Part shown: positions 1-46,717 of the stretch, piece after piece
How the letters are laid out: each line of letters opens with the position of its first letter
How positions within the stretch are numbered: position 1 is the stretch's first letter
NCBI GenBank assembly: GCA_016872645.1
Contig: VGZH01000045.1
Span: 1 to 46,717 of the forward strand
DNA: 46,717 nucleotides
Direction of reading: 5' to 3'
From: Planctomycetota bacterium
Lineage (GTDB): Bacteria; Planctomycetota; Planctomycetia; Planctomycetales; Planctomycetaceae
Translations under genes and position numbers: made by a program
The notes under the pieces: generated by a model
The model's input: the letters and a program-made list of their open reading frames with translations, nothing else
Told to the model about the DNA's origin: nothing
The model's database searches: none

Positions 1-116
1 ACCTCTCCGAGACCCCCAGCGAAATCTTCGACTGCGATTTGCACCCCAACGGCATTGACCTCTTTACCGCCCACTTCGACGGCCACGTTCGCTGCCTCCA
101 CTGTGCCGCCGGTTGA
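1..116 (+). CDS. C-terminal end of a WD40-repeat-like protein (partial)
   Basis: The frame starting at base 3 is open from the window edge to a TGA at 114-116 and gives 37 residues. They read like one WD40 blade: a segment IFDCDLHPNGIDLFTAHFDG followed by HVRCLHCAAG, comparable to the common pattern of an aspartate-containing strand, HPDG-type turn and DGxVRxxD strand. Only the last repeat of the protein would be visible, so the architecture upstream is unknown. Planctomycetes often carry WD40 domains on large secreted or cytochrome-linked proteins, but nothing here shows which kind this is. It stops just where the transposase remnant starts, so truncation by that element is possible. The call rests on a single repeat and is tentative. 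Confidence 0.4.
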   Translation, partial: LSETPSEIFDCDLHPNGIDLFTAHFDGHVRCLHCAAG

Positions 117-319
117 TCCCGATGCCACCGTACTCGCCGGAACTCAACGGCATCGAGAATCTGTGGCATTACCTCCGCAGTCACTCCTAGTCCAACCGAA
201 CCTATCGCGACTACGACGAACTCTTCGACGTCGCGGAGGAATCCTGGTACCGATACCGCCTCGACACCGACCTGATCAAATCCATCTGTGTAAAAAACCA
301 CATCCCAACACGCACTTAG
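113..319 (+). pseudogene. IS630-family transposase C-terminal remnant
   Basis: In the frame containing base 122 the translation reads LIPMPPYSPELNGIENLW, then HYLRSHS, a stop, then SNRTYRDYDELFD and LIKSIC. This is the end of the DDE domain of IS630-type transposases, where PPYSPELNPIENLW holds the last catalytic glutamate. A TAG at 188-190 interrupts the frame at the place where family members usually have a tryptophan, so one G-to-A change could explain it. The frame ends at TAG 317-319. Everything before the last catalytic motif is missing and I see no flanking inverted repeats, so this is a dead fragment and not an intact insertion sequence. The 187 bases between it and the next gene hold nothing I recognise. 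Confidence 0.75.
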
Positions 320-506
320 ATTCGGCGATCCGTATTACGAGTTGTTCCTGCGAAGCGCCCCAGGAGCATCTTGCTGCGGTATGTCTTCGACTCCGCGCAG
401 GGCCTCGCGGCTGCGTGATTGATGATTACTCGCACCCGGGCTTGCTTCCCCGGCGAAGCTCGAGTCAGTCGATGCGCATCCGTTCGCGACCGACCAAAAG
501 GTATGA

Positions 507-1811
507 TTACACACCAGCGGCGATCAGGGCCGTGGCTTGGCCCATGTCGGTGGTGCTGAGTTTGAGCAACAGCTTGTTGCTGATCGGGAGCGGTTTGCCA
601 GTAACGATGTTGAGGCGGCAGGCGGGGTCAGGGGTGCGATAGTTAAGGGTCGGATAGACGACTCCGGCTCGCAGACCCAAGAGCGAGGCGGCCAGTTCCA
701 AGGGGCCGGAACCGGCACCCGAGTTGCCGAGTTGGCTCTTGAAAGCGGTGACCGGAATTTCTTCGGCACGATTGCCGAACAAGTCGTGGATCGCTGCGGC
801 TTCTTCGGCATCACAACGGAAGGCGCCCAAGCCGAAGGCGTTGACGTGGCCGATGTCGTCGGCGGTGACTCTGGCGTCGCGGAACGCGGCTCGTGTGGCG
901 TTTGCAAACGCGAGACGAAAATTCGGTCGGCCTTGTTTGTTGATCACGCAGGAAGATCCCGTGCCGAGGATCGAGCCATAGATGGTTGCTCCGCGTGCAG
1001 CGGCGAAGGCTTCCGTTTCGAGCATGAGCGCGCCAGCTCCTTCGCCCAAGACTTGGCCATTGCGAGTGGCGTCGAACGGACGGCTCCAAGTTTCGGGAGG
1101 TTCGCCGGGATGATTGGCGAGTTCGTCTTGCAGCGCCGCGTGAATCCCTTTGATGCTGGCGGTGCGTGTGCCAGTCGCTCCCGTGATCATGATGTCGGCT
1201 TGGCCGCGCCGCATGATGCGGATCGCCTCGCCGATCGAAGCGTTACCCGAGGCCTCGTTCATCGTCAGCGAGTTGCTCGGCCCGCGCGCGTCGGCCAGGA
1301 TACTGATGTGGCACGAGGGCATGTTTGGCAGGTACTTGAGCAGCCACAGCGGTTCCATCGCAGGCAGACCGGTCTGGCCCCAGCGATCGAATTGGAAGTT
1401 CAGGTTCTCGTCGGCACAGGCGTCGGCGCCTCCTTGCAGGACGTCTGGCGGCGAATACATCTGGTTGGAGCCGAACTCGACGCCGATTCGCTCGTGAGCC
1501 AAAGCCTCGACCTTCAGACCGGCGTGCTCGATGCCGATGATCGCGGCGAGGACTCCCAACTGAATGTCGCGGCTATAGACCTTAAAGCTTTTGCGTTGGC
1601 CTTTGAGCCACGTTGTTTTGGCGGTCTCGTCGGTGAGTTCTTTGACTTCGGCCCCGATGCCGCCGGGAGCGGCGTTGTACGGGATCAGCGAAATCGGCGC
1701 GATGCCGCTTTGACCGGCCTTGAGTCCCGCTTCGAATCGCTCAATGCCGATCCCAATCGGGCTGACGATGCCCAGACCGGTGATGACCACTCGCTTTGCG
1801 GAATCGCTCAT
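507..1811 (-). CDS. Beta-ketoacyl-ACP synthase fold protein lacking the catalytic triad
   Basis: A 434-residue protein with the full FabF-type thiolase fold: an N-terminal KRVVITGLGIVSPIG strand, a GPSNSLTMNEASGNASIG segment around residues 177-194, VNAFGLGAF near 323 and FKSQLGNSGAGSG near 357. Aligned by eye to E. coli FabF, the catalytic cysteine is Glu186, the first histidine is Phe326 and the second histidine is Asn363; Lys358 is kept. It should therefore not condense acyl chains in the normal way. Loss of the cysteine is known in chain-length factors and KSQ domains of polyketide systems, which act with an active partner or as decarboxylases. No partner ketosynthase or acyl carrier protein lies next to it. 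I chose the ATG at 1811 because an upstream extension of the open frame (to 2051) is not ketosynthase-like. Fold call firm; role unknown. Confidence 0.85.
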   Translation of the reverse strand: MSDSAKRVVITGLGIVSPIGIGIERFEAGLKAGQSGIAPISLIPYNAAPGGIGAEVKELTDETAKTTWLKGQRKSFKVYSRDIQLGVLAAIIGIEHAGLKVEALAHERIGVEFGSNQMYSPPDVLQGGADACADENLNFQFDRWGQTGLPAMEPLWLLKYLPNMPSCHISILADARGPSNSLTMNEASGNASIGEAIRIMRRGQADIMITGATGTRTASIKGIHAALQDELANHPGEPPETWSRPFDATRNGQVLGEGAGALMLETEAFAAARGATIYGSILGTGSSCVINKQGRPNFRLAFANATRAAFRDARVTADDIGHVNAFGLGAFRCDAEEAAAIHDLFGNRAEEIPVTAFKSQLGNSGAGSGPLELAASLLGLRAGVVYPTLNYRTPDPACRLNIVTGKPLPISNKLLLKLSTTDMGQATALIAAGV

Positions 1812-2049
1812 TTCTGAAAGGCTCGCACAGGGTACGGCGGAGCCGAACTCGCGGAGCAAGCTCCGGCTTCGGCGGCTTAGGGGTGTAAGAAAGAGGAATC
1901 TGCCGAGTTTTGCAAGGCCGTTTCGGCGATCGGTCCTCCGTCGGCGAATTGCCTCGGCTTCTGCGGCTCCCCTATATTTCGCCGCTTCTCCGGGGAGCCA
2001 TGTGGCGCTGGCACCGGCTCTGATGCTTCTGGACCGCCGAAGGTAATCC

Positions 2050-3522
2050 ATGTCGAAGAGAGTCTACTCACCAACCGCGATCCGCTGGCTGAAGTGGCTG
2101 GCCGCGGTCGGCACGCTGTTCCTGACAAATTGGTTGATGGGTCAAGAGCCTGCTGATACGTCTCCGGCCGCACCCCCGATCGTTGCGCTAGCGAATGAAC
2201 ACGCGAGTCTCGGCCACCTGTTGTCCGTATGGACCGTTCTGCCGTTCGTGTCGCTGCTGCTGTGTATTGCAGTCCTTCCGCTGGCCGCTCCGCACTGGTG
2301 GGAGCACAACAAGAACAAAGGGATCATCGCCGCCGTCTTGGGATTGCCTCTCGCTGCGTACCTGGCGATCAGTTTTGGTTCCGACGGGCAAGGGGAGTTG
2401 CTGCACGCGGCGAAGGATTATGTGTCGTTCATTTGCCTGCTGGGTTCGTTGTACGTCATCAGCGGAGGGGTGTTTGTCCGCGGCTCGCTGGACGGGACGC
2501 CGCTGCTGAACACCGCGTTGCTCGGATTGGGTGCGGTTCTGGCCAGCTTCGTCGGAACGACGGGAGCCTCGGTGCTGTTGATTCGGCCGCTGCTACGGGC
2601 GAATCAGCCTCGGCAAAAGAAGGCCCACATTGTCGTGTTCTTCATCTTCGTCGTCTCGAACTGCGGTGGGCTGCTGACTCCATTGGGAGATCCGCCGTTA
2701 TTCATCGGCTTCCTCAAAGGTGTGCCCTTTTTGTGGACGATGCGGCTGGTGGAGCAATGGGCACTCGTCAACGGGTTGCTGCTTTTTATCTTCATGATTT
2801 GGGACCAGCTCGTCTTCAATCGCGAAGAAAAGGAACGGGCGGGTTCTCAATTGGAAGCGGTCATGCAGCACGAGCGGTTCGGGATCGACGGACTGCGGAA
2901 CTTTGCATTTCTCGGAGGGATTCTGGCGACGGTGTATTTCTCCGGCAGTCAGCAGTGGGCATACGGAATTCAGGAAGGATTGATGGTCGCACTGCTGCTG
3001 GCGTCGTACTTCTCGACCTCGCGAGAGATTCACGGCAGGAACAAGTTTACGTTCGGGCCGATCATCGAAGTGGCCGTGCTCTTCGCGGGAATCTTCGTCA
3101 CGATGATTCCCGCGCTCCTGATCCTGAACGCTAACGGCAAGAGCATGGGGATCACCCAGCCGTGGCAGTACTTCTGGGCGGCGGGAATGTTGTCGAGTTT
3201 CCTCGACAACGCGCCGACTTACCTGACCTTCGCGGCAACCGCGTGCGGGATTCAAAACATTCAGCCGGAAGGGCAATACCTTGCTGAGTTCTTGAAACTG
3301 CCCGCCGAGGCCAATGCCGTGCAGATCCTCGCGGCGATCTCCTGCGGAGCGGTCTTCATGGGAGCCAACACGTACATCGGCAACGGCCCGAACTTCATGG
3401 TCAAAGCGATTGCCGAAGAGAACGGCGTGAAAATGCCCAGCTTCTTCGGATACATGGCATATTCGGGAGCGATTCTGATCCCGATCTTCGTGGTCGTGAC
3501 GTTCGTTTTTTTCCGAGGCTGA
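2050..3522 (+). CDS. NhaD/CitMHS-type sodium:proton antiporter
   Basis: A 490-residue polytopic inner-membrane protein of the ion transporter superfamily (CitMHS_2/NhaD-like). A first hydrophobic stretch near residues 12-30 is followed by a short Pro/Ala-rich outside loop and then about ten membrane segments. The diagnostic piece is SNCGGLLTPLGDPPLFIG at about 203-220, matching the SNxGGxxTPLGDPPL signature of this family, with a second conserved half-helix motif at SSFLDNAPTYLTF. Expected role is exchange of sodium for protons across the cytoplasmic membrane; the substrate is inferred from the family only. ATG at 2050 follows AAGG at 2040-2043. The oxidase-subunit-like gene begins three bases after its stop codon, so the two are probably co-translated. 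Confidence 0.85.
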   Translation: MSKRVYSPTAIRWLKWLAAVGTLFLTNWLMGQEPADTSPAAPPIVALANEHASLGHLLSVWTVLPFVSLLLCIAVLPLAAPHWWEHNKNKGIIAAVLGLPLAAYLAISFGSDGQGELLHAAKDYVSFICLLGSLYVISGGVFVRGSLDGTPLLNTALLGLGAVLASFVGTTGASVLLIRPLLRANQPRQKKAHIVVFFIFVVSNCGGLLTPLGDPPLFIGFLKGVPFLWTMRLVEQWALVNGLLLFIFMIWDQLVFNREEKERAGSQLEAVMQHERFGIDGLRNFAFLGGILATVYFSGSQQWAYGIQEGLMVALLLASYFSTSREIHGRNKFTFGPIIEVAVLFAGIFVTMIPALLILNANGKSMGITQPWQYFWAAGMLSSFLDNAPTYLTFAATACGIQNIQPEGQYLAEFLKLPAEANAVQILAAISCGAVFMGANTYIGNGPNFMVKAIAEENGVKMPSFFGYMAYSGAILIPIFVVVTFVFFRG

Positions 3523-3525
3523 TTC

Positions 3526-4149
3526 GTGTCGATCTCGCCGTCCGCCCGTCCGCGAAGTCTGCTTGCAAGACGATTCTTCGTCCTGTCGTCGGGACTGCTG
3601 ACGGTTGCCGTGCTGATCGCAATGAGCGGCATTCACTGGTTGAGCCGCGCGCCGTCCGATCGCTCAATCATGCCGACTGCGTTCTGGATCAGCTCGGCGT
3701 TTTTGCTGGCCGGGAGCGTGACGCTTCAACGAGCCGCGTGGCTGGTGCGAGTCCAACGGCTCGAATCGTTTCGCCGTTGGCTGGTGGTGTCGCTGATCTC
3801 CGGAACGCTGTTCGTCGGTCTTCAGATTTGTGGGCTGTGGCGGCTTGCCCAGAATCAAACCCGGCCGGGACAGTCGTTGCCCGAATCGGCTGAGACCGGA
3901 GCAAACGCGCTTGTCGCAATGTTCGCGGCGTTGCACGGTGTCCACTTCGTCATCGCACTGCTGTTTGTCGCCTGGATCACCGTCAATGCCTTCGCAAACC
4001 GCTACGACCACGAGTACTCCAGCGGTGTCACCTTTTGTGCCTGGTTCTGGCACACACTGGGAATCGTCTGGCTGATGATCCTCGGCTTGTTCGCCGCCGG
4101 AGCACTAACCGGCTTCGAGGCGATCTCAATCCCCGATCCGCAAGTTTGA
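3526..4149 (+). CDS. Cytochrome c oxidase subunit III-like membrane protein
   Basis: A 207-residue protein with five predicted membrane helices, roughly residues 17-40, 50-74, 84-106, 128-154 and 168-192. The last two contain HGVHFVIALLFVAWI and FCAWFWHTLGIVWLMIL, the typical subunit III pattern in which HGxH opens one helix and WHxxxxxW lies in the last. A glycine replaces the aspartate often found in WHFVDVVW. It starts with GTG three bases after the antiporter stop; no nearer ATG would keep the first helix. No other oxidase subunit gene lies in the window, so it may belong to a distant oxidase complex or be a stand-alone homologue. The close spacing to the antiporter suggests co-expression, which is inference. 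Confidence 0.8.
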   Translation: MSISPSARPRSLLARRFFVLSSGLLTVAVLIAMSGIHWLSRAPSDRSIMPTAFWISSAFLLAGSVTLQRAAWLVRVQRLESFRRWLVVSLISGTLFVGLQICGLWRLAQNQTRPGQSLPESAETGANALVAMFAALHGVHFVIALLFVAWITVNAFANRYDHEYSSGVTFCAWFWHTLGIVWLMILGLFAAGALTGFEAISIPDPQV

Positions 4150-4164
4150 GTGTGCCCATTCATC

Positions 4165-4310
4165 CCTTCTCACTCTGGGAGAAAGTGGCCGAAGGCCGGA
4201 TGAGGGACGCGAAGAGCGGTAGGCTTTCTCATGCCCATTCATCGGCAGTGAGAGTCGGTTGCCTCGTGGCTCCCTCACCCCGGCCCTCTCCCAAAGGGAG
4301 TGAGAGAGAA
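4165..4310. repeat. Palindromic intergenic repeat, CCCTCACCCCGGCC type
   Basis: Two imperfect inverted arms lie about 60 bases apart. The left arm (about 4169-4207) reads CTCACTCTGGGAGAAAG, then GGCCGAAGGCCGGATGAGGG; the right arm (about 4271-4307) reads TCCCTCACCCCGGCCCTCTC, then CCAAAGGGAGTGAGAG. A direct repeat GCCCATTCAT occurs at 4154-4163 and 4233-4242. The element fills most of the 279-base gap between the oxidase-like gene and the LRR gene and has no coding capacity, so it looks like a non-autonomous palindromic element. Confidence 0.6.
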
Positions 4311-4428
4311 AATCAAATTCAGCCGTTGCCCCGTCGTTCTTACCCCGTTCGCTACTGTCGTCCGCGCGAGCCGATTACACTCCCGCTCCCAAACCTTGCC
4401 CACCTTTTTCGACGTGGAGAAACACCCG

Positions 4429-5271
4429 ATGCGATCGCGACGAGACCTTCTAACGTGGCTCTGTGTTGGTTCATTCGGCCTGTCCCTGTTCGCGGCCACC
4501 GCGTCCGCTCAGGACAAACCGCTGGTGCCGGACAAGAACCTCGAAACGGCGCTCAAGGCTGAACTCAAGAAGAAGGCTGACGAGGCGCTCAAAGAGGAAG
4601 ACCTTAAAAACGTCTTCTTCCTCGAAGCCAAGAAGAAAGAGATCGCTGATCTCACCGGCCTCGAGAAATGCCCGAACCTCGCGCTCATCAACTTGTCGGG
4701 CAACAAGCTCGTGAACCTCGCTCCGCTGGCCGGGCTGAGTAACTTGCAATCGCTCGATCTGTCCAAGAACCAGATCGTCGACATCGCCCCGCTCGCGAAG
4801 CTGGAGAAGTTGCAATACCTGCAGCTCGAAGACAACCAAATCGAAAAGGCCGACTCCATCGCTGGCTTGGTCAAGTTGCAAGCTCTGTACTTGTCGAAAA
4901 ACAAGATCGCGTCGGTCGAACCGCTGGCCAAGTTGGAGAAGCTCGCCTCGCTGTATCTCGGGAACAACTTGATCGAGGATATCTCCCACTTGAAGGGACT
5001 GAAGTGGGTCAACAACCTCGACCTGCGCGGCAACAAGGTCAAAGACCTCGCCCCGTTGTCTGGTTTCACCGAGTTGCGATTCACTTTCCTCGCCGGCAAC
5101 CCGATTGGCGATCTCGCTCCGTTGATCGTGATGGCCAAAGCCGACACGGAAGGCCAGCAGCGCTTCGCACCGTACTGGAAGCTGTACCTCGAAGAAGCCG
5201 CGCTCAGTGACGCGGCCAAGAAACAAGTTGAGGAACTGAAAAAACTCGGCGTGCGGATTAACCCGAAGTAA
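4429..5271 (+). CDS. Secreted leucine-rich-repeat protein
   Basis: A 280-residue exported protein. Residues 1-26 form a signal peptide with an RRDLL start and an ATASA/Q cleavage site. A charged helical segment rich in Lys and Glu (about 30-60) precedes about seven repeats of 22 residues of the internalin type, for example LSNLQSLDLSKNQIVDIAPL and VKLQALYLSKNKIASVEPL, covering about 65-230. A helical tail closes it. Such repeats form a curved protein-binding surface; the partner is unknown. I chose ATG 4429 over the upstream start at 4300 because GGAGA lies eight bases before it and it begins the signal peptide exactly. It ends 12 bases from the convergent reductase gene. Confidence 0.9.
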   Translation: MRSRRDLLTWLCVGSFGLSLFAATASAQDKPLVPDKNLETALKAELKKKADEALKEEDLKNVFFLEAKKKEIADLTGLEKCPNLALINLSGNKLVNLAPLAGLSNLQSLDLSKNQIVDIAPLAKLEKLQYLQLEDNQIEKADSIAGLVKLQALYLSKNKIASVEPLAKLEKLASLYLGNNLIEDISHLKGLKWVNNLDLRGNKVKDLAPLSGFTELRFTFLAGNPIGDLAPLIVMAKADTEGQQRFAPYWKLYLEEAALSDAAKKQVEELKKLGVRINPK

Positions 5272-5283
5272 GCGTTACAACGA

Positions 5284-6216
5284 TCAGTTGTTCTTCGGCA
5301 GCCCTTCGATGTGGCCGATGTTTTTGACCGGAGCCAGAATTTTGAGCACGTCGGCAAGGAGTTGTTGATCGAGCGGTAACGCGGCCCATTCGGCCCATTT
5401 GCAAATGTTGTCGGGGTTCGCACTGCCGGCAATCGTCGTCGTGATGTCAGCATTCGCGATTGAGAACTGCACCGCGAGTTGAGCGATGTCCACACCGTGT
5501 TTCGTGCAGTGCTCGGCGGCGCGGCGACAGGCTTCGCGGACGGCGAGAGGTTCTTTGTGCCACGCGGGGAGCGGCGAGTTTGTCAGCAGCCGAGCGGCGA
5601 ATGGGCCGGCGTTCATCACACCGACTCCTTTGGCTTTGAGGTACGGCACCAACTCGTCAGCGAAGCGAGTGTTTTGCAGGCAGTATTGGTTGTAGCTCAG
5701 CACGCAGTCGAGATCAGTTTGATCGAGCACGAACCGGAACAGCTTCATCGGATAACCGCTGATGCCGACGAATCGCACCTTGCCCGCCTGCTGCAGCTTG
5801 CGAAGGGCGGGAAGCGTCTCGTCCACGATCTGCTGCATCTCGACGAACTCGATGTCGTGGCACAGGCAGATGTCGAGATGATCGGTCCCCAGCCGATGCA
5901 GGCTGACGTCCACACTCTCGGCGACTCGCTTGGCGGAGAAATCGAAGTGAGCCAGATCATACCGGCCGAGCTTCGTGCAGAGCAGATACTGGTCTCGTGG
6001 CACGTCTCGCAGAGCGATGCCGGTCAAGACCTCGCTCATGCCGCGGCCGTAGAACGGCGACGTGTCGATGAAATTCAAGCCGCACTCCAAAGCCACACGC
6101 ACGCTAGTGAGCGCCTCGTCGAGCTTCACGCTCCGAAACTCTTGTCCCAGCGATGAGGCTCCGAAACTAAGGATGGGGAGATTCAGACCAGTCCGGCCCA
6201 GCGGTCGAGTTTGCAT
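5284..6216 (-). CDS. Aldo/keto reductase, L-galactose dehydrogenase-like
   Basis: A 310-residue NAD(P)-dependent oxidoreductase with a TIM barrel. The aldo/keto reductase tetrad is complete: Asp51 (in FIDTSPFYG), Tyr56, Lys82 (in CTKLGRYD) and His120 (in CLCHDIEF). CHDIEF, FDFSAKRVAESVDVSLHRLG and LPYLKAKGVGV-like sequence resemble the plant L-galactose dehydrogenase branch. Substrate in a bacterium is uncertain; a galactose- or fucose-type sugar is a reasonable guess. Start set at ATG 6216, where the family begins (MQTRPLGRTGLNLP); the longer frame to 6282 is not family-like. It converges on the LRR gene with 12 bases between stops. Confidence 0.88.
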   Translation of the reverse strand: MQTRPLGRTGLNLPILSFGASSLGQEFRSVKLDEALTSVRVALECGLNFIDTSPFYGRGMSEVLTGIALRDVPRDQYLLCTKLGRYDLAHFDFSAKRVAESVDVSLHRLGTDHLDICLCHDIEFVEMQQIVDETLPALRKLQQAGKVRFVGISGYPMKLFRFVLDQTDLDCVLSYNQYCLQNTRFADELVPYLKAKGVGVMNAGPFAARLLTNSPLPAWHKEPLAVREACRRAAEHCTKHGVDIAQLAVQFSIANADITTTIAGSANPDNICKWAEWAALPLDQQLLADVLKILAPVKNIGHIEGLPKNN

Positions 6217-6432
6217 GGCGTCAATCCAAGGTGTAATCGTGGTCGCGTACAAACAGTACCGCGACTGCCAGCGAGCGGCCAAGCATCGACGACGCTAGCC
6301 GTACCCTGACAGTCGCAGTACGGATGCGGACCAGAGACAGTCTTCAGACCAGCACGACACGCCAGCGAGTGGTATTGTGCTCCGCGTTTTTGGCCACTCG
6401 CTCGGGCATCGTGCCAGGTTTTGCAACCGCTT

Positions 6433-7275
6433 CTACCAAGTTGTGGCCATCATCTTTTCGCGTGACGGCCGTTGATCAGTCGGTCGTGGAAGCTCACTCG
6501 CCACATCCAGCAACATCACCGAGTCAATGCGGTGGACATCCTCGTGCTCAGCAACAGCCAACGCCAAGCGGCACAGGCGGACGATCTCGCGCGGCACGCC
6601 ACCGCTCAGGTCAAACATTGCCTCCGCCGCATCGCGCTGAAAAACCTCGCGACGGTGACCGGTACGGTCGAGCAACTCTCGGACGAACGATTCTGTCTCA
6701 CGACGGCTCAAGCCAGGGAGTTCGATTCGCAACTCCGATTGTTCGGCCAATTCTCCGAACAACAATTGCCCATGTCCCGCGCGAGCCGCCGCCAGAATCG
6801 TCAGGCCACCATCATTCGCAACATCGAGGTGCAGCAAACGCTCGATCATGCTGAGGCAATCCGCTTGGGCGCGTTCGAGGTGATCGAACAACAGCACACT
6901 CGGCAAACGGGCCGAGTGCAGTGCGCGCCAGTGGTCGCGGACCGCTCGCCACAGAGTCCCGTGCGACCAGTGGCCGGCTGGCCCCAGTCGCAAGCCAACG
7001 GCCAATTGAAACAGCAGGTCGTGTGAATCGATTCCAAACAGCTCAATCGTGGCGACCTCGCGACCCAACCGCTTTGCCTCGTGAGCGGCCGCATTCAGGA
7101 CGAGGGATTTGCCAGTTCCGGCCGGTCCAAGCATCAAGCCAAATCGCCCACGATGCTCGACCAAATAGCTCAGCCGAGCCAACGCCTCTTCATGCGGCGG
7201 AGTCGTAATCAACCTGCCCTGGCCGAGCAGGCCTTGCAACGCAACGTCATTCTGTTCCCAATACCGCTCGTGCAT
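6433..7275 (-). CDS. ExeA-like AAA ATPase
   Basis: A 280-residue cytoplasmic ATPase of the ExeA/GspA type. It starts with YWEQNDVALQGLLGQGRLI-like sequence followed by HEEALARLSYLVEHRGRFGL, the usual entry to this fold. Walker A is GPAGTGKS at 50-57. The Walker B strand is SVLLFDHLERA around 126-136, with Asp131 but no acidic residue directly after it, where ExeA has DEAQ. A sensor-like strand LTILAAARAG and a C-terminal helical lid (SGGVPREIVRLCRLAL) follow. ExeA proteins usually have a peptidoglycan-binding domain or a GspB partner; neither is present here. GGAG lies seven bases before ATG 7275. The whole gap to rsmE is a short inverted repeat. Confidence 0.85.
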   Translation of the reverse strand: MHERYWEQNDVALQGLLGQGRLITTPPHEEALARLSYLVEHRGRFGLMLGPAGTGKSLVLNAAAHEAKRLGREVATIELFGIDSHDLLFQLAVGLRLGPAGHWSHGTLWRAVRDHWRALHSARLPSVLLFDHLERAQADCLSMIERLLHLDVANDGGLTILAAARAGHGQLLFGELAEQSELRIELPGLSRRETESFVRELLDRTGHRREVFQRDAAEAMFDLSGGVPREIVRLCRLALAVAEHEDVHRIDSVMLLDVASELPRPTDQRPSREKMMATTW

Positions 7276-7286
7276 TCGCGTTCTCC

Positions 7287-7347
7287 GTAGCCCGACTCTC
7301 CGAGTCGGATGCTTTCAAACAGAACCCGACTCGGAGAGTCGGGCTAC
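7287..7347. repeat. GTAGCCC palindromic element, copy 1 (perfect 22-bp arms)
   Basis: The 22 bases at 7287-7308 (GTAGCCCGACTCTCCGAGTC plus GG) are exactly repeated in inverse orientation at 7326-7347, with a 17-base spacer. Each arm is itself a small hairpin, CCGACTC and GAGTCGG around TCC. It lies between the divergent ATPase and rsmE genes, ending 11 bases from the ATPase start codon. It could fold as one long stem or as two separate hairpins. Confidence 0.9.
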
Positions 7348-7381
7348 TCGAATCCGTCTTCGGCAGAGGCCCCGGCATCAC

Positions 7382-8167
7382 ATGACTCGCCCACAATCTG
7401 CACGACCAGAATCGCCGGTCGAACGCTTCTTCCTTCCGCAACCGTTACAGCTTGCCATGCCGGATGACGCCGTCGAACTGGATGGTCCCGAAGCTCATCA
7501 CCTGTTGCACGTCCTGCGAGCGAAGGTCGGCGACCGAGTCGGTCTGTTCAACGGTCAGGGAGACGAAGCGATCGCCGAGTTGATCAGTCATCGCAAGAGG
7601 ACGGCTCACTTTCGAATTCTCAATCGCTGGACAACATCCGCTGACACCGACGAGTTGATTCTCGCTACCCCGTTGCCGAAAGGAGACCGCGCCCGCTGGC
7701 TGGTCGAGAAGGCAACGGAACTCGGAGTGACGCGGATCATCCCGTTGCGCACCGCTCGCAGCATCGTCGAACCGGGTGATGGAAAGATGGACAAGCTTGC
7801 GCAAGCCGCGATCGCCGCTTGCAAGCAGAGCGGCCGGTCACGTCTCCCGCGACTCGATCCGGTGACAACGTTGTCCGAGGTGCTTTTGGAATTCACGGCA
7901 GCGCCGCTACCGAAATGTCTGTTGCTGGCCGATCCGCGCGCGGAGCGAGCTCTTGGCGAAATGCTCGGATGCAAAGTGCCAACCACGATGGCCTTGATCG
8001 GGCCCGAGGGAGGATTCACTGCGGACGAACACTCCGCAGCCATTGCGGCCGGCGCGAATTCGGTGCGGTTGGGCCCGCACATCCTGCGCATCGAAACGGC
8101 GGTGCTGGCGATGAGTGCGGCATGGGCCAGTCAAGGCCTACAAAGACAAACGACAAATGCAAATTGA
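7382..8167 (+). CDS. rsmE: 16S rRNA m3U1498 methyltransferase RsmE
   Basis: A 261-residue SPOUT-class methyltransferase that uses S-adenosylmethionine to methylate N3 of U1498 in 16S rRNA, near the ribosomal decoding centre. An N-terminal PUA-like region (residues 14-85, with EAHHLLHVLRAKVGD) is followed by the SPOUT domain: LPKGDRARWLVEKATELGV at about 98-116, ACKQSGRSRLP at 146-156, LIGPEGGFTADE and LGPHILRIETAVL in the deep knot that binds the cofactor. Length is close to the E. coli enzyme (243 residues) plus a short N-terminal extension. ATG 7382 is the only sensible start. The TGA stop lies at the left edge of a palindromic repeat. Confidence 0.95.
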   Translation: MTRPQSARPESPVERFFLPQPLQLAMPDDAVELDGPEAHHLLHVLRAKVGDRVGLFNGQGDEAIAELISHRKRTAHFRILNRWTTSADTDELILATPLPKGDRARWLVEKATELGVTRIIPLRTARSIVEPGDGKMDKLAQAAIAACKQSGRSRLPRLDPVTTLSEVLLEFTAAPLPKCLLLADPRAERALGEMLGCKVPTTMALIGPEGGFTADEHSAAIAAGANSVRLGPHILRIETAVLAMSAAWASQGLQRQTTNAN

Positions 8168-8243
8168 ACAGAAGGGCCCCAAAGGAACGAAGACAAACAA
8201 CCCTCAATCGTTGAGCTTCGTTACCTTTGTTTCTTTCTGTTAA
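8164..8243. repeat. AACAGAAGG...AACGAAG palindromic element, copy 1
   Basis: The left arm TTGAACAGAAGGGCCCCAAA, continuing to GGAACGAAG (8164-8192), is matched inversely by CTTCGTTACCTTTGTTTC, continuing to TTTCTGTTAA (8216-8243). The tip is a small palindrome CTCAATCGTTGAG at 8203-8215. The left arm includes the TGA stop of rsmE. A diverged second copy lies at 20152-20234. Confidence 0.7.
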
Positions 8244-8892
8244 CCCTGTTCTTCTCCTTGTGTTGACGCACGAAAACACCTCGCGGTACGTCTCACGCAC
8301 CGCGAGGTTCGTATTGGCTGGCGGAGGTCTCTCAGTCTCAATTCAAAGAAACGCCAGCGCAGCTTCCACAATTCAAAAGGGAGTGCCGTTCGCAATCGTT
8401 GTGACACGAAGAGAGCCTGACGCGTTCACCTCCACCGCTCTCACACAGGGGAGACTCACAACGGTGAATCATCACGTTGCGTCACTGCTTGATACCGTTT
8501 CGCCGCTGGCAGCAGGGATCCCAAACCGGGCAGGGATGTTTTCCGATCAAAGATCTCGGAATGTTCTGAATCACCACCCGTCTGCGAGGCGGATCACATC
8601 GCTGATCAAACGCACTGTTCGTGCCCGAACGACTCGTTGCCGAAACACAACGGGCAAATCGTCGATGTCACCGGACGACAACGGCGCGACAGAAGCCTCA
8701 CGGAATCACGACTCAGCAACGACTTGCAAACGCAGAATCAGCGAATTTCGAAAGACATTGATGACTTCTCTGCCACGGGGCGAATCAGCCCGCTGAGCGA
8801 TCCGTGCTAAGGGCCATTGATAATCTGTTGAGCCCAAGCGCTCTCGATGACGAGCGCAGGAGGGCGGCGCAGAAACTCACCGCCGCGGCGCG
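8168..8892. other. 725-base stretch without a convincing gene
   Basis: It holds the right part of the palindromic element above, a hairpin at 8279-8307, and a possible broken coding frame at 8493-8896, listed separately. A 189-codon open frame at 8227-8796 has no recognisable domain and a residue make-up unlike the neighbouring proteins (many Arg, Ser, Thr and His), so I do not call it. I found no tRNA, RNase P, tmRNA or 6S RNA signature on either strand. Confidence 0.5.
8279..8307 (-). terminator. Possible terminator hairpin
   Basis: CCTCGCGGT (8279-8287) pairs perfectly with ACCGCGAGG (8299-8307) over an 11-base loop. Read on the minus strand the stem is followed by TGTTTTCG, a weak U-tract, so it could stop leftward transcripts coming from the TrmH-family gene. 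That gene ends almost 600 bases away, so the link is uncertain. Confidence 0.35.
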
Positions 8893-8896
8893 CTAA
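8493..8896 (+). pseudogene. Possible frameshifted coding remnant, no family recognised
   Basis: From 8493 the frame is open for 105 codons to TAA 8808-8810 but has no ATG. It contains protein-like stretches such as DHIADQTHCSCPNDSLPKHN and ISKDIDDFSATGRISPLSDP. At the point where it ends, the next frame (through 8804) continues with VLRAIDNLLSPSALDDERRR and AAQKLTAAAR to TAA 8894-8896. A single one-base indel near 8800-8808 would join the two into one plausible C-terminus. No family is recognised. It overlaps the stop of the convergent TrmH-family gene by four bases. Chance open frames are common at this GC content, so confidence is low. Confidence 0.25.
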
Positions 8897-9804
8897 GAAT
8901 TTGAGACGCAGTGCCCCATCGACGGCGCATCGAGTGCCGAGTTGGTGAAGTGGTAGAGAAAAATCCCCGCCGCGACAGCGACATTCAGCGAGTCAGCCGC
9001 ACGCATCGGAATCGTCAATCGACGATCACACAGATCAAGCCATTCCGGGCCGAGACCATTCGCCTCGTTGCCAAACAGCAACGCCAGCCTTGCCGGTCGG
9101 CGAGCCTGCCCCAGCGGTTCTGCCGGTTCCGTCGCATGGACGCCCTCGTCCGAGCACTCGGGCCAAGGCGGACCAACCAAAAACTCCTCGTCCGTCGGAT
9201 CGTCGTTCTCAACCACCGTCGCCGCGAGTTGCACGTGCCACTCAGACTTCAATCGTCGCAGGTCCGCACTCAAGTCGCGACTGCAAACAACTGGCAGGGT
9301 CAGAGCATTGCCCATTGATACTCGCAGAACTCGCCGCGAAAACGGATCGGCGCACGCTGGTCCCAGAAGCATCGCGTCGATGCCGAAGGCGGCTCCGAGT
9401 CGAATCAGCGTGCCGACATTTTCGGGATCTTTCACGTCGGGGCAGACAATGAACGTCTTCCGATCTCCGCCGCGAGCCATGATTTCGTCGAGTCTCGGGT
9501 TCGGCTTGCGGAACGCACAGACCATCGCGCCGCAGTGAAAGTTGTAACCGACCAGCTCAGCCGCCAGTGACTGCGGCATCACGAAAGTTGGAATGTCGGG
9601 TCGCAGCCACGACGAGAATTCATCGACGCGATTTTCGGTAAGCAATATCGACTCGACGACATAATCCGTCGCCAGCAGCCGTTTCGCCAGCCGCGCCCCT
9701 TCGGCGATGAACCGGCCTTTCCAGTGGGAATGCCGAATGGCTTTGACATCACGAAAGACGACGAGTCGTGGGTCATCCAGTGTCTGAATGGGAATGAGCG
9801 GCAT
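8893..9804 (-). CDS. TrmH-family SPOUT RNA methyltransferase
   Basis: A 303-residue RNA 2'-O-methyltransferase of the SpoU/TrmH family. The N-terminal substrate-binding part (about 1-95, with KGRFIAEGARLAKRLLAT) resembles the L7Ae-like domain of rRNA and tRNA methylases. The three SPOUT motifs follow: DPENVGTLIRLGAAFGIDA, LALLFGNEANGLG, and IPMRAADSLNVAVAAGIFLY, which form the S-adenosylmethionine knot. Between motifs 1 and 2 there is an unusually long acidic insert of about 35 residues (around NDDPTDEEFLVGPPWPE). The exact target nucleotide cannot be told from sequence. I use ATG 9804; a GTG at 9810 is an alternative. A GTAGTCC-type repeat begins nine bases before the ATG, leaving little room for a normal ribosome site. 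Confidence 0.88.
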   Translation of the reverse strand: MPLIPIQTLDDPRLVVFRDVKAIRHSHWKGRFIAEGARLAKRLLATDYVVESILLTENRVDEFSSWLRPDIPTFVMPQSLAAELVGYNFHCGAMVCAFRKPNPRLDEIMARGGDRKTFIVCPDVKDPENVGTLIRLGAAFGIDAMLLGPACADPFSRRVLRVSMGNALTLPVVCSRDLSADLRRLKSEWHVQLAATVVENDDPTDEEFLVGPPWPECSDEGVHATEPAEPLGQARRPARLALLFGNEANGLGPEWLDLCDRRLTIPMRAADSLNVAVAAGIFLYHFTNSALDAPSMGHCVSNS

Positions 9805-9813
9805 GGGCACATC

Positions 9814-9868
9814 GTAGTCCGGTCGCTCCGTGACCGGAACGCTCCGAGTTACGGGGAGACTCCGCTAC
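9814..9868. repeat. GTAGCCC palindromic element, copy 2 (degenerate)
   Basis: The left arm GTAGTCCGGTCGCTCCGTGA, continuing to CCGG (9814-9837), contains a perfect hairpin TCCGGTC...GACCGGA. The right arm ending GGGGAGACTCCGCTAC (to 9868) is a decayed inverse match of it. The element fills the gap between the start of the TrmH-family gene and the TGA (9871-9873) of the DUF1501 gene. Confidence 0.6.
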
Positions 9869-9870
9869 GC

Positions 9871-11142
9871 TCACGCGATCAACCGCTCGATCGGTTTGCC
9901 AGAGCTAAATCGCATCGGGCGGCCGATCGGGGTCAGTACCTCTTTGTCGAACTCGATGCCGAGTTGCCGCAGGATCGTCGCAAACAGGTCGGGAATCTCG
10001 ATCGGATCGTGCGGCATCGCGGTCGATTTTTTGGCGTCTTGTTCGACTTGCGGTTCGCTGTCGGTTTCGCCGATGACAATTCCGGAACGGAGTCCTCCGC
10101 CGCCGACAAGGCAAGAAAAACCTTTCGGCCAATGATCGCGGCCTCCAAGGCCGTTGATCTTCGGAGTACGTCCGAACTCGCCGATGCACAGGACGACTGT
10201 TGAGGCCAACAGATCACGTTGCTTGAGGTCGTGGATCAGCGCGGACATTGCGGGGTCGAGTTCCTTGGCCTGTGTCTTGTGCCCTTCGAAATTGTTGGCG
10301 TGCGTGTCCCAACCCATCAGTGTGACCTCGACGGCTCGAACCCCGGTCTCAACCAATCGTCGCGCGGCAAGGCAACCGTGGCCGAATTGCGTGTCACCGT
10401 AGGCATCGCGGATCGCTTGCGGCTCTTGATCGATCTCGAACGCTCGCAGCTGTTCTGAGGTCATCATGCGCAACGCGCGTTCAACGGTCAGTTGATGCAA
10501 GGTGTTCTCGACTTGCACGCGGCGACCAGCTTGAAACGCTTTGCTGACGGCGTCCAACCCTTTCAGGCGTTGCTGCTGACGGACATCGCCGACGCGAGGC
10601 TGCAAGTTGCGGATGCCGTTGGCCGGATCGTAGATCTTGAACGCATCGAACATCTCACCGAGGAAGCCGCCACGAGCTGGAAACTGCCCGCCAAGCAACG
10701 ATATGTGCGTTGGGATTTCGAGCTTCTCGTCCGGCAATTCGTGACTGGCAATCGCCCCCAGCGACGGATGGATCAGAGTCGGGTCGGGGCGATAGCCGGT
10801 CTTCAGCAAGTACGTCCCACGCTCGTGGTCCCCTTCTTTCGAGACGAGCGAGCGAATCACATTCAACTCGTGAATCTGCTCGGCGACCCGCGGATACATG
10901 TCGGCGATTTCGAGACCCGGGACCGTCGTCTTGAGGGACTTCGTCAGCCCGCCGATCTTCGTGCCGGGATGAGGATCCCACGTCTCCAATTGACTGGCGC
11001 CTCCGCCAAGCCAGATGACGATCAGTGACTTTTTCCGTTCGACACCGCGAGCTTCAGCGGCTCGCAGATCGAGGCTGGGAAACGCAAATGACAAACTGGA
11101 CATGCAAGCAGCTTTTAGAAGATCGCGGCGTGAACGATGCAT
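9871..11142 (-). CDS. Tat-exported DUF1501 protein
   Basis: A 423-residue protein of the DUF1501 family, which has an alkaline phosphatase/sulfatase-like fold. It begins with a twin-arginine type signal (SRRDLLKAA) and a hydrophobic stretch ending near residue 30, so it is expected outside the cytoplasm. Family landmarks are IVIWLGGGASQLETWDPHPG at about 41-60, DHERGTYLLKTGYRP, WDTHANNF and IGEFGRTPKINGLGGRDHWP, which carry the Asp and His residues that would bind metal. The biochemical activity of DUF1501 proteins is not established. AGGAGG lies six bases before ATG 11142. The gene follows the DUF1549/1553 gene by 103 bases on the same strand, the pairing common in Planctomycetota. Confidence 0.92.
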   Translation of the reverse strand: MHRSRRDLLKAACMSSLSFAFPSLDLRAAEARGVERKKSLIVIWLGGGASQLETWDPHPGTKIGGLTKSLKTTVPGLEIADMYPRVAEQIHELNVIRSLVSKEGDHERGTYLLKTGYRPDPTLIHPSLGAIASHELPDEKLEIPTHISLLGGQFPARGGFLGEMFDAFKIYDPANGIRNLQPRVGDVRQQQRLKGLDAVSKAFQAGRRVQVENTLHQLTVERALRMMTSEQLRAFEIDQEPQAIRDAYGDTQFGHGCLAARRLVETGVRAVEVTLMGWDTHANNFEGHKTQAKELDPAMSALIHDLKQRDLLASTVVLCIGEFGRTPKINGLGGRDHWPKGFSCLVGGGGLRSGIVIGETDSEPQVEQDAKKSTAMPHDPIEIPDLFATILRQLGIEFDKEVLTPIGRPMRFSSGKPIERLIA

Positions 11143-11245
11143 GGCAGCCTCCTCGGAGTGCGGCGCGTCAGAGCCGCTTCCGACCTTTCCGTCTCGTTGA
11201 GGTCACAACATTTAAAGCGATGCTGACACACCGCAGTCCAAAGGG

Positions 11246-13117
11246 TCAGTGGTTCCACGCGAACTCTGGCGAGTTGAACAGAATCCAATAGATGTCTTCG
11301 ACGCGATTGCCACGGCTCATCAAATTGTCTTTTCCGTCGGGGCGTTGGTCGCTCAGCAGCGGCAACAGTTCGGTGAATTCGTCATCGGTCGGTCGCCGCG
11401 TGAGGCCGATGAGGAAGCACAGCTCCAAACATTGCCGATCCTCTTTGGCCATGCCCGAAATGCGGCCGCTGGCGGAGAACGGCGTCGCGTCGATGGTTTC
11501 GCGGACCAAGTTGCCGTTCATGCGGAGCAGCGCTTGCGGGATTGTGCCGGCTCGGTCTTCGAGTTCGTTCTCGCCGAGGTCGCCGTATTCTTTCACGAAT
11601 TCGTTCGACCGCGTCAGCTTGATGAACCGTGAGATCAAGTGCGAGTTCTGGTCGATCGTGGTCAACGATGACGATTGCAGCAACGAGCCGATGATTTGCT
11701 CCGGCCGCAAACGAGTCAGCGGGAAGATCGCAAAGTGCTCCTTCATCTGCTCCAGTCTTGGTCCGTCATCGAGGTCAGATTTGGATTCCAACAGAAACGG
11801 ATTCGAGGCCAGAATGACTTCGATCAAACGGCGCAGGTCATAGCGGTGCTCGCGGAAGTCGGCTCCCAGCACATCGAGCAAATCTTGCTCTCCGGCCTTC
11901 AGTGCCTTCGGATGTTTGGCTCCCTCAACCTGCGGGCCGGGGATCTGATCTCCTGGCGGGTCTGGCAAGTCATCAACCGGCTCGATCCACGAGCGGCCGA
12001 AAAGCAATCCCCAGACGCGATTAACGATCGCGCGTTCGAACCGGCGGTTTTCCGAGTGTGTCACCCAGGTGGCGAGTCGCTCTCGGCCAGTGCCGTCGGT
12101 CGGCTCCCATTTCTCGCCGAACGGAACCTCTGGCTCGACGACCTTCTTCTCCAAAGTGTTTCGATCTTCGACCTCAAACTTCAGATCACGGTCCTCGCGC
12201 ACGCCGACCGGGCTGAGTTTGAGTTGTCCAAAGTGTGCGGCGAGTCCGGCGAACTCGTTTTGCTTCCAATGATCGAACGGGTGATCGTGGCACTGAGCGC
12301 AGTCGATCCGCTGGCCGAGAAACGCTCGCACCGCTCGGCCGGCGAGCTTGTTCTGGTTGAATCCCTCACCGTCGTTGTAGCCGGCCATCACGAAATTGAC
12401 TTCTGGTTGGTCGGTCCACAGGCCGTTGCCAGCAATCATCTCGCGAACCAATTCTGGATACGGGCGATTGGCTTCAAGCTGCTCACTGAGCCACCTCAGA
12501 AATCGGTCGCGGCGATAGACAATGAACTGCCCTTCTTCGACACCCACAAAGCCGCGAGCCAGTCGCTCGGCGAAGTAATCGAAGTAGCGTTGATCATGCA
12601 AGAACCGAGCGGTCCACCGTTGCAATCGATCCGGCCCGGAGTCTTGTTCGAACGCTCGAATTTCTTCGAGCGAGGGAACCGTTCCCATCAATGCCAGCGC
12701 AATGCGTCTCAGTACGGCCAACTCGTCCGCCGTCTTCGTCGGCTGCAAATCTTCGCTCGCCCAACGTCGAGTGAAAAAGGTGTTGACCTTTTGAATCGAC
12801 TCGTCGATGCCCGTTGTCGGGTTCGCCGACTCTTCGGTTGCGATCCCTTTGAGCGGTTGGCTGGTGACAAAACTCACCAACCAGATGACCGCCAGCAACA
12901 CAATGCCGGGAAGCAGCAATTTCCATCGCATGAGATCGCCTTTCGTGGCAGTTCCGTCTCGCATCTGTCGGGCTCGAGACACATCGGCCACCTGATACCA
13001 CTCGACGCCCTGCGGCGTTTCAGGGATCATCGCGAAACCGTGGCCGATGCGTCGAGGTATATCGGCCGGACGAGGAGCTTTCGTGCGTGTTTCGCCTTGA
13101 GGTTTTTTGATCAGCAA
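11246..13117 (-). CDS. DUF1549/DUF1553 protein with haem-type CxxCH motif
   Basis: A 623-residue membrane-anchored protein. A cytoplasmic N-terminus of about 62 residues precedes one membrane helix (LLLPGIVLLAVIWLVSFV). DUF1549 follows, with LRRIALALMGTVPSLEEIRA-like sequence and CAQCHDHPFDHWKQNEF carrying Cys273, Cys276 and His277, a c-type haem-like motif characteristic of this family. DUF1553 forms the C-terminal half (FERAIVNRVWGLLFGR, FPLTRLRPEQIIGSL, LGLTRRPTDDE-like ending). Role unknown; an outer-surface redox or polymer-handling function with its DUF1501 partner is often guessed. I chose TTG 13117 because GGAGGA lies about ten bases upstream and the extension looks coding; ATG 12931, right before the helix, is the alternative. 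Confidence 0.88.
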   Translation of the reverse strand: MLIKKPQGETRTKAPRPADIPRRIGHGFAMIPETPQGVEWYQVADVSRARQMRDGTATKGDLMRWKLLLPGIVLLAVIWLVSFVTSQPLKGIATEESANPTTGIDESIQKVNTFFTRRWASEDLQPTKTADELAVLRRIALALMGTVPSLEEIRAFEQDSGPDRLQRWTARFLHDQRYFDYFAERLARGFVGVEEGQFIVYRRDRFLRWLSEQLEANRPYPELVREMIAGNGLWTDQPEVNFVMAGYNDGEGFNQNKLAGRAVRAFLGQRIDCAQCHDHPFDHWKQNEFAGLAAHFGQLKLSPVGVREDRDLKFEVEDRNTLEKKVVEPEVPFGEKWEPTDGTGRERLATWVTHSENRRFERAIVNRVWGLLFGRSWIEPVDDLPDPPGDQIPGPQVEGAKHPKALKAGEQDLLDVLGADFREHRYDLRRLIEVILASNPFLLESKSDLDDGPRLEQMKEHFAIFPLTRLRPEQIIGSLLQSSSLTTIDQNSHLISRFIKLTRSNEFVKEYGDLGENELEDRAGTIPQALLRMNGNLVRETIDATPFSASGRISGMAKEDRQCLELCFLIGLTRRPTDDEFTELLPLLSDQRPDGKDNLMSRGNRVEDIYWILFNSPEFAWNH

Positions 13118-13144
13118 GAGTGTCCGTCCTCCACGAGTATCGCC

Positions 13145-14503
13145 GTGAGTATTTCAGGATCGACGAAACCAGGCGTTCGCCAGCCGCTCCCTTCGGAGGA
13201 ACGGGGGACATCCCATTCGCCTGACGAGTTGCCGACGCTGGTTGCCGATGGACCGCCGCTTAAGCCACTTCCCGGTTGGACGGCTCAACCACCTGCGTCG
13301 CCGGTTCTCGTCCCTGACGAACAGTCCGCTGAAATCGAAGCCTCGACGCTGCTGCCAGTCCTCGAAGCAGAACTTGTCGCCGACCGACTGCCTCCGTTTC
13401 CGGTGCCGTGGCGGCATCCGATCCTGTGTGCGATGTGGATCGTCCGCACGCTGTTTGGCCTTGCGAGCCTGACGTTGCTCTTGGCGGTCGCGGCTGCCGT
13501 GCCGCTGGTGAATTTTTGGGTTCTCGGCTATCTGCTGGATGTTGAGGGTCGAGTCGCTCGCAGTGGCAAGATTCGAGCGTCGTTTCCGTTGCTGGGATTG
13601 GCACCGCGCTTCGGCTCGATCGTGCTGGGGACTTGGCTGTGCGTGCTGCCGCTGCGACTGCTGGCCGGAGCGGCGACAGACGCGGCCTTGATTGATCCGA
13701 ATGGTGAGGTCGCGGCGCGTTGGGCGTTCGGACTGTTCGTCGCGAAGTGGCTGATGACCGCGCATCTTTGTTTGGCTTTGGCTCGTGGCGGCGCGTTGTC
13801 CTGCTTTTTCCGGCCCATCAAGAACCTTCGTTGGCTGCTGGCTCGTTGGCGAGATCACGACTATTGGAATCGGGCCTCGACGGCAATTGGCCAGTTCCTT
13901 TCTGGTCTGAATGCTCGACCGTACTACTCGGTCGGCTGGCGTGGCTTTCTTGGAACAGCGGCGTGGTTGTTCATTCCCTCGGCGCTCTATGGCTCATTGC
14001 ACGATCCGGAGAAACCCGCGCAGGTACTCGTAATGTTGACTGGCGGATTCGGCCTGTGGTTGACGCTGATGTGGGCGCCGATTCTGCAAGCTCGCTTCGC
14101 GGCGGAGAACCGCATGATGTCGTTTAAGGAACTCGGCACGGCTCGTGAACTGTTTCGTCGCGCGCCGTTCGCGTGGTTGTTGGCCATCGTGCTGACGTAC
14201 TTGCTGGCGCTGCCGATGTACCTGTTCAAAGCGGTCTCACCCCCGCAAGACGCGATGTGGTTTATCACGATCCTGTTCGTGGTCTCGATCTTTCCGACGA
14301 AAGTTGCACTCGGCTGGGCCTACGGCCGCTCGATCCGCCACACCAAACGTGCGTGGTGGCCGTGGCGCTGGCTCTGCAAGATCGTGCTGAGCCTCCTGGT
14401 GGCGATCTACGTCTTCATCCTGTTCTTCACTCCCGCAATTGGCGAACACGGTCGCCGAGTGCTGTTCGAACATCATACGCTGCTGCTGCCCGTGCCGTTT
14501 TGA
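13145..14503 (+). CDS. Polytopic membrane protein of unknown function
   Basis: A 452-residue protein. The first 90 residues are Pro- and Glu-rich and probably disordered in the cytoplasm. About eight hydrophobic segments follow, among them LTLLLAVAAAVPLVNFWVLG, WAFGLFVAKWLMTAHLCLAL, FAWLLAIVLTYLLALPMYLF and IVLSLLVAIYVFILFF. The phrase VPLVNFWVLGYLLDVEGRVA resembles the entry to DUF4013-type membrane proteins, but I cannot confirm that. No catalytic motif is visible. The start is uncertain: the frame is open far upstream through the antisense of the neighbour gene, and GTG 13145 is chosen because it clears that gene by 27 bases; no strong ribosome site is seen. It converges on the molybdopterin oxidoreductase gene. 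Confidence 0.75.
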   Translation: MSISGSTKPGVRQPLPSEERGTSHSPDELPTLVADGPPLKPLPGWTAQPPASPVLVPDEQSAEIEASTLLPVLEAELVADRLPPFPVPWRHPILCAMWIVRTLFGLASLTLLLAVAAAVPLVNFWVLGYLLDVEGRVARSGKIRASFPLLGLAPRFGSIVLGTWLCVLPLRLLAGAATDAALIDPNGEVAARWAFGLFVAKWLMTAHLCLALARGGALSCFFRPIKNLRWLLARWRDHDYWNRASTAIGQFLSGLNARPYYSVGWRGFLGTAAWLFIPSALYGSLHDPEKPAQVLVMLTGGFGLWLTLMWAPILQARFAAENRMMSFKELGTARELFRRAPFAWLLAIVLTYLLALPMYLFKAVSPPQDAMWFITILFVVSIFPTKVALGWAYGRSIRHTKRAWWPWRWLCKIVLSLLVAIYVFILFFTPAIGEHGRRVLFEHHTLLLPVPF

Positions 14504-14513
14504 CACGGAATCA

Positions 14514-14598
14514 CCCGAAGTGTCAGCCAGGGCGAGTGCTCCCGAACGCTGCCAATTCAGAGCCCGGGAATCACATGCCCGCGCTGACGCTTCGGTTT
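14514..14598. repeat. CCGAAG(C/T)GTCAGC palindromic element between convergent genes
   Basis: CCCGAAGTGTCAGCCAGGGC (14514-14533) matches the inverse of GCCCGCGCTGACGCTTCGGT (14577-14596) at 16 of 20 positions. It lies exactly between the ends of the membrane protein gene and the oxidoreductase gene, and its right arm touches the oxidoreductase stop codon. It may serve both genes as a bidirectional transcription terminator, although no U-tract is present. Confidence 0.55.
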
Positions 14599-16765
14599 AC
14601 AGGGTCCTGGTTACTTGCACGAGATTGTCAAAGAATGTCGCGCCGCCGCCGAGATCCGTGAGCCGTGTGGGTGTCGTTGAATTACTGTTGCAGCGACCGG
14701 AGCTGTGCTTGTTCCACCAGATGCTCGGTGCGACGACGACTCCGGGCTGGACCTTGTCGCCGACGATTGCTCGCGCGATGAACGAGCCGCGGTCGTTGAA
14801 GACGTTGACGAGGTCGCCTTCCTGAATTTCGCGGGCAGTCGCGTCCGCAGCGCTGATCTCCAACTGCGGCTCAATCGCCGAACGTCGCAGTGAATCGACC
14901 TCGACAAACGTCGAATTCAAGAAATGTGGCGACGGGGGCGACAATAATTGCAACGGAAACCGCTTCGCCAATTCGGGAGCAGACGCCGGAGACTCCGCAG
15001 GAGGGATGAACGTCGGCAACGGATCAAAACCAAGTTGTGCCAGCCGTTCGCAGCGCAGTTCGCATTTGCCACTGGGTGTCGCGAAGCCACCGTTCGCGAA
15101 GGGGGTGGTCAAACGTAGCCCGAACCCTTGTGGGTCGGTTGATTCGGCCGATTCGGACGAATCACTCAGGCCACTAGGGCCTGGGTGAGAGATCTTCGTT
15201 GCAGAACTGAGCTTGATTGCCCCTTCGCATTTCAAACGTTCCAGCGTGATCCCTCGCATCGCCGCCGGAACATTTTCCACGGGGCCAGTCTCCCAAAGTA
15301 ATTCGCGAGCGAGTTGTTCGTCGGACACGTCAAACAACTCCGGCTCGAAGCCGAGCCGCCCCGCAAGACCGCGAAAAACTTCGGTGTTGCAGCGTGACTC
15401 GCCCAACGGAGCAATTGCTGGGACGTTGACCTGCACAAACTGATGACCGTAAGAGCCATGCAAATCGAAATGCTCAAGCTGCGTTGTCGCCGGCAGAACG
15501 ATGTCGGCGTAATCGACGGTGTCGGTCGGGAACTGATCGTGAACGATGGTGAAAAGGTCGTCGCGTCGCAGACCAGCGAGCACTCGCTGTTGATCCGGCG
15601 CGATCGCGGCGGGGTTGCTGTTGTAGACGTACAACGCCTGTACCGGCGAACCGGGCAGTTCGCCGTGCAACGCCTCGGCGAGCTGCGTCATATTGACCGT
15701 ACGTGTCCCCGGCGGAACCAGGTCAGGACGCTGCACCGCTGCGAGATTGAACGCAAACGTGCCACTGGTCGAAAGCAAGATACCTCCGGCCGAATGACGC
15801 CACGCCCCGATGACTGCCGGAAGACACGCGATCGTCCGCACAGCCATTCCGCCGCCGGCATGTCGCTGCATCCCATAGTTGATGCGGATGACGCTCGGAA
15901 CCGTCTTGGCGTACTCACGCGCGAGTTGCCCAATCTCCGCGATGTCGAGGCCGGTGATCTCGGCGACTCGCTGCGGGGCGTAGTCGGACAAGACTCGTGT
16001 TCGCAGTTCGTCGCCGCCCAGGCAGTGATCGCGCAGGTAGTCTTCATCTGCGAGGCCGTCTCGGAAGATGACGTGCATCAGGCCGAGCGCGAGAGCGGCG
16101 TCCGTCCCCGGTCGCGGCGCGAGATGCCAGTCGCTCCGAGCAGCCGTGACGGAACGATACGGGTCGATCGTGACGATCTTCGCGCCGTGCCGTTTGCGAG
16201 CCTCCACCATTCGCACCCAAAGGTGCATGTTCGTGACTGCCGTATTCGAGCCCCAGTTGATGATGTACTGCGATTGGCTGAACGCATCGGGATCGGTCCC
16301 TTGCTTACTGCCGATCGTCATCGTGTAGCCAAGCCCACCCGCCGTCGCGCAAATCGTGCGGTCAAGCAACGAGGCTCCGAGTCGATGAAAGAAGCGGCGG
16401 TCAAGTCCTTCACTCTGAATCTTCCCCATCGTGCCGCAATAGCTGTACGGCAAGATCGCTTGCGGCCCATGTGGTCCATCCGCGATTGCTTGGAAGCGAG
16501 CCGTGATTTCGTCGAGCGCCGCGTCCCACGAGATCCTTTCAAACTGGCCGGAACCTTTCGGACCGACGCGCCGCATCGGGAACATCAACCGATCGCGGTG
16601 ATAAACCCGCTCGGGATACCGCGAGACCTTGTGACACAAGAACCCCCGCGTGAAGGGATGCTCCCGATCGCCCCGAACCGCGACAGCGCGATCGCCGTCC
16701 AATGTGACGAGCATCGCACACGCATCGGGGCAGTCGTGCGGGCAAACGGCGCGGACAGTCGTCAT
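14597..16765 (-). CDS. Molybdopterin-dependent oxidoreductase, DMSO reductase family
   Basis: A 722-residue enzyme of the molybdopterin guanine dinucleotide family. An N-terminal [4Fe-4S] motif is formed by Cys8, Cys12, Cys16 and Cys44 (CPHDCPDAC and GFLCHK). The catalytic domains follow (SYCGTMGKIQSEGLDRRFF, RTICATAGGLGYT, YIINWGSNTAVTNMHLW, INYGMQRHAGGGMAVRTIA), then a C-terminal dinucleotide-binding beta barrel (EISAADATAREIQEGDLVNV, GVVVAPSIWWNKHSSG). The cysteine in RTICATAGG may ligate molybdenum; that is inference. No Tat signal is visible, so it is probably cytoplasmic, and its substrate is unknown. ATG 16765 follows the AraD1 stop by one base (TAATATG) with AAAGG upstream. The linker before the last domain appears to contain a palindromic repeat at 15115-15138. 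Confidence 0.9.
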   Translation of the reverse strand: MTTVRAVCPHDCPDACAMLVTLDGDRAVAVRGDREHPFTRGFLCHKVSRYPERVYHRDRLMFPMRRVGPKGSGQFERISWDAALDEITARFQAIADGPHGPQAILPYSYCGTMGKIQSEGLDRRFFHRLGASLLDRTICATAGGLGYTMTIGSKQGTDPDAFSQSQYIINWGSNTAVTNMHLWVRMVEARKRHGAKIVTIDPYRSVTAARSDWHLAPRPGTDAALALGLMHVIFRDGLADEDYLRDHCLGGDELRTRVLSDYAPQRVAEITGLDIAEIGQLAREYAKTVPSVIRINYGMQRHAGGGMAVRTIACLPAVIGAWRHSAGGILLSTSGTFAFNLAAVQRPDLVPPGTRTVNMTQLAEALHGELPGSPVQALYVYNSNPAAIAPDQQRVLAGLRRDDLFTIVHDQFPTDTVDYADIVLPATTQLEHFDLHGSYGHQFVQVNVPAIAPLGESRCNTEVFRGLAGRLGFEPELFDVSDEQLARELLWETGPVENVPAAMRGITLERLKCEGAIKLSSATKISHPGPSGLSDSSESAESTDPQGFGLRLTTPFANGGFATPSGKCELRCERLAQLGFDPLPTFIPPAESPASAPELAKRFPLQLLSPPSPHFLNSTFVEVDSLRRSAIEPQLEISAADATAREIQEGDLVNVFNDRGSFIARAIVGDKVQPGVVVAPSIWWNKHSSGRCNSNSTTPTRLTDLGGGATFFDNLVQVTRTL
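15115..15138. repeat. GTAGCCC-type half element inside the oxidoreductase gene
   Basis: GTAGCCCGAACCCTTGTGGG, continuing to TCGG, has the same plan as the intergenic elements: a GTAGCCC start and a hairpin (CCGAACCC, TTGT, GGGTCGG). Only one arm is present. On the minus strand it is read in frame as part of DPQGFGLR, inside a Ser/Glu/Asp-rich linker of the oxidoreductase. A second small hairpin, AGGCC-ACTA-GGGCCT, lies close by at about 15168-15182. Confidence 0.5.
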
Positions 16766-16766
16766 A

Positions 16767-17783
16767 TTACGCACCTTTCGGTCGTGATACCGGATTCGTC
16801 AGCGGAGCACTCCACCCGGTTGCTTCAATCTTCACGACGTCGCCGTCGGCGAATTTCCAATCGCGAGTCGAATAACTCAGCTTGCTGGTTCCGAAGAAAT
16901 GCAGATGCACGTCGCCGGGCAAGCGATGCTGCGGATACTTGAAGTGATGGTCTTCGAGGTTTGCCAGCGAGTGGCTCATATGCTGCTCGCCGCTGAAGAG
17001 CATCCCGCTGTCGTAGATCGCCTGCTTGCCGCGAGTCACCGTGCAGCGCAATGAGACCTCTTGGAAATCCCAATCGGTGTGAAGTTCTGGTCCGACCGCG
17101 CAGCTTCGGAGCTTCGACGGGGCGAGATAGAGGTAATTGATTTTCTCGGTGGCGTGGTCCGACCACTCGTTCCCCAGCGAGAAGCCCAATCTAGTCGGTA
17201 CGCCGAGCCTGTTGATGACGTAGCCGCCGACGATCTCCGGTTCCTCGCCGCCATCGAGTGCGAACTCCGGGATGTCGAGCGGCTCGCGCGGGCCGCGCAG
17301 GATCGTGCCGTTTCCTTTGTAGAACCATTCGGGAGCAACGCCGCGCTGGCCGAGAGCCGGTTTGCCTCCGGCCAGCCCCATTTCAAACATCTTCGCCGAA
17401 TCGGTCTTCGGAGCGGTTGAAGCTTCGGCCGTGATGTGCATCTCATCTCGCGATTTCATGCTGCCGAGATGCGTCAGGCCCGTGCCCGTCACGAGCGTGC
17501 GGTAAGGATCGGGATGATCGAGGGGCGGCAGCAGGAACGGCTTGTCGCCATGCGGTCCGTTCGACAGCACGAACTTGTAGTCGAATCGCCGCGGCGTCTC
17601 TTTCGCTCGCGGCGCGAGCAACTCCGACAGCGACACGCCCCGATCATCGGCAAGTTGAAACGCTTCGTAGGTCGAACGAATCGTCGGCGCGCCGTCGATC
17701 TCGGTGACATCGAGAATCTTGTCACCGTTGATCACGCCAAGTCGGCGGCCACGATCGGAGGTCTGTAGCTGGACGATTCGCAT
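16767..17783 (-). CDS. AraD1/GguC-family protein (FAH-like fold)
   Basis: A 338-residue protein that resembles GguC/AraD1 proteins, relatives of fumarylacetoacetate hydrolase implicated in sugar-acid metabolism. It begins MRIVQLQTSDRGRRLGVING and has IRSTYEAFQLADDRGVSLSE near 35-55, LVTGTGLTHLGSM near 98-110, PEWFYKGNGTILRGP near 153-168 and EPEIVGGYVINRLG in the metal-site region. Known relatives act on 2-keto-3-deoxy sugar acids; the substrate here cannot be assigned. One base separates its stop from the molybdopterin oxidoreductase start, suggesting co-translation and perhaps a shared oxidative pathway (inference). ATG 17783 lies only four bases from a 24-base palindrome arm, so it lacks a normal ribosome site; a TTG at 17819 would translate the repeat. 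Confidence 0.82.
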   Translation of the reverse strand: MRIVQLQTSDRGRRLGVINGDKILDVTEIDGAPTIRSTYEAFQLADDRGVSLSELLAPRAKETPRRFDYKFVLSNGPHGDKPFLLPPLDHPDPYRTLVTGTGLTHLGSMKSRDEMHITAEASTAPKTDSAKMFEMGLAGGKPALGQRGVAPEWFYKGNGTILRGPREPLDIPEFALDGGEEPEIVGGYVINRLGVPTRLGFSLGNEWSDHATEKINYLYLAPSKLRSCAVGPELHTDWDFQEVSLRCTVTRGKQAIYDSGMLFSGEQHMSHSLANLEDHHFKYPQHRLPGDVHLHFFGTSKLSYSTRDWKFADGDVVKIEATGWSAPLTNPVSRPKGA

Positions 17784-17787
17784 AAAT

Positions 17788-17911
17788 GTAGCCCTGTCGC
17801 TCCGCGACAGGATGGCCAAGGTGAGTGGAAATCTATTGTGAAATCGACTGTCAAATACCGATCAGCGTCGGTCACGCGATCGGCTTGCCTGTCGCGGAGC
17901 GACAGGGCTAC
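17788..17911. repeat. GTAGCCC palindromic element, copy 3 (perfect 24-bp arms)
   Basis: GTAGCCCTGTCGCTCCGCGA, continuing to CAGG (17788-17811), is exactly inverted at 17888-17911, with 76 bases between. Each arm folds on itself: CCTGTCGC, GGA loop, GCGACAGG. The element spans from four bases before the AraD1 start codon to the stop codon of the pseudouridine synthase: that TAG is part of GTAGCCC read on the minus strand. Confidence 0.92.
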
Positions 17912-18606
17912 GGCTTGGGCCAATCGTGCGGCAGCGGGGCTGTGACGGTAAGTGGATCGTAGCGGACGGGATGCTGGAACGTCAGCGAATGCGCGTGCAG
18001 CGCGATTCGTTGTACTTCGGCAAACGGCAAGCGAGTTGAGCCGTACTGTGTGTCGCCGAGAACCGGCCAGCCACGGCTGGCGAACTGCACGCGGATCTGG
18101 TGCATCCGGCCGGTGTGCGGTTCGATCTCGACGAGCGATGAGTTGTCGTGAGTCACGAGCACTCGGTACGACAACCGGCACCCGCGAGCTCCTGGCGTGA
18201 CGGCAGAGACGACTTCAGCTCGCGACTGTTCGGGGAGCTTCAGAATCCAGTCGGTCAAATCGCCGGCGGGCGGATCGGGAATCCCTTCGACGACGGCCCA
18301 ATAGATTTTGCGAACGTCGCGCTGCTCAAATTGCTCGGCCATGCGCGCGGCGGCTTTCGAGTTTCGCGTGAAGACGATCACTCCGGAGACACCTCGATCG
18401 AGCCGATGCGGAATGCCGAGATACACGTTGCCCGGCTTGTCGTGGCGTTCTTTGAGCCAGGCTTTGACCTCGGCTGCGAGCGACGGCACGTCGGGCGGAG
18501 CCTGCGTCAACAATCCTGCTGGTTTGTTGATCGCCAGGATCGGACCATCTTCGAGCAACACGGACCACACAGGCATGTCAGGCTCGCAATCGGCGAGCGA
18601 TTTCAT
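17908..18606 (-). CDS. RluA-family pseudouridine synthase (first copy)
   Basis: A 232-residue enzyme that isomerises uridine to pseudouridine in rRNA or tRNA. The catalytic aspartate is Asp70 in GIPHRLDRGVSGVIVF, the RluA signature. ILAINKPAGLL at 23-33, EIEPHTGRMHQIRVQFASRG near 165-185 and LGDTQYGS complete the fold. There is no S4 domain, so it is of the short stand-alone type and its target site is unknown. ATG 18606 overlaps the end of glyS by 29 bases; ATG 18576, one base after the glyS stop (TGACATG), is equally possible. Either way it is probably co-transcribed with glyS. Its TAG stop codon is part of the adjoining palindromic repeat. Confidence 0.88.
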   Translation of the reverse strand: MKSLADCEPDMPVWSVLLEDGPILAINKPAGLLTQAPPDVPSLAAEVKAWLKERHDKPGNVYLGIPHRLDRGVSGVIVFTRNSKAAARMAEQFEQRDVRKIYWAVVEGIPDPPAGDLTDWILKLPEQSRAEVVSAVTPGARGCRLSYRVLVTHDNSSLVEIEPHTGRMHQIRVQFASRGWPVLGDTQYGSTRLPFAEVQRIALHAHSLTFQHPVRYDPLTVTAPLPHDWPKP

Positions 18607-20041
18607 CGACGACGCCCGTCACCGGCAGGCGAATCTGCTCCAGAGAGTCGCGGTCGCGGAGCGTCACGGTGCCGGCGGTCATCGTGTCCCCATCGACGGT
18701 GATGCACCACGGCGTGCCGATCTCGTCCTGGCGGCGATAGCGTTTGCCGATGGCTCCCTGCTGAGCGTAGACGGCGGCGATCCCGGCTTGTTTCAGCTCG
18801 CGATAGATTTCGAGTCCCTTCTCCGGCATCCCTTCCTTCTTGATCAGCGGAAAGACGGCGACCTTCACCGGGGCGAGCTTCGGATGCAGTTTCAAATAGA
18901 CGCGGCTCTGCATCTCACCCTTCTCATCCGGTTGCTGGTCCTCGTTGTACGCTTCGCAGAGGAACGCCAGCGTCGCGCGATCGGCACCGGCAGCAGGTTC
19001 GATGACGTGCGGAATGAATTTCTCACGCGACTGGTCATCGAAATAATTCATGTCCTTGCCAGAGCCTTTGTATTTCGGCGAGCCGTCGGCATTGAGATCC
19101 AGCGTGAGACAGCCATCGGCTCCTTTCACAAACTTCCCTTCCATGTGCGAGCGGAGGTCAAAGTCGCCGCGATGTGCGATCCCTTCCAGCTCGCCATACT
19201 CACCGGGTCCGAGGAATGGGAAGGCGTACTCGACGTCCGCCGTGCCGACGGAGTAATGCGACAATTCATCCTGAGCGTGATCGCGGAGGATCAAACTGTC
19301 GCTGGCGATGCCGAGTTTCTGATACCACGCGAACCGGCGATTGCGCCAGTACTCGTACCACTGCCGCGACTCGGACGGATGACAGAAGAACTCCATTTCC
19401 ATCTGCTCAAACTCGCGCGAGCGGAACGTGAAGTTGCGCGGCGTGATCTCGTTGCGGAAACTCTTGCCGATCTGGGCGATCCCGAATGGGACGCGCACCG
19501 ACATGCTGTCCACGACGTTTTTGAAATTCACGAACATGCCCTGAGCGGTCTCTGGGCGGAGGAACGCGGCGTCATCTTCGCCTCCCATCGCTCCCAGCGT
19601 TGTCTTAAACATCAGGTTGAAGTCACGCGGTTCGGTCAACTTGCAGGCATCGTGTTCGCCGGGACATTTACTGGGTTTCTGCGGACACTGACTGGTCTTG
19701 AGGTGATCCGCTCGGAAGCGACCCTTGCAGGTGTGGCAATCGACCTTCTTGTCGCAGAACAGATCGAAGTGACCGGAGACCTTCCAGACCTGCGGGTGCA
19801 TGATGATCGAGGTTTCGATGCCGGTCATTTGAAATTCGCGCGGAGCACCAGTGAGCACCGAGAACTCATCGTGGTTGATGATCATATCGTTCCACCACGC
19901 GGCGCGGACGTTGCGTTTCAGCTCGACACCAAGCGGCCCGTAATCCCAGAAGCCGTTGATGCCGCCGTAAATCTCCGACGACTGAAACAAGAACCCACGG
20001 CGTTTGCAGAGCGAAACAATTTGATCCATCGACTTGGGCAT
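18578..20041 (-). CDS. glyS: Glycyl-tRNA synthetase, alpha2 type
   Basis: A 487-residue class II synthetase that charges tRNA-Gly with glycine in the cytoplasm. It is the homodimeric (archaeal/eukaryotic/Thermus-like) form, not the alpha2beta2 GlyQ/GlyS form. Residues 23-38 read EIYGGINGFWDYGPLG; a Cys-rich insertion with DCHTCKGRFRADHL and CPGEHDAC lies at about 101-133; RPETAQGMFVNFKNV begins at 162; motif 2 is FRNEITPRNFTFRSREFEQM; motif 3 contains GIAHRGDFDLRSH. The C-terminal anticodon-binding domain (KVAVFPLIKKEGMPEKGLEI onward) is complete. ATG 20041 has AAGGAG nine bases upstream, so the longer frame to 20086 is rejected. It leads into the pseudouridine synthase. Confidence 0.96.
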   Translation of the reverse strand: MPKSMDQIVSLCKRRGFLFQSSEIYGGINGFWDYGPLGVELKRNVRAAWWNDMIINHDEFSVLTGAPREFQMTGIETSIIMHPQVWKVSGHFDLFCDKKVDCHTCKGRFRADHLKTSQCPQKPSKCPGEHDACKLTEPRDFNLMFKTTLGAMGGEDDAAFLRPETAQGMFVNFKNVVDSMSVRVPFGIAQIGKSFRNEITPRNFTFRSREFEQMEMEFFCHPSESRQWYEYWRNRRFAWYQKLGIASDSLILRDHAQDELSHYSVGTADVEYAFPFLGPGEYGELEGIAHRGDFDLRSHMEGKFVKGADGCLTLDLNADGSPKYKGSGKDMNYFDDQSREKFIPHVIEPAAGADRATLAFLCEAYNEDQQPDEKGEMQSRVYLKLHPKLAPVKVAVFPLIKKEGMPEKGLEIYRELKQAGIAAVYAQQGAIGKRYRRQDEIGTPWCITVDGDTMTAGTVTLRDRDSLEQIRLPVTGVVDEIARRLRA

Positions 20042-20151
20042 CGAACACAACTCCTTTGCGAGGCGAGCGACAACTGAGGCGGACAATCCTTTGCGGCGCA
20101 GAGCTTGTCAAGCGCGGTCTCGCGACTGCCGGAGTGAAACAGACGACACTT

Positions 20152-20234
20152 GGTACAGAAGGAAACAAAGTGAACGAAGAGGAAATCCGGTCGGCCCCCG
20201 ATTCCCTTGGTTTCCTTTGTTGCTTTCCGTTCAA
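20152..20234. repeat. AACAGAAGG...AACGAAG palindromic element, copy 2
   Basis: GTACAGAAGGAAACAAAGTG, continuing to AACGAAGAGG (from 20154), is matched inversely by CCCTTGGTTTCCTTTGTTGC, continuing to TTTCCGTTC (to 20232). The arm sequence matches the copy at 8164-8243 (ACAGAAGG...AAAGG.AACGAAG), so the two are one family. It fills much of the 222-base gap between comB and glyS. Confidence 0.65.
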
Positions 20235-20263
20235 ACGGCTTCTTCGACTCCGGTAAAGCCAAG

Positions 20264-21106
20264 CTATTCACGCGGAGCCATCAGGATTTGTTTGGGATCG
20301 GCGGGGACGTCGATCGCTGGGTGCAAGCGGCGCGAGGCGACGTCGAATTCCGGCACGATGCGGAACAAGTCCCAGCGAGCGGCACGCTCGATGTCGGCAT
20401 CCAGGCCCAGCGAGATCAGGTTGCGGCCCCCCTGACTTTCTCGCAGCGTGTTAATGACTTCACGCATCGGCTGGCAGCGACAGGTGAAGAAGTCCATCAC
20501 CATCCGCAATTCGTCGCCGAGCCACTTGGGCCAGTTGCGAGCGGCCCAAACTCCGGTCGCGATCGCTCCAGCGCAGAGAGCGTCGTCGGTCGAAACGAAT
20601 CCATCAGTCCCGGCGCAGACGAGGTGTATCGGACGCGAGTCGTTGGCCAAGAGAGAGATCACCGAATGGAGATTGCTGAAACATCCCACAAAAACTCGCT
20701 CGGCGAGGTGACATTTCAACAAGGCTTGGGTGCCATTGGTGGTCGTGAAGATCACGGTTTTTCCGGCGACGGTTCCCGCCGAGTATTTCAGTGGCGAGTT
20801 ATCGAGATCGAATCCCGGGATCAGGACTCCTCCCCGTTCGCCTCCCAACAGAATACCGGCTTTGGCACGCTTGTCCGCCGGGACTTCGGTGGTCGTGGGC
20901 GTCAGCGTGATTTCCGCAATCTCAGCAGCGGCGACGTGCGCTTGGGCAACGGTCGACACCGGGATCACACAGGCGGCACGACTGGCGAGGGCCTGAACGA
21001 TCGTCGTGCTAGCCCGCAAAACGTCGATGACAACGGCAACGCCACCGCGCAGTTGTTCATCGGAAACCAGGCTCGGCAACAAGTGGACTTGCAGGTCAGT
21101 GGCCAT
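20264..21106 (-). CDS. comB: ComB-family 2-phosphosulfolactate phosphatase
   Basis: A 280-residue member of the ComB family (PF04029). In methanogens ComB removes phosphate from 2-phosphosulfolactate during coenzyme M synthesis and needs magnesium. Conserved pieces are AVVIDVLRASTTIVQALA at about 25-42, GGERGGVLIPGFDLDNSP, TVIFTTTNGTQAL and VCAGTDGFVSTDDALCAGAIA. Bacteria carrying comB usually lack the rest of the pathway; sulfolactate production or a different substrate is possible. No other sulfonate gene is in the window. ATG 21106 begins the family-like sequence (MATDLQVHLLPS); the open frame continues upstream to 21310 without similarity. It is divergent from the giant periplasmic gene. 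Confidence 0.87.
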   Translation of the reverse strand: MATDLQVHLLPSLVSDEQLRGGVAVVIDVLRASTTIVQALASRAACVIPVSTVAQAHVAAAEIAEITLTPTTTEVPADKRAKAGILLGGERGGVLIPGFDLDNSPLKYSAGTVAGKTVIFTTTNGTQALLKCHLAERVFVGCFSNLHSVISLLANDSRPIHLVCAGTDGFVSTDDALCAGAIATGVWAARNWPKWLGDELRMVMDFFTCRCQPMREVINTLRESQGGRNLISLGLDADIERAARWDLFRIVPEFDVASRRLHPAIDVPADPKQILMAPRE

Positions 21107-21239
21107 AGGGCTCGGCAATCTGAGATTTGGGAATTTGAACTGCAAGGGCTGCGAGACCAAGAAATGCGGTGTTTGGCGAGCGTTGTATGATTCCGTTCGC
21201 CGGTCCGCCCGCGTAAATTGCTGAACCGGAGGTCGGAAT

Positions 21240-24116
21240 ATGGCTATGCATTTCAGTCGACATCGAACGCAGTGTGTCGTGGCCTGGTTGTTTGTCGCGG
21301 AGTTGCTCATCGGTGACGCAACACCGGCAATGGCTCAAGACGCGACGACCAAAGGCTCGGTGAAGCCCGTCGCGATTGAACTGGCACAGGCTGAAGCACC
21401 AGCCAAGGCTGAGCAATCCACCGACGTGCCGTTGCCTAAAAAGGCTGACGTTTTACGAAATCTGCCGTCGAAGTCAGATCTGCTCACGAAGCCGCCGTTC
21501 GATTGGGTCTTTCTCAAGAATGACGACGTGCTGACGGTGAAGCCATTGCAGCCTCGGCCGAAAACGTTGGATCAGATCAACGAGAAACGGAAACAGATGG
21601 CGCAGCCGCCAAAGGTCACGCGAATGGCCGGTGAGTCGCAGGAGGCATTCGCCGCTCGACTGCGTCAGTCGGCTGATGAGCACCGCAAGCTGCGTGAGAA
21701 AGTCGACAACATCGAAGTCGAACTGCCCGACAGCACGAAAGTCTCGGAAGACGAGGAAGACTCATCGTACAAACTGAACGTCGACAAATACGTCGGCGAC
21801 ATCATCAATTTTGAGGATGTGGTTCTGCGTCGCGTCGATTTGTTGCTCGACAATGCGGAACTGGAAGATGCCTACGAGTTGCTTCTGTTCGTAGACCGCC
21901 GGCACCTGGGTTGGCCCGGCTATGACGAGCGGTTGAATCGATTCTTGTTGCTGGACGCTCAGGGAAAGCTGGCTCAAGGCGAGACCGAGACAGCGTTCGC
22001 ATTGCTTGAACAAATGCACGAACGAGTCAAGTCGGCGATTAACTCCAAAGACCCGTTGGTGCGTTATGCGACGATGGGACAAGACCTCGCGAAATGTTCC
22101 ACTGAACTTGGCAAGGCAATCGACATCTTGGTTGAACCGGCCGTGAAGTCCCGCGACTTCCGACAGGCGCGGTTTTATCTGTCCCGAATGATTAAGTTAC
22201 AATCAGATCATCCCAATGCGGCAAATTGGCGTGACCAACTAATTGCCGAGACGAATCGACTATTGGCTGAGGCAGCGACTGCGACTGCTGCCGGGAAATT
22301 CGACCAGGCTGCTGTGCTGGCCGACGAAGCCGCGCTCGTTTGGCCCGCGACACCGAGTCTGAAAAACTCCCATCGTCAAGCCGCTCAGCGCTGGCAGATT
22401 CTCAAGGTCGGCAGCATCGACCCCGTGATTCCGGTGACCCGGTTTCCGTTTGCGACTGAGGCGACTCGTCGTCGCGATGGCCTGAATCGCTTGCAGTTCT
22501 TCGAGCCATCACGCATCGACGGCGGGGCGCGGTATCGCTCGCGATTCCTCGAAAGCTGGGAGCCGACCGATCTGGGCCGGCAAGCGGTGTTCACGCTCCG
22601 TTCGAGTCGTTCATCCTGGGAATCGTCGCCGATCGTCACGGCATCGGGTGTGGTGACCGCGCTGTTGGAACGGCTGGAACCAAGTTCTGCGCATTTCGAT
22701 GAACGACTGGCGAGCTTCATCGACGGCGTCGCGGTGAGTGGGCCGTTCGAGTTTTCCGTCAAGTTTTCGCGCATCCCCGTGAGGACCGAAGCTCTGTTTG
22801 CGATGCCATTGGGGACCAGCGAACAAACCAGCGCGGAACTCGATCAACGCTACCGTGTTGCCACGGTGGGCGATAACGCCATCTCGTTGCGACGGACGGT
22901 GAACGAGCCCGAACGAGTCTTGCAGAGACACCTCGCTGAAATTCTTGAGTATCGCTATCCGTCGCACGAGAAGGCGGTACAAGGCTTACTTCGGGGTGAG
23001 ATTTCGATGATCCCGTGCGTCCCGGCATGGCAACTCGACAAGCTGGCGGCGGACGGACGATTCTTCGTACGCAAGTACGCCGTACCGCAAACACACTTCG
23101 TCCAGTTCAATCCGCAAAGCAAGCCGCTCCGCAGCCCGGAACTGCGACGGGCACTGCTGTATGGCCTCGATCGCTCGCAAGTGCTGCGCGATGTCATGCT
23201 TCGCGATCTGACAGTTCGCACGCTGCGGGAATCTCTGCCGAAAGCGAAAGTCCCAGCCAAACTCCCGCCGGACAGCGGCTTGACCTATGACGAAGCCAAG
23301 TCCGAATTGGTCTGGACCGGAATGGCAATCACCGATCAACAATCGCGACAGTTCACTGCGCTGAGCTTTGATGTTGACTACCGCAAATCATTGCAAACAT
23401 TGGTCAAGAAGAGCCAGCCGGATCGCGGCCGAGTCGTCACCGCTCCGTGGGCGACAAGCCTGTCGGCGTATCACAGACTGGTGCCTCCGCGCGAGGCTGA
23501 CATGTCGCTGGCGTTCGCGCTGGCGACGGCGGCCAAGAAGAGTCTCGGCGCTGAGATGCGGACATTGCGCATGATCTGCGAACCGGATCCAATTGTCGAA
23601 GACGCCGCAAAACGTTTGATCGAAGACTGGAAGCGGATCGACATCAACATTGAACTCGTCAGCTTAGTCGCACCGGCGCAAGCCGCGCAACCTCCGGGGG
23701 CCGCCCCCCTGCCCGTCGCGTCGGGCCAAGATGCTGTCGCCGCGCCAGCCGCGGCGCCCCAGCCGCCCACCTGGGACTTGGTCTACCGTACGAGTCGCAT
23801 GACGGAGCCGATGATGGAACTCTGGCCCCTGCTGTCGCTCGATACCGTCTCGCGTGTGGAGTCAATTCGGTATCTCCCCGATTGGCTGCGACAAGGACTA
23901 ATTGATCTCGATCGCGTGGCTGATTGGGCCACCACCGTGGCATCCTTGCAAGAACTGCATCGCGAGCTGTCCGAAACCGTGCAGTTCATTCCGCTGTGGG
24001 AAATCGACGATGCCCTCGTTTTCCGCAAAACGCTGCGCGGTATTCCGGAAGCTCCGCTGCATCCGTATCACGACGTGGAACAGTGGATTTCGGAACCGTG
24101 GTACCCAATCGATTGA
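21240..24116 (+). CDS. Giant secreted protein with a solute-binding-protein (family 5-like) half
   Basis: A 958-residue exported protein with a signal peptide ending TPAMAQ near residue 33. Residues 34-120 are low in complexity, then an acidic helical segment. Residues about 190-370 form helical repeats of TPR type (AELEDAYELLLFVDRRHLGW, DFRQARFYLSRMIKLQSDHP). The C-terminal part, about 390-958, follows the plan of family 5 peptide-binding proteins: SPELRRALLYGLDRSQVLRD, FVQFNPQSKPL and IEDWKRIDINIELV are the usual landmarks, and an Ala/Pro-rich insert near 815-840 interrupts it. No ABC permease or ATPase is nearby, so it may not serve classical import. GGAGGT lies six bases before ATG 21240. 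It is followed after 13 bases by a second secreted protein and the two are likely one operon. Confidence 0.82.
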   Translation: MAMHFSRHRTQCVVAWLFVAELLIGDATPAMAQDATTKGSVKPVAIELAQAEAPAKAEQSTDVPLPKKADVLRNLPSKSDLLTKPPFDWVFLKNDDVLTVKPLQPRPKTLDQINEKRKQMAQPPKVTRMAGESQEAFAARLRQSADEHRKLREKVDNIEVELPDSTKVSEDEEDSSYKLNVDKYVGDIINFEDVVLRRVDLLLDNAELEDAYELLLFVDRRHLGWPGYDERLNRFLLLDAQGKLAQGETETAFALLEQMHERVKSAINSKDPLVRYATMGQDLAKCSTELGKAIDILVEPAVKSRDFRQARFYLSRMIKLQSDHPNAANWRDQLIAETNRLLAEAATATAAGKFDQAAVLADEAALVWPATPSLKNSHRQAAQRWQILKVGSIDPVIPVTRFPFATEATRRRDGLNRLQFFEPSRIDGGARYRSRFLESWEPTDLGRQAVFTLRSSRSSWESSPIVTASGVVTALLERLEPSSAHFDERLASFIDGVAVSGPFEFSVKFSRIPVRTEALFAMPLGTSEQTSAELDQRYRVATVGDNAISLRRTVNEPERVLQRHLAEILEYRYPSHEKAVQGLLRGEISMIPCVPAWQLDKLAADGRFFVRKYAVPQTHFVQFNPQSKPLRSPELRRALLYGLDRSQVLRDVMLRDLTVRTLRESLPKAKVPAKLPPDSGLTYDEAKSELVWTGMAITDQQSRQFTALSFDVDYRKSLQTLVKKSQPDRGRVVTAPWATSLSAYHRLVPPREADMSLAFALATAAKKSLGAEMRTLRMICEPDPIVEDAAKRLIEDWKRIDINIELVSLVAPAQAAQPPGAAPLPVASGQDAVAAPAAAPQPPTWDLVYRTSRMTEPMMELWPLLSLDTVSRVESIRYLPDWLRQGLIDLDRVADWATTVASLQELHRELSETVQFIPLWEIDDALVFRKTLRGIPEAPLHPYHDVEQWISEPWYPID

Positions 24117-24129
24117 AGGAGCGTGAAAC

Positions 24130-24264
24130 GTGCCAAGTGCAATGTGCCATCTGCGGAGCGACAGTCTGAGTTGCCGCGCCGCCGCGTACGGTGTGAAAAG
24201 ATTCGTTCGGCGTCGGAGGCCATTGGTCGTTTTGCACTCCGCACTCCGCACTCTGCACTGGCTG
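24130..24264. repeat. GTGCCAAGTGCAATGTGCC-type palindrome at the 5' end of a gene
   Basis: GTGCCAAGTGCAATGTGCCA at 24130-24149 is an imperfect inverse of CACTCTGCACTGG within the run TTGCACTCCGCACTCCGCAC (about 24233-24264), which also holds the tandem unit CACTCCG. The segment is read as the N-terminal extension ahead of a signal peptide. Its simple, internally repetitive character differs from the codons that follow, which suggests an insertion. Confidence 0.45.
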
Positions 24265-25893
24265 TTGCTCATCGCAGTTCTCGCCACTCCGGCTTTCGCA
24301 CAGGAATCTCCATCCGCTCCGGTGGCGAAGTCCAATCTCGTCGAGAAGCCGGCCGAAGCTCCACCCCCAATTCCCATGGAATTGCAGCCGTATCGCGTGC
24401 GAATCAGCGTGGCCTTCGATGAGCATCCTTCCTTAACGGCTCGCGCACGGCAGGAAGTTTTGGCGGAACTGTCGACTTGGATCGACCGCACGTTTGGCGA
24501 AATGTGGATCGCAACGGTCGAAGATAATCGCTGGCTCACGCCGGAGAACGAGGATGGCCTGTCGCGTCTGACATGGGGGTCGCTGGAAGCACAACTCGCG
24601 GACAAGGAACTCGACAAAGCGTTCGTTGTTTGTGTCTCGGGACACGGCAGCGTGTTACGAGTTTGTGGGCGGGAGTGGGATCGGATGACTCAGCAACTCA
24701 GTGTTCGCCAAGAGCGAATTGTCGGTGACCGTCGCGCATTGACCAACGAACTGGGCGATGTCATTCGAAATTTGTTTCGCCCGTTGATCCTAATCGAAAG
24801 TGCCGAAGGGGGCGTGGGCAAAGTCCGCGTGCGAGCGGGAGAATTCCCCTCTGCTGATCCGTCGGTCGAGCAAATGGCGAAGGGCAACTATTTCCAACCG
24901 CTGCTGCGATACTTCAACAAAGATCGTGAAGTGACACAGGTGCAGATGATTCCCTGGTCGTACCTGTTGATGGAGTCGGGCGATCGTGCTCGCGGCGAGT
25001 GTTCAATTCATACGGGTTTGCGTCTGCCGTTGGGCAAGAACACCAAACGTGTCGAAAGTTGGGCGATCGGCGTGCGTCCGGCGTTCCACGAGACTCGTAT
25101 TCGGCTCACGCCCCACAACAACCCGACGAAACCGCTGATCGGCTATCAGGTCAATGTCTACGAACGGCAAATGGTTCCAGTTCCACAGGCCCCGCCGGAA
25201 ACAGCAAAGGTTCCTGAGGCGAAGAAATCGGAGGAAAGTGAGTCTGAGGAGGCTTCATCGAAGCCGACTGGCCCTCAGTTTGTCACGCAGTTCAACAAGG
25301 TGCTGGAATTGGTCACCGATCGTCGCGGCCGAGTGACCGTGCCACTCAATCCGGAGAAGCCGCTGATCTGGTTGTATGTTTCCAGTGGCGGCAATTTACT
25401 CGGGCGTTTCCCGTTCATCCCCGGAATCACTCCGACAACGATCGCGGAATTACCGGACGATTCGCTGCGTCTGCAAATCGAAAGCCAACTGGAACTGTTG
25501 CGCGCCGAGTTGATCGACTCGGTGGCGCGGCGAGCCTTGTTGGTCGCTCGTGCGAAAGGGGCGGCGAAGACCAGCGATTGGCCTCGATTCAGTGAGACCC
25601 TAGCCGAACTTGATCGACAACCGAAAGCCAACCATTTTCAAACGCTGCTCGATTCCGTCAAAGCCGCGATGCTCAAGAAAGCTCAGGCGAAGAGGGACAA
25701 GAACCTCGAAAAGAAAATTGACAAGCTCTGCGGAGACTCGGCTCAATTGATCAGCCGTCATCTTGGCGACGAGCGGATCAAGGAACAGCGCGACGAATTG
25801 GCGGAGCTAAAGAAAGCCGACGACGAGGCCAACGCCAACGAAGGTCGCCAAGAAGTCGGCGGCGGTAAAAAAGCGACACCGGCGGCGAAGTGA
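24130..25893 (+). CDS. Secreted protein of unknown function, partner of the solute-binding-like protein
   Basis: A 587-residue protein I do not recognise. A hydrophobic signal sequence WLLLIAVLATPAFA ends near residue 57, unusually far from the start. The body begins PYRVRISVAFDEHPSLTARA and continues as mixed alpha/beta sequence to about residue 350 (KAFVVCVSGHGSVLRVCGRE, YRFNKDREV-like). A Glu/Ser-rich linker sits near 355-375, followed by a small beta region (DRRGRVTVPLNPEKPLIWLY) and a Lys-rich helical tail. GTG 24130 is favoured because GAAGGAG lies nine bases upstream; a GTG at 24193 would give a normal signal peptide (MKRFVRRRRP). The first 45 codons coincide with a repeat-like palindrome. 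Probably co-transcribed with the gene before it. Confidence 0.72.
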   Translation: MPSAMCHLRSDSLSCRAAAYGVKRFVRRRRPLVVLHSALRTLHWLLLIAVLATPAFAQESPSAPVAKSNLVEKPAEAPPPIPMELQPYRVRISVAFDEHPSLTARARQEVLAELSTWIDRTFGEMWIATVEDNRWLTPENEDGLSRLTWGSLEAQLADKELDKAFVVCVSGHGSVLRVCGREWDRMTQQLSVRQERIVGDRRALTNELGDVIRNLFRPLILIESAEGGVGKVRVRAGEFPSADPSVEQMAKGNYFQPLLRYFNKDREVTQVQMIPWSYLLMESGDRARGECSIHTGLRLPLGKNTKRVESWAIGVRPAFHETRIRLTPHNNPTKPLIGYQVNVYERQMVPVPQAPPETAKVPEAKKSEESESEEASSKPTGPQFVTQFNKVLELVTDRRGRVTVPLNPEKPLIWLYVSSGGNLLGRFPFIPGITPTTIAELPDDSLRLQIESQLELLRAELIDSVARRALLVARAKGAAKTSDWPRFSETLAELDRQPKANHFQTLLDSVKAAMLKKAQAKRDKNLEKKIDKLCGDSAQLISRHLGDERIKEQRDELAELKKADDEANANEGRQEVGGGKKATPAAK

Positions 25894-25919
25894 GGAGGGG
25901 CAAGAGTGCCCATCCAACA

Positions 25920-26606
25920 TCACAGCAAATCATCGAGCGGCTTCTGCTGCGACGGAGGAGGCGGCTGTTGCCCGGCGGCGAGCTTGCGTTGGAACTGGTC
26001 GAATGAATGCGTCAGCGACTCGAGCAGACGCGGCACGTTTGGAGCCGACATGTAGACTCGCGACGACACGACCGATCGCGGAAAAAACGTGGTGATGAAG
26101 TCGAACAAAAATTCCGTTGCCGTGTGGCCGATCATCACGGCGTTAGCGTACGCGCCGCCGAGTTCCGTGTCTTTGATTTTGAGTTGCTCGTAGAGCTCTT
26201 GAGCCGATCCCTGTGGCTGCGGCTGTTGTTGTTGCTGTTGATGTGCCTCGGCCGTTGCCGGGGGACAAAGAGGATGCGCGGGGGTTCCAGGCATCGCCGG
26301 ATTCCCGAAACGGTCTGTGTAGTTTTTGACATTTTCTCGCAATGCCGCAATGAACCGGGGGACAACCGCCGGCGGCAAAACGACGCGGGCCGCCACTTGC
26401 TGAGGCTTGGACATGCGCAACAAGAAGTCGATGATGAACTCGTGCGGTCCATTGAGCACAACAGCTCCGGTGGTAAAAACACCAGTCGCGACAGATTCCG
26501 GCACTAGCGCGCCGATGTGCGTGTTTTGGACCTCTTGACTGACAACTTCTCGACTGGGATTTTGTTCCAAGCTGTCGTCATTCGATTCGGGAGGCGTGTC
26601 GTTCAT
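25920..26606 (-). CDS. Tandem DUF3467 protein
   Basis: A 228-residue soluble protein made of two DUF3467-like copies. The first spans about residues 40-102 (GAVVLNGPHEFIIDFLLRMS, RVVLPPAVVPRFIAALRENV) and the second about 148-212 (YANAVMIGHTATEFLFDFIT, RVYMSAPNVPRLLESLTHSF). They share the pattern of a strand ending in EFxxDF, then an RV(V/Y)(L/M)xP strand and a helix. A linker with six consecutive glutamines and QPQPQ separates them, and the C-terminus is Pro/Gln-rich. The function of DUF3467 is unknown. AGGAAGTG precedes ATG 26606. It lies downstream of another DUF3467 gene, but a strong hairpin separates them. It converges on the 24.1-kb gene with 26 bases between. Confidence 0.82.
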   Translation of the reverse strand: MNDTPPESNDDSLEQNPSREVVSQEVQNTHIGALVPESVATGVFTTGAVVLNGPHEFIIDFLLRMSKPQQVAARVVLPPAVVPRFIAALRENVKNYTDRFGNPAMPGTPAHPLCPPATAEAHQQQQQQPQPQGSAQELYEQLKIKDTELGGAYANAVMIGHTATEFLFDFITTFFPRSVVSSRVYMSAPNVPRLLESLTHSFDQFQRKLAAGQQPPPPSQQKPLDDLL

Positions 26607-26658
26607 AAGGCCACTTCCTGTGAACGCTCAATGCGGCGATCTTGGACACCTCAGGCAC

Positions 26659-26698
26659 CAAAACGTCGGTGGCGGCAGTTCCGCACACCGACGTTTTG
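26659..26698 (-). terminator. Terminator-like hairpin between the two DUF3467 genes
   Basis: CAAAACGTCGGTG (26659-26671) pairs perfectly with CACCGACGTTTTG (26686-26698) over a 14-base loop. In the minus direction the T-run GTTTTGG lies in the descending stem, as in many intrinsic terminators. It follows the upstream DUF3467 gene (ending at 26725) by 26 bases. Confidence 0.55.
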
Positions 26699-26724
26699 CG
26701 AATGTTGGCTGCCATCTCGGCAAA

Positions 26725-27090
26725 TCAGGTCGCCGAACGCAGCCGTCGCATGACGTCGGTTTCGAGCGTACCAAACGCTTGCTCGTGACGTTGCAGCGTG
26801 ACAGCCAGGGCTTGCAGCAGCCGTTTCGCCGTAAAGTGATTCATAATGATCCGCTGACCCACATGGATCGTGACGCTGCCTTGAGCAAACGGATTGGGGT
26901 TCAGTCCCAGATCGAGAATCAGCTCTTCCGGCGTACTCGACACGCGACAGAAATTGGCATAACTGGCAGCCGAATGAGCGTCATCGACTGTCAGCGTTTG
27001 CTGAGCAGCAGCGGCCGGCGCAGCGGCCGGAGCTTCGGGGGCGGTTTCAGGATCGATCTTGAGAGTGTCACTGCTTTTTTCTTTTGCCAC
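26725..27090 (-). CDS. DUF3467 protein
   Basis: A 121-residue cytoplasmic protein. An Ala/Pro-rich N-terminus (residues 1-35) leads into one DUF3467 domain: SYANFCRVSSTPEELILDLG at about 43-62, TIHVGQRIIMNHFTAKRLL at about 74-92 and a final helix ending HEQAFGTLETDVMRR. The domain follows the same strand-helix order as each half of the neighbouring 228-residue protein. GTG 27090 is chosen because AGGAG lies nine bases upstream; the longer open frame to 27231 is not family-like. Function unknown. Confidence 0.82.
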   Translation of the reverse strand: MAKEKSSDTLKIDPETAPEAPAAAPAAAAQQTLTVDDAHSAASYANFCRVSSTPEELILDLGLNPNPFAQGSVTIHVGQRIIMNHFTAKRLLQALAVTLQRHEQAFGTLETDVMRRLRSAT

Positions 27091-27355
27091 GATGTGCGCT
27101 CCTGCTGGGGCTGGGGTGGAAGAAATTCCTTCACCGGCGATGCGGTTGCCGGCCCGCCAACTCAAGACAATGGCTGGCGAAGGGCGTGAAGTTAGTGAGC
27201 AAAGGTTTTTGAAGCAACGGCGATTCGCCACAGGAATGACTTACGACTCGGCTGGAGTTGCCGGGCGGGTCGTCTTTATACTCGCCCGCGGGTCGGCTTT
27301 GTTTGTGGCCGATTGATATTGCGATTCTCCCACGTCCGTGTAACGCGAGTTGTCG

Positions 27356-27544
27356 ATGTCGAAGCAAATCAAACGTCTTTTAATTGGTTCCATGGTGGCT
27401 TCCGGGCTGGTTGCCGTGTCGGCCATTGTGGATCTCATTATTGACATTCCCTATTCGGGAATGAAGGTCTTCGACATCTTGTTTTTGATTACGGCGGCCA
27501 TTGTGATCTACATGGGCTACGAGACCATCAAAGAGTCCACCTAG
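27356..27544 (+). CDS. Small two-helix membrane protein
   Basis: A 62-residue protein with a basic start (MSKQIKRLL) and two hydrophobic segments, IGSMVASGLVAVSAIVDLII and VFDILFLITAAIVIYMGYET. It has no motif I can name. ATG 27356 is preferred to TTG 27350; the ribosome site is weak (GCGAG). It is followed after about 50 bases by the Dabb-domain gene on the same strand. The 265-base divergent gap before it contains TATACT at 27277-27282 but no well-placed -35 box, so I do not call a promoter. Confidence 0.65.
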   Translation: MSKQIKRLLIGSMVASGLVAVSAIVDLIIDIPYSGMKVFDILFLITAAIVIYMGYETIKEST

Positions 27545-27594
27545 CCGCAGTCTCGATCTCGACCGGACAGGTTTTCATGAGCGAGGAATCCTCG

Positions 27595-28008
27595 ATGCGA
27601 CGGATCATTGGCGCAGCGATCCTTTCGGCATTGTTAGCAGTGACCACGATGAGTTTGATCAACAGTACTCCGACATCGGCTCAGTCCAAGAACACCCCGC
27701 GAAAAATGCTGCGACATGTCGTACTTTTCAAGTTCAAAGAGGGCACGACCAAAGAGCAGGCCAAAGCCATTGAGACGGCATTCGCCGACTTGCCGAGCAA
27801 GATCGACACGATCCGCGATTTCGAATGGGGCACCGATGTCAGCCCCGAAGGCAAATCGAAGGGATTCACGCATTGCTTCTTCGTGACATTCGCTGACGAG
27901 AAGGGACGCGATGCCTATTTGCCGCACGCCGCCCACCAAGACTTTGTGAAGCTCGTCGGCCCTCAGGTCGATGATGTCTGTGTCGTGGATTTTTGGGCCC
28001 AGAAGTGA
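27595..28008 (+). CDS. Secreted Dabb-domain (stress-responsive alpha/beta barrel) protein
   Basis: A 137-residue protein. A signal peptide (MRRIIGAAILSALLAVTTMS, cleavage near TSA/Q) precedes a Dabb domain: KMLRHVVLFKFKEGTTKEQA, IRDFEWGTDVSPEGKSKGFT, FVTFADEKGRDAYLPHAAH and a last strand VCVVDFWA. Dabb domains form dimeric ferredoxin-like barrels; the role of secreted ones is unknown. I prefer ATG 27595 because GAGGA lies seven bases upstream and the basic signal start fits; ATG 27577, six codons earlier, is possible. It converges on the Gfo/Idh gene with 15 bases between. Confidence 0.85.
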   Translation: MRRIIGAAILSALLAVTTMSLINSTPTSAQSKNTPRKMLRHVVLFKFKEGTTKEQAKAIETAFADLPSKIDTIRDFEWGTDVSPEGKSKGFTHCFFVTFADEKGRDAYLPHAAHQDFVKLVGPQVDDVCVVDFWAQK

Positions 28009-28023
28009 TCGAAGTGCCAGTTG

Positions 28024-29040
28024 TCATCCTTCCGACGGCCAGTCGAGCGTTACCTCTTGGCGGGTGACAAGCGACTGTTGTGCCCCTTCCAGCAATGCAA
28101 CCACCGCGCAGGCGTAAACTTTTTCACTCGCATTCGGCACGCCAGATCGAATCTCGCGAGCCAGGCAATCGATCGGATCAGCTTCAACATTCTGACCCGA
28201 TATCGTCACCGGCGAATCGAAGACCTCACCATCGTCGGTCAGGGTGTATCTCCGTCCGTTTGCATATCCGCCCCGTTCGCTGGTCAGCGTCCAGCCAATC
28301 TGGAAGGGTGTGGGACTATCGAGTCGAATGTCGATTTCTGCGAGACAGCCTGACTCAAAAACGATTCGCAGCAGAAGTGAATCACCAGAAAAAAGATCGG
28401 CGAATCCCGGATCGACAATCGCTGCCACTCGAATCGGACGGCTCCGAACGAGTTGCACCAGCTGATCGAGTGCGTGAGCCACGAAGCGAACCTTCGTCGC
28501 ACCCGGCTCAGCGTATTCATCACGAATTGGTTGCTGAATTCCACGAGTCGCTCCGCGCGGAGGGCGTCCATAACTCCACAACACAAATTTTGCCGCTCGA
28601 ATCGCGCCAATCTTTTCATCGTGAGCAACCGCCAACGCCTGCCGGAAGTCAGGATCGGCGCGCCGAGGATGATGGACCAGCAACAGGCGGCCTCGTTGAG
28701 CCGCATCGGCAAACGCCCGTTCGGCGGATTGATTCCCAAGCGTGAACGGCGCTTCCGTGATCAGATGATGGCCGCGGAAGACTTCGGAGAGCGGAGACTC
28801 CCAGGGAAATCCCCAAAACGACGTGATCCATAAGACGTCGATGTCTTGCGACTGTGCGATCTGTTGCAGGCTCATCGAGCGCACGCCAAATGGCGCGATC
28901 AAGTCGCCGGCGCACGAATCGTCACAAACAGCGACGACTCGGAACGGCCCATTAACTGAGAATCGCTCAATCAAGTGCATTCCGACGCGACCACATCCGA
29001 TCAGAACGACTCGCAGCGGTGACGCGGCGACATCGGTCAT
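28024..29040 (-). CDS. Gfo/Idh/MocA-family protein lacking the catalytic lysine
   Basis: A 338-residue protein with an N-terminal NAD(P)-binding Rossmann fold (RVVLIGCGRVG at about 10-20) and a C-terminal alpha/beta domain. In active members the loop reads EKP, the lysine being catalytic; here residues 96-98 are EAP (LITEAPFTLG). WGFPWESPLSEV and LVHHPRRADPDFRQALAV lie where the family has cofactor and substrate loops. It may be a sugar-binding or regulatory relative, or may use another residue. ATG 29040 overlaps the stop of the preceding gene in TGATG and has AAGGAG eight bases upstream, so translation is coupled to the lectin-like gene. Confidence 0.82.
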   Translation of the reverse strand: MTDVAASPLRVVLIGCGRVGMHLIERFSVNGPFRVVAVCDDSCAGDLIAPFGVRSMSLQQIAQSQDIDVLWITSFWGFPWESPLSEVFRGHHLITEAPFTLGNQSAERAFADAAQRGRLLLVHHPRRADPDFRQALAVAHDEKIGAIRAAKFVLWSYGRPPRGATRGIQQPIRDEYAEPGATKVRFVAHALDQLVQLVRSRPIRVAAIVDPGFADLFSGDSLLLRIVFESGCLAEIDIRLDSPTPFQIGWTLTSERGGYANGRRYTLTDDGEVFDSPVTISGQNVEADPIDCLAREIRSGVPNASEKVYACAVVALLEGAQQSLVTRQEVTLDWPSEG

Positions 29041-29852
29041 CACCGCAACTCCTTCGGCAGCATCTTGAGGTGCCCAGAGACATGCACTCGTAGCTTCCCA
29101 GTACTCTTGTGGCCGGCCGGCAAGTTTACGTTGAGCAGCAGAACGCCGTCTTCTTTCGGCGTGAATTCCTTGCTGGCTCCGATTTCAAAGGGCTCGCCAA
29201 CTTTGTCATTATTGCGTCCGCCCCCCTTTCCGGCACCGGTACCAGTAGTCGCAGCAGCGCCAGTGGTGGCTCCACCCCCATCCTGGATTGCAACGACGAC
29301 ACCCATCAAAGCTCCGCAGCTCACTCCCGCAGCCATGTCGGTTCGAGGATCTTTAGTCGGCAAGCCGTTGGCGTCCGTCGGGCCAGCCAGTGTGATTTTG
29401 TAATTCCCGGAAGCTTCAACGCGAATCGGCTTGCCTTTAGAGACCAGCACCATCTTCTTCCAACTGTCTGCAACATCCAGATCTAAATCAAAATCGTTGG
29501 TCTCAAACACCGCCTCACCGAGCTTGTCAATCTTCTCCTTGAGACCTGGGAAGTCCGGTTTCAGTTTGCCGACATTGCGAAGTTGATCTTGAGCCTCCTC
29601 GAACTTGCCGGCCTTCTCGTATTCCTCAGCCAACTTGATGGTGTCAGCCACGAAACTTTCGAGGTTCTTTTCGGCGCGAGTGTCGAGTTCTTTCGAGTCC
29701 GACACCTTGGATTTGCTCGTCCCGACTTTCGGCTTCGTTTTGCTCGACCCCGTTTGAGCGATTGCTCGCTCAGCATCCAACCAGACAACCGCACCACAGG
29801 CGACGACAACCAATAGCGACGCCGACATCAACCACCAGTGACCGTGCTTCAT
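29040..29852 (-). CDS. Exported protein with a PA-IL-lectin-like domain
   Basis: A 270-residue protein with a signal or anchor segment (WLMSASLLVVVACGAVVWLD, then AERAIA/Q). A Lys/Ser-rich segment and a helical TPR-like piece (EEYEKAGKFEEAQDQLRNVG) cover about 35-100. The C-terminal part, about 125-268, is beta-rich: GKPIRVEASGNYKITLAG, CGALMGVVVAIQ, PFEIGASKEFTPKEDGVLLL and LNVN. That order resembles galactose-binding PA-IL-like domains, in which GALIG and LYLxxND are typical. A Gly/Thr/Ala-rich insert lies near 195-212. GGAGC lies seven bases before ATG 29852. It is translationally coupled to the Gfo/Idh-like gene. Confidence 0.72.
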   Translation of the reverse strand: MKHGHWWLMSASLLVVVACGAVVWLDAERAIAQTGSSKTKPKVGTSKSKVSDSKELDTRAEKNLESFVADTIKLAEEYEKAGKFEEAQDQLRNVGKLKPDFPGLKEKIDKLGEAVFETNDFDLDLDVADSWKKMVLVSKGKPIRVEASGNYKITLAGPTDANGLPTKDPRTDMAAGVSCGALMGVVVAIQDGGGATTGAAATTGTGAGKGGGRNNDKVGEPFEIGASKEFTPKEDGVLLLNVNLPAGHKSTGKLRVHVSGHLKMLPKELR

Positions 29853-30019
29853 GATTTTGCTCCACGAGAACTGAACATCAGCGACTATTAGAGCGCGACG
29901 CACCAGCAGAGGCAATCATTAATCACTGTTTCCCGTCCGGAACAACTTGCAGGCCGATTCGAGTCCTCTACCATCCGGTCGCAAAATGCGATTGCCTTGG
30001 CATTTCGAGAGGGAATGAG

Positions 30020-30985
30020 ATGACACTTCGCACCTTGGGCCGAACTTCGTTGATGGTGACGCCGCTGGGAATGGGCTGCTGGCCGATCTCCGGGATTACC
30101 AGCACCGACGTCAACGAGGCGGACAGCTTGGCCACGATTCGCGAGGCATCCGCGGCGGGCATTAATTTCTTTGATACGGCCTATTGCTACGGGTTCGACG
30201 GTGAAAGCGAACGAATGCTTGCCCTAGTTTTGCGGCAAGATCGGGACAAGATCGTCTTGGCGTCCAAGGGAGGCATCCATTGGATCGACGGCAAACAGGT
30301 TCGGTGTGGCCGGCCGGAGAGACTGCAGCATGAATGCGACGAGAGCCTGCGGCGTCTACAAACGGATCGCATCGACCTCTACTACCTGCATGCTCCCGAT
30401 CCAGACATCCCAATCGAAGAATCGGCTGGTGCGATTGGCGAGCTGATCCGGCAAGGCAAAGTGCTCAGCGCGGGACTCTCCAACGCGAGCACCGAATTGC
30501 TTGCACGGTTTCAGGCAGTCTGCCCGCTGACGGCATTTCAGCCGCATTTCAACATGCTGCAACGGGAGATCGAGGATTCGCAGTTGTCTTGGTGTGTCGA
30601 GAGGGACGTCGCCGTCGTCGTCTACTGGCCGCTGATGAAAGGCCTGTTGGCGGGCCACCTGCCGCGCGAGCATGTCTTCGATGCGAAGGATGGCCGCCGA
30701 AAATATCCGATGTTCTCCGGCGATGAATGGCAGAAGAATCAAGACTTCCTCGACGACCTGCGTGCGATGTCGCTGGAACTCGGTCGTCCAGTCTCGCAGA
30801 TCGTGCTCAACTGGACGATCCAGCGAGCCGGAATCACCGTCGCGCTGTGTGGAGCCAAACGTCCGCATCAAATCCGAGAGAATGCCGCAGCCATGAACTG
30901 GTCGCTGACCGATGCCCAAATTGCCCGGATCAACCGGGCCATTGCCGCGCGAGGGTCGATCATCTCGAAGTCTGCCGTGTCGTAG
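30020..30985 (+). CDS. Aldo/keto reductase
   Basis: A 321-residue NAD(P)H-dependent reductase with a TIM barrel. The catalytic tetrad is Asp52 (FFDTAYCYG), Tyr57, Lys83 (LASKGGIHW) and His124 (YYLHAPDPDIP). SAGLSNASTELLARF and ITVALCGAKRPHQIRENAAA mark the barrel strands that shape the cofactor pocket. It is of the long, dimer-type branch used on diverse aldehydes and sugars; the substrate cannot be inferred. GAGGG lies close upstream of ATG 30020. Its last codons and TAG stop lie inside a short hairpin of the GTAGCCC family, and the convergent RluA gene ends eight bases beyond. Confidence 0.9.
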   Translation: MTLRTLGRTSLMVTPLGMGCWPISGITSTDVNEADSLATIREASAAGINFFDTAYCYGFDGESERMLALVLRQDRDKIVLASKGGIHWIDGKQVRCGRPERLQHECDESLRRLQTDRIDLYYLHAPDPDIPIEESAGAIGELIRQGKVLSAGLSNASTELLARFQAVCPLTAFQPHFNMLQREIEDSQLSWCVERDVAVVVYWPLMKGLLAGHLPREHVFDAKDGRRKYPMFSGDEWQKNQDFLDDLRAMSLELGRPVSQIVLNWTIQRAGITVALCGAKRPHQIRENAAAMNWSLTDAQIARINRAIAARGSIISKSAVS

Positions 30986-30997
30986 CGGCAGGGCTAC
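30972..30997. repeat. GTAGCCC-type half element between convergent genes
   Basis: CTGCCGTGTCGTAGCGGCAG followed by GGCTAC holds a hairpin (CTGCCG and CGGCAG) and the GGGCTAC end shared with the other elements. Its bases give the TAG stop of the reductase (30983-30985) and, on the other strand, the TAG stop of the RluA gene (30996-30994), which is again part of GTAGCCC. Confidence 0.55.
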
Positions 30998-31698
30998 AAA
31001 CCAAACCGCTTCCACTCGGTCGGATGCGGAGCCGTCACTGTGATCGGTTCGCGTTGCGTGGGGTGCTCGAAGGTCAGCGAGGCTGCGTGCAGAGCCAACC
31101 AGCCGTCGAGCTTTGTCTTCGAACCGTACTTGGCATCGCCGCAGATAGGCCAACCGCGAGATGACAACTGCACTCGAATCTGGTGGCTTCGTCCCGTGAG
31201 CAATTCGATTTCCAGCAGACTCACCGATCCAACCGATTTCAAGCGGCGATAGTTTAATTGAGAGAGCTTGCCCTCGTGTTCTGGCTTCGGACTTCTGACT
31301 TCTGGCCTCCAGATCGCGCGGCTCAGATTTGTCGCTTCGTCCTTGACCAGCCAATCGATCAACTCGCCGGTGAGCTTTGGTGGACGCCCTTCAACGACGC
31401 AGTGATAGACTTTGCTGACCGAGTGTTTCCGGAACTGCTCCGACAGCCGTGCCGCCGCTTTGCTGGTTCGAGCCAACAGCAGCACTCCCGACACCGGCCG
31501 GTCAAGGCGATGCACGACTCCGAGGAAAACGTTGCCCGGCTTGTCGTATTTTCGCCGCAAGTATTCGCGAGCCTGATCGACCACCGAGACGTCGCCCGTG
31601 CGATCTCGCATCGTCAAGAGTCCCGCCGGCTTGAGCACCGCAAGGCAATGATTGTCCTCGAACAAGACCTTGAGTTTCAACGCGGGTTCGTGCTTCAC
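30994..31698 (-). CDS. RluA-family pseudouridine synthase (second copy)
   Basis: A 234-residue uridine-to-pseudouridine isomerase. KVLFEDNHCLAVLKPAGLL opens the domain at about 10-28, the catalytic aspartate is Asp66 in GVVHRLDRPVSG, and EIELLTGRSHQIRVQLSSRG with CGDAKYGS complete it. It is related to, but clearly different from, the copy at 17908-18606. Residues 131-142 (RPEVRSPKPEHE) look like an insertion encoded by a repeat-like segment. Start uncertain: GTG 31698 gives the usual length, while the frame is open to a TTG at 31839. The HAD gene diverges from it. Target RNA site unknown. Confidence 0.86.
   Translation of the reverse strand: MKHEPALKLKVLFEDNHCLAVLKPAGLLTMRDRTGDVSVVDQAREYLRRKYDKPGNVFLGVVHRLDRPVSGVLLLARTSKAAARLSEQFRKHSVSKVYHCVVEGRPPKLTGELIDWLVKDEATNLSRAIWRPEVRSPKPEHEGKLSQLNYRRLKSVGSVSLLEIELLTGRSHQIRVQLSSRGWPICGDAKYGSKTKLDGWLALHAASLTFEHPTQREPITVTAPHPTEWKRFGL
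31277..31312. repeat. Repeat-like insert GGCTTCGGACTTCTGACTTC in an RluA gene
   Basis: The stretch TTCTGGCTTCGGACTTCTGA, continuing to CTTCTGGCCTCCAG, is built from iterated (G)ACTTCTG/GGCTTC units unlike the codons around it. It encodes the Pro/Arg/Lys/Glu-rich loop at residues 131-142. Other RluA enzymes are compact here, which suggests a tolerated in-frame insertion. Confidence 0.4.
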
Positions 31699-31862
31699 AA
31701 GCAGTCTCGCTGACGGATTTCGGAATCGCTTTTTGAGAGTCGCAGCGTACTCCAAAAGGAGTCGCTTTGTCGTGGAACCGAAAGCGAGTTTGGTGAATCT
31801 TGGTCTTGGCGATCCGTGCGGGTGGCGACAGACTGCCAAACTTGGAAATCAAGGAGGTGCGG

Positions 31863-32558
31863 ATGAGTGGTTCGGCGAAGCGATTTCGATGCATCGCTCT
31901 GGATGCTGTGGGAACGTTGATTTATGCCGAGCCATCGGTTGCCGCGGCGTACGCGCTGTATGGCCAGCGGTTTGGTTCGCGACTGTCCGCCGAAGAAGTT
32001 CGGCGACGATTTGCGGAGGCTTTCCGCCGCGCGGACGAATTGGCGATCGAACAATTCGGTGAGCGGGGCCGGACCAACGAAGAGTTTGAACGGGACTTCT
32101 GGCAGCAGGTCGTGCGGGACGTCTTGCCGGATGTGTCCGAACCCTCGGCGTGCTTCGACTCCTTGTTCGAGCACTTCGGGAGGCCGGAATCGTGGCGGTG
32201 TTTTGACGACGTCGCCGTGACGTTAAAGGAACTCGACCAGCGTGGCTATCGAGTGCTGATCGCATCGAATTTCGACGCTCGGCTGCATCGCGTCTGCGAC
32301 GGACTGACCGAATTGCGAGACATCCGGTGCCGTGTGATCTCGTCGCTGGTCGGATATCGCAAGACGCATCGCGGATTTTATTCGGCCGTTGTTGAAGCTG
32401 CGGAATGCGATCCCAACAAGGTGTTGATGGTCGGTGACGATCTGGTGAACGATGTCGAATCGGCACGAGCGGCCGGCATTGCAGCGGTCCATTTGCAGCG
32501 AGATGCGGACCACTCGCAGTTGCGGCAACTCAGCGACCTGCTGGAGATGCTGCCATGA
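31863..32558 (+). CDS. HAD-superfamily hydrolase
   Basis: A 231-residue cytoplasmic phosphatase-like protein. Motif I is CIALDAVGTLI with nucleophile Asp14; the second motif I aspartate is replaced by Val16, as in some HDHD3-like and haloacid-dehalogenase members. Motif II is LIASNFD, motif III the lysine of GYRKTHRGFY and motif IV VGDDLVNDVESARAAG. The helical cap (residues 22-110) is typical of subfamily I. It is not KdsC-like in length or motif, despite lying near kdsA. AAGGAGG lies six bases before ATG 31863. The last four bases overlap the next gene (ATGA), giving translational coupling. Confidence 0.9.
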   Translation: MSGSAKRFRCIALDAVGTLIYAEPSVAAAYALYGQRFGSRLSAEEVRRRFAEAFRRADELAIEQFGERGRTNEEFERDFWQQVVRDVLPDVSEPSACFDSLFEHFGRPESWRCFDDVAVTLKELDQRGYRVLIASNFDARLHRVCDGLTELRDIRCRVISSLVGYRKTHRGFYSAVVEAAECDPNKVLMVGDDLVNDVESARAAGIAAVHLQRDADHSQLRQLSDLLEMLP

Positions 32559-33433
32559 AGCGTCCGTGGGTGGCGATCCAGCGAAATCCGATTTCCGGGA
32601 CGGGAGCTCGGCGTGGCGTCTTGCTGGAATTGATCCGCGAGTTAAAGCGGCGCAACATTCGGCCGCGGCTGTTCGCGAGCCGCGAACGCTTGCAGGCGAA
32701 AATCGCCGATGCCGCGGCGCGAGAGCAACTCAGGTGCGTGGTCGCGGCCGGCGGCGACGGGACAATTGGTGACGTGGTGAATCGGTATCCGGGATTGCCG
32801 CTGGCGACGTTGCCGCTGGGGACCGAGAATCTGTTGGCGAAGTATCTCGGGATTCAGCCCTCGGGAGCACAAGTCGCCGAATTGATTGCCGGCGGCTCGT
32901 GTCGCCGACTCGATCTGGGACAACTCAACGGACGGCGGTTCACCTTGATGGCGAGTTGCGGTTTCGATGCGGACGTCTTGCAACGGGCGCACGCGAGTCG
33001 CCGCGGCCACATCCGCAAATGGCACTACGTGGCGCCGATTTGGCACTCGATCGGCAAGTACAATCACCCGCCCGTGCGAGTCTTCGTGAACGATGAGCCG
33101 CATCCGCGTCTGGCTCGATTGCTGATTGCTGTCAACGTACCGAAGTACGCCTACGGGATTCCGTTTGCCCCGCAAGCGACTGCCGATGATGGCCAGTTGG
33201 ACTTGTGCCTTTTTGAACAAGGCTCGACATTTCAAATGGTGCGGTACTTGGGGCAAGTGATCGCCGGACGGCATCAGAAGCTGTCCGACGTCACATGCTT
33301 GAAGGCGTCGCGAGTGCGAGTCGAAGCCGACGAATTTGTTCCGTGGCAGATGGACGGTGATCCGGCAGGACTCACTCCCGTGACCTTGGAAGTGCTGCCG
33401 GCAGCGTTGGAGATCTTCGCGCCGGAACGATGA
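32555..33433 (+). CDS. Diacylglycerol/sphingosine-type lipid kinase
   Basis: A 292-residue protein of the DAGK catalytic (LCB5/YegS) family, which phosphorylates lipid hydroxyls with [20 protein letters not shown] opens the nucleotide-binding domain; the hallmark GGDGT is at 66-70 in [32 protein letters not shown] follows near 87-100 (GTEN in place of the usual GTGND). The C-terminal beta domain has [15 protein letters not shown] and [13 protein letters not shown], the usual ending. The lipid substrate is unknown. It overlaps the HAD gene by four bases and the kdsA frame follows directly, so all three are probably one operon linked to envelope lipids (inference). Confidence 0.9.
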
Positions 33434-33450
33434 TTCGCAACGAGGTGATA

Positions 33451-34299
33451 ATGCCAGACAACCCGATCAGAATTGGCAATCTGCAATGCGGCCCGGGGCA
33501 TCCGCTGCTGTTTATTGCTGGGCCATGCGTCATCGAGAGCGAACCATTGGTGCTCGACATCGCCAAGCAATTGGCCGAATGGGCAGATGCGAATGCTTGG
33601 CAACTGGTTTTCAAATCGAGTTTCGACAAAGCCAATCGGACGAGTTATCACAGTTTTCGGGGACCCGGCCTGGAACGGGGGCTTGATATTCTCGCGAAGG
33701 TGCGCGAGGTGACTGGACTGCCGGTGACGGCCGACATTCACGAACCTCAGCAAGCCGATCCGGCCGCGCAGGTCTGTCAGATCCTGCAAGTACCGGCGTT
33801 TCTCGCGCGGCAGACGGATCTCGTTCATGCAATTGCGACCGCGTGTGCCGCAAATGGCGGTGTGGTCAACGTCAAAAAGCCGCAGTTTGTGGCGGCCGAA
33901 GACACGACCCACATCGTCAAGAAGTGCGAAGAGGCCGGATGTCCGCGGGTTCTGTTGACCGAGCGCGGGACGACATTTGGCTATGGCCGGTTGGTCAACG
34001 ACTTTCGGTGCATTCCGATCATGCAGCGCAGCGGTGTTCCGGTCTGTTACGACGCGACGCACAGCGTGCAGACCCCAGGAGGCAGCACAACTGGCGGCCA
34101 GCGGGAAATGATTCCCCCCCTCTCGCGTGCCGCCGTCGCAGCCGGCTGCGACGCCGTATTTTTAGAAACTCATCCCGATCCTGATCGAGCACTCAGCGAT
34201 GGTCCCAACATGCTGCGTCTTTCCGACGTACCACGGTTGCTTTATCAACTAAGTCGGCTGCGGTCGCTATTCCTAGAAATGACCGCCGTGGGCGAGTAA
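33451..34299 (+). CDS. kdsA: 3-deoxy-D-manno-octulosonate 8-phosphate synthase
   Basis: A 282-residue enzyme that joins phosphoenolpyruvate and arabinose 5-phosphate to make KDO 8-phosphate, the precursor of the inner-core sugar of lipopolysaccharide. Conserved parts are [13 protein letters not shown] (residues 19-31), [69 protein letters not shown] and [15 protein letters not shown]. Cys26 in AGPC marks the metal-dependent class; the E. coli type has Asn there. ATG 33451 has GAGGTG just upstream and matches the family start; ATG 33430, overlapping the kinase stop, is the alternative. Its presence implies KDO-containing glycolipid. Confidence 0.95.
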
Positions 34300-34340
34300 A
34301 CGTCTGCGATTCTACCGTTCTTTGACCGAAGGTTGACTTC

Positions 34341-36113
34341 ATGCGAGATGCCGTTCGAGTTAGTTTCTGCAGCCTGTTCCGAGGGAATTCGCGAGGTGCG
34401 ATGCTCAGCGTGGTTCTCATTTTGTCCGGCTGCACGCCGCAGGCGACGACCAATCAGCCCGACAAGCCGCAGAGTGAGCAAGCAGATCAGCAAGCGGAGT
34501 CACGCACTCTCCGGAACTTGCAAAATGCCATGGAGAGTCTGCGGCCGGAGAAACTCGGCATTGCATCTGGTCCCGAACAGGCGATCGCCGTGCTCAATGA
34601 GTGGGCGAAGAGCGCGAAAGCCGAAGCCGACAAACGGGGTGAAGGATGGGAGCCACATCGTCCGCATGGCCTCCTGAAATCGTTGTCAAAAGAATGGATT
34701 GAACAGGTCTCGCTGGAGCAATTTGTCGGACGGGACGCGTCTTACCTGCGAGATTGTTTGTGGGCCAGCAAGGCGACGAGATTCGCTGCCGGCGAAGCGG
34801 AGAAAGACCTCGATGTCGTCGTGAATCTGTTTGATTATGTCGTTCGCAACATCGCGCTGATTCCGGCGCGCAGCCGTCAAGTTCCGATGGGCCCGTTTGA
34901 CATCATGGTCTTCGGACGGGGCACTGCGGCAGATCGAGCTTGGGCGTTCGCGGAGTTATTGCGACAACGCAACGTAGACTCGGTGATTCTCTCACCACGC
35001 CGCCCAGCTGGTGAGGCAGCGAGCGATGACCACATCTTGGTGGGTGTGTTGTTCGAGAAGGACATTCTGCTGTTCGACCCGACGCTGGGGCTGCCGTTGA
35101 CCGTCGACACCGCCGATCCGAAATCCGTGCTGCCTCGTTTGCCGATGTCGTTGCGGCAAGCACAACGTGATCCGAAATTATTGGCTGCAATCACCCAAGA
35201 CAGCGGTGAATCGTTCACTCTGACGTCGGCGATGCTGGAAGCTCCGCAGGTTGAGCTGATTTGTCATTCGGAACAACTGTCGATTCGTATGAAGCGGCTG
35301 CAGCAGGAGCTCACCGGCGAGAATTCGTTGCTCGTGTCTGACTCGTTGGAAGATTTGGAGGATCAACCAGGCTTGTGGTCGCGAGTCGCCAAGCATCCGG
35401 CGGCCGCCTGGTCGGAGGACGATGTCGCGATTTGGCAGTATCCGGAAACCATGCGCGAGGCGGCGTCGCAAATGACTCCTGAACAGCAAAAAGAACTTCT
35501 CAAGCTGTCACAATCGCTGGCCGCTCCAGTTCGCGTGCAACGGTTTCTGGCCAAACAGGATGGCCGTAATTTCGATTTGGAGTTCGCCAAGCCAGAACGG
35601 ATGATGATGAAAAGGCGAATGGAACATGTCATCGGTCGCTGGTCCGACGTCATTCCCGGTTATTTGGCGGCGCAATTGTACGATGTGGATCCTCCCACCG
35701 CGAAAAAGTTGCAGATGGTGGCTCCGGACGGGAAAACTAACGACGACGTCTCAGTTGTCGGCGCGACGGAAACACGATCGTTGCGATTGCTATTGATGCA
35801 ACCGGAATACGCTCACATTCGCAAGCTACATCTGCAGGCGGGGGATGATGCCTGCTTTTGGTTAGCCCTGTGTCAATTTGAACAAAACCGAATGCAATCC
35901 GTGGTGGATCAATGCGTCATCTACGCCAACCAACATTCCAGTGGCGGCTGGGTGGCTAGCAATCAATCTTTGATGGCCATGGCTCTGGCAAAGCTGAAAA
36001 AACTCAAACCGGCCATCCGTGCTCTGAAAGACATTGACGAAGACGACCCAGCGTCCGGCGGGCACCGTATGCTGATGGCTCGTTGGCAGCGACTGCTCGA
36101 AGCGGCGGAATAG
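34341..36113 (+). CDS. Lipoprotein with degenerate transglutaminase-like core
   Basis: A 590-residue lipoprotein. The signal peptide ends in LILSGC, with Cys31 as the lipidation site. A Gln-rich linker follows. Residues about 125-250 resemble a transglutaminase/protease-like fold: FDYVVRNIALIPA, then FGRGTAADRAWAFAELLRQR where the family has a catalytic cysteine (GxCxDxA), here Ala196-Ala197, and DDHILVGVLFEKDILLFDPT with the His231 and Asp246 positions kept. Without cysteine it should not be a protease or transglutaminase of the usual sort. The last third is helical and TPR-like. Function unknown; it lies 41 bases after kdsA on the same strand. It converges on the next gene with 10 bases between. 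Confidence 0.8.
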   Translation: MRDAVRVSFCSLFRGNSRGAMLSVVLILSGCTPQATTNQPDKPQSEQADQQAESRTLRNLQNAMESLRPEKLGIASGPEQAIAVLNEWAKSAKAEADKRGEGWEPHRPHGLLKSLSKEWIEQVSLEQFVGRDASYLRDCLWASKATRFAAGEAEKDLDVVVNLFDYVVRNIALIPARSRQVPMGPFDIMVFGRGTAADRAWAFAELLRQRNVDSVILSPRRPAGEAASDDHILVGVLFEKDILLFDPTLGLPLTVDTADPKSVLPRLPMSLRQAQRDPKLLAAITQDSGESFTLTSAMLEAPQVELICHSEQLSIRMKRLQQELTGENSLLVSDSLEDLEDQPGLWSRVAKHPAAAWSEDDVAIWQYPETMREAASQMTPEQQKELLKLSQSLAAPVRVQRFLAKQDGRNFDLEFAKPERMMMKRRMEHVIGRWSDVIPGYLAAQLYDVDPPTAKKLQMVAPDGKTNDDVSVVGATETRSLRLLLMQPEYAHIRKLHLQAGDDACFWLALCQFEQNRMQSVVDQCVIYANQHSSGGWVASNQSLMAMALAKLKKLKPAIRALKDIDEDDPASGGHRMLMARWQRLLEAAE

Positions 36114-36123
36114 CAACGCAACA

Positions 36124-37086
36124 TCAGACATCGCAGAGCTTGACCGCTTCGGTCAGGCCGACGAGCGGGTCACGGGTCGGAATGAATTCCTGGCCGACGT
36201 AGCCCTTGTAGCCGATCTCCAGCAGCTTGCGCATGATCGGCGGATAGTTGATCTCTTGCTTGTCGTCGAGTTCTGCCCGGCCCGGATTGCCCGCCGTGTG
36301 GATGTGGCCGATAACATCTTTGCATTCCTCAATGCGGCGGATCACGTCGCCGTCCATGATCTGGACGTGGTAGATGTCAAACAGAATCTTCGCACGCGGC
36401 GAACCGACTCGGCGAGCGATGTTGGCGACGTAGTCGATGTGGTCCCCTTGATAACCCGGGTGACCTTTCATCGGGTGGCTGTCGTCGCGCGTGTTGAGGT
36501 GCTCGACGCAGATGTTGACGTTCTTCTTGTCGGCGTAGGCACAGAGTTCCTTTAACGCCTTGACGCAGTTGTTGGCTCCCTCTTCGAGCGAGATCTCACC
36601 GCTCTTGGGGTCTTCCGCCTTCTTCCACTTGTAGCCCGTGAAAGCGATCACGTTGCCGTAGCCGTATTCGGCACAGCCATCGATCGCCTCTTTCGTGCGA
36701 GCGATCACTTCGGCGTGATAGTCTGGGTTGTTCAACCCGCGCATGAACGGAGCTCCGGGCATACGATTGCCGGCGATCGCGCAGGTCAGGCCATGCTTTT
36801 TGATGACCGGAAAATCTTTGTGGTCACCCAGCTCAATTGACACGCAACCCAGCTGCTTGGCGACTTGGCACTGCTTCTCGATGTCCCACTTGTCACCGGA
36901 GACGTTGAAGCACCAGAAAACGATCGATTGTTTGATGTTCCCTTTGGTCACGGCGGTTTTCGCTTTCTCTGCACTGCTGGCGGATTGAGTCCTGGGATGC
37001 AGGGCCGAAGCGGCTCCGGCCACAAGGGCGGTGTACAGAACATTTCGGCGGCTGTAATGGGCTCCGAACGTGGGATGGCTGGACAT
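36124..37086 (-). CDS. Tat-exported sugar-isomerase-like TIM-barrel protein (hydroxypyruvate isomerase family)
   Basis: A 320-residue protein of the xylose-isomerase-like TIM-barrel superfamily. It starts with a twin-arginine signal (YSRRNVLYTALVAGAASAL), so the barrel is exported. Landmarks are IVFWCFNVSGDKWDIEKQC near 54-72, GCVSIELGDH, VIAFTGYKWKKAED, VNICVEHLNTRDDSHPMKGH, ILFDIYHVQIMDGDVI, IGHIHTAGNPGRAELDD and YVGQEFIPTRDP. The Glu, Asp, His and Glu residues in these strands are the expected metal site. Hydroxypyruvate isomerase is the nearest named relative; the secreted versions in planctomycetes have no proven substrate. GGAG lies nine bases before ATG 37086. Confidence 0.88.
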   Translation of the reverse strand: MSSHPTFGAHYSRRNVLYTALVAGAASALHPRTQSASSAEKAKTAVTKGNIKQSIVFWCFNVSGDKWDIEKQCQVAKQLGCVSIELGDHKDFPVIKKHGLTCAIAGNRMPGAPFMRGLNNPDYHAEVIARTKEAIDGCAEYGYGNVIAFTGYKWKKAEDPKSGEISLEEGANNCVKALKELCAYADKKNVNICVEHLNTRDDSHPMKGHPGYQGDHIDYVANIARRVGSPRAKILFDIYHVQIMDGDVIRRIEECKDVIGHIHTAGNPGRAELDDKQEINYPPIMRKLLEIGYKGYVGQEFIPTRDPLVGLTEAVKLCDV

Positions 37087-37678
37087 GACGATTGGCTCCT
37101 AAAGGAAAGGGGAGTCCGGCCGCCCATTTCAATTGTGACCCAGGCAACCTGACCCGCATCGCAACCATGAGGAGCATGACTTCGCGAGGCCGCGCCGGCA
37201 AGCGGGCGAAAGCCTCGAACCTGCCTGCAAATTAGTCATCGGGAGATGTGGAGACCGGCAGCTGGTTGCAAGAAATTGGGCCTCGCCAAAGTTTTTTGAA
37301 TCTGGGAATTCGACATTTTCTCGTTGAAAACCACCGGTCTGCCGCCGGCTTGGGGGCGAAGAAGCGTGGGGTCAGCCACTTCGGCACGGTGCTTGCAAAA
37401 CTGGGTCAGAGACTTGCTGTGCGAATGCGCGGCGGCTGTTGGTTTCGACGTGGCCGACCCGGTTCGAGGGAGTGCGAGGGTTGGTGAAGACCTTGGGCGA
37501 ATGAGTCGGTGCCAAGGTCATGTTGGGTGGCGTCTGCCACCGAACGCCGCGGTCGAACTTGGTCAAATCAGTAGAAACTGGCTCAACCGAATCGCTCTGG
37601 AAGCGATAAGGGCACGAACCGCGCGTCGCAGGTTCGCGAGCCTCCGTTATGCCTCGTTGACGTTAGGAGCGAACCAAA
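37087..37678. other. 592-base gap upstream of amt-glnB with promoter and leader
   Basis: No convincing gene is present; the 163-codon frame at 37324-37815 runs into amt in the wrong frame and shows no domain. The gap holds the sigma-54 promoter match listed separately. About 130 bases further on there is a hairpin GGTGGC-GTCT-GCCACC at 37526-37541. AGGAG at 37665-37669 is the ribosome site of amt. The leader between the predicted transcription start (about 37408) and amt would be about 270 bases. Confidence 0.5.
37382..37397 (+). promoter_or_regulatory. Sigma-54 (RpoN) promoter match upstream of amt-glnB
   Basis: CGGCACGGTGCTTGCA matches the sigma-54 consensus TGGCACG-N4-TTGC(A/T) at all but the first base. 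The invariant GG (37383-37384) and GC (37395-37396) are exactly ten bases apart. The downstream genes, ammonium transporter and P-II protein, are classical NtrC/sigma-54 targets in other bacteria, which supports the call. No NtrC binding site was identified. Confidence 0.65.
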
Positions 37679-39193
37679 ATGATGAGACGATGGTTGACAT
37701 TTCTGTCGATCGGTTTGTTGTTGTCGCTGATGGCCGGCGTAAGCCTGGCACAAGAAGAGGCCAAGCCGGCCGAGACTCCGGCGGCGGCAGCTCCGGCGGC
37801 GGCAGCTCCGGCTGAAGCGGCTCCGGCCGCAGCGCCCGGCCCCACGGTGGAGGAGCGTTTGAATACGCTCGACGTGACGATGGATACGATTTGGGTGCTC
37901 GTCACCGCCATGCTCGTGTTCTTCATGAATCTGGGATTCGCTTGCGTCGAATCGGGAATGTGTCGCGCCAAGAACTGCACGAACATCCTCTCGAAAAACT
38001 TCATCGTGTTCGCGGTGACGTCGGTGTTCTTCTGGTTGTTGGGCTGGGGACTGATGTTCGGCGACGGCAACCCTGTCGTGGGGACTCAAGGCTTGCTGAT
38101 GGTGGGCGGCGAAGACAACAGCCCGGCGCTGTGGACTGCCGATGCGGCTACGAACCAATACAAGGGTGTCTACAGCTCGATTGGTTGGACGACGGTTCCG
38201 CTGTGGGCCAAGTTCTTCTTCCAATTGGTGTTCGCTGGAACGGCCGCGACGATTGTGTCCGGTGCGGTGGCGGAGCGAATCAAGTATCTCTCGTTCATAG
38301 TCTTCAGCGCGTTGATGGCGGTCGCGATCTACCCGGTCATTGGACACTGGGTCTGGGGCGGAGGCTGGTTGCAGGCCAAGGGCTTCTATGACTTTGCAGG
38401 CTCAACGCAGGTGCATTCGATCGGTGGTTGGGCGGCTTTGATGGGTGTCATCATCCTCGGCCCGCGCATCGGCAAGTACTCTGCGGACGGCAAGGTTAAC
38501 GCGATCCCCGGTCACAACTTGACCGCGGCCACGATTGGTTGCTTGATCCTGTGGCTGGGCTGGTTCGGATTCAATCCGGGCAGCACGATGAATGCCGATG
38601 CTAATTTCATCGCGCATGTCTGCAATACGACAAACATCGCGGCGGCAGTTGCCACCCTGACAGCGACGGCGACATGCTGGGTCAAGCTCGGCAAACCGGA
38701 CTTGGGCATGACCCTCAACGGTTGCTTGGCGGGTCTAGTGGCGATCACCGCTCCGTGCTCGGTCGTCACCGTGACTTCTGCCGCGATCATCGGCGCCATA
38801 GCCGGTGTCATCGTCGTGCTGGCGGTTATCACGTTCGATAAGTTCAAGATCGACGATCCGGTCGGCGCCACTTCGGTGCACCTGGTGAATGGAGTATTCG
38901 GCACGTTGTGCGTGGGACTCTTCGCCGATGCCGGCAAACTGAAAGACTTCGCGATTGGCGAGGCGGTCTGCATGCCGGGCCTGTTGACCGGCGGCGGTGC
39001 CGACCAGTTGATTCGCCAGTTGACCGGTATCGTGTCAGTGGCAGTTTACGTCGTCGTCGTCAGTGGTATCTGCTGGGTCGTGCTCAAATCGACCATTGGC
39101 ATCCGTGTTTCGGCAGAGGAAGAAATCGAAGGCTTGGATATTGGCGAGCACGGCAACAACGCCTACCACGGCTTTGTGCTGGAGAAGACCTAA
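37679..39193 (+). CDS. amt: Ammonium transporter Amt
   Basis: A 504-residue inner-membrane ammonium channel. A cleavable signal peptide (ending SLAQ, residue 25) is followed by an Ala/Pro-rich linker to about residue 53 and eleven membrane helices. Typical Amt segments are GFACVESGMCRAKNCTNILS, FFFQLVFAGTAATIVSGAVA, YDFAGSTQVHSIGGWAAL with the pore histidine, LGWFGFNPGS and VHLVNGVFGTLCVGL with the second pore histidine. The cytoplasmic tail is short (EEEIEGLDIGEHG, ending YHGFVLEKT). The glnB-type gene follows after 82 bases, as in most bacteria, where P-II plugs the channel when nitrogen is ample. AGGAG precedes ATG 37679. Expression is probably sigma-54 dependent. Confidence 0.95.
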   Translation: MMRRWLTFLSIGLLLSLMAGVSLAQEEAKPAETPAAAAPAAAAPAEAAPAAAPGPTVEERLNTLDVTMDTIWVLVTAMLVFFMNLGFACVESGMCRAKNCTNILSKNFIVFAVTSVFFWLLGWGLMFGDGNPVVGTQGLLMVGGEDNSPALWTADAATNQYKGVYSSIGWTTVPLWAKFFFQLVFAGTAATIVSGAVAERIKYLSFIVFSALMAVAIYPVIGHWVWGGGWLQAKGFYDFAGSTQVHSIGGWAALMGVIILGPRIGKYSADGKVNAIPGHNLTAATIGCLILWLGWFGFNPGSTMNADANFIAHVCNTTNIAAAVATLTATATCWVKLGKPDLGMTLNGCLAGLVAITAPCSVVTVTSAAIIGAIAGVIVVLAVITFDKFKIDDPVGATSVHLVNGVFGTLCVGLFADAGKLKDFAIGEAVCMPGLLTGGGADQLIRQLTGIVSVAVYVVVVSGICWVVLKSTIGIRVSAEEEIEGLDIGEHGNNAYHGFVLEKT

Positions 39194-39215
39194 CCACACG
39201 TTCGCAATTCTCTGC

Positions 39216-39244
39216 CACGGCGGCGGCAAGTGGCCGTCGCCGTG
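39216..39244 (+). other. Intercistronic hairpin between amt and glnB
   Basis: CACGGCG (39216-39222) pairs with CGCCGTG (39238-39244), with further partial pairing inside the loop. No U-tract follows, so it is unlikely to be a terminator. It may set relative expression of the two genes by RNA stability or processing. Confidence 0.4.
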
Positions 39245-39245
39245 A

Positions 39246-39614
<369 letters not shown>

Positions 39615-39640
39615 CTTCTGAGTTTTCAGCAACATCAACG

Positions 39641-39681
39641 AACAGCCCGGCTGCCTTCGAGTGTCCGGGCTGTTCGTGTTT
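39641..39681 (+). terminator. Intrinsic terminator of amt-glnB
   Basis: AACAGCCCGG (39641-39650) pairs perfectly with CCGGGCTGTT (39665-39674) over a 14-base loop and is followed by CGTGTTT. It starts 27 bases after the glnB stop and lies between glnB and the convergent murJ-like gene, so it may act in both directions. Confidence 0.75.
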
Positions 39682-39693
39682 GGAAGTTGGCGT

Positions 39694-41229
39694 TCACGAT
39701 CGCGCTTTCTGCGCTCGAGTTGGAAAAACCATCCGCACTGCTCGCCAAGCCACGTCGTCATGCAGCAGCACGAGTACGATCAGCAGCGTCACTCCGCCAG
39801 CCGCCGCTCCCCACAGCGAGGGGCATGGCAGCGAGGTCCGTAACAGCAGCCAACCGACACCCGCCGCCGCGGCCGAACCAATTACCGCTCGGATCAATGT
39901 GCCGAGTACTCCGTGAAAAATCCCCAACCCCAGCCGCAAGGCGATCAATCCCAGCATGACAATCACATTGAGCAGGTAATACGCCGACGTCGCTGCCGCC
40001 AAGCCCAGGACACCGTGGGGCTGCACCCAATGAAACTTTAACGCCGCACCGATGCTGAATCCCAACAAGCCAACAATCACTGGCGTTCGAGTATTCTGCC
40101 ACGAATAAAACACCTTTGCGGAGATCTCGCCCAAGCTGCCGCCGACGATTAAGCCACACAGCATCGCCAACGTGGATGACACCACGCGAGTGTCTTCCGC
40201 CGAGAACCGACCACGCTGCAATAAGTCGCGAATCAAAGGATTGGCGAACCACACCAGCACGACGACCACCGGAACCAGCAGTAGTGTCAGAAATCGCAAC
40301 GCGGCGGCGATCTCGGCCCGCAGCTTGTCGTCGTCTCGTTCAGCCGCGTGACGCGCAAGGGCCGGAAAAGCCACGACCGCCAAGCCACTCGCGCTGAGCG
40401 TCAGCACCGCCGCCGCCAAACGCGAAGCGTAACCGAGTTGCGAGATGCTGCCCGGTAACGGTGACGTTAGATATCGATCCAGAAGTGGATCGAGTTGGTT
40501 GCAGGCCAAACCAATCAGCAGTGGCAACATCAACATCAAGCAGCGTTTCACGGCTGTCTGTGACTCTTTCGTTACGGGCCAGCCGCGCGAGAAGATTTGA
40601 ACCCAAGGCATCTGCATCGCGAATGTGACCAACGCGCCGATGCTGACCGCCTGCGCGATCTTGTCCATGCCGCCACTCGCCCCACCGCGCCAAGCCAGCG
40701 CGACCGTGAAAGAATTGCCGATCAGTGCTGCGAAGCCCGTCATGGCAAATCGTCCGTGACAGTGATTCCACGCGCGAGCCAATCCGGACAAACTGTTCCA
40801 GACCATGAGGCTCGACAGCGTTTCAAACAATTCGGCTGTGCGTCTGATTTGTTCGTCGTCGAAACCGGGATGCAGCGTTCGCATGCACGGCTCAGCAAGG
40901 TGCTTCGCGACCTGCCACAACAACAGCGTGAACAACGACAGCCAACACACAAGCTGCACTGCCATCGACCACGCGACCGTCTCGCCGACACGTTCACGAG
41001 TCTCGACGTAGATCGGCACAAATGCGGAAGCCAATGATCCGGCCAGCAACCCACTGACGACCAGCGGCAATGTCGAAGCGGCAACGAAGGCGTCCATGTC
41101 GGTCTCTGTCCCGAACCATTTCGCCAGCAGCAATTGCAGAACGAATTGCAGTCCAATTTGCCCCAGCGTCAGCAACGTCAGGACGGAGACAGACCGAAGC
41201 GATGTGGTGGCTTGAGGCATGAAAACCAT
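39694..41229 (-). CDS. murJ: MurJ/MviN-family lipid II flippase-like protein
   Basis: A 511-residue integral membrane protein with about 13-14 helices of the MOP superfamily. In bacteria MurJ moves lipid-linked peptidoglycan precursor across the inner membrane. Supporting parts are LAKWFGTETDMDAFVAASTL near 35-54, LLAGSLASAFVPIYVE near 60-75, LDRYLTSPLPGSISQLGYAS, PALARHAAERDDDKL and RDLLQRGRFSAEDTRVVSST, which are standard MurJ landmarks. Planctomycetes may carry several homologues, so a role with another lipid-linked polymer is possible. Start is ATG 41229 or 41220; neither has a strong ribosome site, and the much longer frame to 41478 is rejected because it runs into the divergent gene. 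Confidence 0.88.
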   Translation of the reverse strand: MVFMPQATTSLRSVSVLTLLTLGQIGLQFVLQLLLAKWFGTETDMDAFVAASTLPLVVSGLLAGSLASAFVPIYVETRERVGETVAWSMAVQLVCWLSLFTLLLWQVAKHLAEPCMRTLHPGFDDEQIRRTAELFETLSSLMVWNSLSGLARAWNHCHGRFAMTGFAALIGNSFTVALAWRGGASGGMDKIAQAVSIGALVTFAMQMPWVQIFSRGWPVTKESQTAVKRCLMLMLPLLIGLACNQLDPLLDRYLTSPLPGSISQLGYASRLAAAVLTLSASGLAVVAFPALARHAAERDDDKLRAEIAAALRFLTLLLVPVVVVLVWFANPLIRDLLQRGRFSAEDTRVVSSTLAMLCGLIVGGSLGEISAKVFYSWQNTRTPVIVGLLGFSIGAALKFHWVQPHGVLGLAAATSAYYLLNVIVMLGLIALRLGLGIFHGVLGTLIRAVIGSAAAAGVGWLLLRTSLPCPSLWGAAAGGVTLLIVLVLLHDDVAWRAVRMVFPTRAQKARS

Positions 41230-41389
41230 CGTGAACAAATGGCGGCCGAATGTTGAGAGGCGGGAGTTTAGTGGTTGCCCGGTGAGGCCGTCAGGCCGAG
41301 TCCAGACTTGGCAACAAACGGCTGTCCTGACCGTAAATCCTCGGTTAAACTTGTGCTGTGTACCCTCCCGACTTCCACGCGTGAGCCTG

Positions 41390-44011
41390 ATGTCCGCCAA
41401 GCCCACCAAACAACTGATCCCGATCACCTGTGCCCAATGTGGTGCCACGTTCAAGGTCGACGCACGGCACACTGGCAAGCAAGGACGTTGCCCCGTTGAA
41501 AAATGCCAAGCGGCCTACACAGTGCCAGCCGCAACTGGCTTTGAACGGGCAGTTGAGCGCAACTACGCAGCGGTTTTCAAAAGGCCGGCCGTTAAGGCGC
41601 AATCCGCATTCCCGTCGCGAGCTCACAGAGCGAAACGTCCCGTCCGGTCGGTTGCTCAACGATTGTGGCCACTCTGGAGCGCCTGCGGCCTCGGAGCCAT
41701 CTTCCTCGTCGGCGTCGTGATGTGGGGCACGGGAGCTGTCGAACCTCAGCGTGTTGAAGCCGCAAAGCCGGACACGTTTCAAGCGCAGATCGCTCCGTTC
41801 CTCAAGAAGCACTGCCTGGCATGTCACGGAGCCGAATCCGCCGAAGGGGGCATCGCGCTGCACACATTCGATTCCGAGAAGTCCGTTCAGAAGGCTCGCA
41901 AGGTTTGGGAAAAAGTGCTCCCGATGTTGCAGATCGAAGCGATGCCGCCCGTCGAAGAGGGTCGCGAGCGGCCGATGCACGACGAGTATCTCGCGGTTGC
42001 ATCGTGGCTGGAGAACGCGCTGTTCAACATCGACTGCAAGCTCGACCGGGATCCAGGGCGAGTCACCGTCCGGCGTTTGAATCGCGTTGAGTACAACAAC
42101 ACCGTGCGCGACCTGCTCGGCGTGGATTTCGAGCCGGCAAAGGATTTTCCGTCCGATGATGTCGGTAACGGATTCGACAACATCGGCGATGTTTTGTCCG
42201 TCTCGCCGCTGCTCATGGAGAAATACCTCGATGCCGCCGAGAAAATCAGCGAGAAAGTCATCGATGCCTCCAACCCGGCGAAGTCCCGCCAAGCCCGCTA
42301 CGCCGGCAAGCATCTCAAATCGGGGGGAGCCGCCGAAGATCAGGGTGAGTTTTACGGAATCAACTCCGTCGGCCACGTCGTCGCCGAGCACAAATTCCCG
42401 CGAGACGGCGAGTATCTGCTGCGAGCCAAGGCGGCCGCCGACCAAGCAGGTCGCGAACTGGCAAAAATGGAATTTGCCATCGACGGCAAGCCCGTTCACA
42501 CCTTTGAGGTCAAAGGCCGCCGCGAATCGGAGGAGTACGAATTCAAACTCCAGCTTTCCAAAGGGGACCACAAATTTCGAGCTGCGTTCACGAACGACTT
42601 TTACGACCCGAAGGCCACCAAGGGGGGCAAAGACCGCAATCTCTACATCGGCTGGCTGGAAGTCGCTGGCCCGCTCGACGTCCGCGACGATGATTTGCCG
42701 GAGTCGCATCGCAAGCTGATCGTCGCGACACCCACCGCCATGCGACCGCTCGCCGACGCCGTTCGCGAAAACCTGCGACCGTTCCTGCGGCGAGCATTCC
42801 GCCGGACCGTCACCGACGACGAGATCAACCGTTTCGTCCCACTCGTCGAGAATGCCGTCTCGCAAGGAGAAACCTTCGAACGCGGAATGCAGTTTGCGCT
42901 GCAAGGGGTGCTCTGTTCACCGAACTTCTTGTTCCGCGTCGAAATGGACGCGAACCCAAACGATCCGAAAGTTCGGCACGAGGTGACGCAATTCGAGTTG
43001 GCGACCCGTCTGTCGTACTTCTTGTGGAGTTCGATGCCCGATGACGAACTGCTCGCTCTGGCCGCAAAGAATGACCTCCGCAAACCTGACGTGATTCAGC
43101 AGCAAGTCAAACGAATGCTCGCGGATGCTCGATCCGAGTCGCTGGTCGAAAACTTCGCGATGCAATGGCTCAACCTCCGCAGCCTTGATGAGCTGACCCC
43201 GGATGTCACGAAGTTCCCGGATTACTCGCCACAACTTCGCGACGACATGCTTCGCGAGACATCAAAGTTCTTCGGGCACGTTCTGCGTGAAGACCTCAGC
43301 ACGCTGGAACTGCTCGACGGCAAATTCACGTTCGTCAATGAGCGGCTGGCGAAGCATTATGGCATCGCCGGCATCAACGGTGACGAGTTCCGCAAAGTGC
43401 CGCTCGACGCCGCACGCGGCCGAGCGGGATTGCTCACGCAGGCGAGCGTCCTCACCGTCACTTCGAATCCCAGCCGAACTTCGCCGGTGAAGCGGGGCAA
43501 GTGGATCATGGAGAACATTCTCGGTACCGCACCGCCACCTGCGCCGCCGAATGTCCCCAGCCTCGAAGAGACGCAGAAGGCCAAGCCCGAAGCGTCGTTG
43601 CGCGAGCAACTGAAACTGCACCGCGAGAACGCGATCTGCAATTCGTGTCACCGCCAGATGGACGACCTGGGCTTCGGCTTTGAACACTTTGACCCGATCG
43701 GCCACTGGCGTGATCGTGACGGTCAGCACGACATTGACGCTTCGGGGGTCCTCCCCAGCGGCGAAAAGTTCAACGGTTCGACGGAGTTGATCGCGATTCT
43801 GAAGGGCCGTAGCAAACAATTCAGCCGCTGCCTCGCCGAAAAACTGATGACCTACGCAATTGGCCGAGGACTCGAATACTACGACCGCTGCGCAGTCGAT
43901 AAACTCTTGGACGCCCACGCCAGGGATGGCTACCGGTTCTCAGCGCTCATCACGCAAATCGTGCTCAGTGAACCCTTCCAAATGCGCCGCGGCGAAGGCA
44001 AGGCGGAATAG
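41390..44011 (+). CDS. DUF1592-type cytochrome protein with N-terminal zinc ribbon
   Basis: An 873-residue protein with the planctomycete cytochrome-like domain series. A zinc-ribbon motif (Cys14, Cys17, Cys34, Cys39) is followed by one membrane helix at about 93-114. A c-type haem motif CLACH is at 142-146 (PSCyt1-like). Then DUF1587 (RRLNRVEYNNTVRDLLGVDF), a beta-rich carbohydrate-binding-like part, DUF1595 (FLRRAFRRTVTDDEINRFVP), DUF1592 (LATRLSYFLWSSMPDDEL), DUF1588 with a second motif CNSCH at 750-754, and DUF1585 (KLMTYAIGRGLEYYDRC). The bulk is expected outside the cytoplasm; function unproven. ATG 41390 has only a weak ribosome site. The DUF1552 gene follows after 15 bases. Confidence 0.92.
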   Translation: MSAKPTKQLIPITCAQCGATFKVDARHTGKQGRCPVEKCQAAYTVPAATGFERAVERNYAAVFKRPAVKAQSAFPSRAHRAKRPVRSVAQRLWPLWSACGLGAIFLVGVVMWGTGAVEPQRVEAAKPDTFQAQIAPFLKKHCLACHGAESAEGGIALHTFDSEKSVQKARKVWEKVLPMLQIEAMPPVEEGRERPMHDEYLAVASWLENALFNIDCKLDRDPGRVTVRRLNRVEYNNTVRDLLGVDFEPAKDFPSDDVGNGFDNIGDVLSVSPLLMEKYLDAAEKISEKVIDASNPAKSRQARYAGKHLKSGGAAEDQGEFYGINSVGHVVAEHKFPRDGEYLLRAKAAADQAGRELAKMEFAIDGKPVHTFEVKGRRESEEYEFKLQLSKGDHKFRAAFTNDFYDPKATKGGKDRNLYIGWLEVAGPLDVRDDDLPESHRKLIVATPTAMRPLADAVRENLRPFLRRAFRRTVTDDEINRFVPLVENAVSQGETFERGMQFALQGVLCSPNFLFRVEMDANPNDPKVRHEVTQFELATRLSYFLWSSMPDDELLALAAKNDLRKPDVIQQQVKRMLADARSESLVENFAMQWLNLRSLDELTPDVTKFPDYSPQLRDDMLRETSKFFGHVLREDLSTLELLDGKFTFVNERLAKHYGIAGINGDEFRKVPLDAARGRAGLLTQASVLTVTSNPSRTSPVKRGKWIMENILGTAPPPAPPNVPSLEETQKAKPEASLREQLKLHRENAICNSCHRQMDDLGFGFEHFDPIGHWRDRDGQHDIDASGVLPSGEKFNGSTELIAILKGRSKQFSRCLAEKLMTYAIGRGLEYYDRCAVDKLLDAHARDGYRFSALITQIVLSEPFQMRRGEGKAE

Positions 44012-44026
44012 CAAAAGGGAATTGTC

Positions 44027-45442
44027 ATGACTCAACGCTTTAACCACATCACCGCAACCCAGCGAGCGACCATCCGGACGTTCTCCGCCACCGGTTCACT
44101 GTCTCGCCGGACGTTACTCAAAGGCCTTGGGGCTGCCGTCGCTTTGCCCGTGTTGGATTCGATGTTGGCGACGCATTCGTTGGGCGTTGCGGCAGAGAAG
44201 GCCGCGGCAGCCGGCAAAGACATTCCCATCCGATTGGCGTTTGTGTCGCAGCCAAATGGAGTGATTCCGTCGGCGTGGTTTCCGAAGACGCCCGGGGCAG
44301 ACTTCGAGTTGGTTGAATCACTCGAAGCGTTGGCTCCGTTGAAGAGTGATCTGATCGTGATCAGCGGGTTGGCTCAGGACAACGGACGAGCGAAAGGGGA
44401 TGGGCCGGGAGATCACGCTCGGTCGGCGGCGAGCTTGCTGACCGGGGCACATCCGAGGAAGACGGCGGGGGCGAACATCAAGGTGGGCATGTCGGCCGAT
44501 CAGTGGGTGGCGTCGAAGATCGGGCATCTGACGCGGATTCCGTCGCTGGAGGTCGGCATCGAGCCGGGACGCTCGTCGGGGAATTGCGATTCGGGATATA
44601 GCTGCGCGTACTCGAACACAATCTCGTGGAAGTCAGAATCGACGCCGATGGCCAAGGAGATCAACCCGCGTTTGGTCTTTGAGCGACTGTTCGGCGGCGA
44701 GGAAAACAATCCCGAAGCTCGAGCCAAACGGGCGGCGTATCGCAAAAGCGTGCTCGATGTCGTCGCGGGAGACGCGGCCAAGCTGAAGGAAAAGCTGGGG
44801 CAGACTGATCGGCAGAAGCTCGACGAATATTTCACCAGCGTCCGCGAGATTGAAACTCGGATCGAGCAAGCCGAGACGCAGGCGAAGAACAATCGTCCGG
44901 ACTTCGAGATTCCGAAGGGGATCCCCAAGGACGGCCGTGAGCATTTGCGGCTGATGTACGACCTGATGACGGTGGCGTTTCGCACGGATAGCACGCGGGT
45001 CATCACCTGCATGACCGCGAACGAGGGAAGCAACAAGACCTACCCGCTGGTCGGCGTCAATGAAGGGCATCACGAGTTGTCGCACCACCGCAACGAAGCC
45101 GACAAAATCGAGAAGCTCAAGAAGATCGACAAGTTTCAGATGGAGCAGTTCGCGTACTTCCTGCAACAACTCAAGTCGGTAAAGGAAGGAGAAGGGACGC
45201 TACTCGATCATTGCCTCGTAATGTTTGGCAACGGTCTCGGCGACGGCAACGCGCACTCGCACCACAACCTGCCGATCATCCTCGCGGGCCGTGGCAGCGG
45301 TTCGGTGAAGCCGGGACGTTATCTGAAACTCGAAAACGAAACGCCGCTCAACGATTTGTTCCTGTCACTCTTCGATCGCATGGGCGCGCCAACCGATTCC
45401 TTCGGCGACAGCAAGGGCCGATTCAAAGAGATCGATGTCTAA
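44027..45442 (+). CDS. Tat-exported DUF1552 protein
   Basis: A 471-residue protein of the DUF1552 family. A twin-arginine signal ([20 protein letters not shown], about residues 26-45) directs export. [79 protein letters not shown] and [20 protein letters not shown] are typical of the family, which is distantly like DUF1501 and the alkaline phosphatase fold. Activity is not established. It pairs with the DUF1592 gene immediately upstream, as usual in this phylum. AAAGGG precedes ATG 44027. Its stop codon overlaps the stop of the convergent hemB gene. Confidence 0.93.
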
Positions 45443-46443
45443 GCCAGCCACTTCGCAGCGTCTTTGGCGAAGTACGTCAGAATCATGTCCGCGCCGGCGC
45501 GTTTGATCGACGTGAGGATTTCCAGCGCGATGCGTTGCTCGTCGATCCAGCCGTTTGCGGCCGCGGCTTTGACCATCGAGAACTCGCCGCTGACGTTGTA
45601 CGCGGCCAGCGGAATCTCCGGGTGAGCGAGCTTCACTCGGCGGATCACGTCGAGGTAACTCAGCGCCGGCTTGACCATCAGCATGTCGGCTCCTTCGGCG
45701 ACGTCGAGCGCGACTTCACGCAAAGCTTCGGCCGCGTTCGCCGGGTCCATTTGGTAGCTGCGCCGGTCACCGAATTGCGGAACACTCTCGGCCGCATCGC
45801 GGAACGGGCCGTAGAATGCCGAGGCGTACTTGGCCGCGTAGCTCATGATCGGGATGTTCTCGAAGCCGGCGGTGTCCAGGCCGCTCCGCAAGGCAGCGAT
45901 CATGCCATCCATCATGCCGCTGGGAGCGATCAAGTCGGCTCCCGCCTGACAATGTGCAACCGCCTCTTTGACGAGGATCCTCAAAGTCGCGTCGTTGTCG
46001 ACATCGGTGTGCCCATGCTTGTCGTTGACGATGCCACAGTGTCCGTGATCGGTGAACTCGCAGAAGCAGACGTCGGTCATCACAAGCACGTCTGACCGAG
46101 CGGCCTTGATGGCTCTCACCGCTTGCTGAATCACTCCGTTCGGATCGTAAGCGTCGCTGCCAACTGCGTCTTTGTGCTCCGGGATGCCGAACAGGATCAC
46201 CGCCGGAATTCCCAGTGACGCGATCTCATCGATTTCGCGCGGGAGATGATCAAGCGTCATCTGATCGTGGCCCGGCATCGAATTGATCGGGATCCGCTGA
46301 TTCTGTCCGTGTCGTACGAACAGTGGCAGGATGAAGTCGCGCGGATTGAGTTCGGTCTCACGCACAAGATCACGCAGTCGCGGATTGGATCGCAGACGTC
46401 GCAGACGGAGAGACGGAAAGCCAGCGGAGGTCGGGTGCATCAT
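45439..46443 (-). CDS. hemB: Delta-aminolevulinic acid dehydratase (porphobilinogen synthase)
   Basis: A 334-residue cytoplasmic enzyme that condenses two 5-aminolevulinate molecules to porphobilinogen in haem synthesis. The two active-site lysines are Lys205 ([17 protein letters not shown]) and Lys258 ([15 protein letters not shown]). A zinc site is indicated by Cys126, Cys128 and Cys136 in [15 protein letters not shown], so it is the zinc-dependent type. Length equals the family norm. ATG 46443 (next ATG 46440) starts five bases after the dienelactone hydrolase stop; the longer frame to 46494 would overlap that gene and is rejected. Haem supply would serve the c-type cytochrome-like proteins next door, though no regulation linking them is visible. 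Confidence 0.95.
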
Positions 46444-46448
46444 TGCAG

Positions 46449-46717
46449 TCACTTCTTGAATTGCTCGGCGAAGAGTTTCGTCATCCGCTTCCACGAATCT
46501 TCGTCGGCTTGCTTGTCGTACTTCATGCCAGGGAGGTTGCGTGCATCAGCACCAGGCACGGTAAAGCTGTGAACAACTCCAGGATAAGCGATAAGCTCGT
46601 ATTTCGTTCCCGCCTTGTCAAGCGGTTCGCGAAACGCCTTGATCGCCATTTCGGGAATGAATGTGTCCGCTCCGCCGTGGCAGACCAGCACGCGTGCCTT
46701 CAACGACTTGGCTTCGT
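46449..46717 (-). CDS. Dienelactone hydrolase family protein, C-terminal end
   Basis: The last 89 residues of an alpha/beta hydrolase; the gene continues past the right edge of the window. [18 protein letters not shown] carries the loop with the catalytic aspartate (HGGAD), and [20 protein letters not shown] carries the catalytic histidine (GVVHSF), both as in dienelactone hydrolases. The tail [20 protein letters not shown] is also typical. Secreted versions are common in planctomycetes, but the N-terminus is not visible. It ends five bases before hemB on the same strand. Confidence 0.85.

Follow-up and report, generated by a model that had tools for sequence, protein, structure and literature searches.

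The DNA analysed here (the window) is the whole stretch of 46,717 nucleotides of contig VGZH01000045.1 from a Planctomycetota bacterium of the family Planctomycetaceae. It carries intact, decayed and fragmentary palindromes beside genes for RNA methyltransferases, pseudouridine synthases and an AAA ATPase (Table 1).

Table 1. Genes and palindromic elements of the window; the elements are named according to the reading proposed in the text.
Feature	Position	Strand	Remarks
AAA ATPase gene	6433..7275	-	start 11 bases from 7287 REPIN
REPIN, arm type GACTC	7287..7347	.	units 7287-7308 (+) and 7325-7347 (-)
RsmE-type RNA methyltransferase gene	7382..8167	+	
SpoU-type RNA methyltransferase gene	8893..9804	-	
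Decayed REPIN	9814..9868	.	left unit 9814-9837 still readable
Decayed REPIN, other type (GTAGCCCGAACCCTTGTGGGTCGG ...)	15115..15185	.	inside molybdopterin oxidoreductase gene
Gene without Pfam match	16767..17783	-	start 4 bases from 17788 REPIN
REPIN, arm type TGTCGC	17788..17911	.	units 17788-17811 (+) and 17888-17911 (-), GTAGCCCTGTCGCTCCGCGACAGG
RluA-family pseudouridine synthase gene	17908..18606	-	stop TAG = REPIN foot
REPIN remnant GTAG-CGGCAGG-GCTAC	30972..30997	.	foot to foot 30982-30997; between stop codons of two convergent genes
Second RluA-family pseudouridine synthase gene	30994..31839	-	stop TAG = remnant's foot

Palindromic elements of the window

The elements at 7287 and 17788 are inverted pairs of REP units of 22-24 nt, with a GTAG foot, one spacer base and a paired stem around a TCC loop; both units of the 7287 element follow this order. 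The unpaired GTAG or GTGG 5' of a short hairpin that marks GTAG-type REPs is present, and the two inverted units can pair as a single hairpin, as in REPINs. On folding, 7287-7347 forms one hairpin with 22 outer pairs (z -9.8) and 17788-17911 one with 24 outer pairs (z -10.4), and in each case 0 of 200 dinucleotide shuffles folded as well. No transposase gene, as would be expected of an IS200/IS605 element, lies within the two elements, which measure 61 and 124 bases. The coordinates and inverted arms given in the initial annotation proved correct, as did the distances to the start codons at 7275 (11 bases), 17783 (4 bases) and 9804 or 9810 (9 or 3 bases) and the identification of the stop codon of both RluA genes with the TAG of an element foot. 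The description of whole intergenic spaces being filled applies at 17788 (120 of the 124 bases of 17784-17907) and fails at 7287 (61 of the 106 bases of 7276-7381). A shared plan with differing arms had also been described; the stems do differ yet pair, with the correction that the two window arms are two separately amplified types.

The element at 9814-9868 had been listed as a decayed copy. A good unit survives in its left half (GTAG T CCGGTCGC TCC GTGACCGG); folded in full, the element does not outdo shuffled sequences (z -1.1, equalled by 25 of 200). The same site in the congeners G125 and G126 carries longer elements of the type found in the window. The half copy reported at 30972-30997 is indeed a short remnant; the site is occupied in G056, G103, G124 and G121 by full REPINs belonging to two other types, and in G125 by an inverted repeat of a third type. 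The decayed element at 15115-15185 was missing from the initial list.

Copies, hairpin rules and RAYT genes in related genomes

In 446,717 bases of the own genome, GTAG was the tetramer most enriched before hairpins of at least 7 bp (15 of 1123 occurrences, or 134 per 10,000, with an all-tetramer mean of 12.7), followed by TAGC (11 of 825), which largely represents GTAG sites shifted by one. A search of 120 genomes of the family with the pattern GTAGCCCN{3,6}CTCCGN{4,6}GG gave at least one match in 47. The dispersed copies that characterise GTAG-type REPs were found in four genomes of other genera (81 in G067, 90 in G049, 140 in G030 and 73 in G039) and numbered only 15 in the own genome, some sites being counted repeatedly as GGG also matches GG; the reversed pattern, used as a control, gave 0-6 matches per strand. 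Units identical to the GACTC type of 7287 occur many times in G030. The copies in the own and related genomes mean that the palindromes are not isolated chance structures, the outcome that had been named as refuting. A search for paired units has yielded 81 pairs with GT[AG]G feet (79 after overlaps were dropped, some of which may be chance), as against 3-32 with eight other feet. Of these REPINs, 48 of 79 lay inside open frames of 150 codons, a weak measure given that long frames without genes are common in this DNA. GTAG feet closed an open frame of at least 100 codons in 27 of 117 cases, compared with 223 of 1523 for all GTAG of the same DNA, feet included, so the excess of REP feet serving as stop codons is only mild.

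Hairpins with GT[AG]G feet are also concentrated around genes for RAYTs (REP-associated tyrosine transposases). Among 80 named RAYT loci, 56 had at least one such hairpin and 52 at least two, whereas 20 random feet gave at least one in 1-21 loci and at least two in 0-12. The other 24 of the 80 loci lacked a 7-pair GT[AG]G hairpin, and in an earlier set that overlaps with this one 7 of 30 loci lacked one of 6 pairs. The apex was TCC in 50 of the 56 loci bearing hairpins, and the stems differed yet paired. In 31 units, preselected for TCC and at least 6 of 8 pairs and including one chance-like GTGG unit of the window, 228 of 248 stem cells were Watson-Crick, against a shuffle mean of 125. Comparisons of both units and RAYT loci thus bear out the suggestion that structure is the conserved feature. 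The available part of the work on group 3 TnpA-REP (PMC8266576) has reported that GTAG is required for cutting, that a loop base is also required, and that many stem changes are tolerated and a mismatch is not. A fixed foot and loop with varying paired stems is what this biochemistry predicts. The 56 loci, with the foot (and in 50 the loop) constant and the stems altered by paired substitutions, form a natural series on which features a RAYT recognises, and the series fits in vitro work on two proteobacterial enzymes.

RAYT genes flanked by matching units, a further mark of GTAG-type REPs, were found at three loci. L138, in another genus, has the exact 17788 unit on both sides as inverted pairs; L330, in a congener, has the same exact unit on both sides; and L172 is flanked by near-identical GACTC units of the 7287 type. 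The own genome has only a split RAYT of the 17788 type, for at L169 the locus of the L330 gene is retained, in stretches 87-88% identical to L330, with the RAYT broken up, on one draft contig, by other genes spanning about 3.7 kb, and with a 17788-type unit beside the RAYT start. No RAYT matching the 7287 type was found in the own genome. P-N-H-x-H and Y200 were invariant in 10 of 10 aligned RAYTs, and Pfam Y1_Tnp scored above its cut-off for both RAYT types. NCBIfam REP_Tyr_transpos (NF047646, cut-off 80 bits) gave 187.6 bits for a GTAGGG-type RAYT of the own genome and 50.9 bits for the 17788 type; as the latter is below the cut-off, its membership of the RAYTs rests on Y1_Tnp and the flanks. 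A search of solved structures by sequence returned no match. L002, the sole Y1_Tnp match that the Pfam search returned for the own genome, was considered as the RAYT of the window and rejected, as it belongs to the GTAGGGTCGGCTCCC family.

The palindromes are best read as REPINs, that is, inverted pairs of GTAG-type REPs that are non-autonomous and depend for their movement in trans on a RAYT, a single-strand transposase of the HUH/Y1 kind (probability about 0.93). The initial annotation had offered REP-like mobile units with a RAYT as one option, and this is strongly supported by the copies, the RAYTs with identical flanks, the empty sites in congeners and the broken matching RAYT in the own genome; the units, copies, matching flanks and empty sites are directly seen, and from them we infer the movement itself. 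In single-stranded DNA each REP unit would fold into a short hairpin, and the RAYT would recognise the GTAG foot and the TCC loop, cut beside the hairpin and then rejoin. Since the enzyme would require a paired stem and read little of its sequence, stems could drift into new types through paired changes while foot and loop stay constant. Both window types are probably no longer being spread in the own genome, because the 17788-type RAYT is split and none was found for the 7287 type. Against this, both window elements have retained perfect arms, the one at 7287 even though it is shared with G121, where the arms carry mismatches; this suggests recent copying or upkeep.

Shared sites among congeners and regulatory readings

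Presence and absence at orthologous sites, as expected of REPINs, was observed among the congeners. Gene slots were assigned by alignment to the window genes, and in ten genomes of the genus REPINs of different families occupy sites that agree to a few bases, some of these sites even lying in genes. Pairs of different families no more than 10 bp apart numbered 13, against 1.6 expected under uniform intergenic placement with tolerance outside the model and each family counted once per slot. A companion analysis used the same null, again with tolerance outside the model, and counted sister species separately; its families were formed by single linkage, which lumped some distinct arms and thereby lowered the count of different-family pairs. 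No account of such slot re-use was found in a literature search that was narrow in its terms.

Repeated independent insertion at a few positions, tolerated by selection or preferred by RAYTs, is probably the explanation. C precedes the foot in 94 of 158 junctions and makes up 30% of the DNA, and the distances between genes are small. The accessible portion of PMC3733652 describes recB genes that carry different REPs at roughly the same site. The sharing is far above random intergenic placement, so that tolerance or preference must be narrow, and the null for sharing leaves out tolerance inside coding genes. A less likely account is exchange in place, in which an arriving REPIN of another family would replace the resident foot to foot, also inside coding genes and with the frame kept open. 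It is suggested by junctions that agree within a few bases, by alleles of similar length and different families, and by the site at window position 15904, where the G125 and G124 alleles have a common right-hand flank (GGCCCCGCCAGC) and REPINs of different families. However, empty alleles are common, so that REPINs must also be lost and newly inserted, the number of tolerated positions may just be small, and among the alleles compared none was in mid-exchange. If exchange did take place, the position would be inherited and the sequence between the feet would turn over as RAYT families come and go. REPIN turnover between sister species is high at the positions that they share, so that sampling of one genus could separate hotspot insertion, tolerance and in-place exchange.

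The target of IS608 is TTAC. GTAG as a pre-existing target of REPINs was rejected as a general rule, as the empty alleles at slots 7287, 15904 and 17420 have no junction GTAG. At the AKR-RluA site the window, G114 and G123 have no REPIN, and GTAG is retained there at the conserved stop codon of AKR; G120 has TAA as the AKR stop and no REPIN.

The initial annotation had also proposed translation regulators with a GGAG in the hairpin loop. As cis-acting RNA elements, such hairpins would regulate the translation of adjacent genes by exposing or hiding a GGAG beside their start codons. The closeness to the starts at 7275, 17783 and 9804/9810, the strong folding and an AGGG, read by eye in the 17788 element at a distance of 8 bases from the 17783 ATG, fit this idea, which is nevertheless very improbable. 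Just beyond the edge of the element, the 7287 gene has its own GGAG (the complement of CTCC at 7283-7286), which is separated from the ATG by 7 bases, and the CTCC is also present in congeners with a hairpin of another type. In most congeners the 7287 hairpin is of another type or missing with the gene pair kept, and the 17788 element is present in 0 of 9 congeners despite a start codon conserved in 9 of 9 (in G124 and G056 a REPIN of a different type lies some 70 bases away from that codon). Such elements also stand at gene ends, between convergent genes and inside coding genes, and the absence from the window of any Rfam match above the gathering score, to a riboswitch or other RNA, counts further against translational control. 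Bidirectional transcription terminators at gene ends would suit 17788 and 9814, each downstream of one gene (and also upstream of the next), and REPs reported as mostly downstream of coding regions in the available sections of PMC3733652, but are hardly credible, as a terminator scan returned neither 7287-7347 nor 17788-17911, no T run follows the stems of the window elements in that scan, and 7287 lies between divergent genes, where none is expected.

Comparison with known REP systems

The reading as REPINs places the window elements next to several described systems. Di Nocera, De Gregorio and Rocco (2013; PMC3733652) have described, in the part of the paper available, the GTAG super-family of REP elements, known from Planctomycetes with R. 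baltica named. Its members share the GTAG foot, short stem and loop, head-to-head dimers, placement beside genes and a foot that supplies TAG stop codons. A difference is that the arms studied here vary widely within one RAYT clade, and the likeness drawn is one of general plan. The REPtrons of TnpA-REP group 3 (PMC8266576, PMC6006769) likewise have, in the accessible parts of these reports, a short perfect palindrome, a GTAG foot, a short loop that matters and a stem flexible in sequence in which a mismatch is not tolerated; they differ in that the 17788-type RAYT is only a sub-threshold match to NCBIfam REP_Tyr_transpos. The REP 'orthoswitch' of pseudomonads and stenotrophomonads (PMC3686654) also involves orthologous RAYTs with different REP arms, and old REPs are expected to decay after RAYT loss. 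There the REPs lie beside RAYT genes, whereas in the present genus the family varies from species to species at ordinary REPIN sites. The REPINs of Pseudomonas fluorescens SBW25 (PMC3116915) consist of two inverted REPs and a spacer, can form a single hairpin and are linked to a RAYT, and joint movement of the doublet has been proposed. The window host belongs to another phylum, with far fewer copies and a split matching RAYT. The window elements are new members of a kind already known, and the unexpected finding is the re-use of slots in the genus.

Anatomy of the palindromes and their copies

Both palindromes (7287-7347 and 17788-17911) lie where the initial annotation had placed them, and folding against shuffled sequence has shown that 22 and 24 bases from each end, respectively, are able to pair, far above the shuffles. 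Each arm reads GTAG plus one base, followed by a hairpin of 7 or 8 pairs closed by a TCC loop; a single unit folded alone leaves GTAG unpaired on the 5' side. REP elements are built in this way, and two inverted REPs make a REPIN. The two differ in arm, GACTC in the 7287 type and TGTCGC in the 17788 type. The copy at 9814-9868, described initially as decayed, is such a pair in decayed form, one of its units being good; the half copy reported at 30972-30997 is a remnant at 30982-30997. A decayed REPIN of another type lies within a gene (Table); congeners (genomes of the same genus) carry other REPIN families there, with the frame of the gene open. The window also contains an imperfect inverted repeat at 14514-14600, with arms like CCGAAGCGTCAGCG and without the GTAG foot, which looks like another class of element and whose site (slot 54) holds at least five different inverted repeats in congeners. 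One decayed REP, of the GGATGGGCAC type, stands alone at a gene end (25894-25918), with better copies at the same place in G123 and G126, and a terminator-like hairpin (8278-8308; 14 pairs; T-rich tail on the minus strand) lies downstream of RsmE.

In 446,717 bases of the own genome (the window and 20 stretches of 20 kb), no tetramer was more enriched than GTAG in front of hairpins. These GTAG hairpins form several families, including GTAGCCACGTTCGCCAGAACGTGG, the window's GTAGCCCTGTCGCTCCGCGACAGG and GTAGGGTCGGCTCCTGCCGACC; the first was seen more often in the sampled stretches, with paired stem variants. Other copies of the window's kind exist, a pattern for it matching 15 times in the own genome. 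The same pattern matched 44, 39, 6 and 5 times in the congeners G056, G103, G114 and G083, and 81, 90, 140 and 73 times in G067, G049, G030 and G039, of four other genera. At least one match occurred in 47 of the 120 family genomes; many isolated matches look like chance. Among the matches listed, the exact 17788 unit has many copies in G067 and G049, the exact 7287 unit recurs in G030, and those of G039 mostly have a third arm, TCATG.

Occupants of slots (places where REPINs of different congeners align) and positions of further elements
Place	Genome or stretch	Occupant	Remark
7287 slot	window, sister G121	GACTC	
7287 slot	G123, G125, G103	TCGGACGC	junction shifted in G103
7287 slot	G120, G124, G126	GACAGGCG	decayed in G126
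7287 slot	G056	GGGCACG	on GTGG foot
7287 slot	G114	none	
7287 slot	distant G083	inverted repeat of another kind	
9814 slot	G125, G126	window's type	
9814 slot	G114, G123	another type	
9814 slot	G056, G103, G124		genes abut
30982 slot	G056, G103, G124	GGTTGGGAC	
30982 slot	G121	CCACGTTC	
30982 slot	G125	inverted repeat with GGATGGGCAC	
30982 slot	G114, G123	no REPIN	both genes end in TAG
15115-15185	window	decayed REPIN, other type	inside molybdopterin oxidoreductase gene
16062-16126	L003	GTAGCCACGTTCGCCAGAACGTGG family	
4555	L005	GTAGCCACGTTCGCCAGAACGTGG family	
19240	L011	GTAGCCACGTTCGCCAGAACGTGG family	
10309	L014	GTAGCCACGTTCGCCAGAACGTGG family	

RAYTs associated with the units

A Pfam search of the own genome gave one Y1_Tnp gene, a RAYT (REP-associated tyrosine transposase) with inverted GTAGGG units on both sides. 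As a query it matched in 67 of the 120 family genomes, the own included (E 1e-10), and GTAG hairpins were present at 26 of 30 fetched loci, own locus included. The window's units have another RAYT as their enzyme. The initial annotation had suggested looking for a RAYT-like transposase, and one with flanking units identical to 17788 was found: a RAYT of G067 (JAKFUG010000060.1, 'Planctomycetaceae bacterium isolate D1_Bin_15') has the exact unit, as inverted pairs, on both sides and, used as a query, matches in 40/120 genomes, own included. The own-genome RAYT of this type is in pieces on contig C119 (L169 1909-6127, draft assembly), where the first 51 residues are followed by ~3.7 kb with a MotA/TolQ/ExbB-like gene and two other genes, and then by later parts of the protein. 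By eye, a 17788-type unit adjoins its start and a decayed one lies beyond its end. Congener G125 has the same locus (L330 = L247, CAMDPK010000005.1; neighbouring DNA 87-88% identical), with a RAYT free of the ~3.7 kb insert and an exact 17788 unit on both sides; this RAYT is 58% identical to that of G067, although the two share an identical 24-nt unit. In this congener the RAYT gene itself holds a GTGG-type REP unit (L330 1859; L247 1850) between its two matched parts, an arrangement that PMC6006769 reports for one RAYT subclass. MAG records titled Candidatus Kuenenia stuttgartiensis (L247, L249, L260) hold planctomycete-type RAYT loci. Because L247 matches a congener of the window genome exactly, that name may be no more than a label from binning.

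For the 7287 type, a RAYT between GACTC units was found in G030 (locus L172). Used as a query, it had no own-genome match at E 1e-8 and five in sister G121, of which the best shares 65% identity across 170 of 229 residues; the G121 locus fetched for such a match (L326) showed no GT[AG]G hairpin. We infer that neither window type is now being spread in the own genome. A long-dead state of both is disfavoured because both window elements have perfect arms.

Conservation was followed at 80 named loci of the 17788-type RAYT, a subset of at least 366 relatives. At least one GT[AG]G hairpin of 7 or more pairs was present at 56 loci and two or more at 52, against 1-21 and 0-12 loci for 20 random feet, and the apex contains TCC in 50 of the 56. 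An overlapping earlier set (L139-L168) had a hairpin of 6 or more pairs at 23 of 30 loci. Among 31 distinct 24-mers, selected for GT[AG]G, TCC and at least 6/8 pairs, 228 of 248 stem cells were Watson-Crick (shuffle mean 125, maximum 150), with all four Watson-Crick pairs at two stem positions and three at two more; the selection raises the share of pairs, not the variety of pair types. The foot-end pair was C-G in 25 of the 31.

Slots and their differing occupants

The AAA-RsmE space around 7287 was compared between the window and ten congeneric relatives (Table). The 7287-7347 insertion is common to the window and G121 (G121_C535 982-1041); its arms are perfect in the window and mismatched in G121, and the spacers differ. 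A FastTree tree of 16 proteins pairs the own genome with G121, G125 with G123 and G103 with G124; it also pairs G056 with G120, at weaker support (0.73). Set against the occupants, these pairings suggest that the 7287 slot seems to have switched occupant several times. The GGAG belonging to the gene that starts at 7275 falls outside the element.

At 17788, the window's element is absent from each of nine congeners; G124 and G056 carry a CCACGTTC REPIN at a distance of ~70 bases to the start codon, and several congeners have a longer space with another gene inside. RluA ends differently in congeners (by eye), so its TAG stop at 17908 was probably supplied by the REPIN. At 30982, where a second RluA gene converges with the AKR gene, the stops did not come from the REPIN, since both genes end in TAG in the two congeners without one. 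The 9814 slot was compared in seven congeners with both flanks.

Across 6433-31839, 36 REPINs from nine genomes, a count that omits decayed elements and the GACAGGCG type, fall into 16 slots, six of them with two or more families. The genomes show 20 pairs of different families within 5 bp; 1000 random intergenic placements averaged 1.5 such pairs and never gave more than 8. Widening the distance to 50 bp weakened the excess (27 vs 13.2; 4/1000 placements as high). With each family counted once per slot, 13 pairs were no more than 10 bp apart; 1.6 were expected, and none of 5000 placements gave more than 8. Inside window frames lie 24 of the 36, some frame ends being doubtful and four of the 24 being at the AKR stop codon. 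Twelve are well inside genes (slots 9130, 15109-15113, 15896-15905 and 17420); the molybdopterin oxidoreductase gene contains two of these slots, and its frame is open through the REPINs in G056, G120, G121, G124 and G125.

Relation to known REP systems

Units, pairs, copies, RAYTs with identical flanking units, element-free sites and paired stem changes were all observed; movement of single-stranded REPIN DNA would be driven by the RAYT. According to parts of PMC8266576, the S. maltophilia and Marinomonas enzymes require the foot for cutting, a loop base is critical, stem sequence is less weighty and mismatches are harmful; paired stem changes with a kept foot and loop are as that account would predict. 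The literature searches brought up no work on slot re-use across species, which is weak evidence of absence; a published case of different REPs at about one site, recB in Xanthomonas, appears in sections of PMC3733652. The window elements belong to an already known kind, because their traits are in print, in the portions of these sources that treat them: GTAG-tagged REPs, head-to-head dimers, TAG feet as stop codons, intragenic REPs and Planctomycetes as hosts (PMC3733652), RAYT/REP co-evolution and REP switching at orthologous RAYTs (PMC2817692, PMC3686654), REPINs (PMC3116915), and RAYT classes and double-foot REPs (PMC6006769).
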